Shown in pieces: positions 1 to 64,000 of a stretch of DNA of 64,000 bases (its first letter is position 1; each line of letters starts with the position of its first letter). This stretch comes from Microthyrium microscopicum (Eukaryota > Ascomycota > Dothideomycetes > Microthyriales > Microthyriaceae). Made by a program: the position numbers and the translations under genes. The DNA is taken from the NCBI GenBank assembly GCA_010405405.1, contig MU004238.1:1688374-1752373 (forward strand), in the 5' to 3' direction. The notes under the pieces were generated by a model that had not been told where the DNA came from, searched no databases, and saw nothing but the letters and a program-made list of their open reading frames with translations.

Positions 1-2608
1 ACTTGGTATCAGACTGAATGCAGGAATATTGGTCGAGTTGATATCATCAACAGACTGCATCTTGTGTGACATGTCAGTCAGAACTGGACTGGCAAGTATT
101 TCAGCAACACTCAGTAGATATCCCTTAGATCGGGCAGCAGATACAAGCTTCATTGCCGAAATAGAATCACCTCCCATGCTAAAGAAATTGGAATCGACAT
201 TCAGCGTCGTGGGAGAGACACCCAGAACCGTGCTCCAGAGCACTCGCATCAACTCCTCCTCTGGAATACCAGTTTCCGATTTTCCATTGGCCAAGGTACC
301 ATTGGCTGTTTCTCTTGGTGCGATCAAACTTCGAAGTGTCTTCCGGTCGATTTTACGAGAGACCATTAAGGGCAACAAGTTCACGAGAATATACTCCGAG
401 GGGACCATATATCGAGGTAAAGTATGAGAGAGATGACTTTGCAAGCCTTCAGCCCTAGTTGCAAACCCAGAAGGCCGTGAAATGATTTTGAGCGGTTCCG
501 AAGTTCGTGCTTCGCTTAGAGCAACAAAAGCGACTAAAGCTGGCTGAGAATTGTCGTTCTTTTTCACAACTTCGGCAACGATATCGAAGCCAGGACCCAG
601 ATATTGACGGATATGATGTTCAACTTCTCCTAACTCAACTCTCTGACCTCTGATCTTGACCTGGGTATCCTTTCGACCCACAAAAATAAGTGCCCCAGAG
701 CCATCAGGATCATATCTGACCAAGTCGCCTGTTCTATAAAGGGGGCCCGGGCGAGGATCAGCAGATTGGTCACTGTTGTGAAGCCATATTGGAGGTGGAA
801 TGAAAGAGGCTGCAGTCTTCTCGGGATCATTGAGATAGCCTTGTCCGACTACGGGTCCTTCAACCAACAGCTCGCCTACTGCGCCAATTGGGACAAGCAA
901 TTCCGCATCATCAGGGTCTGCAAGCCACAGACATGCTCCAGTTGGCTGGCCAATATTGACATAGTCCTTTCCTGTGTCTGCAGAACTATTGATGGTGCAT
1001 CCCACCGTACATTCTGAGGGACCATAGCCAATCACGATTCTGGTGGACTTTCCCCAAAGAGAGACATCGCGAGGAGATACAGCTTCGCCACCCAGTCCGA
1101 GGCTATGTAACTGACTGATGACATCGTCGTCTAGAATCCGAGCAATCGAAGGTGTAAGGTTAGCCATGGTGATGGACATGTTGCGAATCAAGCCATTAAG
1201 ATTGTTGAGTCGGTCTTCGTCAGATGGTATACACAAGCAGCCGCCTTGCATGAGAGTGCACAGCATGCTGTCAATGCTCACGTCGAAAGCATAAGAGGCA
1301 AAGTCCAATACTCGAGTGTCGGATTTGTAGCCTACAGTTTGACATCGCGGGATAGCTCCACTAGTATAAGTTTCATGAGAGATAACGACTCCTTTGGGCT
1401 TCCCTGTGCTTCCAGAAGTGAAAATTATATATAAAATCGAGGAAGGTGAAACATTTGGTAAAGTAGTGATGCTTTCTCCAGCTGTGACTATTTGCTCAGT
1501 GCTGAAGAAAGTTTCAGAGAGAGCAAAGACATGCGCATCTGGGAGAATATCTTTTCCGAGTTGAGATAAAGACTTGGATGTGATCATAGTAGTGGCCGAA
1601 ACTTGTTCTGCAATAGTGGCAAGTCGAGCTTTGGGCTGACTCGGATCCATGAGAACAAAGGTGAATCCAGCTTTCATAACAGCAAGAACTGCAATTACCG
1701 TCCAGCGAGATTTGGAAAAGCATATCGGAATGGCTGCTCCTTGTTTGATCCTTAATTTCAAGATCATATACGCCAGTTGTGTAGAGTATGTTTGGACTTG
1801 TGTATATGTGAATTTGCCATCCCAAGCATCAATAGCGAGGGCATTGGGTGAGACATTTGCTTGGGAAGAAATCAGTTCGTGGCTACATTGAGATATATTT
1901 GCAGGGAGGCGATGATTCCAAGTCCACAACTGGCTCAGCTCCCAGTCTTGAACTTTGGTCGCCTCCTTGATGCTAATATTTTGATTTGCAATCAGCAGGT
2001 TCAAAATATGAGCCAGAGATCTGATGTGACAATTGGCTGAGAACTCGTCTCTCGATTTTGGATTCCATGAGGATCGAGCCCAAAGATATCCTTCCAAGAT
2101 AAAGCAATCAATCCTTATTTGAGCCTTGAAGATAATGTTAGTAGGAACTCAAGATACGTGTGATATAGCAAGGAGTGCTGCTTACTTCCGAATCGTCTGG
2201 CTCCAAGCCTGCAGCTAACAATGATCCATCAATGAATGATAGAGTCCTGATTTTGCGATGCGTGGTTCCAATGGATAGGTTTGTCGAAGACAACTGGTCT
2301 CGAATGGAATTAGTGAATCTATCAAGTGCGATATCCCTATCCTGGAGCAAGTTCTCCTGGATAAATGCGCGCGACAAGATATTGTCTGGGTGGCCCTGAT
2401 TTTCGATATGACCTTGACCCCAACCAAGAGCTGGTATAGCATCGCCATGGTACCGGTAAACCGTTAGTATCCAAGAGAGAAGTAGCAAGTGCTCGAAATC
2501 GGAGCTACATGCAGGATGATCCTTCAAACCCGAGTCTAGCTTGTAATCGACCTTGAAAGGTTGAAAGCCAGACTGAGTGGTAAATTGGACTTGTAGTATA
2601 TCCGTCAT
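1..2608 (-). CDS. sidD: Siderophore NRPS, SidD/NPS6-like, 5' part (runs off left edge)
   Basis: Non-ribosomal peptide synthetase expected to join acylated N5-hydroxyornithine units into fusarinine-type siderophore. Exon 1 (2186-2608, 141 codons) encodes an N-terminal region of no clear fold. A 61-bp GT-AG intron (2125-2185) follows, then exon 2 runs to the window edge. Exon 2 holds a full adenylation domain: core A3 'FTSGSTGKPKGVV' near 1390-1430, 'FDVSID' with the substrate-binding Asp near 1290, 'YGPSE' near 1020, 'YRTGD' near 735. It is followed by a thiolation domain with phosphopantetheine Ser in 'FFSMGGDSISAMKL' near 145-185. A condensation domain would lie beyond base 1. Start is the ATG at 2606-2608; the frame upstream opens only with TTG. 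The gene is divergent from the sidF-like transacylase. The SidD assignment rests on neighbours; a SidC-type synthetase cannot be excluded without the rest of the protein. Confidence 0.85.
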
Positions 2609-3922
2609 GTTCAACAGGCGTTAGACGTTAATGAACGCCTTTCTGAATTTGAAACCAATATTCTGGTCTCGATACCTATCATTCGAGGAGCTTCAAAGAC
2701 AATGTAGAATAGGAAATTAGATCTTTTGCAGCACTAATCCCCAAGAGAATACATGCTTGGTCGAACATCTGAAAATACACGGTGACGCTGTCAACCCTTC
2801 GCGAGGAGGACGACGAAAAGGAAAGCCGGATTCAAACCTGCATGACAAAAGGTATTGAATGCTTACCATTCTTTACAGTCGCAAACAGATCGCACTGTGA
2901 CCTACCTAATGGAGCTGGGCCCGACCTGAAAATGACATACGGTGCCTTCGCAAGTTTAGCGAACACATTTCTCTCTTAATCCCTTGTAGCCAGCTAGGGT
3001 CAAAGGTAGGGAAAGTAGTCAATGGAGTGATCTTCATGGCTACCATAATCAACACGCACTATGGTGACATTGAGTATGCCGCCTGCAACAGCCGAGGCGG
3101 CAAGGGCCAAAATTGCGGTGATATTCCAAAGCAGTCGAAACTTGAATGTGCTGTTTGGCTGGTCGGTCAAACCACACTACCGTATATCTTGCTCTTGCAC
3201 GGCGAATGTGTTCACTGGCAAACTTGCCCATGCAGCAAAACACTAGGTTTAGAGATAGTGGCAGGCGCCCGAACGGCGGTGCCAAAATTCCAGCATGTAT
3301 CATCATGTAATTGGTGGCGCGTCTTTGAGCCGAGAACAGACGGGCCAGGTTTCGAGGCACTAAGGTGGTTATGTATGCTGCAAGAGCTAGGACGGGTATC
3401 GCGACATGATCTTCCACGGCTTCACCAAGCTGCTGGTCGTCGAAAACCGGCAACTGGTTGGGATAGATGGAAAGCAAAGTTGAGAAAATGTGGATAGGCG
3501 AAGGACTACACGAAAAATGGATCTGAATCCCTGAATATCATTATCTAATCTGATGCCATCTTATCAGATTTTTGCCCCTTTTGTTTACTACCAAGCAACT
3601 GCATCCCACGAACTTTGCTGGCATTGCTGCAACCCAGGAAAATCTCGCTCTCCCTAGTCGTGTTGACGAGCAATCCAACAGCTTGTTCTGAGACCCACCA
3701 TCTCGTCATACGGAAGCGTAAGAAAAAAAATGTCAAAGAAGCAATGGCGCTTCCTAACCCCGATGTCGCCAGCGATTGCTGCGCGATTGTCCGACTGCTA
3801 CTTTGCGCTCATGAATGCCCCGTTGATTTTTGGTCCTGGTGAGATTCTACACTTTCGTAGTTGCCCTGATTGACGCCCTTTCGTGTTTGCTACGCTTTGT
3901 ATTTGATAAGCTATCTGAAGCA
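2609..3922. other. Divergent NRPS/transacylase intergenic region
   Basis: About 1.3 kb of normal base composition between two divergent siderophore genes. It contains one exact SREA-type GATA motif (3561-3569) and a near match TTATCTAAT at 3541. Around 3049-3477 the minus strand has a 142-codon open frame, and another frame (about 3000-3160) encodes a hydrophobic stretch resembling a membrane helix. I could not join these into a spliced gene, so a decayed membrane-protein gene is possible but not supported. Confidence 0.5.
3561..3569 (-). promoter_or_regulatory. Putative SREA/Fep1-type iron-responsive GATA site
   Basis: TTATCAGAT, the reverse complement of ATCTGATAA. It matches ATCWGATAA, described for the Aspergillus siderophore repressor SreA. 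It lies about 350 bp upstream of the transacylase start and 950 bp upstream of the NRPS start, so it could serve both. Binding is inferred. Confidence 0.55.
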
Positions 3923-5245
3923 ATGGCTCTATTACCGGAATCAAGCAGTCAAGCGCCTCTCAAGTCTATGGCACTGGCAAAGCTTGCATTACCACATCCA
4001 TTCCTGACTGAATTTCTTGTTGTACCATCATTGAACACCAACAATGATGGGTCTACTCTTTTGCAGATACGTCCTGCCCAATCAGGAAAGGGCATCGCAC
4101 TGAGCTCACCACTTCATCGCGATGACCTTCACTTCACCGTTCCTCAGGCCACAGAGCACTCATCACAGTTAGACTCGTCGGACAACACTCAATGGGCGAG
4201 GTCTCAAAGAGCATCACGGGCTATCTTCTGGTGGGAAACCACCTCACCACCTACTACTGGTCAAATATGGCTGATCGTGTATGCGCTTCTCATCATGAAG
4301 CCAGAGTTGGAGGTCTTTCGTGTCGAACTCAGCGGACACGATAACTCTATCGTTGCGACAAACCTCAAATCATCCAGTCTTGCCCATGAGCATCCAAGAC
4401 CCCATGGACAGGACGACTTTTCTATTTGCACAGACCTGATTATATCGAGAAGTGCTTTTTGGCAAGGGGCAGCTTCTCCTTTTGGAGCTCGTTCAGCTTG
4501 GACCCCTTCATCTCGCGAGACAATCAACGTTGAAGCGACCGACTTTACGATCACCACCAGATTTCCAGACCGTCTGGTACACCAACGACATCCTCGCCGA
4601 CCTCACAAACCTACACCTAATAGCGTCGTATACAGCCGCTACATCCCATCGCTTGACGAGCATTTTTCGTTGATAGCCCTCGACTATGAAAACGAGAAAC
4701 ATGTCCAGCTGTTCCATAAATGGCAAAACGATCCACGAGTTGCGCAAGGCTGGAAGGAAACTGGCACGCTCGAAGAGCACCGCACCTATCTCAAGAAACA
4801 GAATGACGATCCTCACACGTTGACAGTATTTGGCCGATTTAATGACACCTGCTTTTCATACTTTGAAATATATTGGGCCAAAGAAGACCATGTAGGAGCA
4901 CATTACAATGCTGGAGATTTTGATCGAGGTCGCCACTCTCTAGTAGGAGACGCTAGGTATAGAGGGCGACATAGGGTTCTCGCTTGGTGGTCATGTATTG
5001 TGCACTACATATTCCTCGACGATCACCGTACCGATGCCGTTATTGGGGAACCTCTTTGGTCAAATGATCAAGTTTTGATCTATGATTATACACACGGCTT
5101 CCATTTGGTCAAGTATATCGACTTTCCTCATAAACGTGCGGCTTTGGTTCAAGTGTCGAGAGAACGATTCTTTCAAATTTCACCTTTGACTCAAAAAGGC
5201 GGGTTTGTCGCAGGTACTGGTTTGCCGCTACCAGCGAGATTGTAG
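3923..5245 (+). CDS. sidF: SidF-like N5-hydroxyornithine:acyl-CoA transacylase
   Basis: Transfers an acyl group (anhydromevalonyl in the Aspergillus pathway) from CoA to N5-hydroxyornithine, giving the NRPS substrate. The single-exon product is 440 aa. The C-terminal half has the IucB/SidF GNAT-type domain, with the blocks 'WQNDPRVAQGW', 'YFEIYWAKEDHVGAHY', 'DFDRGRHSLVGD' and 'VIGEP'. An N-terminal half of about 200 aa precedes it, as in SidF. The frame is open from 3830, but the first 31 codons are hydrophobic and unlike the family, so I chose the second ATG (3923). The C-terminus is ARL, a permitted PTS1 tripeptide, in line with the peroxisomal location of this step in Aspergillus. The gene lies between the NRPS (divergent) and the SidI-like ligase (same strand, 351 bp downstream). 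Confidence 0.88.
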   Translation: MALLPESSSQAPLKSMALAKLALPHPFLTEFLVVPSLNTNNDGSTLLQIRPAQSGKGIALSSPLHRDDLHFTVPQATEHSSQLDSSDNTQWARSQRASRAIFWWETTSPPTTGQIWLIVYALLIMKPELEVFRVELSGHDNSIVATNLKSSSLAHEHPRPHGQDDFSICTDLIISRSAFWQGAASPFGARSAWTPSSRETINVEATDFTITTRFPDRLVHQRHPRRPHKPTPNSVVYSRYIPSLDEHFSLIALDYENEKHVQLFHKWQNDPRVAQGWKETGTLEEHRTYLKKQNDDPHTLTVFGRFNDTCFSYFEIYWAKEDHVGAHYNAGDFDRGRHSLVGDARYRGRHRVLAWWSCIVHYIFLDDHRTDAVIGEPLWSNDQVLIYDYTHGFHLVKYIDFPHKRAALVQVSRERFFQISPLTQKGGFVAGTGLPLPARL

Positions 5246-5596
5246 TGTAGCATTTTACGATAATATTCATAACGCAACATTGCAAGTAATTTTTAGTTCC
5301 ATGTGCCTTTCGTAATCCAAAGCTTTCTCGACCATACATGTGGCCTGCTAAATTGACGATGACCACTCTGGCGTAGAGCCGATTTTGACTTAGCCAGTAG
5401 AACTGAGTAATCAACGAGAACGAGCTTAGAGAGGCAGCGATTTTCAACGAAAGAATAAATTTAGCGCACATGTGTTGCAGGGACAAATTTAAAGCTTTGC
5501 TGCACCCACAGAGTACTTTGACTTGGTACCTCGTCCCCAACCACGCTTTTCAACCTTTAATATCTCAACCCAAAGCCAATTCCGATTCAAGTCAAC
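5246..5596. other. Intergenic, 3' of transacylase and promoter of ligase
   Basis: About 350 bp with no gene or repeat. It has a lone CGATAA core near 5259 but no full ATCWGATAA site. Confidence 0.5.
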
Positions 5597-7377
5597 ATGG
5601 CAGAATATATGCAAGCCCATATCAATCAAAGTGCTCCTGCTGGATCAAAACAATCCCTTTCTATTATTCATGGCCCATCGTATCCTCCACTTATTACATT
5701 GACCATTTCACAAATGCTAGATCTACAATGTCGACAATTTGGCTCGCGAGAATGTCTTATTGTACCTTGGACTGGAGCAAGATGGACATACAACCAACTG
5801 CGGGAGCAAAGCATTGTCCTCGCCAAAATGATGCTTGACGTTGGAATTCTACCTGGAGATCGAATTGCCATAATGGCAGGAAACTGCGAACAATATGTGG
5901 CAACATTGTTTGCCGCTTCTCGCATTGGTGCCATTCTAGTAGTTTTGAACAATACGTACACTGCATCAGAAGCACTGCGAGCTATCCATCATACCGAAAG
6001 CAGACTGCTTTTTACTACACTCAAAATTGGGAGCTTGGATAATTCACTTTTACTCTCTGAGCTTTGCAGCAGTTTAGACTCTGCCCCGGCTCTGGAGGAA
6101 ATCATCATTCTGACCGGCGAGTCCAATGGGTTCCGCGCATATGAGGAAGCTATTGAAGCTGGTAATTACCTGAACAGCGAGGCCCTTGACAGCATTCAAG
6201 TGACTATTAAATCTCACGAGGTTTGCATGCTTTTGTTCACTTCAGGTTCCACTGGCAATCCCAAAGCCGCGAGTCTCACACATCAGTAAGTGTAAGATGA
6301 TAGATTCCTTAGACCTACCATGCTAATAAAATTAGTAACGTTGTCAACAACTCTCGATTCATCGGCAATCGCATGAATCTCACCAAAGACGATGTACTAT
6401 GTTGTCCACCACCACTTTTCCATTGCTTCGGCCTAGTGCTTGGTCTGTTGGCAGTAATGACACATGGCGGAAAAATTGTATATCCTGCAGAAATTTTCGA
6501 TCCTCCAGCAACCCTCAAAGCCATCTACGATGAAGGATGTACCGCACTACATGGAGTGCCAGCCATGTTTGATTCCCTCTTCTCCTTACCGAGGAAGGGG
6601 CTTGGCAAACCAAAACTGCGCACGGGAATCGTTGCTGGTTCGCCTGTCCCTCGTCACATCATGGAAAAAATGATCAACGAGTTTGGCATGTCGGAATTTA
6701 CCAGTAGCTATGGTCTGACTGAAGCGTCCCCAACATGTTTCAACTCTTTTACGCACGACAGCATCAGAAGGAAACTTACCACTGTTGGTACGCTGATGCC
6801 GCATGCGCATGCAAAGATTGTCGATCGAAAAGGAAGGATTGTGCCAACTGGCCAGCGAGGCGAGTTGTGCATTGCGGGCTATCAGCTGCAGGCTGGATAC
6901 TGGCAAAATCAAGAGAAGACATCGGAGGTCATGATGTATGATCAAGACGGTGTTCTATGGCTACATACTGGTGATGAGGCGGTCTTCGACAATGATGGGT
7001 ACTGCAGTATCACTGGGAGATTTAAGGACCTCATTATCAGGGGCGGCGAGAACATATATCCACTGGAGATTGAAGAGCGACTGGTTGCTCATCCTGGAGT
7101 TCTGCGCGCTGTGGTGGTAGGCATCAAGCACCATAGACTTGGAGAGGTTGTAGGTGCGTTTTTGCAAGGCAAAGAACAAAGCTCTCACCCAACTGATTTG
7201 GAATTGCGATCATGGACGCAGAGACGCTTGGGTAAGCATAAAAGCCCGCAGCATATCTTCTGGCTTGGGGAAGGTGGTATGCCAGCTCAAATTCCTTTGA
7301 CTGGTAGTGGGAAGATTCAGAAATATGTGTTGAGGGATATTGCAGAAAGCTGTCTCATGAGAGCTTCAAAATTGTGA
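5597..7377 (+). CDS. sidI: SidI-like acyl-CoA ligase (AMP-binding), peroxisomal
   Basis: Acyl-CoA synthetase of the ANL superfamily, likely activating mevalonate (SidI role) to supply the SidF-like transacylase. Two exons (5597-6285 and 6336-7377) with a 50-bp intron give 576 aa. The P-loop 'LLFTSGSTGNPKAASLTHH' spans the splice junction, which supports the intron. Other motifs are 'SSYGLTEASPTCF' (A5), 'LHTGDEAVFDNDGYCSITGR' (A7/A8), 'IIRGGENIYPLEIEE' and the catalytic Lys in 'LTGSGKIQKY' (A10). The protein ends in SKL, the canonical PTS1. In Aspergillus, SidI is recalled to use an N-terminal PTS2 instead; no PTS2-like motif is visible here. Family fit to medium-chain/SidI ligases is strong; the mevalonate substrate is inferred from the cluster. 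Confidence 0.88.
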
Positions 7378-7498
7378 ATACGTCATCAAGGTTGCCCAAT
7401 AGATTAGAATATTTGCAGAGACGTTTTATAGCAAGACATGAATATACGAGAGCTAAGCTAATGAAGAGCAAATTACACTTGTGTACCAAATTCAAAAA

Positions 7499-8851
7499 TC
7501 ATAGGCGGGCAGTTTCAGGAATTACTCTACGACCGGTATATCCCTCTGGCGACTCGGAAGATGAATATTGTGTCAAAGTGCGCAGAAGTTGCTCTGTCCT
7601 GAGAGCTAGATTCTCAAAAGAGTTTCCGGTAGCATACTCATCTCGTAGAATCCATGCGCCATTGGCACCTTCAATCCGAGGAGCCAAAGGCTCGTCCTCG
7701 GCACTGTTGACAACTTTCTCTGAACGACCAATGATATTCTTCAATTGTGCCATCAAATGTGATTGCTTCACGTCGGCGTATCTGGAGGAGACAAAAATAT
7801 AGTCAAACGCGTCAGAGCAAAATCCAGAGTCGGTACCAGTGTTCCAACATTTCAAGACAATTTGATCGAACAGTTTAGAGGTTCCTATGACAGAAGTGCA
7901 AGGAAAGATCTCCGAGTTTCCTGGCTTTTGTTTGTGCTTTCGTACCAACTCAGTGTAGCGCTTTTCGTACAGGCTATGTAGTTGCTCATGCTGCACACTA
8001 GGATGAATTGAAGCTTGGGTAGTCGACTCGGAAAACTCGTGTGCTGCTAGACTGGTTAAGCTATTGTCGTGTTAGTTCTACTGTGAGATGAGTAGAAACG
8101 CAGCTTACAATGGGTTGCTATCATGCAAGCGCAGAAATGGCCCCTCATGAAGTAGTGTGATCTTTGCACCATCCAACCGTTGGCAATACTGGAAAATATC
8201 CAAAGCCTCGTCATTGCCGCCTACTACGGCTATGTTAAGAGATGATCCGTTCCATTGATTCAGGTCGGAAGTATGTTGTGTGAACTCAGAGGTGTGAAAG
8301 ATACGTTGCCCGACGTTGTGATATGGTACCCATTTGGGCATATCAGGACTGCTAGTCTGTGAGAGGATGATTGTTTTTGCTCTTATCTTAGTCTCCTGCC
8401 CATCGCATTTCCTGGACGTGACCTGAAATTGCCGGCGAGCAGAGGCATGACCGCTGAGCTGAGCAATAGACTGAACATCCTGATCATATTTGACCCATCC
8501 TGTAGTTTCCATTTTCTCTGCACACCAATTCAGATAGTTGCTGAATAGCTGGCGGGGAGGGTTTATTGCAGAAAGGTTGGTATACATGACAAGCATATCG
8601 GTGCTCCACAGATAATTGACGAGCGTAAATTTGGAGAGCGGATTTCGAGGAGTGACCAGATCCTGCATGAAGTTCGATTGCATCTTGGACCTCTCGAAGG
8701 GTAACCGGCTGCCTTGCCATGAGAACCGTTTCTCCTTTTCCAGGAAGAGCACCTTGAGTTTTGGCTGTTGCTCATAAAGCCCAATCGCGAGAGATAGAGC
8801 AGCAGAACCAAAGCCCACACAAACAATGTCGTAGACTTCGGTGGCGGCCAT
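7499..8851 (-). CDS. Diverged ornithine-N5-monooxygenase-like flavoprotein (SidA paralogue)
   Basis: Member of the lysine/ornithine N-monooxygenase family, convergent with the ligase gene. Exons 8109-8851 and 7499-8060, with a 48-bp intron, join in frame to 434 aa with no internal stop. The FAD loop 'GFGSAALSLA' (about residues 13-22) and the family block 'QDLVTPRNPLSKFTLVNYL' are kept. The NADPH loop reads 'VVGGNDEALDIF', where the true SidA in this window has 'VVGGGQSAAEIF'. The C-terminal 'FATGY' block of SidA is replaced by 'FVSSRY'. It is also shorter than SidA (434 versus about 510 aa). It may have changed substrate, lost activity, or be an early pseudogene that keeps its frame. Its upstream region is cut by the LTR element 328 bp from the ATG. 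Confidence 0.8.
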
Positions 8852-9179
8852 AATCTTGTTCTGAAGAGAGATTAAAAAAATGATCTTAAATAGAGAATAT
8901 GTCAGTCACAAAATGATCAAACGTTCTTGCAAAACCTCTTGACTTCGCGAAGCCAGTCTACGAATGAAAAAGGCACATCCCGCTAAGTGTCTTCAAAACA
9001 TAGTTTACAAAACGGCTTGGCTTGTTAATTACCGACTAAGTTTCACTCTGTCATTGTCCGATCGCAAAGTTGCACAAAGACTGTCAGTGATCTACCGGAC
9101 GCTGAATGCAACGTGCGCAAGGCGTCGAAATGACAGCATTAAGGACTATCTGCCTAGAATTACACCACTTTGACCTAGA
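8852..9179. other. Truncated upstream region of monooxygenase paralogue
   Basis: The 328 bp left between the paralogue ATG and the retroelement insertion. No GATA-type iron site is seen in it; the matching remainder of the original promoter lies beyond the element, from 18787. Confidence 0.6.
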
Positions 9180-9331
9180 TGTTATAAGAATATAAGAAAT
9201 AAAGCGTAGTTAATTACTATAAGAGTCTAAGGGCCTAATATAGTTTTTAAGACACGCTAATTAAGGAATTATATTATCCTTAATTAGGTCCTATAATTAT
9301 CTAATCCTTTAGTATATTCTTTATTATAATA
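9180..9331 (-). repeat. Left (3') LTR
   Basis: 152 bp, aligning without gaps to the right LTR. I count 17 differences, and all are C/T or G/A transitions, as expected from RIP acting on both copies. Confidence 0.93.
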
Positions 9332-12300
9332 TTCTTCCTTACTAGTATAAACTCTTCTAAGATTATAAATCTTATAGCTATAGCTTTAATAAATAAGTAA
9401 AATAAAAAGAATATTATAATAATTAATAAAGAATCTTTACCTAGAAACTAGGTCTATTACTCTAGCTATATTAAATAGTAATTTCTAAAATATTATTCTC
9501 TAAGAACTCTTCTTAAGATCTTAGTTAACCTATTATAAATAGTACTTAGGTATTTATAGCTCCTTAATCTTTTTAAGAAGGTTTATCTATATAAAAGCTA
9601 TTAGTAGTAGTATATTAAGAAATTATAAAGAGTTTATATAAGTATACTAAAGCTACTTAATCTAGTAAGGAATATATATAATCTACGTATTAAGGCCTTA
9701 AAGGATAAAGTTTATAAGAAGTAATATATAGGTAGTAATAAAGAACTAAGTAGTAATTACTAGTCTAAATAAATATAGAGATAAGAGCTTAATTTTATAT
9801 TTATAAAGCTTTATAATTTATTATCTTTTCTTTTTCTTCTTTATTATACTTCTATAATATTTTTAAGCTAGTAGAAGTAAATTTCCTTTTATACTTTTAA
9901 TATTATTAAATATAAGTAACTTTATATATTCTCTTTACTTAAAACTTACTATTTATACTTTCTAAAGCTCTTAAAATAGCTCTTCTAGGTATTCTAAAAA
10001 AGAATAGCTTTTAAAAGTTTAATAAAGGAAACTCTTTCTATTTAGGTACTTATTAGAAAATTATTAACGCTTTAAAGGAAGATAAGTAGAAATAGCTCTT
10101 ACCTTATATAACTTATTTATATAAAAAGGTTAAGACTAAGGTTTTATCCTCTTTACTAAGTTATAAAGAAACTTTTATAAAATTAGTTTATAACTTAATT
10201 AAGCGTTATTCTTATTCTATAAGTTTCTAGCTAATTAACTAAATTTTAAAGGCTAATAAGGAAGAGGAAAATCTCTTTAGTAATACCTCTAATAATATTT
10301 TTTATTCTTATTATAAGTTTTTAATATCTTTTATAATGCTAAGAATATTTTATTAAATAATTTATATTAATAATACTCTTACTTAGAAATTAGTATATAT
10401 AATAAAAAGTCTAGACTTATTAGAAAGTAATTATAAAGCTAAGTATAGAACTTTTATACTTTTTAACTTATTATAGATATGTAATTTTTATATTAAGACT
10501 TTTATAATAGTTTTAACTTATAAGTATAAGGTTACTAAAAAAGAGTTAGTAAACTTAGTAAAGTATTAAGAGTTTATAAAGTAAAAAATAAAAGGTTATA
10601 AAGATTAACTAGTTTTTACTAATAAGAGCTTAGAAGATACTTATAAGTATATTAAAACTACTAAAGCTATATATAATAAATATAAGTAAAAGTTAAAGTA
10701 AATAAAATTTTAAAAGTATAAACGTAAAGTAAGCTTAATAGTAATTCTAAAAAAGCTATTTACTACGCGTAGTTATATAAATATAGTAAAACTAACTACT
10801 AAGAAGAGTATAAATTATTAAGAGAAGTAGATTAAGTTCCTAAATTCTAACTAGTATCTTATCTTTAAAGATATTAAATTTTTAAAGAAGAAAGTAACTT
10901 AGGAATTACTTTTTTAGCTCCTAAAGTATTATTAGAAAAATAGAAGTATTTTAATAAAAGTTACTAATATCTTAGTACTTATATCTTAGTAAGGAATTTA
11001 TTAATATTTAAGTACTTTACTCTTAACTAAAAATATCTTATTATTATCTTCTTATTTAAAGACTTCTATAATATATATAACTATAGAAAGAAAGTAAGAA
11101 AAGGCTTATAAGCGTTATTAAGATTCGTTATAAGTCTATACTTATAATAAGTATATTATTAATATATATAAAGAGAATAAAGCTTTTTTTCTAAATAGCG
11201 TCTATACTAATTATATATTTAATAATAAGCCTTAAACTTATTTATTTTATAAGGACTACGTTCTACTATAGAGTTAGAAGAAAAGTTTAAATCTTATTAT
11301 TATTTAGTTATCTACTTCTCTTAGTATTCTTAAATTACTAATTAATAAGAAGTACTTTAAAATAGCTAAAATTACTATAGAATTAGTAGCCTAAATAAAG
11401 CTCTTAGAAAATAATAAGAAGAAGTAAATATAGGCCTTAAAGAGATAAGACTCTATAGGATTATAGTAGGATATATAGTAATAGTTCTTTAATATTTCTA
11501 TATTTCTTAGTCTTATTTTATTAGTTTATTAAAGAGTAGACTTTAGTAATAATCCTAGAGATTACTAAAAAGATCTAAAGATAACTTATTATATTTAAAT
11601 ATTCTTAATAATAGTCCTAAGGATTACTAAGAAAATCTAAGGATTTAGCTTATTTATTATAGCTTATAATAGTTTACTTAAATTAATAATAAAATAAAAG
11701 TAATTTCTTATAAATAGTTTCTTAAATAAATATAATTAAGAAAGATTATAAAAGAGATAATAAAAGGTTAATTTTTCTTTTCTTTCTTATAGGCACCTTA
11801 CCTATATTTATATATAAGATAATCTCTTATTTAGAAGTAGCCTTTTATTATCTTTATTCTAATCTTAAATATTATAGACTAGTACTAGGATATATAGAAC
11901 TACTAGGTATTATAGTTAGCTTAAATATATTAGTATTCTATAAGAATTCTTTAGTTATATCTATTTCTTATAGTAAACTAAGTTTAAAATAATTTATAAG
12001 AAGAACTTCTACTTTTATAGTATTTAGTAATAAAGAGTTAATACTCTAATAGTTCTCTTTAGGATTAAATACCTATTTATATAAATTTATTATCTCTAGT
12101 ATAAGTATATAGATAATTAGGATAGTAATCCTATTATAACTTCTTAGCTTTAATAATTTATTTTTTTAATCTTATTATTCTAGTAATATAAAAATTAATT
12201 CTTAATTTATTATAGCTAGGAGGATTTCCTTCTTTACTAAGCTTTAATTTAAAGAAATAGAAATATTATTATTATTTTTTTTTATTAAATTTTATAGTAC

Positions 12301-14880
12301 TATAAAATATTTTATCTTCTATATAATTTACTTTATTTACTCTAGATTACTTTATACTAAAGCTAAAATTAGATTAAAAGGAATATATTCTAATACTATA
12401 AGAGTTTCTAAGTTACTACTTAGATTATAGATAGTTACTATAGAATATTTTTTTTCTTATTTATAAATACCTACTTTAGCTTCTTAAATTTTTTTTATAA
12501 AGTTAAGAGAAATAGTAGGTAGACTTAAGTAATATCTCTTAGTACTAAACTTCTTAATATTAATTAACTTTACTAAAAGGTTTCTTAATCTATTAAGCTA
12601 GTTTTTCTTAATTATAATAGATATATTTATTTTACTTCTATACTCTTTATTTAAGACGCTTTTAAAGTTATTCTTACTTAATTACTTATACTTAGGATAT
12701 AGCTAGTTTTAGTAATAGTATTTTTTTTTTTTTATATATATATCTATATAAAGTAATTCTTATAAATAAGGTTTTTAAGTACTTTTCTATTAAGTATCTT
12801 AAGAGTATATATTCTTAAGGAATAAGCCTTTAAAACTTTATAAAAGCTAAACTATACTACTTAGAACTTAGTTTTATTTAAGTTTTTAAGAAGTATATAA
12901 AAACCTATAAAGAACTTAATAATAAAGTCTTTTTTTAAAATTATATTATTATTAATAAGGTTTAAGGCTATAGCTTATTTTAATAAAGTATTATAATAGA
13001 CTTACTTAGTAATTCTAACCTTCTTTAGGTAATCTTTAGTAATTATATAGATAAGAGGTATAATACTAGTTAATTTAGCCTATTTATTTTCTTTTACTTA
13101 GTTTATTTTAAAATCTTTAAAATCTCTTTTATAGATAAGAAAGAAGAGAAATATTTCTAATATAGTATAAGCTTATACTCTAGTAGTATAAACTACTTAA
13201 TTTAGATATAAATCTTAGCTAGCTATAAGTTTTCTTTTTAAGAACTTAGTTAAGAATATATCTAGTAAGCTATTAAATTTTTTAACCTTTTTATTAGACT
13301 AGGAGTTATATAAAGCTATTAAGTAGTACTTAGTCTTTATTTATTATAATAAGAATAAAATTACGTTTAAAATAAATTAAGGTCTATTATTTAAAGTTAA
13401 TAATTAAAAAGGACTATATTCTAAAATAATTTTTCTATAGATAAATTCTATAACTATAAAAGTAGTAGTATTTAGTATTACTTTTATAATAAACTATCTT
13501 ATAGTATAGTTAATTATATAAATAATATACTAGTTCTTAAGAAGACTCTATAAAAGTTTACTAATTAAGTTAATTTTCTAAGCCTTAAATAGCTATAGGT
13601 TTTATACTTAATAGTAAGACTTATATTTAGGCTTACTTTAATCTATCTATTAAACTTAATATATAGAATAGAACTTAGTAAATTCTTAGAAGTTATCCTC
13701 TATTCCTAACTACTAACTCTTTAGTTTAAGAATACTAGTAAGGCTTATATATAATAAGTACTTATACTAATTATATATTTTCTTAATAAGGTCTTAGTAA
13801 TAAAGAGAATAAATATAGAGTAAACTAGTAAGTATCTTAGCTTTAATAGAATCTTTTTCTAAGAATAAATACTTATATTTTTTTTTAATATTACTATTAG
13901 GATTAATCTAAAAATAATTAAGAACGCTTTTTTAAAGCTTCTTCTATATACTAGTAGAAATAATATAATCTTTCTTTTTTAATACTTTTTATAAGCTCTA
14001 TATATAGAGAGCTTCTTATTCTTTTTACTCTTATAAGGATTCTAATAGGGTAGCTTATACCTTAAAAGATAAATTATTATTATTATTTTTAGACTCTATT
14101 TCCTAAATAGTATTAATTTATCCTTCTTAAAAGTTTAAATAATAACTAAGAGTATTAAGAATTACTACTTAAAAACTCTTATAATATATAAAGATAAGAT
14201 TAAATTCTTAGAACTTTTTAATCTATTAAGTAATATATTAGATATTATTTTTAATTATATTTATATACTATAAGCTATTATAATCTATAATTACTTTAGT
14301 AGTCTTCTTTAGAAAGTAATATTAATATCTCTTAATTATATTCTTAACTATAAAAAGCTCTTTCTTATATACTAGATAGTTAAGTTTAGCTTTACTTAGC
14401 TTATAGCTATTAAAAGTAACTAAGTATTATTTACTCTAGTTATTTTTTTATACTAGCTTATAACTAATTATATAATCTAAAGTATTTATCTAGAGTTTTA
14501 TAGGCTTTTATAAATTATATACTACTAAGATAAGTAATAAAGTTAATAAAGTCTTAATTCTATTAAAGGCTATAGTATATTAATAAGTCTAAGTAATAAA
14601 GTAGTATTTCTTTTTTTTAATATTTAAGTTAGCCTTCTTTAGAAGGTTAAAGATAAAGGTAGTAATCTTAGTAAAGTTCTTAATATATTACTAGTAGTAT
14701 AAGGTAAAATTAAAGAATTAATATACTTTATATATATTTTTAGTTATAAGCTAAAACTTAATTAAGGTAGTCTTTTTATATAAGGATTAAATTTACTAAT
14801 TTTCTACTTTATAGCTATAAAATTTAATCTTTTTAACTCTAAAGACGTATTTATTAGAATAAGTATAAAGCTTATTATTC

Positions 14881-15251
14881 TAAAAGATTTTTAAAACCTA
14901 GGTAATATACTTATAATATTCTTCTATAATATTTAAGTAAATAATAATATTATTTAAGTAAATAACTACGTAGGTTAATAGAAAGAGTTAAAGAAATATA
15001 TTTATTATATATTAAAAGAATAATAGCATATTTATTAATTTAAAAGATATAATAAGGAACTTATACTTCCTAAACTTAGTATTAAAGGCTATTTTCTTAA
15101 TATTTTTTTCTATTATATAGATTTACTAATAGCTTAATAGGAAGTTAAGCTTAAAGAAAAATTTTACTTTACTAATAGTATTAAAATACTTATTAATCTA
15201 TAGTAAGGAATAAGTATTCTTACGTATAACTATATTAAGTAAATAGTAGTT
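14881..15251 (-). pseudogene. Gypsy reverse transcriptase core, dead
   Basis: Translating the minus strand gives a degenerate RT palm. A block like 'NYYLLN' at 15251 matches the family D-Y-R-x-L-N motif. 'ISKVKFFFKLN' follows, where 'F.K.D' is usual. Ninety-six codons after the first block comes 'YLNNIIIYL', the YxDD box of gypsy elements with both Asp codons turned to Asn by G-to-A change. In-frame TAG/TAA codons stand where Gln or Trp would be. The order and spacing fit Ty3/gypsy pol and set the element's strand. The product is non-functional. Confidence 0.82.
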
Positions 15252-18200
15252 AATATATATTCTTTATTTTCCTTCTAGCTTTAATACAAATAAGATAAAA
15301 AAACTTTAAAAACTTTCTAAGACTCTAATAAGTTCTTTAGTAAGTAGTTCTTAAATCTACTTTTCTTATTCTTTTAGTTATAAGCTAGATATTTAATAAT
15401 AAGCCTAGTTATAAAGAGAGACGTCCTTTATAGAGATTTTATAATTAAACTTAGAATATAGTAAGAGTTTAAGAAGGATATAATAAAAGGACTTATAATA
15501 ATTATTTAAAAGTTTCTATATATCTTTATCTTTTAGAGCAAGTTTATTAATATTAAGGTTATTAGTTATTAAGAAGATATTAGGCTATTCTTATATTTCT
15601 TAAATTAGCTAAAGAACACTCTTAACTTTATCTTTTACTCTTTTTACTCTATTTTAAAGTATTTAAAAAATTATATAAAGAGAGCTAGCTATAAACTACT
15701 CTATTTATTCTAAGTAGCTTCTCTTATTCTAAAGAGGCTCTACTTAGCGTTTTATAGTAAGCTTATAAATATATAAGCCTTTTAAGTATTACTCTATAAG
15801 CTTAATTTACTTTATTATCTAGTTAATCTATAGATTATATAATTAGAACTATAAGAGTCTAAAAATAATATTAAGATTAAAGATATCTAAGATATAAGCC
15901 TTAAAGTAGCTATAAAAGGTTCTAATATAATAAAGTAAGTAAATCCTAAAGAAAGTTATAATTATATAGCTATCTATAAGAATAACTTCTTTCTCTAGAA
16001 TAAATATTATAAGAGCTTTAAGTTTCCTAATAATCTTTTAACTAATATAAATAAAGTTAGCTTCTAAGTCTAAGAAAGCTATAATTTTAATAGAATAATT
16101 TTTATAATATAAGTAAATAAGTAGATATAAGAGAGTATTACTATATCTACTTATATAGTTAAGGAAAGCTTATTAGTTATTATATAAATAAATAAAGTAT
16201 TCTAGTTCTAAGCTAGAAGATTCTTATTTATCTCTTAGTAATAATAGTTTTTTAAACTCTATTATTATTAGTTAAGCTTTTTATAATCTATAGCGCAATA
16301 GCTAAGTTTACTATAATTTTAGTACTTAAGTTTAGAATTATTTATAAAAGCTTTTCTATTTTTAGAGTCTTTTTTATAAGAAGGCTATAACTTCTTATTA
16401 AAGTTAAATTTCTTAGAGTATTAAGTATTATATTATCTTCTAGGATAGTAACTATAGCTATTTATAGTATTAAGCTACTCTAAATTATTATTATTTAACT
16501 TAGGCTTATTATTAGTATAGCTATTATTATTAACTTCTTTAAGATATTTCTTAAAACTAGTATTTAGAGTAAGCTTTTTATCTTCTTTAAAACTAAAGGA
16601 AATTTTATTAAGCTACCTTAGCCTATAAGCATTATAAGTATTATATATATTCTTATAGAAGTTTATATTATATTTAATAATCTTTTATTTAAAGGCTAAA
16701 ATATTAATTATAGAATTAAGAATAGTACTATGCCTATACTTAGCTTTAAAGATAACTTATTCTTTAAGGCCTCTTTAAATTTAGATACTTAATTTATAAT
16801 TAGTAAGTATAGGATTTATTTAAGTCTATAGAATATAAAGATAATAAATAAATTCCTTAGTAAATAAAACCTATAATATATAGTTCTACTAAATACTAAT
16901 CTTAAGTATATCTTTTTTAATACTAAATATAGGTTAAAAATAGGTAAAGAAGTAAAATAAACTTTTAAGTATCTTAAACTTCTCTATAACCTATTATTAA
17001 GCTAAATTAGCCTATAGAAAACGTTACTTAATAAGGAGATATTTTCTAACCTTAATAATTTTCTATTACTTAGGTAGGGTAGAATCTAATAGGATAATAT
17101 CCTTATTAGCTTTAAAGATATAAAGAAGACTCTTAGTCTAGGTATTATACTTACTTAGTTTCTTAGAGAATAAACTATTAGGAAGTATCTTAAACTTAGT
17201 TAAATATTATCTTTATTTCTAAAGAACGTCTCTTATTATCTTAATAAGTTTTTAGGGGCTAAAGGTTTAGAAGAGTAATTTAATAGTCTTATCTAACTTC
17301 TTACTTAGCTTTTTTATAAAGTCTAAGTAAGTAATATTTATTTATAAAGTATCTTAAGTTAACGCCTATATCTAGGTATAAGCCTTAATTTTATCTATTT
17401 AATAATTTTAAGTACGTAGAGTAAACTTATTTACGTTAAAGTAAAAGGTTAATTTAATAATATAATTTACTATCTTTTATTACTAGGTATATTAGATATC
17501 CTTTATAAGTTTAAGGCTATAATCTTATTTAATTTACCTATTAGTAATAAAGTAAAATAATACTTCTTAAAGAAGAATAAGCCTATTTATAAACTACTAA
17601 TTTCTATTATTATTACGTTAAAAAGTTTAGTTATAGGTCTAAGAAACGTAGTTAAATCCTTTAGGAGTATAGTTCTAAGTCTAAGAGAGAGTTTATAGTT
17701 TAGTAAGAAGATAGTTAATAGTCTAGAGATTAACTTACTATACGTTAATAAAATAGTTTAAGGCTTAAGGCCCTAATTACTAAATATTAATAACCTAAGT
17801 TATAAAGTTAAGACTAAGATTTAGTATACTAGAAAGGTTATCTAGTAATATAAGAGTAAGTTACTTATTCTAAAGATTTAGGTTAATAATCTAAGCTTAG
17901 TATTATATCTACTAAGTATTTTATTCTATAGCTTAGGCTATAATATTATTATACTAGTTATTTATTTTAGTAAAGAGAAGTAATAGTTTTAATAAAGAGT
18001 ATAATCTTAGTAAAGTAAAAAAAAAGTCTTAAGATCTAAAAGTTCTTATACTAAAGTTAGTTAAATAGAATCTAGAGTTAGAAGATTATTTTAAGGTAGA
18101 TTTTTATACTTCCTTAATATAAATAAGATTTTAATCTAATTTCCTAAGATAACTTAAGGCTAAGAGTCTACGTTATTACTTATTAGCTTTAATCTATATA

Positions 18201-18629
18201 GTAAAGTTCTTATAACGTTATTCTAAAAGATTTTTTAAGAAGAAATTCTTATATTTTATCTAATAGCTATATAATTAATATAGCAAAGGTTAGTAGGGAT
18301 AAAGAGGATATTATTATAAGAGAGATAATTTTTATAATATATTTAATAATTTTTAAAATAGTAGTTTAAATTAAAGATAATTTAAGATATTTTTAGAATA
18401 TATTATAGTAAGGAATATTATTATATATAAATCTTAAGAATTATTTCCTAATATATAGTTATTAAGTATTAGGCTATAATAAGGCTAGCTAATTAAGAGA
18501 TAATATTCTTAGAGTATATTTTACTAAATATTAATCCTAAGTAATTATTAATAATAAGATAAATCTAGGGATTTCTATAAGAGGTCTATTATCTAGAGGT
18601 CTTAATTAAATTAAATTATTACTACTAGA

Positions 18630-18781
18630 TATTATAAGAATATAAGAAATAAAGCGTAGTTAATTACTATAGGAGTTTAAGGGCCTAATATAGTTTTTAG
18701 AATATACTAATTAGGGGATTATGTTATCCTTAATTAGGTCCTATAATTATCTAATCCCTTGGCATGTTCTTTATTACAACA
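18630..18781 (-). repeat. Right (5') LTR
   Basis: 152 bp. Read on the minus strand it begins TGTTG, the usual TG start of an LTR. It is less mutated than the left copy at several sites, for example in the last 30 bases. Confidence 0.93.
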
Positions 18782-19124
18782 CTAGAGAACGTCTTAGCTA
18801 GATGGACCCTACGCGAATACTAGTACCCAGCCATACAAGCGTAGAATAACTCGAAATGGAATGGTCTCCTAGTTGCGACTAACAGGACTAATCTCGCCCA
18901 ACACGGACTACCGCATTTATCGGAAAAGCGCAGACCCGTGAGAATGAGAGTCGCCAGAGATGAAGAAAATTTGCAGAAACTTTTAGGTCATTTCTGTGCT
19001 CGCGTGTACGTATACAAAGCTGGCACGGTGGGATACAAGAGCGCGTGTGGTTGGAGACTTGGAGAGGAAATGACGCTAATGCATGCCAAGGGTGTGATCC
19101 GAGCACCGCGCTAAGCATTTTAGG

Positions 19125-19133
19125 TTATCTGAT
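19125..19133 (-). promoter_or_regulatory. Putative SREA-type GATA site (first of a pair)
   Basis: TTATCTGAT, the reverse complement of ATCAGATAA, an exact ATCWGATAA match. It sits in an imperfect direct repeat, GTTATCTGATCCGC, with the site 22 bp further on. It was about 670 bp upstream of the monooxygenase paralogue before the LTR insertion. Confidence 0.6.
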
Positions 19134-19146
19134 CCGCCTTTTTAAG

Positions 19147-19155
19147 TTATCTGAT
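19147..19155 (-). promoter_or_regulatory. Putative SREA-type GATA site (second of a pair)
   Basis: TTATCTGAT within the second copy of the GTTATCTGATCCGC repeat. The 22-bp spacing puts both sites on about the same helical face (two turns). Confidence 0.6.
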
Positions 19156-19845
19156 CCGCTCAATGCAGCTAATCCTTGTCTCCAGTCCCCAATAGCGAGG
19201 ATTTGCATGATTGACCTGAGGTGATGCCCACATTTGCTCGAAAATGAGGAAATCCAATTTCGGGCAGTTTCTAAGCTAAAGATACCTTCGCAAAATCTGG
19301 ACTCTAGTGCTCACTTGGCTACTAAAATATTTAGTCAGTCGTCAATAGCGGCCTCGGGATTTCACTCAGGCATGCAGCTACCGGTATGAAGTCAAATGGC
19401 AATTTGAGTCTACATCGAAAAGCATTTCTCGGGAAGAGGTTACATAATGTTATGAGACAATATGTAGCTCTATAGATTGTGTAGGCTCGCAAGCTTTGAG
19501 TGTGCTTTGGCACTGAAAATATTCTGCGCCAGTAAAAAAGCCAATCGTCAGGATGAGTGCCATGAATTGTGTGTATTCCCAAAATAAATCAGCACTCAAA
19601 GGATATCATGGTGTTCATATTGGAATGAGCGCTTGAAAGATACATAGAACAAACACCTTCGCTCTGGTTATTAACCTCATTAAGGCATCTCATTTCACCA
19701 AATGTTTATAACGAATAAATATAGAAATCCAGATATGCATATTCAGATTGGAATAGTTATTATGTGTTCTCTAGTACTAAGCTAAGTACGTATACTACAC
19801 GTCATCCTTTGTATTCTCTCATTTTGTCAACATAAACGTTTAGGC

Positions 19846-21774
19846 TTAGAAGACTAGTCCCTTAGTTTGCTTGACGCGGTTGACGTTGACATCCTTAATC
19901 ATAAACACCCAAATCAGTGAAGTTGCCATGATGCAGACACCAGCAGTGCACATATACTTCTGTGCCACAGCATAAGATGTGATGATAGCATCCCGCACAG
20001 GATCGCCCATGGGGTAACTCAGTTGAGTATCGAGATCATTGTAGATATCCGTGAGATTAGCTTGCGCATAGTCAGGAAGATTCTTGGCCAAAGCTTCCGG
20101 GAAGGTGTTTGTCCAGACAGCGCCAGAAATTGAGTTCCCAATGGCGCCGCCAATGTATCCAAACAGTCCAAGTAAAGCCAAAACAGCTGCGAATTGCTCA
20201 TGCTCAACAACAGACATGATGGATATTTGTTGAGTCAAGATGAGAGTGCCGCCGGAGATAGCTATGAATATCTGGCACATGACCACGTAGCCAACGCTCC
20301 AGCCTGGCTGTCTGAAATAAATCATAAGTCCAATGCCTAAGATATCCATGGGAACAGCGATGATCATGATCCACTTGAAATGTCCAGTTTTGCGGACCAG
20401 ATATCCAATAAAGAAAGTCCAGATTCCAGATACAACGTCAAAGACGCTGCCAACATATCCAGCCTCTGAAATGCCAAGGTTATGAACCACCTGTAGATAA
20501 GAGGTAAAATAACCGCTCCAGCAATAATATCCGACTTGAAAAGCAAGGGTCAACATGCAAGTACCCAGAACTGAGCGATGCAGTAGAATGCTGAATGGTA
20601 AGAAAGGCTTCGGGGCGAGGAACTTTTCGTATAGGACAAAAGCGATGAGTAACACGAAGCCGAGGACGAGCATGGCAATGATGTGTGGTGTTTTCCATTG
20701 GTCGACGGCATCTCCAGCAATCGAGAAAGGGAGGAGGAAGAGACAGAAGCCAGCTGCGAATAGAAATACACCAAAGGCTGTTGACATATGAGCTCAGGTT
20801 GCATACTCAGGATTCCAAGGAGAACATACCGTCCACATCAACAATATAAAACCAGATACTCTGGTTCCATTTCCTACCACTGTTCCTGGGAGTCAACAGT
20901 CCTGATTTCTTTGCCTTCTGCTGCCAAAGCATAAGGGTAATGAATAATGGCGCAGCTACGACTGGCAAGATGATGCAGAAAATACCAAAGGCCCATTGCC
21001 AACTGATTTTCTCATAAAAACCTTCAGCCGCTTTGGGACCTGCAAAAGCGGTGATGATATACGGCGATGAGGTAAAAGCATAAGCCAGAGCTCGATTTTT
21101 AAGGGAAGTGACATCAGCAGTAACGACGTCACAAGAGTAGATGAGCGCATCGAAGCCGACAGTGTAAAAGACCTGTCATGTTCATCAGTACCAATCTCGA
21201 ATATAAATAAGCATAGCTGCCTACCTGTGCTGCCGCGAATGTCTCCACGTTTGTCGTTTTGGCCATCAAGATCAATCCCAAAGTTGCTACGCAAAGCGCA
21301 ACCGCGAAACCTTGTGGTCGACCCCACAGGTCAAGTAATCTCGACACAGCAAGCCGCAAGGAGCCAGCCATGACATTGGACACAATGTATATTGTTGGTA
21401 CCAAAGAGTGAGCTGCAAAATCTGACAAGACAAAAGGCGTCAAGTTGCTGGTGATTGAAGATTGGAAAGCATTGGCAAAATACACCAGCCAGATTCTACA
21501 AACATCAGCATGGGGTTTCTTCGAATGTGTATGCCACTCACGATGCGAAGACAGTAATCAAGAATGGTTTTGTCCATGTCAGAGTAATGGCTTCAGCGTT
21601 CCGAACTCCATTCTGTACTTCTGGATCTGGTACGTCACTGAGACTTTCCGAGACATCTCTGGTGTTTTCGGCCACATTTTTATCTTCGGCAGAGATATGG
21701 ACTGGCTCTTCGTGCAGACTGCTTGGCTCATTCTCGAGGCGAGATCTAAAGCGAGATCTCACTTTGGAAAACAT
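19846..21774 (-). CDS. mirB: MirB-like siderophore-iron MFS transporter (SIT family)
   Basis: Plasma-membrane major-facilitator importer of ferri-siderophores, expected to take up the product of this locus. Four exons (21542-21774, 21225-21495, 20830-21172, 19846-20777), with introns of 46, 52 and 52 bp, join in frame to 592 aa. A charged cytosolic N-terminus of about 70 aa is followed by the SIT-family block 'WLVYFANAFQSSITSNLTPF'. About 14 hydrophobic segments follow, as is usual for SIT proteins, with 'GRPQGF' in an early loop and a long final luminal loop ('DYAQANLTDIYNDL'). It is divergent from the ABC transporter gene. Two SREA-type sites lie about 550-590 bp upstream. Assignment to MirB rather than another SIT (MirD, Sit1) is by context. 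Confidence 0.88.
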
Positions 21775-22317
21775 GGTGTTGATTGTTCAAGACGACAAAC
21801 TAATTGATAGTTCGAGATGTTGGACGAAAAAAAAGACTAGCAGCCAAGACAGGAATCCCAAAGTCTGGAATTTGGGGACAATAATGATCTCTGCAGCGAT
21901 CACTGACACTAACATACTGTCGACCAGCAACATATCACGGCTTGACGAGTAAAAACCTTGAAGCATCTAGAATATGCAGGCGTAGGCCGAAGCCGGAGGA
22001 TTCGTCGCAAAGTTGACGACCGGGCATAGCGAGCAATTGCATGTTTTACTCTCTAAAGCCCCATTGAAGGACATGACTTTAGAAGATTTACCCAAAAACT
22101 CGAGTTTGTCCACAAAGCAAGAGAGCAAGAAGGAGTTCAGAAGGCATACTACAGACTGGGAAATCCCTGCAGCCCCACATGCATGGACCCAGGATTGCAT
22201 TAGCGTTCCCATCGTGGCCTACCAGGAAGGTTAAAGTTCAAAAACGTTGCTCACGATGCAAGCGCCGTTCCCAGTGGACTGGTAAAGTGGCTGGAAACCC
22301 ACGCACATCCTGGGCTC

Positions 22318-22326
22318 ATCTGATAA
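22318..22326 (+). promoter_or_regulatory. Putative SREA-type GATA site
   Basis: ATCTGATAA, an exact ATCWGATAA match, 544 bp upstream of the MFS start. A near match TTATCTAAT follows at 22330. Confidence 0.6.
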
Positions 22327-22352
22327 AAGTTATCTAATCGAAAATGAAAATC

Positions 22353-22361
22353 TTATCTGAT
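22353..22361 (-). promoter_or_regulatory. Putative SREA-type GATA site
   Basis: TTATCTGAT, 27 bp after the previous site and in opposite orientation. It is now about 1.75 kb from the ABC transporter ATG. Without the hAT element it would be about 400 bp away. Confidence 0.6.
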
Positions 22362-22435
22362 CCCGTGCTAGTGTTTTCAAATTTTCATCTCCTTCTTCCT
22401 TCGAGCAGCCCAGCTCTGTCGTTGCGTCTTCGCGG

Positions 22436-23784
22436 CAGTGTTGGAACTCGAGTTAGTATAGTCGAGTACTAGTACTAGTACGGCTAGTATAGGATTATTT
22501 TAATACTAACTCGACTAGACTAGTCTAATCAAGATCTAGGACTAGTACTAGTACTATACCAGTCTAGAATTATATAATAAATACTCTACTAGTACTTAAG
22601 TACTAGTACTAGTATTACTAGTATACTAGTAGTAGTTTTATATATAGATTAGGGTTAATATTATAGGGTTATTTTTATATTATTTAATTTAGAATTTTAC
22701 GTAGATTACAATAGTGTTATTAGTTTTCTAATAGCTAGTCTTATTCTATAGTTATTATACTTTAAACATAAAGTTATTTAATTATATTATATTTTTAAAG
22801 GTTATTTAGTTATATAGCACTTAATATTATAAATTACTTAATAATATCTTAGATTTAGTATTCTAGATTTATAATACATATAAAAATATAAAAATTAGAG
22901 CTAAATATACTAATAATTAGTTTAAATACTAATATTTAGAAGTTAGGAGTATAAAACAATTAAGAAAAAGAGATAAGTTTATATAAATAACTTAATAGTA
23001 GTAAATTTTAAGATAAATATATAAATTATTATATATTTAGATTCGTTAAAGTATAAAGAAAACAGCCCTAGAGTTAGTTTTTAAATAAATAGCTTATATA
23101 CTAATATATATTAGTATTTAAAAGTTTTTAATAAATAAATTAATAAAAGTTTAAGTTTTATATTTTAAATACTAGTAAATAAGAAAAACTATTATTACTA
23201 CCTTCTAGAGCTAGTAATAAGGATTATAAAAATATATAGAACTTATACTAAATATAGCTAAAAGCTATTATAACTTATATTTAAAGATTTTAATTAGAAT
23301 ATAAAAGTAAATAATAACTATTAACCTAAAATATATAAAGGTTTTACTTATAATATAATACTAAATAGGTATAACTAATTCTAAGCTATTTAATACTATA
23401 GCTTTTTATTCTTAACTTCTTTTAGTTATATCTTAATACTAATTATAAATATATTAATATTTAGTTTTATATTCTTTATAACTCTATAACTAATAGAGCT
23501 ATACTAAATCTAAGACTAGATCTAGATTCTTTAGATTTAGAGCTATAAAAAGGTATATTATATCACGTGACTAGTATCTTAGCAAGTACTCTAATATACT
23601 ATAGTATTACTATACTAGACTAGAGTATTAATTAGTTAGTACTAGTACTAACTCGTTCTAAAAAATTCTAATACTAGTACTAGTACTAGACTAGTTAGAT
23701 TATTTAAAATACTAGACTACTAGTACTCGAGTACTAGTATACTATACTAGACTAGTTTTAGTACTAACTCGAGTGCCAACACTG
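22436..23784. mobile_element. hAT-like DNA transposon remnant, AT-saturated, 1.35 kb
   Basis: The ends are inverted repeats: left CAGTGTTGGAACTCGAG, right end the complement of CAGTGTTGGCACTCGAG. An exact 8-bp target duplication CTTCGCGG flanks them (22428-22435 and 23785-23792). The 8-bp duplication and CAGTG termini are typical of the hAT superfamily. Subterminal zones are rich in repeated CTAGTACT-type motifs on both sides. The interior is AT-rich with few CpA/TpG, consistent with RIP, and no transposase can be read. At 1.35 kb it is either a non-autonomous copy or an internally deleted one. Confidence 0.88.
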
Positions 23785-23792
23785 CTTCGCGG

Positions 23793-24115
23793 CAGGTTTT
23801 GCAGGCTTGGAAGCACCATCAGATGTGCTTTCTTTTGGCCCTGGCTCTTTTGCTCGTGATTCACCGCGGTCAGTCCGACTAACCCAGACAAGGTCAAGAT
23901 GGGCGGTAGCTTGACCCGCTCGTTTTCGTCGATGGAGACGGCGTCCTGTTTATGGGATTGTCCTCTACTAGCCAAGGAATGCGGCGATGCCGGAAATGAA
24001 TTTACGCTTGCGCGAGAATGCCTGGATTCCATGGCTTCTATGTAGGGTCTGGTTCTGGAGATAGTTAGACACCTAGGGTGTTACTCCAAAATTTGAACAA
24101 TGTCAATTCTTGACA
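23793..24115. other. Upstream region of the ABC transporter
   Basis: About 320 bp between the hAT element and the ABC start. On the minus strand a frame beginning with ATG at 24032 is open into the transposon, but no known protein is recognised. No GATA site is seen on this side. Confidence 0.5.
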
Positions 24116-27100
24116 ATGGTAGAGAAGACAAGTGAACCGCCGGCAACGGTGACCGATACTGTAACAGAAGTGGTGGTGGATGGATTTTGGGTGAGAAGAC
24201 CTATTGCAACTCAACGTTGATAAGACGAGCCCAACTGATCACTCTCGTAGACGAAAGTTTGCAAATTCAATCAGTACTTCAACCTGTTAGTTTCTGCAAA
24301 GCCATCAAAATGGGACATCTTTATGCTCTGTCTTGGCTTCATTGCCGCCGTCGCCTCTGGTCTTCCATTTCCTCTCATCGGAATAATTTTCGGCCAGCTA
24401 GTTGATGAATTTAATTCGACAACATGCAGCAACTCGGTCGACCCCGACGAATATCAAAACAGTGTCAACCACAAAGTCTTGCTGGTGTTATATGTGGCGA
24501 TCGCTCAATTCGTCCTCATGTACACATATCTCGCATGCTGGAGTCTGACTGGAGCAAGACTTGCACAGAGACTTCGAGAACAGTATTTGCATCATCTACT
24601 AAAGCAATCGCCAACCTTCTTTGACACTCGGCCAGCTGGGCAAGTGTCTTCTCGACTCAATGGCGATATCCAAACCATACGCGCTGGCACATCCGAGAAG
24701 GTTGGAATATGCATCTCCAGTCTCTCCTTTTTCGTAACAGCGTACATTGTCGCCTTCATCAAACAAACAGATCTCGCTGCAATGCTGTTGTCGCTCGTCC
24801 CTGCATACTTTCTCATGTCCTTGGTTGGAAACAGATTCATTGAGAAGTACGCCGAACAAGTGTCCGATCATATCGCCAAATGCGCATCCGTTGCTTTGGA
24901 GGCCCTTTCTCACATCAACGTTGTCCAAGCATTCAATGCAAATAGACGGCTCGAACTAAGATTTAGCAAAGACCTTGTCAATGCTAGGACAAACGGTATA
25001 AACAAAGCTGTCGCGATCGGCATCCAGGCAGGCTCGATGTATTTTATTGCCTACGCTGCCAATGCGCTTGCATTCTGGCAAGGCAGTAGAAGCATTGCTC
25101 AAGCTGTTGAAGGGTCTGGTAACTCAACTGTTGGAAAAACGTATACAGTCATCTTCATTTTAGTAGATGGTATGTTCTCTATTGCAAGAGGCCGCCAAAT
25201 TGTTTCGCAGCTCAACTAACAAGACAATAGCTACCCTCGTTCTGAGTCAAGTTGCACCCTTTGTCCAAATTTTCTCCGCTGCGGTCGGATCTGCAAACTC
25301 GCTGCATCAAGACATGGCTCTAGAACACAATGATACGCCCGAGTATGATAATGAAGATGTGTCATCAGGTATTGATGGTCATGTCAAGTTCTTTAACGTT
25401 TGCTTCGAGTATCCTTCTAGACAAGGAGTCACTGTACTCAAAGACGTAAACATGGACTTTCCAGCAGGCAAGCACACTGCTATTGTCGGTCAATCTGGCA
25501 GCGGTAAATCAACGATAGCCGAGCTTATCACCAAGCTGTATGAACCAACCGGCGGCGCAATCCTGATTGATAAACATGACTCTCGATACATCAGCCCTGT
25601 CAGTTTGCGAAGCTTCATTGGATCTGTGGAACAAAATCCGACGTTGTTGAATAGATCGATCCTGGAGAACATCGCGCTGGGTCTGCTCAGTTCTTCTTCT
25701 CCTGGCCATTCAAATCTGCGTACAACGCTACTCGACTCTACCTTCCAGCAATTTGTTGACTATCTGAGAGCTCATGGGAATGGAGAGCTTGACGCCAGCA
25801 AAATATCTACCGACAGCAATGTCATGAGAATTATTGAACTGGTGAAACAAGCCGCCACTCTCGCTGACGCCGATGCATTCATAAGACAACTCAAGGACGG
25901 CTATACCACAACTCTAGGCTCTAAAGGGCGGACTCTAAGCGGAGGCCAGCGACAAAGAATTGCTTTGGCTCGCGCTTTAGTGAGAGATCCGAAGATACTC
26001 ATTCTTGATGAAGCTACATCTGCGCTCGACTCTCAAACTGAGATCCGCGTTCACCAGGCATTGGAAGCGGTGGCATCGGGACGTACACTCATTACGATCG
26101 CCCACAGGCTCTCTACAATCCAGAATGCCGACAATATCATCGTTTTAAGAGATGGCCGAGTAATGGAACAGGGCACTCATGTAACCCTCATGGCAGCGAA
26201 TGGAGCTTATGCTGAGATGGTATCTCTCCAATCTCTGACTTCACCAACTACAAGTAGCTCAGATTCAGATCTGGACTCCATCACAAGTGACGCTCCAAAA
26301 ACCGAAGCACTAATAGACATTCCACTGGATATCCCTCTCGTGGGCGATGAAGAAGATAGCTCGGTGTCGTCAAAACGACCTTTAGGTCGAATCTTCTCGG
26401 GTGTTTGGAGACTTGTCAATAAATACACCGTCATCATCTTGGCCGCGTTTGTTGGATCGCTTGTTGTAGGTGGATCATTCTCGGCTGAGTCAATTATATT
26501 TGGAAATACTGTCGGAGAGCTCAACACGTGCCGATCCCCAGCTGATATTCTGGCCAGTGGAAAATTCTTTGCGCTCATGTTCTTCATTCTCGGCGTAATT
26601 GAGTTTTTCGCCAACATAATCAGTTGGGCCGGTTTTGGCCTTGTATCGGAAAGGCTGCTCTACAGAGTGCGGGTTTCGACATTCAAGACGATGCTAAAGC
26701 AGAACCTCGATTGGCACAACATAGAGAGGCGCACTCCAGCGTCATTGCTCTCGATCATCACCAAAGATAGTGCGGCTCTGGGTGGGATTAGCGGATCGGT
26801 TATCGGGACAATACTCTCAATCTTGATCAATCTTGTTGCTGCAATAATTCTAACCACTGTAATCGCATGGAAGATTGCTCTGGTCTGCCTTTCAACAGTA
26901 CCACTTCTCCTTGGAGCTGGCTTGATTCAACTGCGAGTTCTAACCAAATTCGAAGAAAAGCATGAGACTGCATACTCCGAGTCTGTTGATCTGGCCATTG
27001 AAGCGGTCGAGTCCATCAAAACCGTTGCTAGTTTCTCCCTGGAAGAAGACACCATGGCTCGATACAGAAGAGCCTTGGCTGGACCTCGGGAAGAAACAAC

Positions 27101-28211
27101 TAGAGTATCTCTGGAAGCAAGTCTCTGGCAAGCAATCACTTATTTACTTGGAAACTTGTCCTACGCTTTAGCATTTTGGTGGGGCTCCAAGCAGATCATT
27201 GCCGGGACTTACAGCACTACTCAATTCTTGATTGTCATTATGGCTCTACTTGTATCGGCCCAGCTTTGGAGTCAGATGTTTGCTTTAGCACCTGAACTGT
27301 CAAGCGCCAGGTCGGCTGTAGCACGTATCCTCAATCTTTTGGACTTGGACCAGGAAAACTACAGGAAATCCCAAGAATCAGATTCTGTATCCAAAAATTT
27401 TGATCTTGAGGCTATGCATGAGCTTAAGGCCCAGTCCCCAATTGCCACTTCAGCTCTAGCTGTGGAGTTCCAGAACGTACAATTTTCATATTCAGGAAGA
27501 CCAGATCTGAAAGTACTCCATGACTTGACCATGCAAATCAAGCCTGGCCAGTTCACTGCATTCGTGGGTCCTAGTGGTGCCGGGAAATCCACCATAATTT
27601 CTCTCATCGAACGTCTCTACACTCCTACCAGTGGCACAGTGAAAATTGGCGGACTCGACATAAACAAGACTCGAGATCTGGGATTTCGCGACAATATCTC
27701 ACTAGTTCCACAAGACAGTGCACTGTTTGATGGCAGTGTCCGGTTCAATGTTTCACTTGGTGCAAGACCTGGCCATGAAGCTACAGATGAAGAAATCGAA
27801 GAGGCTTGTCGCCTGGCAAATATCCATGAGACTATTACCAAGCTTCCTGAAGGGTACGAGACTGACTGCGGCTCGAACGGAGGCTTGCTATCTGGCGGAC
27901 AAAAACAACGAATTGCTATCGCTCGAGCGCTGGTGAGGAAGCCAAAATTGCTGATATTGGATGAGTCTACGAGTGCTCTGGATGCCGAGTCTGAACGAGC
28001 AATCCAAGAGAGCTTACAGAATGTAGCAGGAGGCGTGACTATCATTGCTATTGCACATCGTCTGAACACAATTCAGCACGCGGATACCATTTTTGTTATT
28101 GAGAGTGGTAGGTGTGTGGATCAGGGGAAGCACGAGGAGTTGATGAGACGGAGTGAAATGTATAGGAGCAGTGCTTTGTATCAGCAGTTACATTCTGTGT
28201 CTTCTAGCTAG
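24116..28211 (+). CDS. SitT-like full-size ABC-B (MDR-type) transporter
   Basis: Full ABC transporter, TMD-NBD-TMD-NBD, 1324 aa. Exons 24116-24190, 24251-25169 and 25231-28211 (introns 60 and 61 bp) join in frame. Exon 1 adds a 25-aa lead not seen in the main open frame. NBD1 has Walker A 'GQSGSGKST' (about residue 417), signature 'LSGGQRQRIALARAL' and Walker B 'ILILDEATSALD'. NBD2 has Walker A 'GPSGAGKST' (about residue 1111), signature 'LSGGQKQRIAIARAL' and 'LLILDESTSALD'. All catalytic motifs look intact. In Aspergillus fumigatus an ABC-B gene (sitT) lies in the sidD/sidF cluster, so a role in siderophore export or handling is inferred. It is divergent from the MFS gene; the hAT element now lies between them. 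Confidence 0.9.
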
Positions 28212-28348
28212 ATATTTTGTTTGCGGAGAAACCCAATTGCAATTACGAAAACCAAGACATGTCCATAGCATTGACCAAAACTTGACTAAATTAAAACGCG
28301 AACAGTTGATCATCTACGAGACCATATTTCAGTAAGCGCGAGAACAAT

Positions 28349-30003
28349 CTACAAGCGAGCCTGAGCTGGTTTCTGACTTTCTCCAAAAATGGACTGAACC
28401 AACTGCCCTCCACGAACAGCAAGACCACTCAAAAGGGTATCTGCAAGCTGATTGAGAGTTAGCAACGACAAGAGCCCGAAATCAGAGGAGAAAACTCACG
28501 CCATGAGTAGCTTCATTACAGCCTTGCAACCAAACACCACAATCATTTCTCGCTGACCCCGGCAACAAGACTCGATAATCCTTCGACGCCTTTGCCCACT
28601 GATCCGTGGGGCCAAAAACCTCAGTCAGCGGCTCGAGCAACTTCTGATACCCATCATGCCGGTACCCAGTGGCGAAAATGACAAGATCAAACGGGACTGT
28701 CTGGCGTGTTGGATGTGAAGCGACATCGGACGCGTATTCCAAGTCAATGGCCAGACGACCAGGGTCTGCAAAGTCGACGTGGTGGATACGAGTGCCTCGC
28801 ATGATGCGATGCTGCCATGCATCTTGATCCACCCCGGTATTGATGCGTTGCAAAAACATGGTAGCGTACAATTCTTCGAGCAACTCTTGGCGGACCACGC
28901 CATAGTTGGTGTTGCGATTAGAATTGCGGATTGCTGCGCGCACATCGGAGGGCGAGTCGAAAAACCGGGCTATGCGGTCTGGGTCGAAAATTTCATTGAC
29001 GAACGGTGAGTCGTCGCTGGGTCGGAGGGCTGATCCGCGCAGAAGAAGGCAGGTCTTGGAAGCTGGGTAGCGAGCGTGGAGGTCGTGGAATATCTCTGCT
29101 GCTGATTGACCGCCTCCCACAACAGCAACGGAGTATGCAGCCTTGGGGTCCGGGAGGTACTTGGCAATGTTGTGATTGTATTGTGAAGAGTGTATGTACC
29201 GCGAGTGAGGGCTGGATTTGAACGGCTGGGGGATATCGGGATAGCCACCAATGGCTACAACGACATGTTTGGCTCGTCTTGTAAACATTTCTCCAGATTC
29301 TGAACGGCTCTGGACAGTCAAATGGTCGAGTGTAGAGGACAGTCTGTCTGGAGGAATGATAGACTCAACCTTTTCGCCGTATCTTACGACATCTTGAAAG
29401 TGACATGCACACCAGCCGAGATAGTCTTCAAACTCTTCTCTAGTCGGCAAAAATGTGTTCAGATTAGAGAACTCAACCATGCGCTTGTTGTTGTGGAGAT
29501 AATTGAGAAAGGTGAATTTTGATAATGGGTTGCGAAGTGTTGCCATATCCTTGATGAAAGATATCTGCATCTTTGCGCCTGGTATAAGCATTCCAGCATG
29601 CCATGCAAATGAAGCCTGTTTCTCGAGAAAGAGAACTCGTGGTTGTCGGCCTGTAATGCCATTACCATTGGATTGCTCCAGAGAATCATGTAATGCAATA
29701 GCAATAGCAAGGGCTGCCGGTCCAAATCCAGCTACAATGAGGTCAAATAATTCATCGTCAGGAAATGAATCCAATTGAGGAATGAAACCTGGTATGGCTC
29801 TTGAATCTCCGGTATTGGTCGTACATTCGTCAAAAGCGGCGTGGAGTGGAGAGAACATATTGGCCATTTGATCAAGGTAGGTCGGAATGAAAAAGTTCAA
29901 GACTGTAAAGCTGTCAAAATTAGATGCAAAGAAATCCAGTTGGTAGAATAAGAGAATTTAAGAAGACAATACCAGTATTGATTCGCTCCAACTGGCTAGT
30001 CAT
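28349..30003 (-). CDS. sidA: L-ornithine N5-monooxygenase SidA
   Basis: First step of hydroxamate siderophore synthesis: FAD/NADPH-dependent N5-hydroxylation of ornithine. The main exon is 28500-29902. A 52-bp intron precedes the last exon (28349-28447), which restores the family C-terminus, 'ATHGLADTLLSGLAVRGG'. A short 5' exon (29973-30003) beginning MTSQLERINT is predicted across a 70-bp intron, because the main frame opens with TTG. An alternative is an internal ATG (MANMF). The product is about 510 aa. Motifs are FAD 'GFGPAALAIAIALHD', 'MQISFIKDMATLRNPLSKFT', NADPH 'VAVVGGGQSAAEIFHDL', 'DDSPFVNEIF' and 'FATGYRHDGY'. All key blocks are present, unlike the paralogue at 7499-8851. No ATCWGATAA site lies in the 190 bp to the next gene. 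Confidence 0.93.
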
Positions 30004-30196
30004 TGCATAGAGTAGTACGGAAAGACCCGAGGAGCGTGTCCATGCATTTAACGACCCTAGACACCTTTGTACCGGCAAACATTGAAGATTCTCGTCTACA
30101 AATGCCTACTCAGGAACACCTAAGACCTTGGAAGTGATGTCTTGTGTTTTGGATCTATCGTTTTACCCAGCTTGTTTGTACCAGTCTTGAGGCTAT

Positions 30197-33100
30197 TCAC
30201 GTTGACTTGTATTCCGGATCCAGCTTGCTTTGTTTGAAAAAGCTCTTTCCCTTAAGCCATTGCCGATAAGCTTTATATCGTTTCCTACCGCCATCCTCAT
30301 CACTAACAGTAAGTGGATTTTCATTCTCCGCAATGGCCAAAAACTCTGCAAAATCAGCCAAATTCTCTTCAAATACATCCAACTCAGCGTCATCCGCAAG
30401 CGTTGCGCGAGTGTGCACAGCGTTGAGAACCCAATCTGCTTCATTCCCTGCTACACCGGCCGCTGCACTCTCCGCACGCGAGATGTACGCAGCGAAATCA
30501 GAATGGGCGCCAATTTCCATGTCAGAAGGCTCTGTGCTGGTGACCAGTGGAAGTGTCAGCGGATGGTTAACGTAGGCGATATATTCATCCTCTTGCGTGA
30601 CAGTGGGCGATAGACTGTTGTCCCAGAATTGTTTCAGCGTCCATTGGTTTTTATCTGCTGGAAGTGATGATCTCGCGTTTTTACTTGATACGCTGTTGGT
30701 GTCTAGTAGACCGGAAAAGGCATTAGCATTCTCGTTCGGATTGAAGGATCGGATAGATCTCATATCATCGCTCTGTGGATCAAGGATGGTAACATGCTGG
30801 CCTTTACGAGGCTTTTTTCCAGGTGAGTCTGGCGGCTCCAGGTTGGCATGTCGGCGAGGTATGAACGGGGATGGATTCCGAGCTAGCTCAGCAGCCGTTG
30901 TCTCTGGCAAATATCGTGGCCGTGAGGATAGTTTCCATGAGAACAGTTTGACGAGTGATGAAATTGCTAGGGGCCGGTAGTACTCTAGCCAGTAATTGTC
31001 CACCGCCTCGACTGGAACACGAACGGGCATCGGAGCTGGAAGCATTGGAACTGGTAGCTTTCTTTCGCGAAGGTTTTCAGGTGTGTACCAGTTAACATAG
31101 TGCCGCGCTGTTCGAGTAATCCATTCTCGAGGATCAGCATGATGAAGGTAGTAATCCGATGGCAGATCCCACAACATCGGTTGCCCTTGTGCGTAAATGT
31201 AGTTGCCTAAAAAGAGATTGTACGCTTCCTGCCTTTGGGAATCTAAGAAGGAGTTGTGGTAGTATCTTTTGAACGATTCGACCATGTCTCGTGAATGATT
31301 CTTCCACTCGTTCAATTTTCGATAGGTTGAGAGTGTGTGTGCCAGATGCGAACCACCATACTGAATAGCAATCGTATCTCCATGCGCATGGTACATGTGT
31401 GTAAATGTATTGACAACGTCCGAGTCGTACTCCAAATGGGGGCCATCAATGACGCCCAAAGCCTGCAACTGATGGCCAAGCGCCCGTTTTCCAATGACAA
31501 ACTGAGCTGCGTTCGTACGATCCAGGCAATCGATACAATTGGTCCGCGCAATACCGTTTTGCATCTTCGGTATGGAGTTGACACAATCACCATTTTGAAA
31601 CATTCCAGTTTCCTCCATAATGTCCTGAGCGATAAGCTCCAGCACACCTACAACATCCTGGCCTCGGGTTTTGGCTGCACGGCTCATATCAAAAGCCTTG
31701 TATAGGATTCGTTTGTCTTCGGGCAAGGACTGATTGAGAAATGCTAAAGCTCTTTCAAACTCTATCCCCAATTTTGACTCTCGAGGATTTCGCTCGCGAG
31801 CTTTGATCAGGTTCAGAACATAGACTGGTGCACCATAACGCTTGAACAAGTCATCAAAATGCAAAGCGGCTGCGGCATAGAATGGGTCGACAAGATTGAC
31901 TGGCAGTTGTTAGTCATAATCAGATACGTTTGACTCGCACTTACTATCGATATCTGGCTTTGGGGTCACTCCAGAATTATCTTGGCTCCAATGAAGCGGA
32001 ATGCTCCCACGGTGCTGTACATACGAGGTGTAGTTCGGGCTCGAAAACAGAACCGGGCCCGGCCCATGAAAAGACGTAGTAACAACATCAGACACAATCT
32101 GCTCCGTTTCAACATCATTTGCAACATAGCCTTGATCATTCGCTCCACGCTTGAGATATCTCGCGCCAGCAAAATATCTCGATCGTCGAGCGATGATGGT
32201 GAGATATATTCTGCGACCAAAAATATCCAAAGAGGATTGTTCGACATAGCCATGAATCGTTGGAACGCACCAGTCATAAGGACGCTTTAGCGCGCCATTC
32301 GCTGGTTCGAGTAGATGATGGTTCCAGACGAACATGTCGTGCCAGTCTCGTGTGTTGTGAGGGACACCTTGGTTGAATGCTTCCCTCTCTCGTTGGATGT
32401 TCTCTTGCAGCGTGCGCGTGATGTTATAGGAGTAGCTAAAGTAGAAGAACTTTGTGAGATCTAGATTTTGTAGAATTCCAAGATATCGAGCTTCTTCTGG
32501 GTTTCTATCCCGTTGGAAGCGCGATGTAGATCCGGTAGTCAGTGGTACCACTTCCGTAGCTTCTATCTGGAAAATAAAGTGACCCCCAACCATGGCAACC
32601 TATCCTCTAGTTAGACAGACATTATCGAAGCGAAACGATATAACTACCTGTGTTCTTTTTGTGATCAGAATCATATAATACGCCTCAGTAAATCTGACAA
32701 ATCCCAACAAACCACAACTATTCGATTTGGTTCGAAGTCCACCAGAAGCTTTGTTACCGTCCTCTATCGTGGCGAGGAGTTCGTTGATAGACTGGCGATC
32801 ATAAACATTTTCGTCCTCGAAAATGTTCAGCAGGCCTGGAGGAGAGGTCCGATCAATCTTCAAAACCCGGAAATTCTGCTCCAACATATCCTGCCCGACT
32901 AAATAGAATCTTGACGCCGTTTCATAAAGAACAAACCGCTGCATAGTTTTGGCATTTTCAGAGAGTTGGCCTGGCAAAGCCTCGAGCTGATGTCCGTGGG
33001 ACTTTCCGTTCAAGAATTGATGTGGTGATATTTCTTCATCTTCACCTGTGAATTGCGACTCGGAATTTCCATCCATGTTCAAATTTTGGCCAAGTCGTGC

Positions 33101-33256
33101 ATTGGAGTCCGTTCGTGACAATGCATCTTCCTGCACTGTACTACGAGTGTCCTGGTCGATTTTCTCTAGTTTCGCCGGAAGAACATGTACCTCTGGGACG
33201 CGAGACACGTCATCTTTGGATTCATCGCCAACTTGACTTCTTATCGATGGCGGCAT
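30197..33256 (-). CDS. fig4: Fig4-type Sac-domain phosphoinositide phosphatase
   Basis: Polyphosphoinositide phosphatase that turns PI(3,5)P2 into PI3P and works with Fab1 and Vac14 on the vacuole membrane. Exons 32648-33256, 31945-32599 and 30197-31899 (introns 48 and 45 bp) give 988 aa. The Sac catalytic CX5R(T) motif reads 'RTNCIDCLDRTN' around residue 545. The N-terminal block 'FVLYETASRFYLVGQDMLEQ' and 'LITKRTQVAMVGGHFIFQI' are typical of Fig4. About 150 residues precede the Sac domain, and a long acidic tail of over 250 residues follows. Unrelated to the siderophore genes; it marks the right border of that locus. Confidence 0.92.
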
Positions 33257-34075
33257 GTTGCAATGCTGTTCACCTACGCGTGAAACTTGTCATGGCAAAC
33301 AGCAGGCGCAAACAGGGCGCAGGGACAAGCAAAAGCGACAACAAACTGGAAAGGGGTCAGAGAGATAGGGCCGGCATAACAAGTTGTACACGAGAGGCTT
33401 GAGGGGCGTATGAACTACGATGTAGATGGAATGAAGTTGTCGTCACATCAATAATCATAGGTCTTCAATAATGAATGCGGCTAAAATGCAGTCTGGCTGT
33501 CACCAATTCAGCATGGATCGCCCTGTGGTAAAGACCCCGCGTTTTACCTCAGGCCGCTTTGCCTTTCGCCTTCTATTGTAACTTAAGTGCCAGTTCACAA
33601 AGAGGTTGATTCTGAGCTTAGCAGCAGACGTAGTATTATAGGAAGATTGGTTCAAGTGATTATAGAGCAGCTCAGTCTCCTATTCGATATCGCTTAGAAA
33701 GAACTTAAGTTACAGCAACGAAAACGAATATTATACGCCAAAGAACAAACTTCAATAAATCGCTAACCTTCCATGCCCGACCTCAAACAAATTAAAGCAC
33801 AATTTTCAAAGCCTGCTCGTAAAGTAGTATTGAAAGTCGCAACGCAACACATGCATCGCTCCTAGAGAGATTACATTGAACCAAGAAGTGGCACGGTGGC
33901 CATCGACTTGCACAATCTGAAAAGAAAGCCCATGCGCCATGCTCAAAGAACACCAAGAAAAGAAAGGATGAATACAATCCTGAATCATTTTGCGGAAAAT
34001 CTCTCATGACATGTCATCTAGCCTGTTATTTGCACAAGCATTGGTCGCCGTTTTATTTACACCTCACCACCGATT
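33257..34075. other. Intergenic, Fig4 promoter
   Basis: About 820 bp upstream of fig4 and downstream of ede1. Nothing gene-like or repetitive was seen. Confidence 0.5.
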
Positions 34076-37000
34076 CTATTTTGGGCTGGCTAGATAGTCG
34101 GCGGCCTGTAACTCAAGTTAGCTAGGCGTCCATCAAGGCATAAAGTCTGTCAGAGGTGGCTTACCTTATTCAAATCGTAGTCAAACTTTTCCAGAGCGTT
34201 TAGTGCTAGGGGCCGTGGATGTCCCATGGAGGTCAATCGCTTCAGTATCGGATCATCATGCTCAGTGCCTGTGGAGATTGCGCTGGACAACTTGGGGCGA
34301 GATGAAGGTGGCTGTGGGGCTTCTGGGAACGCTGGGCCGTGATCATCAAAGTCTTTGCCTCCAAAATGTACATTAAGTGACTGGCCGGCATTGGGAGGGG
34401 AAGGTGCGGTCAGAGGAGCTCCAGATGACGATGTTGGTGGCATGGGAGCCATTGGGGGCATCGGTGCTGAGGGAGGCGTGCCCGAGTGATCTTCATCTAT
34501 GCCCTTGAACATGGCGTCCCAATCATGAGGTGAACCAGCAGTAGCAAGTTTGCTCGATGGCCCTGAAGAAGATGAAGGTTTGGCACCAAAGTTTGATTCA
34601 AAGTCGTCAAACGCGTTGTCGTTGGAAAAGGCTGACTTGGGAGCGCCTGAGCCAGTGGCAGTGCGATCGGATAACGGCTTCGACTTGGACATGCTTGCTG
34701 TCGGGCTGTCAAAGGAGGGGATAAATTCGTGGTCATCTCCATGGCTGGAGTCAAACAGAAGATCATCGTTATCTTGTTCATCGGCTTCCTTTGCATCAGT
34801 AAGATTATCAAAACCACTGTCAAAATCATCGAAAGCAGAGGGAGCCATTGGCAACTTGCTGGGGGCTTGAGCTGTAGAAGATGTGGCGTCTGTCAATGGA
34901 AAGTCCTGATCAGTACTCTGGTGGGATACCGCGGATTGATATGTATCAGATCGATTGGATGTTCGATTGGTTTCGGGAGGAGAGGTAGAAGTAGAGTACA
35001 TACTTGCTGATGGTCCACCGGCTACTTTTGGTCCCGATGGAGGGCCGAATAGATCTTCACCTCTAGAGCCACTTGAAGGTGCACCAAATGCGCGATCTCC
35101 AGACAGCTGCTTGGGTAGCGGAGCACCAAAATCGGGGCCTCCTGAACTAGAAGGAGGGTCGGGGGCCGGGAAACCTTGGAACATGGAGTTGAAGTCTTGA
35201 GAAGACGATCCAAACCCACGCTCCGTGTCATTATTAGGTTTCTTGGAAGGAGGGGAGGCCTTGGTAAAGTCATCATCAAAACCACCAACATCAGATTCGC
35301 TATCCTCTCCAACATCGGTTTCTTTGATTGGCGGAAATTCGTCTTTGCTCTTAGGCTTCGACGACGGCGCTGGGAACTCATCCTTAAGAGGCGGGAACTC
35401 GCTGTTGAATTTGTCTAAAGGATCGTTACCTCCATTGATGGGCGCGTCAGTGGGTCTCTTTCCTTCTTTTCCGAGCGACGCAAACGCATCGTCAAATTCA
35501 CTCTTGCCACCAGCTTGTCCCTGTCCGGAGGGGAATGAAAATGGGCCACCACGAGGAGGTTCCGGGGCTTCTGGTTTCGCACTGTCCCTGCTTTGATCGG
35601 TGAAAGCACTGGTGCCAGTGTAGTTTCTCTCCACTGCAGGGGGAGCACCAAAAGGACTAGCATCTTTAGTCGAGGACATGCTTTGGAAGAGGTCTGAATG
35701 ATCTTTATTTGCAGGCTTAGACGCCTCACTTCTCAAGCTAGCAACGGGAGAAGATGTCTTGTCAAACATGCTTGCACCAGTGCTTGTAGGTCCCCTAGCA
35801 GCTTGGACCGATGAAGTCTGGGGAGATGATCCAACATTGGTGGGAGTACTAAAGTCATACCTGCTGGAGGGTGTCTCGACTCGAACCGAGGTAGCCAAAG
35901 AATCCGACTCCGAGGGCTTCTCGAGTGGGAGATCTTTGGATGTCATTTGTCGAGATATAGGTGCCATGGGAACCTGGGGCGACTCCTGATACGCAGAAGC
36001 AGAAAGCGGCGGAGAAGTAGAAGGAGTTGGCATGTCGGGCTCGGATGATCGTACAGACGAGCCAGGTGGGTGATTAAAGGCGTCGCGGAATGATGTAGAT
36101 GGTGCTGTGGCCGTGGAAGGGCTAGAGAATGTGGTGGTATTGAAAATATTCTCATACTTGTTTGATTCATTAGACATGGTTCGAGAAAAACCAGAGGGCG
36201 TCATTGTGTTATCAACAGAGGTCTGTGGCGAACGTCTCATAAATGGATTGGTTGAGCTTGACGAACCTGATGTTACTTCGCGCGATGCTGGAGGGCGAGA
36301 GGCGGCTTGCTGTTGTATTTCATTCATCTCGGATTTCATCTTCTCTAGCTGTGCTTTCTCTTCGTCGAGCTTTTCGGCCTGCTTTTTCTGAATGGCTACC
36401 ATTCCCTTTTGATGTCGAAGTTCAGATTGCATCTTCTCAATCTCGGGTTGTGCTTGATTGATGTACTCATTCATCTGGCGAAGTCGATCCTTCAAAGAGG
36501 CGTTTTCAGCTTTTGTTGACTCAAGGGTAGTCGAAACTTGATGGTGTCTTGTTTGAACATCCTGGAAGGAGCTTTGAACCATGGAGATTTGCTGGCCGAT
36601 TTTGGATGCCTCGGTTCGCTCTGCAGTGAGTTGATCCTCAAGGGTTTTCAATGCTTTAACTTCCTGTTCGTACTGAGAGCGGAATTGTTGGAGGCGCAAC
36701 TCCATGTCTCGCTTCTGCGTAGAGCTACTGGCTAATTCACTCTCAGCTGATTGTTTTTTGGTATGGACGGCTTGCATTTGTGTTCGCAACATACTCATCT
36801 GATTGGACATATCTGCAAGATCTCCAGTTTCCTGTGTAAGCTTTTTACTTGCTGTCGGATCATGATCGGACAAAAGATCACTCATGGGGTTGGCCTGCTT
36901 CTGAGAAACACTTGGGGATGATCCAGTAGAAGCGCCGGTGTTCTGAGTAGCAAGAGTTTGACCAAAACTTGACGATGGAGCGAAAGACTTGAAAAATGTG

Positions 37001-38566
37001 TTAGCGCCGGCAGTGTTCTGATTGCCTCTTGGGTTGAAGTTTTGTGACGATCCAGGAGAGCTAGCAGCTGGGCCGAAAGGATCCGACTCTACTGGTCTAT
37101 TCAGAGGAGCAGACTCGCCAGTGTTTTGCTCCTTGACCGGTGCACCTGGCGATGATGTAAGTGCATCTAACCCAAACAAGTCTTCGGCGTGTGACTTTGG
37201 AGGCGCTGGAGCTGGAATAGGTGCTTGCTGAGGTGCGGCAGGATAGGGAAGTCCAGTAGACTGCGGCACCACCTGTCTCATGCTTGGGGGAATCAGATTT
37301 GGAGGCAGCTCAGTTGGCAGGTCAGATTGTTGCTTGCCACGTTGGTTGCGAATCAAATACATTGCAACTGCAAATTCGTCGCGGTTGAGCTGGTCAAGTC
37401 GACGGATATTGGCTAGATCCCAAATAGCGGCAAGAACTTCAGACGGCAATCCAGAGTCCGAGAAGAACTGAACTGCCTGTTCTCCAGAGATATGATTCTG
37501 TCGTAGCGTATCGACCTTGTCAAAGAGTTCATCATACGATGTTTTTTCTCGGGGACCGATGGCCCACTCGGCAGCTGGGGGAGGCTGAGAAGCGAACGGC
37601 CGTGGCTGTTGACCCGACCGCATGGAATTAGAGCCACTGGCTTGTCTAGGAATCTGCTGGAACTCTCCAGGACGCGCCAAAGGTGACCGAACAGGGGCGT
37701 TTCCTGGTCGTCGAGAGGCGGCTTCATACAGCCCAGGAGGTATTGTCGGAGGAAGTTGGGTTAGTGTCTTCGCTTTGTACGAGGCCAAAAGATGCATGGC
37801 GATTATAAATTCAGTCAAGTTCAGAGACCCTCGTTGTTCTGTGTCCACCAGATTCCATATTTGAGCTAGAATCTCACCGGGCAAGCCGGAAAGTTCAAAG
37901 GATGTACGCGCAATGTCTCCTGGCAACAGTCCATTTTGTGCGCCAGCCCGGTCAAACAGTCGCATATATTCTTGAATTCGATCTGGTGTAAGAGGAGGCA
38001 CACGAATGGGTCCGCTATGCTGGGATGTAATGGCAGCCGGGGGAGGGAAGCTAGCGCCACCTGTTGGCTGCATATTGATGCCATCAAATTTGGGTAGAGG
38101 ACCAGGACTCAAGGCTATTTCCGGTCTTAGAGTGATGCCGGGACTGGCTTGATATTGGCCAACTAATCGCATGGCCTTTGCAAAGTCTTCCTGGACAAGA
38201 AATCCGCGGTTTTCAGTATCAGCCATAGCCCAGATCTGTTACCGCATGTCAGTATTCCCGTGTGTGATATCCAGTATATCTCGAGTCTCGACATACTTCT
38301 GAAAGGACTTGCTCGTTCAATCTTGAGCGCTGAAACATGCGAACTGCTGCTTCGCCAGTAACTATTCCTGATCCTTCGGTGTCACATTCGCGGAATAGGC
38401 GGCCAAATAGTTGACGCTCATCGGGGGTATAGTTTTGCTTGGAATTTGGCAGGCTGCCGGCTGCAGGAGAACGGAGTTAGCTTAGGATCTAGCGGAAGCA
38501 AAGCATGCAGCTTGAAGTAGGTAGCAGAAACGGAGAGAACGTACATTTAGATAGAGGATCAGCCAT
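34076..38566 (-). CDS. ede1: Ede1-like EH-domain endocytic scaffold
   Basis: Early-arriving scaffold of clathrin-mediated endocytosis (yeast Ede1, mammalian Eps15). Four exons (38545-38566, 38297-38460, 34165-38235, 34076-34105) join to 1428 aa. Both end exons are tiny: 22 nt with the start and 30 nt coding the last ten residues. Three EH domains lie in the first 370 residues (blocks like 'ERQLFGRLFRECDTEGSG', 'LAQIWNLVDTEQRGSL', 'LAAIWDLANIRRLDQLNRDE'). A proline-rich linker follows, then a coiled coil around residues 520-705 and a long Ser/Pro/Asp-rich disordered stretch. A C-terminal UBA domain ('LKRLTSMGHPRPLALNALEK') is completed only by the last exon, 'AADYLASPK'. NPF occurs once ('NPFMRR'). 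Confidence 0.92.
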
Positions 38567-39291
38567 ACTGGCGCTGGAGGGACAAAAACGGGCTTGAAGA
38601 TGACTGGATGTTGCGAAAGGTTGTGAACCTCTTGAAGGTCAGGTAGAAGGCAGCGCAAGCAAATGCAGTCAATGAAGGTTGGTAACACGAGGCCTAAGGC
38701 CTAACAGTATTGGTTTCGGCAGTAGGATGCGCCGGCCGAGGGACTGTTTGGTAAAGTCGAGATTATTGAATGAAGATGAACAAGTTGAGGGTTTTCAGAC
38801 GGGAAGAAAGTGAAGTGAAGATGCGGAAAGAGCAACCAGCCATGCGAGCACAGACCAGGCAGCTTCGACCGTAGAGAGGGAAAGCACGATCCCACAGCGA
38901 CAAGAACTCGGAGGGCAGGCAGGTTGGAAGGCTGGACTCTTTACAACACCAACCAATTACCTGCGAACACAATGCACTCGCCCACTTCAATATCCAATAA
39001 TCTGATGGCTGCACCATGCTCTTTTGAGCTTCTCCATACTCTTCCCCGCTCTGTAAATGCCAGATACTTCAGAGCTGCGTCTTTCTATCAAGTAAAACCA
39101 AGCAGGCAATGCGATCATTATCAACGACAACAGTTTACCATTCTCGTATGAGCCATCTTACACAATCCATCGAGGGCTTCTCAAGGTCTTACTCCCTCAG
39201 TGAGCAATATAGGATCTATAGCCTAGGACTTCAAGTACCTACAGTAGTACGGATTATAGGTTGTTTGTCAAGTGTCAACGATGATAAGTAC
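38567..39291. other. Intergenic, Ede1 upstream region
   Basis: About 725 bp with only short unconvincing frames. It ends at the target-site copy AAGTAC of the MITE. Confidence 0.5.
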
Positions 39292-39504
39292 CAACGGCAT
39301 GGCAAAATAAATGGCGTACTCCCATCAACTCTGATGGCGCCCAGAGGCTACGGTCTGTTATTAAGTGCTTTATCTGCCATAAAGGGCGTTCGGATTGGGA
39401 GTATTTATCAGATACGATGGGAATTAAAGCGCCTTTTGGTTAGCAGCGCTGGTGGTAGCCATCAGAGTTGATGGGAGTACGCCATTTATTTTGCCATGCC
39501 GTTG
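39292..39504. mobile_element. MITE, 213 bp with 47-bp perfect inverted repeats
   Basis: The arms 39292-39338 and 39458-39504 are exact reverse complements over 47 bp, beginning CAACGGCATGGCAAAATAAA. The direct repeat AAGTAC flanks the element (39286-39291 and 39505-39510), a likely target duplication. The loop of about 120 bp has no coding capacity. Arms without a mismatch suggest recent insertion, and it is not RIP-mutated. A degraded relative lies at 61754-61970. The transposase family is unknown to me. Confidence 0.85.
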
Positions 39505-39665
39505 AAGTACCATCTCTCGCCCATCATTTTCAACAGTGGAATATCACAGCTCGCCTAAAATTCGCCATACAGTTAGAGTATACAAGATTTGTTCTAAAGG
39601 CTTAAAACTGATGTCTCTCATAGACTTATACTACTATTATCTCTAAGATTGTTATTACCTGAATG

Positions 39666-40411
39666 TCAAGGCGCAGAAACCCTTCGATGGTTCGTACCAC
39701 TCTTCATGTTCCCCAGCGCCAATATCAAAACTCTGCAGAAATTCACAATATCACTATCACCCTCGGATTCAAGCCCTTTCAAGATCTCCACATGGCGCTG
39801 ACTTAAAGAGGTTGTAAACCAACGACAAAAACCTTCTTCTTCAATCACACCACATCGTAATGCCTCCAGAGCAACTTTAACCAAGTCTTGGATGTTCCGT
39901 GTCGGTTCATGGAGGTTACGAAGTATAATGACACATAGATCTTTGAGCCTAATGACTTGAGGTTAGTCATGGCCAGCAAAGCAGGAGGTACTACCACAAG
40001 TTTGAAGAACTTACGCCAATGATAAAGCCAACTTGTATAGCCGGATGAAGAACACAGCGTCGTGTTTTTCGGACAGTAGAACGAATGCGCTATCGTCGTA
40101 TGCGTGCTTTAAATAGTCAATCACCACTTCTACGATATCTCCTTCGCTGTTTAATGTCAAAGTCCCGGGTCCGTTCCTCGTCAAGCCTTCAGGTATCGTA
40201 TCGGGGTTTTCAAGATAACCTTCTAGAACAGGAGATATGTTTAAGACGTTTTGAGGAACAGTAAATAGTGTTCTGCTTTCTGGATTCGCCCAGGGACAAG
40301 CAAATACTGGTATTGATCTGGAAGTAACAAGTTAGCAATAGTATTGAAGACAGACCCAAGTTTCTAAACTTACTCTTCAATATATAAGTGAGCAGCTGCA
40401 TTTCCCATCAT
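39666..40411 (-). CDS. Possible BTB/POZ-like protein, start uncertain
   Basis: Three exons (40374-40411, 40015-40317, 39666-39948), with introns of 56 and 66 bp, keep frame and give 207 aa from the double ATG. The middle exon has the shape of a fungal BTB domain: a short hydrophobic strand 'PVFACPW', then 'VLNISPVLEGYL', an acidic/Pro stretch, 'EVVIDYLKHAYDD' and helical 'FFIRLYKLALSL'. The last exon is a helical BACK-like segment. In-frame coding ('RYQYFDISPILTD') continues upstream of the chosen ATG to a stop without another ATG, so an unseen 5' exon is likely. The function, perhaps as a protein-interaction module, is inferred only. Confidence 0.45.
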
Positions 40412-41240
40412 GTCAGTAAGGATTGGGGAGATATCGAAGTATTGGTAGCGATTCTCTTGAAATAAAATTGTTTGTAATGATTATGGTGTCGTAAGATAAA
40501 GATACAAATTGATCAGAACTACATAATCATTAATGGTTTATATGCTCCTCAATTTTGATATTGGAGCTACCCCGTCGATATCCAAGCCACGATGACTTCT
40601 TGAAACCAGCGATAAATCGGCGCTTAGATTGTTGAAGTGATGGTAATGCTGAAACTTCCCTGCTAATGTGGTCAATACCTAGGTAGGTACCATTGGTTAC
40701 ATTTGGGCGGCACAACAAAACAGTGATAAGAACGAGAGATCCAAGCCTCGACTGCGAGGCTGGTACTGTATTAGCCTATAAGTTCCCAGTATTTTCCTCG
40801 AAGGATTAGGAACTGGCAAAGGGACTTATCTGTCAAACCACTTTGATAACCCAACAACACCCTGGAACTGGCATATCTGCACTGCCACATTGGAGCACTT
40901 GCAACCGAGCTTACCAAACCATGATCTGGTGAGAAGAAGTAGTTGAAACAATCTGAAGCCGCTCGATTGAAGATGGCGCTAGCTTTTCCTAGCCACGATC
41001 CCATCAGATGATACTGTAACCCAACAAGCGTTGATTATATCGCATTATTCTACATTTATAGAACAGGCCGATCAGGAGGAGTGTTTGAGATTATAACTAC
41101 AGCCGCCGATAGAGAGTTGGAAGCACCGTCATATCCGTACTTAGTGGAGAGTATCGTCCCATGGATTCCATATCCATAATGCACGCATTGCAACCATAAC
41201 CGCAAAATACAACGCCACGCAATGCAAATCATCTTAATCC
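40412..41240. other. Intergenic, possible missing 5' exon of the BTB-like gene
   Basis: About 830 bp. Minus-strand frames at 40530-40718 and 40771-41004 start and stop cleanly but match nothing I know, and I could not splice them convincingly to the neighbour. Confidence 0.4.
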
Positions 41241-42134
41241 TTAGGACCTTCTCTGTCCATGGCCATTACCATCTCTATCCCTGTTATCACTATCACAAAT
41301 CGCCAGCTCAGGAACCTCCTCTTTCTTCCCCCAAGCCTTGCCCAACAACCAATCCGTCACACTGATCACTCTCGCCGTCTCCCAATTATTACGTTCTTCG
41401 ACATGCTCGATAGTATGGCTACTGATGCGTCCTTCACCGTCAAATTCGAATATAAAAAGCCCGTGGAACTCATGCTGTTCCGCGTACGCTTTGCTTTGCC
41501 CACGGCCTAGGATTGCAATCATCTTCTTAATCTGTTCTGTGACATCGCCGCGTGTCTTGACACAGGTTTTCCATCGCACTACTAACTTCTCGCTCCCTTC
41601 TTTGCCATGGCGCATCATGCGCTCGGAGAGAATTATTAGTTTGACATTGCCTAGGACTGGCATACGACCCCAGGCTACTGGCGATGTCCATAGCGCTGCT
41701 GTGTATGCGATGCGTCCGGTGACGCTCGGCAGATGTGGGTGTGTTGAGGGAAAAAGGCGCAAAGTGATTTGAGGGGAGAGTATGTCCTGAGGTAAGGGGG
41801 TAGCGAGGAGGGTCGGTAAGCGTTCGTGAAGAGTTCGAATGGCTAGAAGTCACACTAATCAGCTTCGAAACCTTCCTCTCATAACTAGAGCGGAGAACGT
41901 ACTTTTGCCTAGCTTTAGCTTGCGCTCATCTACAGGTTTATGATCCGGCGCGAACTTGTGTACAGACGAACTGCTGAACCAAACGTTCGAAGCGTACTCG
42001 CCATGATCTCTCACGTTAGCCAGATATCGCTTCGAGGTGGTTTGAGGTAGTAGGCGGACAATGCTGGCTGGACAAGGCCGGGTGGCAGAATAAAGCTGTC
42101 CGCGGAGACTACTACAAGTTGCGAGTCTCCGCAT
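41241..42134 (-). CDS. Conserved fungal mitochondrial protein of unknown function
   Basis: Two exons (41903-42134 and 41241-41842, 60-bp intron) give 277 aa. The N-terminus, MRRLATCSSLRGQLYSATR, is Arg/Ser-rich, lacks acidic residues and looks like a mitochondrial targeting peptide. The body has 'KTIRTLHERLPTLL', 'DILSPQITLRLFPSTHPHLP', 'GRIAYTAALWTSPVAWGR' and 'GLFIFEFDGEGRISSHTIEH'. The last part resembles the beta-sheet core of NTF2-like folds. I recognise it as a family widely kept in ascomycetes but know no assigned role. The tail is hydrophilic (DNRDRDGNGHGQ). Confidence 0.7.
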
Positions 42135-42606
42135 CAGCTCGGTTGGAGCAGAGACATCGATAGCTCGACAAAGAACCGAGAGATCAATAGAAGTCTGGAG
42201 CTGTATTGATTATGAGTGATGTTTGGAAGAAATCTCAAGAGTCATCCGATCGATTGGACTATCAAACAACTTTTGAAGGACTCAAATCCGGTCTGAACCA
42301 GGCCTTAGTAAGAGTGAGGTCATTGGCTATAACTTGCTGCAAGGCTAGCTGCAAACGCTAGTCTCTATTCTGTCTAGCGTATATTTATGTTGACAATACT
42401 CGCGTTTGCGTCTACTAGGTATGTTTAGATTTTCGATATGTCGATTAAAGATTATCTTAAACAAGTCTCCATATGATCGCTTAGTAGCAGCTCTCTTGAG
42501 ATCAAACCACCCTGAACGCCATCAAAGATGTTGTCCTCCTGCATTGCCTGCCTTCAGCCGAGAGTCTAACAAATCAAAAGTGATCATACAATTTGAATAG
42601 CAATGA
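42135..42606. other. Intergenic
   Basis: About 470 bp between two minus-strand genes; no feature seen. Confidence 0.5.
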
Positions 42607-44524
42607 TTACACCTTCTCGCTAACATCATGTTTCTCTTGACCGGCTGTGCGTTCGGTGGGAGGTGTAGCCGGTCCACTCTCCTCGTCTGGAAATCGAATG
42701 CTTCTGTTCCAAAAGGCATTTCCAGTCTCCAAGTTCGGGTTACGCCCAGTGACATTTCCTTCCTCTGGAGTTCCGGTGCCGTTTTTAGGACTATGAGCGC
42801 TTGCGCTGTCTCCTAGATGGGCCGGTATGGGAGTACCAATTTTCCATCCACGTGGAGGTGTGGGCACACGAGATGTTCCACCATGTGGCGAACCGCTGGT
42901 TCCGGTTCCGTCGGTACCAGCAGGACGATTTCGCTCAAAGTCAAGGTTTGTTTCGGACATTTCTGAGATGGCCCTCGAGAGCGTACGCGGGATGTAGAAA
43001 CCAAGTTTGCCTAATGGGATTGACAGGCCATGGACGAACTGCTATGGTCAGCGGTTTGATGGGAAAGTTATTGATGGGTATACATACCACGCTACAAACC
43101 ACAGAGAACCAGATAACGATTCGTAGAATCTCTTCTAGCCTTCTGGCATCATCTCTCTCTTCACCTTCATACTGAATATTCTTCCTCAGCCAATCTATTG
43201 TGACGTAGAGATAGAACAGTGCAGACACCCCGATTGGACCGAAAAACCCAACGAACATAGCCTGGCGAATGTGTTCGATTTGATGAATTCTTTTGTGCAT
43301 CAGTAGGACAACCGGAGGTCGTCGAAACAGTAATATCATGATACCAAGAGGGACCAAACGATATAATGGAATGACAGAATTATGAGCGAACTCATACCAA
43401 GGTGCGGTAGCTCCAATCCAGATGAAGAATGCGACGTTGAGAAGCATGTCAATCGTCGGCTGCAGTGAGTCGTCCTCAGTCTCTACTCGAAACCAGTCAC
43501 TACAATTGTCAGTAAAGTCTACCTAGAGAAGCAATCGATGAGCTTACTCCCATGTAAAGGTGTTGCCAGCAATGAAACAAGCCAGAACATCATCGGTGCC
43601 TATCATACCAGCAGTGCCCACGATGAATAGCTAGAGCAGGGTCAGTCGAGGTTCTCCTACTAAGAAGCTATCGAACTTACCGCTACTGCAATTGCAAACA
43701 CCAAGAAACTTTCACGATCTACATATTTGTTCTTCTCGGCCCAGTGAAGTAGCTCTTTGGCAAGCCAGCCCACTACAGCCCCGTATATGATCCCTAACAG
43801 AATCTCGTATACCCAAATTTCGTACATCCACATCCCAATCGCCGTGCCGGCATTTCCATGTGAGCCTCTACCACCTTCCAGAACGAACTTGATGAGATAA
43901 AGCGCAAAGAATAGAAATGGATAGCCTAGTCCGTCATTGGCTCCACTTTCCGCAATGATGATGCGCTGCAGTTCCCGAGGAATGTTCTTGTCTGCGAACT
44001 TGCCCTTGACGATGTTGTTGGCAAGTACGGGGTCGGTGGGCGTGATACATGCCCCGACTGCCATGGCATACAGAATTGTCAGGTTTGGTACCATTGCCCA
44101 AATCAGAAAGCTTGATAGTAGCCACATGCCAATCATGCCAGGGCCTAGAAGGTAGGCGAGTGATCGCCATTCGAGCTGCAAGTATTTACTAGGCAGTTGA
44201 ACGCCGGCGATGAAAAGCTGAATTCCCAGAACTAGGCGAGAGAAGTCGAGCGTAATCGTATTGAGTGTCTCTTCGCTGCCCAGAGCATACTCTAATGGGC
44301 GAATGAGATTGGCGGCATGCGGTGAGAATATGACGCCAGCTATGGTTGAGATAACTGTACGGAAGATTAGTGAATTATAATTCAGGTAGGAAGTTCTAAT
44401 ACTCACGGGTTTCAGAGAGGTAAAACTTCTCTTTGAACAAGAACGATATCAAGCCAAAGAGCGCAATGAATGCTCCCAGGGTGGCGCAGACAATGTTGAA
44501 ACTGACAACAGCAAGAGTTGGCAT
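42607..44524 (-). CDS. nha1: Plasma-membrane Na+/H+ (K+/H+) antiporter, CPA1 / Nha1-Sod2 type
   Basis: Exchanges cytosolic Na+ or K+ for protons across the plasma membrane. Five exons (44407-44524, 43681-44354, 43548-43630, 43088-43499, 42607-43041) join in frame to 573 aa. About 12 membrane helices are visible. Key blocks are 'ACITPTDPVLANNIVKGKFA', 'IIIAESGANDGLGYPFLFF' (the paired acidic ion-binding region), 'GTAGMIGTDDVLACFIAGN' and 'FVHGLSIPLGKLGFYIPRTL'. The cytosolic tail of about 130 aa is hydrophilic and shorter than in Saccharomyces Nha1. The third exon (83 nt) codes the 'GTDDV' loop and is absent from any single open frame, so splicing is needed. Confidence 0.9.
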
Positions 44525-45664
44525 ATTGGTGACAAGATTGAGACAAAGAGTAGCTAGTCGACACCCAGACACGAGCCTGGATAAGTAATTACTGTTATTG
44601 AATCATGTGGATAATTGAGATATTGTTCATCAGCACTTCTCATCGACGTGGAGTTTGGCGGAAGTAGAGGGACTGCGATCACTGATCTTTCACCTCAGTC
44701 GTGACTTTTGAGCTACCAGGACGGGGTACGACAATAAGCTGAAAATGCAAGATGGAAGAGGCAAGTTAAGGCGATTTTGGTGTCAAAAGCCAAAATCTGG
44801 GGAGAAAAGAAGAAGAGAGGATTACACAGGACGCGATTGGGGCTCAAGAAGCTTTAAGGCGTGAATTTGGTTGGTGATCAGCAGGGATGCGCCGGATAGC
44901 AACCATTACGACAGAAAACCAAGACTAACTTTTCTTTCTGTCCCTCTCTCGGATACTTTTCCGACTTAACCAGCGGATACTTACCAGACCTGTGCCCTGC
45001 CTTGAGTCCCCGGGTCCAGTTTTCAAGTTTTGAAGTACTCTAAAAGACGCAATCATTGACTCAGTCTTCGCGTTTCATTTGGTGATGAGCAAGTCCTTCC
45101 ACCTCGCGCAAACACAAACCTTTAGGCAAAGGATCTTATCTCAAGAGATGGGAAAGAGACATATTGCCAAGGTCAGCCAAGGCAGCCAAGCTACTCTATA
45201 GATCATGTTGAGGCAAACAATGGACTCATCAACGCTACGATTATCTAGAGCACTTGTCAACTGTAAGTATTCTCTACGCAATCGTGAACTTACACCACTT
45301 CAGCCAACTGTTTTTCGTTACCGAGTACACCAAGAGATCATTGTTTGATTTGGCTTCAGCCTTAAGCTGATTCATGAAAATTGTCAAACTCTATCAAATT
45401 CCAAACGATTGCTAAATTACATTGTATGATGCTCTCCACCCGACTTTGGTACTCCGTCGACCTCCAAAGAAAAGTCAGATCCTCTCAATCCTTTCGATTG
45501 TTCGGATGAAAACTGCACTTCCTTCCATGAGCGCTGTTATCGCTGTCGACTATCTTTTTATGAGAGGCTAGACATTCGTAACAGAACTGGTATTCGCAAC
45601 TCGAACCTGTACGAAAGCCACGGGTCAGGATACGTTCTCTCGATTATGACAGCAACGACAAGTG
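44525..45664. other. Intergenic, antiporter promoter
   Basis: About 1.14 kb. A plus-strand ATG at 45205 followed by a GTAAGT donor could encode a 37-aa spliced peptide, but nothing supports it as real. No repeats seen. Confidence 0.45.
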
Positions 45665-48223
45665 CTATGATGTTCCTGAGCATCCAGGAGCATGACGGGA
45701 TCTGTATGGATTGAGGCATCCCCAACAGAATTCATGGCGACATTTGATACCTAATGAGAACAATTAAAGCCATCCCTCAACGCATTTCTGATGGATGAAG
45801 ACAATGTACTAAGGATCATTTCGAAAAGCTGACGTACCATATGAAGGCGAGTTCAAAGACAGCAAGGCGGGAAACTAGAAAAGAGCAGCGAAACAACTTA
45901 CAGGTCATATGAGCACTATCAAAATCAGTAAAGGTTCACTAGTAACAAAGCAGATCATAAACTCACCATCCATCGTTCTTCTCAATAGGCCATGTACATT
46001 TCGGGCACTTCTTTGTGGTCCTCGCTATAGTACGAAGATTAGCCTGTTCTTCTTTAGCTTTCTTCTCAGCTTCTCTCCGAATCTGCTGCCTGGCAGCTTC
46101 CGCTTTTTGTCGTTCTGCCTCTCGTCTAGCCTGTTCCCGGCGATCTCGTTCAAGCCGCGCTTTTCGATCTCGCTCGGCTTGTCGCTGGGCTTCCTCTCGC
46201 TCATCCTGTGCCATAAGAGATTGTGCGAATCTTTGATCAGCTTCCTCTTGCTCTCGTCTTATGCGCTCGACTTCTCTTTGACTTTTCTCATTCTGCTCGT
46301 TTTGTAGCTCTAGTCGACTTTGGAAATTGTCCGGATCTGCAAGAAACTCATCATATTCTTCGCAGGAAAGTGTCTCGTGCCATGGGACCTTGTGGTGAAA
46401 GCAGAACTGTTGTTTGCATCCAATGCATCTGATTATTGGTGAGTTAGTTCCCGATTCATGAATATGCGCTGCACCGCAGGTTGGCAGTGGACAACGGAAC
46501 AGTCCCGGAATCTGATCAATTGTGCTTTCGGTTGCTAGACTGGAGAACCTAAGTTTATAGATTAATGCTTCGTTTGCTGAACTAATTGTTGATATCTATA
46601 CGCACTTCTGAAAAGTGACAGGATCCGAGTATCTTTGAACGTCACTAACTTCCAAAGACTTGGAGCACTCTGGACACTTGATAGACCCTTCGTTGAATAC
46701 CTTGTTCTCCATTTGAGTCTTGATATATGTTTGCAAGCAAGTCAGACACGTAGTTGCTTCATGTTGACAGTCTCTTGTAGGTCTTTGTAACGGAAAGTCG
46801 CCAGGTGGCTTTTCTTCAGCACAAATGACACATTCTCGAATATTAAGTGCCCAGTCTACAAAAGCGTCAATCATGCTAGGAAACGTTAGTGAGGATATGC
46901 ACAAAAATACCACGATTCTGGTGGAAGCATCCAGTTCTTACCCTTCCGTAGCTTTATCTGAACCTTTCTGCCGGTCTGTTGAGAGGAACGGGCTTCCTCT
47001 GCTTGTGTTACTCTTTGGGAAGGTGGATTTTCTCTGGACGTTTTCATTTCCCTGCTCAGCATAAAAATTATCAGCTCTAAATTCTGGTTGAACATGACTC
47101 AACATCTCTCTGGACTCAATATGCTTTGGATGAGAGGATCCAGGTGTTTTTCCTTGGGCCGTGTCCCACGCCTGCTCGTCATATGGTTGCCATAAACTCT
47201 CATCTATTGCGTTCAATACAAATTCACTTGCTTCATAGTCGTGGTTTCTGCTGCTTGTGCTCCCTCGCGGGACAGGTTGGGTGTTGAGGAGGGTCATCAG
47301 TTCTTCCTTGTATAACTCTTGAGCTCTTGATCTTGTTAGTATCTCGTCTTTGAGTCGAGTCCCATAGAATGGCAACTTACAACGCCTGGTCTCCTTCTAG
47401 AGTTGGCGCTGGAGGTGAGGATGCGCAATTATCGGCTAAATCGTTCAGTGTAGGTCTGCGAGGCTTACTAACTGGAGCATAGATGGATGTAGCCAAACCA
47501 CTGGTCTGCTCAACGGGATTCTTCGGTGCATATGGACCTGCCTGCCGACCTGGAGCATATCTAGAGGTTGCCAGCTCATTGCCAGGCCTGAAAGAGAAGT
47601 TCGACGTGACGCTAGGAGGCTCGCGTACTGGAGCGTCTATCAAAGTACTCAATCCATGAGATCGATTGCCATTCTTTCCAGGTACAGCTCTGCTGAGTCT
47701 ACTCCTCGGCGCGTAAATCGAACTAGCCAACCCAAGATCGGGTGCAGAATTGCTCGTGGCACTAACTGGCCTACGCCGAATTTGGCTATGAAAGCCATTT
47801 TGTGGCATTTCGTTTGGAAGAGCGGTATGAACGTCCCAGGAGCCTGGCATCGCAGGTGACGTTCTGATAGGCAAAGGATGTATTTTCGAACTGTACTGGA
47901 AGGGGCTTCGGCCACCACTATAAAGCTGATCAGCATTGTTCCAACACTCCACGATGTATCAGATCCACACTCATTAGCATTTCAAAGAGTAACACTAATG
48001 TCTTGGCTACTACAGCACCTAGTCTGGAGGGCTCATCTCACTGATTTGCTGTCTCAATATCTTCTACTATTGCATCCTCGTAGACTGTGGAAAATGTATG
48101 AGCTCTGCGCGGGTAGTAGGTCTCCCTAGAGCGCTCGTCGTCAACGTAAGGCTGAACATCGTGCTTCTCATCACGGTCGATATTGAACACCTGGCTGACT
48201 TTTTGAGAAAGTCGCCGAAGCAT
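45665..48223 (-). CDS. RBR-type (RING-IBR-RING) E3 ubiquitin ligase
   Basis: E3 ligase that passes ubiquitin through a catalytic Cys in RING2. Seven exons (48042-48223, 47381-47917, 46942-47331, 46606-46875, 45967-46548, 45902-45915, 45665-45750) join in frame to 686 aa. The N-terminal 380 residues are low-complexity with repeated 'SSIYAP/STLIDAP/TSRYAP/TSIYAP' motifs. RING1 starts 'CVICAEEKPPGD'. The IBR has 'FRCPLPTCGAAH' and 'CIGCKQQFCFHH'. A highly charged Arg/Glu/Gln coiled coil of about 90 residues sits between IBR and RING2. RING2 is 'CPKCTWPIEKNDGCAHMTC', with the predicted catalytic Cys before AHM, then 'CRHEFCWGCL'. The 14-nt sixth exon supplies the catalytic-loop residues AHMT, so RING2 depends on this microexon. 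Confidence 0.88.
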
Positions 48224-48790
48224 TCTTGAAACGCAACGGAAAGGTCTACGCAAAGTGAATGTTCGGGTCTTGGTTTCAAAGTAGAAGAAAGTACAAAAGG
48301 CAGATGGACGTGAGGATGTACAACACCAGGCTATGAGGTATATAGCTCCATCTCGGTCATGCCAGGCTGGCTTTCGTATAGCGGGTTGCTACTCGTCGCG
48401 TTAGGTTAGATCAGCCAACTCATCATCAGGCTGAGAACAGACCTGTAATCGAGTTACTATCAATACCTCAAAAATGGAGTTTAGTTTGGCGTAAAGTCAT
48501 GTTAACACTGACGTGCTCCAACCAAAAAGATGATCGTCGAAATGTAACTAAAAACACGTCCTGATTAGGTTGATTTGAATGGACAGACCAAAGGTTCAGC
48601 CGAACCAGTGTCTAGCTAACACTGGTATATGCATGTTGCTAAAGTAGCCAATAAGAGACCCCTTACTACACATGCTTGTTTCTGCAAACATGGCGCCTAC
48701 GTCTCCAAGTAAACAGCGCTATGCAGAAAACCCAATGGCCAAAACGCGAACGAGCTCTTAGGCCTCAATATCATTAGTAACACGCCAGAA
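48224..48790. other. Intergenic
   Basis: About 570 bp upstream of the RBR gene; no feature seen. Confidence 0.5.
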
Positions 48791-49867
48791 TCATATCGAT
48801 GACCTCGAACCACGACTAAACACCCGCTTTAGTGACCAAAATGCAGTCTTGTCTTCAGGATTTGGCTCCTCAAACTCAAACGGATCACGCAGACTGCCAG
48901 GAACAGATGTCCGTCTACCATCCAATTTGTCACGCCCGAAAAGCGCCCAAAGTCCACCATTCGGCTCGCCTCCGCCATCCACTTCAGTCAGTCCATTGTC
49001 ATCATTATCATCATCGCTTCTCTGACGTCTCCGTCCTCTAGTGACTGATGGTGTCCTGGCATATAGCATTGAACTGCGAGCACTCGCGGACTTGTCTCTT
49101 TGATCCATTAATCTCTGTAGACGACCGCGCTCTTTTTTGGCGAAGCGATCATAGCGTACTGCGATATCATGTTCCATTTGGCGCTCTAGCTCCTGTGGTG
49201 AGGGAGATGGTGAGGGCCGTATGATTTTGGATTTCCTGACTTTCTTTGTGTTTTGTGCTTCGAGTTCGGCTTTGGCGGCCTCGTCTTCTTCTTTCTGCTG
49301 CTTTTGCTGTCGATCTTTGCGCATAGCGACCAGGCTGGGATCTGAGAGAATTCTAGACCCTAAATAATCTGATGAGGTCCATCCAAGGCATCGTGTCCAT
49401 AGAGAGTCTAGCGCATCTTGCGCGCAGTCAGCGAAGATGCCAGCTACAACGATATCTTCAAGAGGGATTTGGCCAACGCTGACATCTCGTAGCTTAACGA
49501 GTGTGGCAATGAAAGAAGCAGGGCCTGGGCCCTCGAGGGCTGAAGCTTGCACGAAGAGCGCCAGATGGATTTGAGATGGATGCGCAAGTTTTGGATGGAC
49601 AGTGGTGACGAATGCTTCGAGAATGAGATCAGATAGTTGGTGACAAGCTTGTTGAGCGGCAAAATACTCGGGGTACATTTTCGCGATGTGGAGCTCGATG
49701 AGAAACATGTGTGGGTCGGGAACGATTGTGTAGGAGATTTCTTCTGGGTTCAGTCCGCGGTCTGGTCGAGATTGCGAATGATCATTGTCGTAGCGTGTTA
49801 CGAGCGCGCCTTTGGGAATATAGCTGTGGTTATAGTCGTCTGACATTTGCCATGCCTTGGGGTACAT
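48791..49867 (-). CDS. Hypothetical protein with charged, disordered C-terminus
   Basis: Single open frame of 358 aa from the first in-frame ATG (MYPKAWQMSDDY). The frame itself stays open 22 or more codons upstream without an ATG, so a 5' exon could exist. Residues about 25-190 look folded ('YTIVPDPHMFLIELHIAKMYPEY', 'LALFVQASALEGPGPASFIATL', 'DIVVAGIFADCAQDALDSLW'), mostly helical. The rest is a Lys/Glu/Gln-rich coil followed by a Ser/Arg/Asp-rich tail. I do not recognise the family. It has no signal peptide or membrane segment. Confidence 0.65.
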   Translation of the reverse strand: MYPKAWQMSDDYNHSYIPKGALVTRYDNDHSQSRPDRGLNPEEISYTIVPDPHMFLIELHIAKMYPEYFAAQQACHQLSDLILEAFVTTVHPKLAHPSQIHLALFVQASALEGPGPASFIATLVKLRDVSVGQIPLEDIVVAGIFADCAQDALDSLWTRCLGWTSSDYLGSRILSDPSLVAMRKDRQQKQQKEEDEAAKAELEAQNTKKVRKSKIIRPSPSPSPQELERQMEHDIAVRYDRFAKKERGRLQRLMDQRDKSASARSSMLYARTPSVTRGRRRQRSDDDNDDNGLTEVDGGGEPNGGLWALFGRDKLDGRRTSVPGSLRDPFEFEEPNPEDKTAFWSLKRVFSRGSRSSI

Positions 49868-50238
49868 CTTGAAATTTTCTCTGGTACGGCCAGGTTCAAT
49901 GGTTGGGCGAGTCTTGGGTTGCGTAGGCGACACAATTTCTGAGCAGAAGGATGGGAAGAGGTAGACAATTCACTTTGAAGACCACGTCTGGCTAAGACAA
50001 ATCTTTGGTAGTATCCAGGAAAGTCGGTCCGCAGATATTCCGGTGGTTTGAGGATCCAGGATTAGATGAAATCGAGGTGTTTACATAGGTCAGGAGCTTA
50101 GAGATTAGGGAGAGCAAACCATTGAGGTGCTTAAGAGGAGCTCAAACCTGAGGACTTGCTTTATATGCTACATACGCAAGTTACTGAATCGATAGTGAAA
50201 TCCTAGCATAGCCGTCTCCCAGAAAAAAGTTACTCTGC
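49868..50238. other. Intergenic
   Basis: About 370 bp upstream of the hypothetical gene and downstream of cog1. It may contain an unrecognised 5' exon of the former; no ATG in a fitting frame was found. Confidence 0.45.
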
Positions 50239-52674
50239 TTATTCTGCAAGTAATGCGAACAAGAGATATGTCCGCTTCCAGTAATCCGTCGCGCTCTTTT
50301 CAATCCGTGATAGTTCCGGGGTGCCAAGTCTGGCCAGGTCTTTGAAGGAGTTTTCTAACACGTCACTGTTGTTTTCACTATCAGGATTCACAGTTAAGGC
50401 GGACTGTAAAAAGTAGTGATCGAACAGTAGCTGCACCAGCTTTTGGGTGGCAAGTGATTGACTTTCAGCAGTAGAGGTCTCTAAAGCTTCCGTTTCTGTA
50501 GCTGGAGGAGAACTTTCGCCATTTACAATTGCTTCTTGCTCGCTAGCTGTGTGTCCATTTGTGGTTGAGCTGTCCACGGTCGATTCAATGCTACGAAAAG
50601 CATCCTGTATACAAGACAGTATTTGACTCCGCGATTCGATTTTCAAGGCCCGCGTCGTTCCTGGAGACCAAAGATCGTTACCTATGGAAGCCATTGAATT
50701 GTTCAAATCACGCAAAAACCGGTAAGTTGAAGATGATGGCTGTATAGGAAGTGATGGGGTTCCTTCCCATAACAAAAGAGCTGGTAGACGTGATGAGCCA
50801 GCGAATTTTGACAGGTTCAGTTGAAAGGACTCAAGGGGTCCATGAGTCGCATGATGAGTCAACTTGGACTGTAACGGTGATATGACCTTGTATCCTAGTT
50901 GTGGGGCAACCTGAAGCTTACGACTGAATCCTTCTCCAATGGTTCGCTGTGATAGCTCTCGGATTATGCGCAGGCAGATGACGGTTGTATGTGGACTAGT
51001 GAGAGTAGTATCCTCTGTGACTTTAGATATCATGCTATGCAGTTGCTGCTCTAGTTCAGTGAAAGCTTTCTTCAGAGAGCCAGAGAGAGCTTCTTCCAAA
51101 TCTCTTGGGTCGTCTTCACTCAGTAGAGCTCGCCGCGAATCTGCGTCGCCGTCATCATCGTCGTCTGCTATATCAAGATCCCAACGGTCATCTTTCATAG
51201 TCTTAATAGAGCCCATCAAAGAAGTTATCTCGTTGAGCCAATGATCGTACTCGTCGGTTACCGCACGTGTAACTTCATCATCGCCTTGGTAAGTATTTCG
51301 TACCTTATTCTTGAAAGTAACTGCTCCATTGGAAGCATCGGCAGAAACAAGGATTGGATCCCATAGCTTGTCTACTGTTTCACTCTCGGTTCTGGACTCG
51401 ATGGCTGATCGAAGCTTTGCTAATACCTCACTAAACTCGCTCGTCCTCAGAGTGACAACATTGGCTAACTTAAGGTTCAAAATTTCGCGGAGCTGGTCGA
51501 TGATCTCTTCTGGGTCCACGCCAGGAAGGCCTCGTCCACTCCACGGCCAGGCTTGAAATATTTCCTTGCGCACTTCAACCACCTTGTCAAAATCGGTGAT
51601 GTGAGCTAGACTCTGCTGTAAGCTCTGGACGAATAATTCAACAGCCTTCTTAGTCCATGTTTTCAGGTGTCGGTCAGCTTCAAGTTTCTGAAGTTCGTCA
51701 TGTCGTGGCCAGGGTGTATATGTTCGTAGTTCTTCCGCAATCCATGGCGCGTGTACATTTAGCTCCAGTTCATTTAACGATGCCACATCCTTTTGCTGCA
51801 TCAAAGGCAGATCTTTCAAATGACCTAGAGCATCGGAGAGACGTTTGGGAAATATAAACTGGGAAATGTGAGCGGTTATGACGACCAGTTTGATGGCTTT
51901 AGTGGGGTCCGCAGCACCAGACTCATCGTCCACGAGGCACCTTTCCATGGCCCTCAGCCGAGTACTATGGAAGTGACGGAAGATATCGGTGGGAGTGGCG
52001 CTTGTGGTCAGATAATGTGCACACATATGGTCAACTAAGCTTTTCCATTCGGCTTCGGGATCAGCCAGCCTGTCGTTGATGACTTGGAGCAAGCGGCGTT
52101 TCAAAGCGTCTAGCCGAGTCCATAGTGACTCTATCAACTCAGTCGGTGGTTGGTTTTGGGATAGTACTTTGTATGTCAACCGTGAGAGCACGATGACTTT
52201 GGCAGCCAACAGCGGAGAGGAACCAGATTTGAGGAGTCTAGCGAGTACGGCAGCACATTGTCGAAGAAGGGATACTTGGGAGGCTAGGGAAAAGGAAGCT
52301 TTACCTAGACACGTATGTTAGTCGTTGTATGGATATATTGTCATCGTATATAGCTTACGACGCAATAGTTGGTTCGCATTGAACTTTGCTCGGTTGGCGA
52401 ATATGCGCTCCACTGCCTTAGAGTTTGATTTCTGAGCCGAGAGGGCGAGGTTCGTTTCGACAAGCTTCATTTGGGTATCCATGGCAATTATTCTATCAGC
52501 GGTGGCCAGCAAGTCGCGATAGCTGGCACCAACGATAGTGCGCAGCTTTTGGGCGTTCTCATCGGCATGGCTTCGCAGCTGCTGTTCGAACTTTCGAGTC
52601 GTGGCGATGGGATGTTGGAAAGCTTCCTCCCAGTCCTTGAAGTCGCGAGGATCTGGGACTTGGGCGCTCGCCAT
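50239..52674 (-). CDS. cog1: Cog1, conserved oligomeric Golgi complex subunit 1
   Basis: Subunit of the COG tethering complex for retrograde traffic within the Golgi. Two exons (52359-52674 and 50239-52304, 54-bp intron) give 793 aa. The N-terminus has the Vps51/Cog1-type helical domain: 'DFKDWEEAFQHPIATTRKFE', 'LRTIVGASYRDLLATADRI' and 'MDTQMKLVETNL'. The remainder is all-helical rod with an acidic insert ('DDDDDGDADS') and a Ser/Thr/Glu-rich loop near the C-terminus. Length fits fungal Cog1. Confidence 0.85.
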
Positions 52675-53694
52675 TTTTTAGCACCAGAAAAGTTTGGCAG
52701 TTCTTAAAGGCGCGTTCGGAGATGATCCAAAAGCGGGTATAATTCGCAAAAGGAGGGAAGAAGTTGGGCAGGGCGGGACAGCTATTTTGAAACTTCACCT
52801 CCTCCGGATGCACTTCCAGGTTGTGTGCAAGATAGGTTGCATTGTAATCAGTACCCATGCTTTCCGAACACCCCTTACAATTTCTAGATTCCAATCCACG
52901 ATAGCTCCCAAGTTGTTTGCTCAACACTGGATAGAGTATTTGGCGATACAAAGTCTTGTGGTCTTTCTCAATTTCTTCATGCTCTGCCTGTCTTGAATAG
53001 ACAAAAGCAAAAGCAGCTACCGTGATACTATCACCTTTCTCAACACCAAGCGCGAGCAGGGACATCTTGATCCAACTCCATCTCACCTTGCACTCTTTGC
53101 TCTTCTGGTAATGGCTTCATTCTTCCGTCGAATTATCATCTCGTCGGATCAAATGGTATCCTAAGGCACTCCAACTATTTCTTGAAACCCAAGTGCTCTT
53201 TGAACTTTGTCCATCGCTCACATCAAATGCAGCAAGATTTCCACCATCAGTCAGAGCAAAGACGCATGTCCAATGATGATCCCTACTCAGCAGCCCACGT
53301 GCTCGCATCGTTCAAGGCAAAGATGCGCTACAACCTTGCTCAGTGCTATCAACTACAGTACTCTTTTCCTGCATGATACCTGTACCAAGCTCCCAAGTAG
53401 CGAGTAACATTGGATGTACTATGGAGATCGTCCAAGGGATTGCCATCTAAAGCTTTCTGACCTCGTGCCGGGCGATTGGACTTTTTCTACTACTGCCGAC
53501 TGGAATACCAACTCCAAGCGGTGCCATGCAGACAAATCCGGCACCATGAACGGCGTTGATCACACCAAAGCTTGGCTAGCACCCTAGTACTTATACTAGT
53601 CTCAAGAACCGTACCAGAGTACATATTGAGTGGCACCGAAGCTCAGCTACCTCAACTTCCATCTCTCTGTCTCTGAAATATTCCCCTCTTCATC
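52675..53694. other. Divergent cog1/MFS intergenic region
   Basis: About 1 kb with several short overlapping frames on both strands; none resembles a known protein. It probably holds both promoters. Confidence 0.5.
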
Positions 53695-55523
53695 ATGGCG
53701 AACCCATATCATGTCCCCGACCAGGAGAAGAAGGCGCCTCTGCACTCGCCCGATGCAGAGTCTGAGATTAGCTATGATAAGGGTGATCTGCTCTCCCTTG
53801 AGTCAACCGATCCCGCCCTCAATGCTAAAATGCATCTGGTGAACGATGTAAGGAAAGACCAAATACGATGTAAAGTTCCTCAAGATTGATATTCATACCT
53901 CAGGCCATTGACGAGATCGGGTTCACACCTTATCATGCTAAACTCTTCTGCCTTAATGGATTCGGGTAAAAATGATTGTTGTCCACGTTTGGAATCGCTT
54001 CTTATACATTGATATTTAGCTATGCCACGGATTCTCTACTACTTCTTGTGCAATCAATCATTGCCACAAATGCCGGCAACGAATTTCATCCATCTTTCAA
54101 ACGAGGCCTTACTGTTGCTGTCTACGTAGGAATGCTCGTCGGTGCCATTTTCTGGGGTCTGTCAGCCGATATCATAGGGCGGCGATTTGCCTTTAATACG
54201 TCCCTACTCATCAGTTCCATCTTCGCTATTGTTGCCGGAGCCTCACCCAATTGGATTGTGCTGGGACTTTTCACTTGTCTCTCAGCTTTCGGGTCCGGTG
54301 GCAACCTTGTCCTTGATACGGCAGTTTTTCTCGAATTTCTACCATCGAAAAGACAATGGCTCTTAACTCTAATGGCGGCCTGGTGGGGAGTTGGTCAACT
54401 AATAGCTGGACTCTTCGCATGGGCTTTTCTACCAAACTACTCGTGCAAAGATCCAAATAACTGTCCAAGATCTTCGAACATGGGCTGGAGATATGTGTGG
54501 TTCGCCAACGGTGCTCTAGTTCTGGTCATGTCCATTCTCCGTCTCACAGTAATCCGACTACGCGAAACGCCAAAGTTCCTAGTCGGTGAAGGCGAAGATG
54601 AAAAAGTGGTCGAAGTACTTCAAAGCATCGCTCAAAAATACAACCGCCCATGTTCTCTCACCCTCGAGAAGCTCACCGCATGCGGAGTGACCGGAGCATG
54701 GAATCAAGAGCGAAGAGGCTCTGTGTCAGCCCACGCAAAGAAACGTTACTCACCGAGTGAAGTCTTAGTCCATCTACGCGGTCTTTTCGAGACCAAGAAA
54801 ATCGGTCTATCGACTTCTCTCATATGGCTCTCTTGGCTCTTGATTGGTCTTGCGTATCCACTATATAACGTCTTCCTGTTAGTTCCACTGCATCTAATAT
54901 CGCATTCACGCTAACAATAATAGTCCATCATATCTAGCAACCAGAGGTGCCCAATTCGGCGCAGACAGCGACTTCATCACCTGGCGCAATTACGCAATCG
55001 TAAACACAGCCGGCATCTTCGGTCCCGTTCTAGCAGGCGGGATGTGTGCGTCCGGCTGGTTCTGGGGTCGCAGAGGTACGATGGTCATAGGCGCACTTGT
55101 GACTATGATTTTCTTCTTCTGCTATACTCAGGTCCGCAGCGAGTCACAGAACTTGGGCTTCAACTGTGCTATCAGTTTTTGCTTAGTAGGTTTCCCCAGA
55201 TTTCGAGGTCACTCAAGGCTAACTCGTTAAGAACATTTATTACGGCACCCTTTATGCTTATAGCCCAGAGGTCCTGCCATCTGCGCATCGTGGAACGGGA
55301 AATGGCATTTCAATTGGTTTGAACCGCGTTATGGGAATCCTCTCGGCTGTTATTGCTACCGTTGCTGATGTATGTCCAAGATCTCTAAATTTTGTGTGGA
55401 TACTGACTACAGCTCTAGACCAACACGCCTGTGCCCATATATATTTGTGCGGCTTTGTATATCGTCATGGCTATTGTTGCTGCTATATTCCCATTCGAGC
55501 CTTACGGCTCAAGGAGTTCATGA
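53695..55523 (+). CDS. MFS transporter, sugar-porter/SVOP-like
   Basis: Six exons (53695-53847, 53904-53965, 54020-54877, 54924-55185, 55232-55369, 55419-55523) join in frame to 525 aa. The protein starts with a 50-aa acidic cytosolic head and has about 12 membrane helices. The MFS loop 2-3 signature is 'GLSADIIGRRFAFNTS'. 'LPSKRQWLLTLMAAWWGVGQ' in helix 4-5 and 'SPEVLPSAHRGTGNGISIG' in the later helices are typical of SVOP-like and inorganic-anion/organic-ion MFS proteins in fungi. The substrate is unknown. A large loop between helices 6 and 7 holds 'GEDEKVVEVLQSIAQKYNRP'. Confidence 0.82.
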
Positions 55524-55775
55524 TTAATGGCCATGTCAAGTTGAATGGTTGCTACTTTCGAAGAGAAATACTCTATGCTGCTGTCAGTATCATTTATTCC
55601 TCCATACCCGCAAGTTAAAGTGAATGTTACGATTTATCAATTGATTCTTTCAAGCGAAACAGATAATTTCAAATCTATCCCAAAATTTACATCTATTCCA
55701 ACGGTCTACTACAATACCCCTATTCTAAATTGATTAATGTACAGCGCCCCAAACACTCCCCAAAGTCAAAACTCT

Positions 55776-58029
55776 CTACAGCCTCGACTTGACGATAACC
55801 GGAGAATCCGGATACGGATCAGCAGTCAAGTCGTTCAGCGGATTCAACTCACTCGCCCGATAAAACATATCACTATACACATCCCCGTCCTTCCGTCCCA
55901 AACTACTATCAAGCTGAAAGTCTGGGAAATCCCATGCATCCACCAAAGTCACCGCATGCGGCCGTATCTCTTTCAACAACCTCATCACCGTAGCCCTACA
56001 CAGCGTAATCTGATGCACCGTCAACGCTGAGCTCGTGAAGAACTCATTCGCTTCGCTCTCTAGCGTGTGTAGCGCGTATAGTCTGAAGAGGAGGTACATG
56101 ATGCCCTTGGTGTCATCGTCTAGCGCATTCTCGGGGTCTTCCGTCACGAGTGTGTCGTAAAAGTTTTTAACGATGAAGTATTGTGAGTGTGCTTTGGACA
56201 GACGGTAGAAGTCGACGAGGAGATCGTTCCATGGCTTTTTCGCCTCGTCGCGTTGGCGCATGGCGTCGAAGGAGAGGTAGGCGGAGCGCCAGGCGAAGGC
56301 GGCGACGAGGTCGGTGTCTGAGCCGAGAACGTCAAAGGCGGCGCCAATTTCGGCGCGCGATTGGTAGTAGCTGAAGATCTTGGTGGTGTCGTTGGTGATA
56401 GGGGCACCGTCCATGACGGAGCGGGCGGTTTTGATTAGCTAGGGTTGAGTTAGTGGTGGTTCTCGAAGTGTCTTGCGGTACGGAACTTACGTAGCGGGCT
56501 ACTTGTTGCGTGAGCATGTAGTTGTCGCCTTCCCAAGTGACGTTGGGGAGATAGTTGGTGGATACATCGCCAATGCCGCTGAAACTTGAGTAGCCGTGAC
56601 CACCACACGCTCGCCGAGAAGTTTCTAGGCCATCGGCGGTCGTAGTACTGGCTAGAGACTTTAGGCCACAGGAGGTAGCGTGGAGGTCGGCGAGTTCAGC
56701 AATGGCAAATTCCTGCTCTTGTTTGGAGGTGCTGTCAGTTAGCAAGCCCTGCTTTTGCTGATACATGTCCATCATGATTTTGCCTGTAAAGTGTAGAGCA
56801 TAGCATGCGGCAAGAAGTGGCAGTAGGCGGTAAGCTACCATTGAGTAGTCCAAGACTTGAGTTTCTCCCTTTTGGGAATCCGGAGCTTCTTCATCTTTGA
56901 ACTGTCTGCGAACGGCACAGTATCTAACGGCGATGGTGACTCCTCGAGCTAGGTAACCTCCCGATTGCCATACCTTGGAAGATTAGTTCAACTTCAATCA
57001 GCATCAGTATCAAATACGGGAGCTCACAATTGTAGAACGGACCCAAGTCATCGTTCCGTAAACTTGGGCAGCAGACTTGGGAGGCACATATTGATTCGTC
57101 TCTGGGTCAACACTGGAGAATTTGGCAAGCATAGCTTCGTGTGGTACTTTATGATTGTTGAAAAGAAGAAAGCCATTGTCCATAGTGCTGTAATAGTCAG
57201 AAAGGAATATCCCAAGTGTTTTGTACTTTCTGGAAACTTACTTGTATCCTATTTTAGGTCCAACGTCGCCTACATGTATGTTCTCTAGAGGCTGGTGGGT
57301 CTTCATATCGCGAATTTTGACGATGAATGGATGAGGGCCATGGTTCTTGCCATTGACTATAAGCTGAGCCATTACGACAGCATGGTTTGCAGTTCTTCCC
57401 AAGGTTCCTATCCACCATTTCGAAGCTGTAAGAGTGGGCGAGTGAATGGTGAAAGTTTTGTCGTCTGAGTTCCATGTTGCTGTTGTTTCTAGTCCCTTTA
57501 CGTTTGAACCATGTCCAAGTTCAGTTTGAGCATAACAGCCTATGATTTTGTAGTCCATGGCGCGCATGAAATACTTTGCGCCTTGCTCATCACTACATTG
57601 GCTGAACAGTGTAAGCTACAGAACATCAGTCAGTTACTGTCCTACTATTACTGGGAGGAAACTCACAAGAAACATTGTCCCATGAAGCATGTATGGAATA
57701 GGCTCAGCAATTAAATCCACAGCTACATTATGATCTTCCAGTGACCAATCATGCTCAACAGCCAGTTGACGAAGCCGCTTTGCTCTCGCCAGTGATTTCT
57801 CCCATCGTTCTACACGTCCTTGGAAGTAATTTTGCGATTTGTCGAAAAGGGGTTCAGCTTGGAGGATTTTGAGAATCTTGGCCTTGATGTCGATGAACTC
57901 CTGGCCATACAGAAAGAGCGTAAGCTTGTCGACTGGAATGCTTGACTTGGCCCGTTCCGCGTCTAGGAGTTGGCTCCCTAGTGGCTCTGCAGGCCTTAGC
58001 TTCTTGACCCAAGGTGGAACTGGTGCCAT
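55776..58029 (-). CDS. pox1: Peroxisomal acyl-CoA oxidase
   Basis: First enzyme of peroxisomal beta-oxidation: FAD-dependent conversion of acyl-CoA to trans-2-enoyl-CoA with H2O2 release. Five exons (57667-58029, 57242-57615, 57028-57187, 56491-56973, 55776-56438) join in frame to 680 aa. Family blocks are 'CYAQTELGHGSNVKGLETTA', 'KWWIGTLGRTANHAVVMAQL', 'RRACGGHGYSSFSGIGD' and 'VTWEGDNYMLTQQVARY'. The protein ends in SRL, a PTS1 variant. Each splice site falls in a conserved block, which fixes the exon borders. The gene is convergent with the MFS gene, 252 bp apart. Confidence 0.92.
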
Positions 58030-58875
58030 GTTGTTTGTTGTGGAGTAGTGAACGCGCTGAAGTTGAATTGCCTTGACAAAGTTGCGTGGGCAGGCAGCAC
58101 GATATCTATTTATTTGTTTGACTGACGTTATGATTCTTTTCGGCCGATGGTTAATACCAGGTATCCCTGTCCATGTTTCTTTCGGCACATGTGCGTTTCT
58201 CGCAAGGTTTGAAGGTAGGGAAACGGAGGCTTAAAATGTATCTAGACTTGTATGCCATTTTTTTGCGTACAAATATGGATTATTATATATTACTCTAATT
58301 TTATAAGCACGCAACACAACCAATTGGTCGGTCGTCAGAATCCAGGCCGGATGTTTAATGAGCTGAGGACAATCATACTTCTTTCTTTTACAGCATCAAC
58401 ATACTTCTTTTACCTGCAAAACAGTGTGTATCCAAGTCTGGACTACAAGCCCTATGATTTCTAGAGGCAAATTGTCATAGGAAAGCGTGATGTGAATAGC
58501 GATACCGAGGCACATGCTACTACACATTTGTTACATTTAATTACTCTACCTTTTCAAGCCCCTGCTTCGGCTCATTCCGATGCTTTTTGACAGCATTAAC
58601 ACGCCATCATACGATCGTGCTCCAGGCAGTCACAATCGCAAACTGCTAGGTACATGCGGTGTCGTAGCTCGAACCATCATGCAATTGTAGAACGACACTA
58701 GCTTCCGCAATACTGATGGAAGTCTGTACCTGGTCGGCAGGTTTACCCCAGATTCGAGATCAAGTAGCTACTGATATGCGCTTTGATAATCCTGGGCCGA
58801 TAATCCAACGGCGAAAGATATGATCTTGCATACTTACCCAGTCAGTGAAGCCGTGATGCAAGCAGGATGGTTTCT
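58030..58875. other. Intergenic, acyl-CoA oxidase upstream region
   Basis: About 850 bp. No gene or repeat recognised. Confidence 0.5.
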
Positions 58876-60255
58876 TCACAATTCGAATCCAGCGTTGCTG
58901 ATGATATCAGTCGGTTCTGCCAGAAATGTTGCAAAGCCGGTATAAAATGCACTACCTTCGATCTGAATCTTGACACTGTCGTCAGCACCTCGAGCAGTAC
59001 GATCGTTGTTATTGCAAGCAAGCTTTGCTATAAAGGCGCCGACACCATCATGGGCAACGGAGACAAGACTATGATAGGTCCACTTGTTGTCTGGCGGTAA
59101 GATACCTTTCGCGTGTGCAAGTGCTCTTCTAGCGGCGACTCCAGAACCGGTAGGAGATCTGTCAATCTGTCCACCAGCGAAGAAGCAGAGACACGTATCT
59201 CCGCCAGCCGTTTCTTTGGCAGCCTCGCCTTGTTGCTCGTCTGTGATAATCACGCCGTATAGAAAGCTTAATTCTTGGCTCGCTGGATGTTGGTAAAGCC
59301 TCTTGTATTGCGGATTGGCGACAATTGCAGCCTCGAGGCACGCTGCAGCTCGCTGGTAGACATCGATATTTGAGCTTTTCAGTCCTTCAGCAAAGCCTAG
59401 TTCTCGAGCTTCGATCACGCAGTAGAATGCTCCACCGTAGCAAAAGTCGGCCGTGACTGCAGTTCTGTTGCCCAGCTCTGGCCACCTATAGGCTGGTGTC
59501 AAAGAGATCTCAGTAGCAATTCCTAGTGCATAGGACTCAACGCTGACGAAAGACACATCGCGCTCAGGATCACTCTTCAATTTTTCATTCGTGTCAATGG
59601 TAACAGGTACTGTAATGTTTACCACACCGCATGGGCAGTGTAGATTGATGGTCGTCGTCATAGTACCTGTATCCAGCTTCAAGTCCCGCCGAGGAAACAG
59701 CTCTGGGCAGGCATTGGTGTCAAAATCAACCAAGAAGCGGCCTAAAGCGATAGTAGCATGACCGCACATGGTTGACCATCCCTCGTTATGCATGAACAGC
59801 ACTCCGACGTCTGCTTCTCCTGTGGAGGTAAATTCCGTGCCATGAATTAATAACGCCCCATACATAATGCTATGGCCTCGTGGCTCAAGCATCAGCCTTC
59901 TCCGTAAATTATCGTACCTGAGTTTTGCATCCGTCATCTTCTGAAGCAGCGTATGTCCTTGAGGTTGAGGGAAACCAGAGTATATGATGCGTGTGGGCTC
60001 GCCAGTCGTATGCATCTCGACAGTGTTGATCGGCTGGCCGTGAACTGACACAAAGTCGGAAAGAATTGACACGTTTGCCATGACTGTTATTGTCCATCCA
60101 GAACGGGATGGATAGCGTGGAGTTGAAGAATGGGGATCACTGAATGTCATTGAGAAGGGGTGCACTGTGCAGATATCAAAGACCGGAATTTGCCGGGGTC
60201 TGTTCATCCCATCCCCAAGCAGCAACTTCATCTCCATTTCCCGCTCTGTCACCAT
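58876..60255 (-). CDS. Trans-3-hydroxy-L-proline dehydratase (proline racemase family)
   Basis: Proline-racemase fold enzyme. The first active-site Cys is present in 'STMCGHATIALG' (residue 164 of the long form, 106 from the inner ATG). The second catalytic position reads 'DRSPTGSG', with Thr where racemases and 4-hydroxyproline epimerases have Cys. This Cys/Thr pair is the hallmark of trans-3-hydroxy-L-proline dehydratases (human L3HYPDH type), so dehydration to pyrroline-2-carboxylate is the predicted reaction. The single open frame is 459 aa. An ATG at 60081 (MANVSILSDF) gives a 401-aa protein closer to the family start, and puts the Cys near position 106, close to that of the human enzyme. 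I prefer the inner start but report the full frame. Confidence 0.82.
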   Translation of the reverse strand: MVTEREMEMKLLLGDGMNRPRQIPVFDICTVHPFSMTFSDPHSSTPRYPSRSGWTITVMANVSILSDFVSVHGQPINTVEMHTTGEPTRIIYSGFPQPQGHTLLQKMTDAKLRYDNLRRRLMLEPRGHSIMYGALLIHGTEFTSTGEADVGVLFMHNEGWSTMCGHATIALGRFLVDFDTNACPELFPRRDLKLDTGTMTTTINLHCPCGVVNITVPVTIDTNEKLKSDPERDVSFVSVESYALGIATEISLTPAYRWPELGNRTAVTADFCYGGAFYCVIEARELGFAEGLKSSNIDVYQRAAACLEAAIVANPQYKRLYQHPASQELSFLYGVIITDEQQGEAAKETAGGDTCLCFFAGGQIDRSPTGSGVAARRALAHAKGILPPDNKWTYHSLVSVAHDGVGAFIAKLACNNNDRTARGADDSVKIQIEGSAFYTGFATFLAEPTDIISNAGFEL

Positions 60256-60692
60256 TTTTCTTATCCTTCAAGCAACAGTCCCATCATCCACTGAACGGCG
60301 GGTCCTAGTACAGATTGTCCTCCTCCATCGGCACATTTCGCCCCCGTCTGATCACAACCATCGGCTCGGCATCCTGCGAGACAAGCGCACGACACGTCTA
60401 TAACATCACAAGCTAGTTTTTGATAAGGGAACGTGTGGACAGAATCAATGGCGCACTCAGCTATTGTAGCTCTGACGTTCAGGTTCCAGCGTATTGAATC
60501 AAGAACTGAGAAGTCGGTGCGTTCAAATGGGAAGCAAGCACCGAGTGACACAGCATAACGGACGGTAAATATTACCCCAGATGGAACAATACATGATGGC
60601 AACGCCTTTTCAAAACTCATCGAGACAATTACAATACGCACTCGGGCGCATGTAAACACTATCCTTGCCTTAGGCATCAGTTCTACTGACCT
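60256..60692. other. Intergenic
   Basis: About 440 bp; one 138-codon minus-strand frame (60261-60677), Cys-rich at its end, matches nothing known and is likely chance. Confidence 0.45.
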
Positions 60693-61490
60693 TCAGATCG
60701 CAATTTCAGTTTCGCCAGCCACTCTCCTGATAACGTTTGCAACAACATCCGGACGATCTAAGAATGGGGAATGGTCTGCGCCCTCCAACGTCACGACCTC
60801 CATCGCCGGCGTCGTTCCATCCACTTTCTTCTTGCCTAAGATTCTCTCGAATGACTCTGGAATCATACTCTTATCTTCAGTGGAGAAGATATACGTGGTT
60901 GGGATGTGCCTCCAGGCAGCGTAAGTAGTCTTCGTCATAGAAACGCCCATCGCCCACGGCTTAAGCAGCTTGCCGACATGTGAAATTACATCTGGCGACT
61001 GGCTTCCATAGAAGAACGACACTGCGTCTTCCGGGCTGACTCGCAAATACCCATCTCCGTCTTTCATAGCCTGCTCGAAGTAGAACTGCGCGACCTTAGG
61101 CTCCATAACCTGGTGATCACTCAAGGCTTCACCTTCCTCGAGTAGATTGGCGCCTCCACAGACGATGGCAATGACTCCGGTCTGTTCTCCTGAAGCTTTG
61201 CGGTCCGATTTGGACAGACCACGAAGAGCCTCTGAGCCAGGCACGCCGCCGTAGGAGTGCAGAAACATGACGACGTCTTGGCCGTCGCCTAGTTCTTTGA
61301 GTACAGCGGAACGGATGGTTTCGACATCAGGATCCATAGATGCTATGGCGGGAATATCCTCAGTCGATGGGAGATGCGGTGCTGAAACCCGATAACCGGA
61401 GGACTCTAGAATTGAAGTGAGAGGCTCATAGGCCGCTGGGACGTGAAAAGCGCCATGTACGAGAACGATGGTGGGTAGTTTGTTGGCCAT
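60693..61490 (-). CDS. Alpha/beta-hydrolase (esterase-like)
   Basis: Intronless, 265 aa. The fold signature is clear: oxyanion 'VHGAF' (residues 11-15), nucleophile Ser79 in 'LHSYGG', and catalytic His240 in 'GADHSPFLDRPD'. A variable cap lies between about residues 90 and 200. The family is the broad fungal AB-hydrolase group that resembles methylketone and salicylate-type esterases; the substrate cannot be told. It lies about 31 kb from the siderophore genes, so I do not assign it as the siderophore esterase. Confidence 0.82.
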   Translation of the reverse strand: MANKLPTIVLVHGAFHVPAAYEPLTSILESSGYRVSAPHLPSTEDIPAIASMDPDVETIRSAVLKELGDGQDVVMFLHSYGGVPGSEALRGLSKSDRKASGEQTGVIAIVCGGANLLEEGEALSDHQVMEPKVAQFYFEQAMKDGDGYLRVSPEDAVSFFYGSQSPDVISHVGKLLKPWAMGVSMTKTTYAAWRHIPTTYIFSTEDKSMIPESFERILGKKKVDGTTPAMEVVTLEGADHSPFLDRPDVVANVIRRVAGETEIAI

Positions 61491-61753
61491 TGTAAAGAGC
61501 TTGGAGGAGCAAGGAGTATAGAGACAATGTTATGTTCAAAAGCTTCGTTGGAGATTATTCAGCAGGGAGCCTGAACGAGTGAAGAATATATATTGCTCCC
61601 TCTGGAGTCTAGCGCTTACATCAGCACCCTCGGCTCCTGATGCCTTCCGAATCATATCAAGAACCGTGAAAGAGGCAACTAGACGTTACGCAATATATCT
61701 CTGTGGTTAAGTCAGGAAGGCCGTTTGGTCGCTGCTCTGGTTCACTGCAATGT
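61491..61753. other. Intergenic, hydrolase promoter
   Basis: About 260 bp up to the decayed MITE; nothing seen. Confidence 0.5.
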
Positions 61754-61970
61754 CAGTCGATAGACAAAATAACTGGCGTGCCCCCATCGACTTCAACGGC
61801 TCCTACATAACACACTCTACTATCGAGTGCTTCACCTAGTTTAAATTATAGGGTGTTCTGACTTGGACATTTATCGAATGTAATGGAAAAAATAACACCT
61901 CTTGATTGATAGGAATCGTGGGAGCCAGCGAAGTTAATGGGAAAATGCCAGCCATTTCGTCATGCGATTG
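61754..61970. mobile_element. Degenerate MITE copy, same family as 39292-39504
   Basis: About 217 bp with imperfect inverted arms (GACAAAATAACTGGCGTGCC on the left; the complement of GACGAAATGGCTGGCATTTT on the right). Left-arm and loop sequence match the intact copy at 39292, including GTACTCCCATC versus GTGCCCCCATC and AAGTGCTTTATCTG versus GAGTGCTTCACCTA. Length and layout agree (213 versus 217 bp). No clean target duplication was found. Confidence 0.7.
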
Positions 61971-62073
61971 AATGCCCACCATAACAGTCCTAACAGAGAC
62001 AAGCCCGATCTCCAATGCATTCAAGTTCGACACCAGAAAGAACTTATGAATGAAAGATAGATCTGGATTCACG

Positions 62074-62700
62074 CTATGCTCTGACACCGATCATAAAAAG
62101 CCGAAGGCATCGCAACATGACTTTGCCATCAGGCAGCTTACGATAAGCTTTTTCAATTCGACCAAGATACACTTCCAAAATCTGTTGTCGTTGCTCCCCA
62201 GAAAACGAATCAATGTATGGTCTTAACCCTGTTCCCATCACCCACTCAACAACAGCCTGATGGTCGTCCAATGCATGATCGTGGTGCATATGCCATACAT
62301 CCAGACTGGCAAGCCGTGGGCTTAGAGCATCCTACAGCTTTTGCGGTGATGGGAAGCGCTCACGCAACGGGACCAGTACCTGCAAGCCCGCGGCCTACGA
62401 TCCGTTACTTGCAGTCTCCGAAATTGCAGCGTAATGCTGCTGTGCGAAGTCGTCTGGCACCTGGAAGACAAAAACACTGCCTGGTCGTAGTGCTTTCACC
62501 AAATGTAATAGTTGGAATCCTTTCCTTGTCTGGTAGCCAGATGAAGAGGGCTCTGGAGATGGTGTTCGTTCAAATGAATAAGCTGGACTTCGAGTATTCA
62601 ACTCCGACGGAGTTCGAACTTGATATTACTTTCAGTCCAGGCAATCGACTTGTCATTGCTAGGCAAGTAAATATCGATGCGATGAGTGAACAAAACCTTT
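62074..62700 (-). pseudogene. Broken trans-aconitate 2-methyltransferase
   Basis: SAM-dependent methyltransferase remnant. The C-terminal half is plain: 'SPRLASLDVWHMHHDHALDD', 'AVVEWVMGTGLRPYIDSFSG', 'GKVMLRCLRLFMIGVR'. It ends at a stop at 62074. Upstream in the same frame are two in-frame TAG codons (one in place of an expected Trp after 'SNGS') and 'LVKALRPGSVFVFQVPDDF'. The preceding block 'ALFIWLPDKERIPTI' is in another frame, so there is also a frameshift near 62520. The SAM-binding N-terminus is missing or unreadable. The family's job is methylation of trans-aconitate; this copy cannot make the enzyme. Confidence 0.8.
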
Positions 62701-62920
62701 TTCTGGAGACTTTGACCGTCATTGATATCACTCATCATTTGTTATCCAATTGTTATAGTGCCCGGCGTAGGAACAATTTCATCATGGCAGGTCGAGCAAG
62801 TCGAAGATATAAAAGGATCAGTGAATCGGCACTTTGTACGTCCCATCTGAATATACCCAAATACCACAAGAATATCATCTTTAATTCTGACACAATCTGA
62901 ACCGATTCTATCCCATCACT
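62701..62920. other. Upstream region of the reductase gene
   Basis: 220 bp between the pseudogene and the reductase start; it may include the unreadable 5' end of the broken methyltransferase. Confidence 0.4.
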
Positions 62921-63991
62921 ATGTCCTACATACTTCTCACTGGCGCAACTGGAAATCTTGGAGCCGTCATCCTCGAACAGCTCATGAAAAGCGACCAAAA
63001 AGTAAAGGCTGTCGTACGATCCTTTGCCAAATCCAAAGAAACGGTCGCCACACAATATGAATCTGCTTCCAATTCAGGACAATTGACCTTTACGGAAATT
63101 CCCGACATGGCTGTTCCCGGGGCCTTCGATGAAGCTTTGAGAAACGCAAGCTCCCTAATCCACGTAGCCACTCCTCTAGAGGACCACGACTTTCTCGAGA
63201 CCATGATCAAGCCCGCCTCAGTCATCACCAAGAATATCCTCAATTCAGCTGCGAAATCGCCAACTTTGAAACGAGTCATCATCACCGGGTCGATTGTCGC
63301 TACTCTTAAGCTTCCAGACGATGTATTCAGCGGAAGAACCATATCCGAGGAAGATTGGAATAGCTGTTCCCTTGAAGAAGCCGTGACCGATGAGTCACAC
63401 GCCTATGGCTACTCGAAAGTGACTTCCGAGAAGGATGCATGGGAGTTCATGGCAAGTGAGAAGCCAAGTTTTGATCTGATTTACCTTCTTGCGCCGAGCA
63501 TCATTGGCAAAAGTATTCAGCCAGGGTTCAAGTTGACTAGACAACACCTTGGTGGAACTTCCAGTGTATACAAAGCGGCCTTTGATGTTGAGAAGCCAGA
63601 CTTTATGTTTCCATATGTCATGTAAGTTGAGCCATCAACCAGCACGAGCTTCGCTGATACAGTGACTAGGGATGTCGAGGATGTAGCTGCGATCCACATC
63701 AAGGCACTGTCTCCGAATGTGCCAGGAAATGAGCGCTACCTTTTTCACTCGAAGCGGCCTCTGCTAGCAGATGAGGCGGTCAATTTTATCAGAGAGAAAT
63801 ATCCGGAACTGACCGTACGAGTGCCAGCAGGCAGTAACGACTCATCTTTGGCGCCGAATTTGTTCAAGACGGATATTTCTAAGGCTAGCAAAGTGTTTGG
63901 CACTGATTGGAAAGACTGGACACTTAGTGTCAGCTCCATGGTCGACGATATCTTGAAGGCCGAGAAGGAGGGCTGTGTTGAGAGTGACTGA
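62921..63991 (+). CDS. NAD(P)-dependent extended SDR reductase (Gre2/ketoreductase-like)
   Basis: Two exons (62921-63621 and 63670-63991, 48-bp intron) give 340 aa. The Rossmann NAD(P) loop is 'LLTGATGNLGAVILEQL' (residues 5-21). The catalytic Ser lies in 'VIITGSIVATL', and the YxxxK motif is 'YGYSKVTSEKDAW'. The layout is that of dihydroflavonol reductase / methylglyoxal reductase (Gre2) enzymes, which reduce small aldehydes or ketones. The intron is required to link 'FMFPYVM' with 'DVEDVAAIHIKAL', a block conserved in this family. Nothing around it shows the substrate. Confidence 0.88.
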
Positions 63992-64000
63992 TTTTAAGAT

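Follow-up and report, generated by a model that had tools for sequence, protein, structure and literature searches.

Two transposon insertions and the putative iron operators of a siderophore gene cluster in Microthyrium microscopicum

Gene content of the siderophore cluster

The window, i.e., the whole stretch of 64,000 bp that was analysed, corresponds to positions 1688374-1752373 of contig 9 of the M. microscopicum genome, which comprises 36.9 Mb in 20 contigs. From the left, its siderophore half harbors an NRPS gene, followed by genes for a SidF-like transacylase and an AMP-binding acyl-CoA ligase, the SidA-like paralogue, two transporter genes (MFS and then ABC), and a gene for a second SidA, at the following positions of the window:

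1..2608, minus strand: NRPS gene, siderophore-type, 5' part, with the ATG at 2608, running past the left end of the window (open reading frames)
3923..5245, plus strand: SidF-like N5-hydroxyornithine transacylase (PF13523)
5597..7377, plus strand: SidI-like acyl-CoA ligase, AMP-binding (PF00501)
7499..8851, minus strand: SidA-like paralogue of 434 aa with an intron at 8061-8108; the FAD half can be recognised, but the NADPH and ornithine residues and those of ATGY have been lost
19846..21774, minus strand: MFS transporter (PF07690 on the last exon)
24116..28211, plus strand: ABC transporter, two membrane domains and two ATPase domains (family search)
28482..29867, minus strand: SidA2, an ornithine N5-monooxygenase whose motifs are intact (gene model partial)

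The reading frame of the NRPS, whose identity was read from the sequence and not obtained via a family search, goes on in the adjoining DNA to the left of the window. The MFS protein is taken as a siderophore transporter by its position in the cluster, and a third, full-length SidA (sidA1) is encoded on contig 15. A comparable arrangement is described in passages of a study on Histoplasma capsulatum (PMC2275787), where the iron-regulated cluster consists of SID1, SID3, SID4, NPS1, ABC1, and OXR1 with (G/A)ATC(T/A)GATAA sites. As far as these passages go, the kinds of genes are the same as here, are likewise clustered and have the same operator, in some cases in divergent promoters, whereas the M. 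microscopicum cluster contains in addition a degenerate SidA-like gene and two transposons. Altogether, the appearance is that of an ordinary siderophore cluster under iron repression of the SreA type.

Two RIP-mutated transposons inside the cluster

The two transposons leave a short promoter stub in front of the paralogue and of the ABC gene, respectively:

8852..9179, without strand: paralogue promoter stub, 328 bp, with no ATCWGATAA, CCAAT or SRE motif (TCANNCCA)
9180..18781, without strand: LTR retrotransposon, RIP-mutated, LTRs at 9180-9331 and 18630-18781, target site duplication CTAGA at 9175-9179 and 18782-18786
22436..23784, without strand: hAT element, RIP-mutated and apparently internally deleted, target site duplication CTTCGCGG at 22428-22435 and 23785-23792
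23785..24115, without strand: ABC promoter stub, 331 bp, with no ATCWGATAA, CCAAT or SRE motif (TCANNCCA)

Both elements are real insertions. The LTR element has a length of 9602 bp with two LTRs of 152 bp, outer ends TG and CA, and a 5-bp target duplication, and the hAT element has a length of 1349 bp with the termini CAGTGTTGG and an 8-bp duplication on both sides. The ends of hAT elements are inverted and of the CAGTG type. That the elements are not true insertions is ruled out by the target duplications. In both, the G+C content is about 0.20 and the composite RIP index about 1.6; in six other stretches measured the index was between -0.32 and -0.82, and neither stub has a clear RIP signature (index -0.32 and -0.73, respectively). 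A comparison of the two LTRs gives 17 differences over 152 positions, all of which are transitions, eight of them in CpA/TpG context as counted by hand from the triplets. Compared to four other copies over its first 748 bases, the hAT element has 23-27 transitions and 9-13 transversions. Three of its relatives have end matches 8-9 kb apart compared to 1.35 kb here, and therefore the element looks internally deleted. The LTR family has at least 40 scored matches in the genome, many of them paired 9-11 kb apart. Among the 12 loci examined out of 40 matches, the G+C content of one flank reaches 0.44 or more in 11, this locus included, and is 0.36 in the twelfth, which indicates that normal, probably genic DNA is the usual target of this family.

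Putative iron operators in the cluster and at other iron genes

Candidate iron operators are present at three places of the cluster:

3541..3569, minus strand: composite putative operator ATCTGATAA with ...GATTAGATAA, between the NRPS and the SidF-like gene
19125..19133, minus strand: putative operator 1 of a pair, ATCAGATAA, in the GCGGATCAGATAAC context common to ftrA
19147..19155, minus strand: putative operator 2 of the pair, ATCAGATAA, in the GCGGATCAGATAAC context common to ftrA
22318..22326, plus strand: putative operator ATCTGATAA, same strand as the ABC gene
22330..22338, minus strand: ATTAGATAA, one mismatch off the operator
22353..22361, minus strand: putative operator ATCAGATAA in the composite ATCAGATAAGAT..GATTAG, on the MFS strand, like at sidA1 and the NRPS gene

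The exact motif ATCWGATAA occurs in the window at 3561, 19125, 19147, 22318, 22353, and 39405. These six sites are a mild excess over the shuffle mean of 2.01, as 3 of 100 shuffles reach six. Genome-wide there are 501 sites in 36.9 Mb, i.e., one per 74 kb, and the 19,245 non-transposon bases of the cluster, a region picked post hoc, contain five sites with 0.26 expected (Poisson 8e-6). Neither the form with one mismatch (46 seen, 50.8 expected) nor HGATAR (218 seen, 270 expected) is enriched in the window. We also searched for pairs within 40 bp in the direct and the facing arrangement, which are two of three possible ones. The direct pair at 19125/19147 is the single occurrence in the genome, with 0.14 expected, and 22318/22353 is the single locus with a facing pair. 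The pattern read backwards gave seven direct pairs (3 + 4), but is a poor control, since the reversed word is commoner (1425 versus 501), and one match per strand for the facing arrangement. Moreover, the 14-mer GCGGATCWGATAAC occurs three times in the genome, namely at both paralogue sites and at the only site of ftrA, the gene of an FTR1-family iron permease, 179 bp before its presumed start codon. The composite ATCWGATAAGAT-N-GATTAG is found at sidA1, NRPS/SidF, and MFS, each time on the strand of the named gene. The sites are therefore probably iron operators of the SreA type, and the SREA-type identity proposed in the initial annotation is strengthened by the rarity of the motif (501 sites genome-wide), by its unique tight pairs, and by the 14-mer common to ftrA. 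An explanation as chance GATA matches was rejected, because enrichment is seen for the exact extended motif and for its pairs, though not for HGATAR and the one-mismatch form.

Outside the window, three of six gene regions bear the site, which exceeds what chance would give at one site per 74 kb: besides ftrA, these are sidA1 with one site at 705 bp and sreA with two sites at 240 and 610 bp from the presumed start codon. The three regions in which none was found are those of MFS2 and MFS3, the MFS copies of contigs 15 and 1, and of a SidL-like gene, likewise of contig 1. In the cluster itself, one site is common to NRPS and SidF, and the AMP ligase and SidA2 genes, both untouched by the insertions, lack a site within 2 kb. 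The motif is thus not found at all siderophore genes here. Since the sreA and ftrA sites sit on the strand opposite their genes and the composite sites on the same strand, the strand is not constant. Among the other loci examined outside the window, one more has a site, beside another GATA gene, and at one further locus a stray site lies inside the frame of a neighbouring gene.

The SreA candidate is encoded on contig 3 and is a two-finger GATA protein with a cysteine-rich stretch between the fingers, the same layout as that of SREB and related proteins in part of PMC2848559. In Fusarium graminearum, promoters with ATCWGATA motifs are occupied by SreA according to a section of PMC10602907, and a section of PMC10294635 describes that mutation of the SreA motif derepresses ftrA of Aspergillus fumigatus. 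In the relevant passages of PMC2610380 and PMC2848559, motif studies for SreA took 2000 bp upstream. As far as described in parts of PMC2610380 and PMC10294635, the A. fumigatus SreA regulon resembles the situation here with ATCWGATAA as motif, one site near ftrA, and clustered siderophore genes; however, in A. fumigatus the function of the operator was measured, whereas here it is inferred. A search for HapX by PF10297 gave no match in the genome, and the control gave no match either.

The SidA-like paralogue

Exon 1 of the paralogue matches PF13434, which is the FAD-binding half, with an E-value of 1.4e-51, and exon 2 has no Pfam match at E 0.01. The whole protein aligns with SidA-type structures over its first 250-260 residues only, and over 283 residues with the lysine monooxygenase 5cqf. 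For the residue comparison, A. fumigatus SidA (positions counted by hand, as in 4b63) and the two intact copies of M. microscopicum were used, the second half of the three-row alignment being weak. In the paralogue, Lys107 is replaced by Gln, Asn293 by Thr, and Arg279 by Glu, the motif GxGQSA reads GGNDEA and ATGY reads SSRY, and Asn323 has no counterpart in the alignment. We take GxGQSA and Arg279 to be responsible for NADPH, Lys107, Asn293, and Asn323 to be the ornithine contacts, and ATGY to be a SidA motif. Thus, of the features of a SidA, the FAD half is present, but not the NADPH motif with Arg279 and not the ornithine contacts with ATGY. As these residues are missing, the paralogue probably does not function as a siderophore enzyme, and its designation as a siderophore gene in the initial annotation has to be qualified accordingly. 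A decaying pseudogene was also considered and rejected, because the frame is open over 434 codons, the intron is a consensus intron, and the in-frame codon score is like that of the neighbours in both exons. Judged by these features, the gene more likely encodes a maintained non-catalytic protein than being a pseudogene, and its divergence from SidA presumably far predates the LTR insertion. A literature search for an inactive SidA paralogue, in which all terms had to occur together, gave no paper.

Geometry of the insertions

The LTR element lies between the paralogue and the sites at 19125/19147, and the hAT element separates 22318/22353 from the ABC gene, as was initially claimed and is borne out by the coordinates and by the duplications CTAGA and CTTCGCGG on both sides of the elements. 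The distances given at that time agree as well. The paralogue sites are now 10274/10296 bp away from its ATG and were 667/689 bp away before the insertion (0.67 to 10.3 kb), the sites upstream of ABC moved from 398/433 to 1755/1790 bp (0.40 to 1.75 kb), and the distance of the latter to MFS, 544/579 bp, is unchanged. The 19125/19147 pair, which lies 699-721 bp past the MFS stop, is assigned to the paralogue by position alone. The region between 18782 and 19845 contains just short frames of at most 89 aa, and, judged by this frame length, an overlooked gene beside them that was interrupted by the LTR element was rejected.

Before the insertions, the intergenic regions comprised 1387 bp at the paralogue locus and 984 bp between MFS and ABC. 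From this geometry, a random insertion falls between the sites and the paralogue with a chance of 0.48, and between MFS and ABC it falls between the sites and ABC with 0.40, between the sites and MFS with 0.55, and thus between the sites and either gene with 0.95. An insertion into the divergent promoter will therefore nearly always part one gene from the common sites. That two independent insertions would have had the same kind of effect, as initially proposed, is nothing unusual under random insertion, and a striking coincidence was rejected on these grounds. Transposon insertion in promoters is a known kind of cis-regulatory change in fungi. Like in fungal promoter insertions generally, the element lies here between upstream motifs and the start codon; the present case differs in being known from the sequence of one genome. 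In a literature search on transposon insertion together with siderophore promoters or SreA in fungi, "transposon insertion" did not occur among the matches listed.

Possible consequences for iron regulation

The best explanation overall, to which we give about an even chance, is that two transposons inserted independently into promoters of the cluster and that both were RIP-mutated afterwards, whereby the paralogue would be cut off from its operators and ABC merely shifted, with the placement due to chance. The LTR element parts the paralogue from the putative operator pair and leaves it with a stub of 328 bp that borders on AT-rich DNA of 9.6 kb, and the paralogue is most likely without any iron control now. 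The hAT element shifted the putative operator common to MFS and ABC from 0.4 to 1.75 kb away from ABC, which is still within the usual search range of 2 kb, so that ABC probably retains some iron control, and MFS probably all of it. That both elements came to lie between operator and gene is a frequent outcome of random insertion there. Since the paralogue is probably non-catalytic, its decoupling need not alter the siderophore output. Most likely, the separation at the paralogue is real and results from ordinary transposon insertion, whereas the effect at ABC is uncertain. The 10 kb of RIP-type DNA at the paralogue likely led to a loss of control, be it upward or downward.

It is also conceivable, but unlikely, that heterochromatin from the RIP-mutated elements spreads into both stubs and silences the paralogue and ABC regardless of the operators. 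The high RIP index and the low G+C content of the elements, which directly abut the stubs, would agree with this, as would a finding in Leptosphaeria, described in part of PMC3945186, that genes of AT-rich regions are up-regulated once the H3K9me3 machinery is silenced, but the hAT element is short and the stubs themselves have no clear RIP signature. Rather unlikely is a situation in which the pairs never controlled the displaced genes, 22318/22353 being the operator of MFS, and 19125/19147 having served another transcript or a lost gene. The composite at 22353 is indeed located on the strand of MFS, just like those of sidA1 and the NRPS gene on theirs, AMP ligase and SidA2 manage without a site, and the orientation of 19125/19147 with respect to the paralogue is the reverse of what is seen for the ftrA site and its gene. 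However, 22318 is on the ABC strand, the orientation varies anyway, as the sites of sreA and ftrA demonstrate, and the short frames at 18782-19845 do not point to another gene.

The initial annotation had assumed that iron regulation is loosened for the paralogue and ABC, which would mean that the SreA operators are too far off for repression, with activation being retained. The geometry, with operators distant from both genes, and the derepression of A. fumigatus ftrA upon mutation of the SreA motif, as far as described in PMC10294635, are in favor of this assumption. On the other hand, the ABC site is still less than 2 kb away, and according to the title of a paper on sid1 of Ustilago maydis, distal GATA sequences mediate iron repression. 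Moreover, the CCAAT words of the paralogue were displaced together with the operators: its distal promoter segment, now past the LTR element, contains five of them versus about two expected, which is our own estimate and a weak excess. With these words displaced and with strong RIP, loosened repression is no more likely than silencing or a loss of induction. Hence, the putative operators are parted from the genes as assumed, but with the ABC site within 2 kb and the CCAAT words displaced, loosened repression of both genes appears quite improbable. Even less probable is a more far-reaching version, in which a non-catalytic SidA relative under selection, once under an ftrA-type operator, was freed from iron repression by the transposon and became an iron-independent regulatory pseudo-enzyme.

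Returning to a paralogue cut off from its operators and an ABC gene merely shifted, expression data in agreement with it would make the locus a natural experiment on the reach of SreA operators, with the same type of operator at 0.5 kb (MFS), 1.75 kb (ABC), and 10.3 kb (paralogue) in one place. In addition, the unique paired sites and the ftrA-type operator provide a sharp handle for listing the iron regulon of this fungus.

Putative iron operators and promoter motifs

The second ornithine N5-monooxygenase gene of the siderophore cluster, SidA2 (28482-29867, minus strand), is intact and has no ATCWGATAA site, the consensus of SreA-type iron operators, within 2 kb upstream, whereas sidA1, which lies outside the window at locus L001, has such an upstream site. 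The promoters of NRPS/SidF, MFS and sidA1 have a composite motif, ATCWGATAAGAT-N-GATTAG, in common, which in each of them is located on the gene's own strand:

window 3541-3569, composite motif, NRPS/SidF promoter
window 22330-22361, composite motif, MFS promoter
L001 3419-3446, composite motif, sidA1 promoter

Two ATCWGATAA sites (2298 and 2668) also lie upstream of the sreA candidate itself at locus L013, which suggests that this gene is autoregulated.

Inserted elements and repeats

The LTR and hAT elements, which are unrelated, lie at nearly equal distances from the start codons of the SidA-like paralogue (8852-9179, 328 bp) and the ABC transporter gene (23785-24115, 331 bp), respectively. 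According to a 1-kb G+C profile of window 1-64000, these elements are the only two strongly AT-rich blocks, and both fall in the siderophore half. The sixth ATCWGATAA site of the window (39405) is located outside the siderophore cluster, between the arms of a repeat:

39292-39504, MITE-like inverted repeat, arms of 52 bp, 96% complementary
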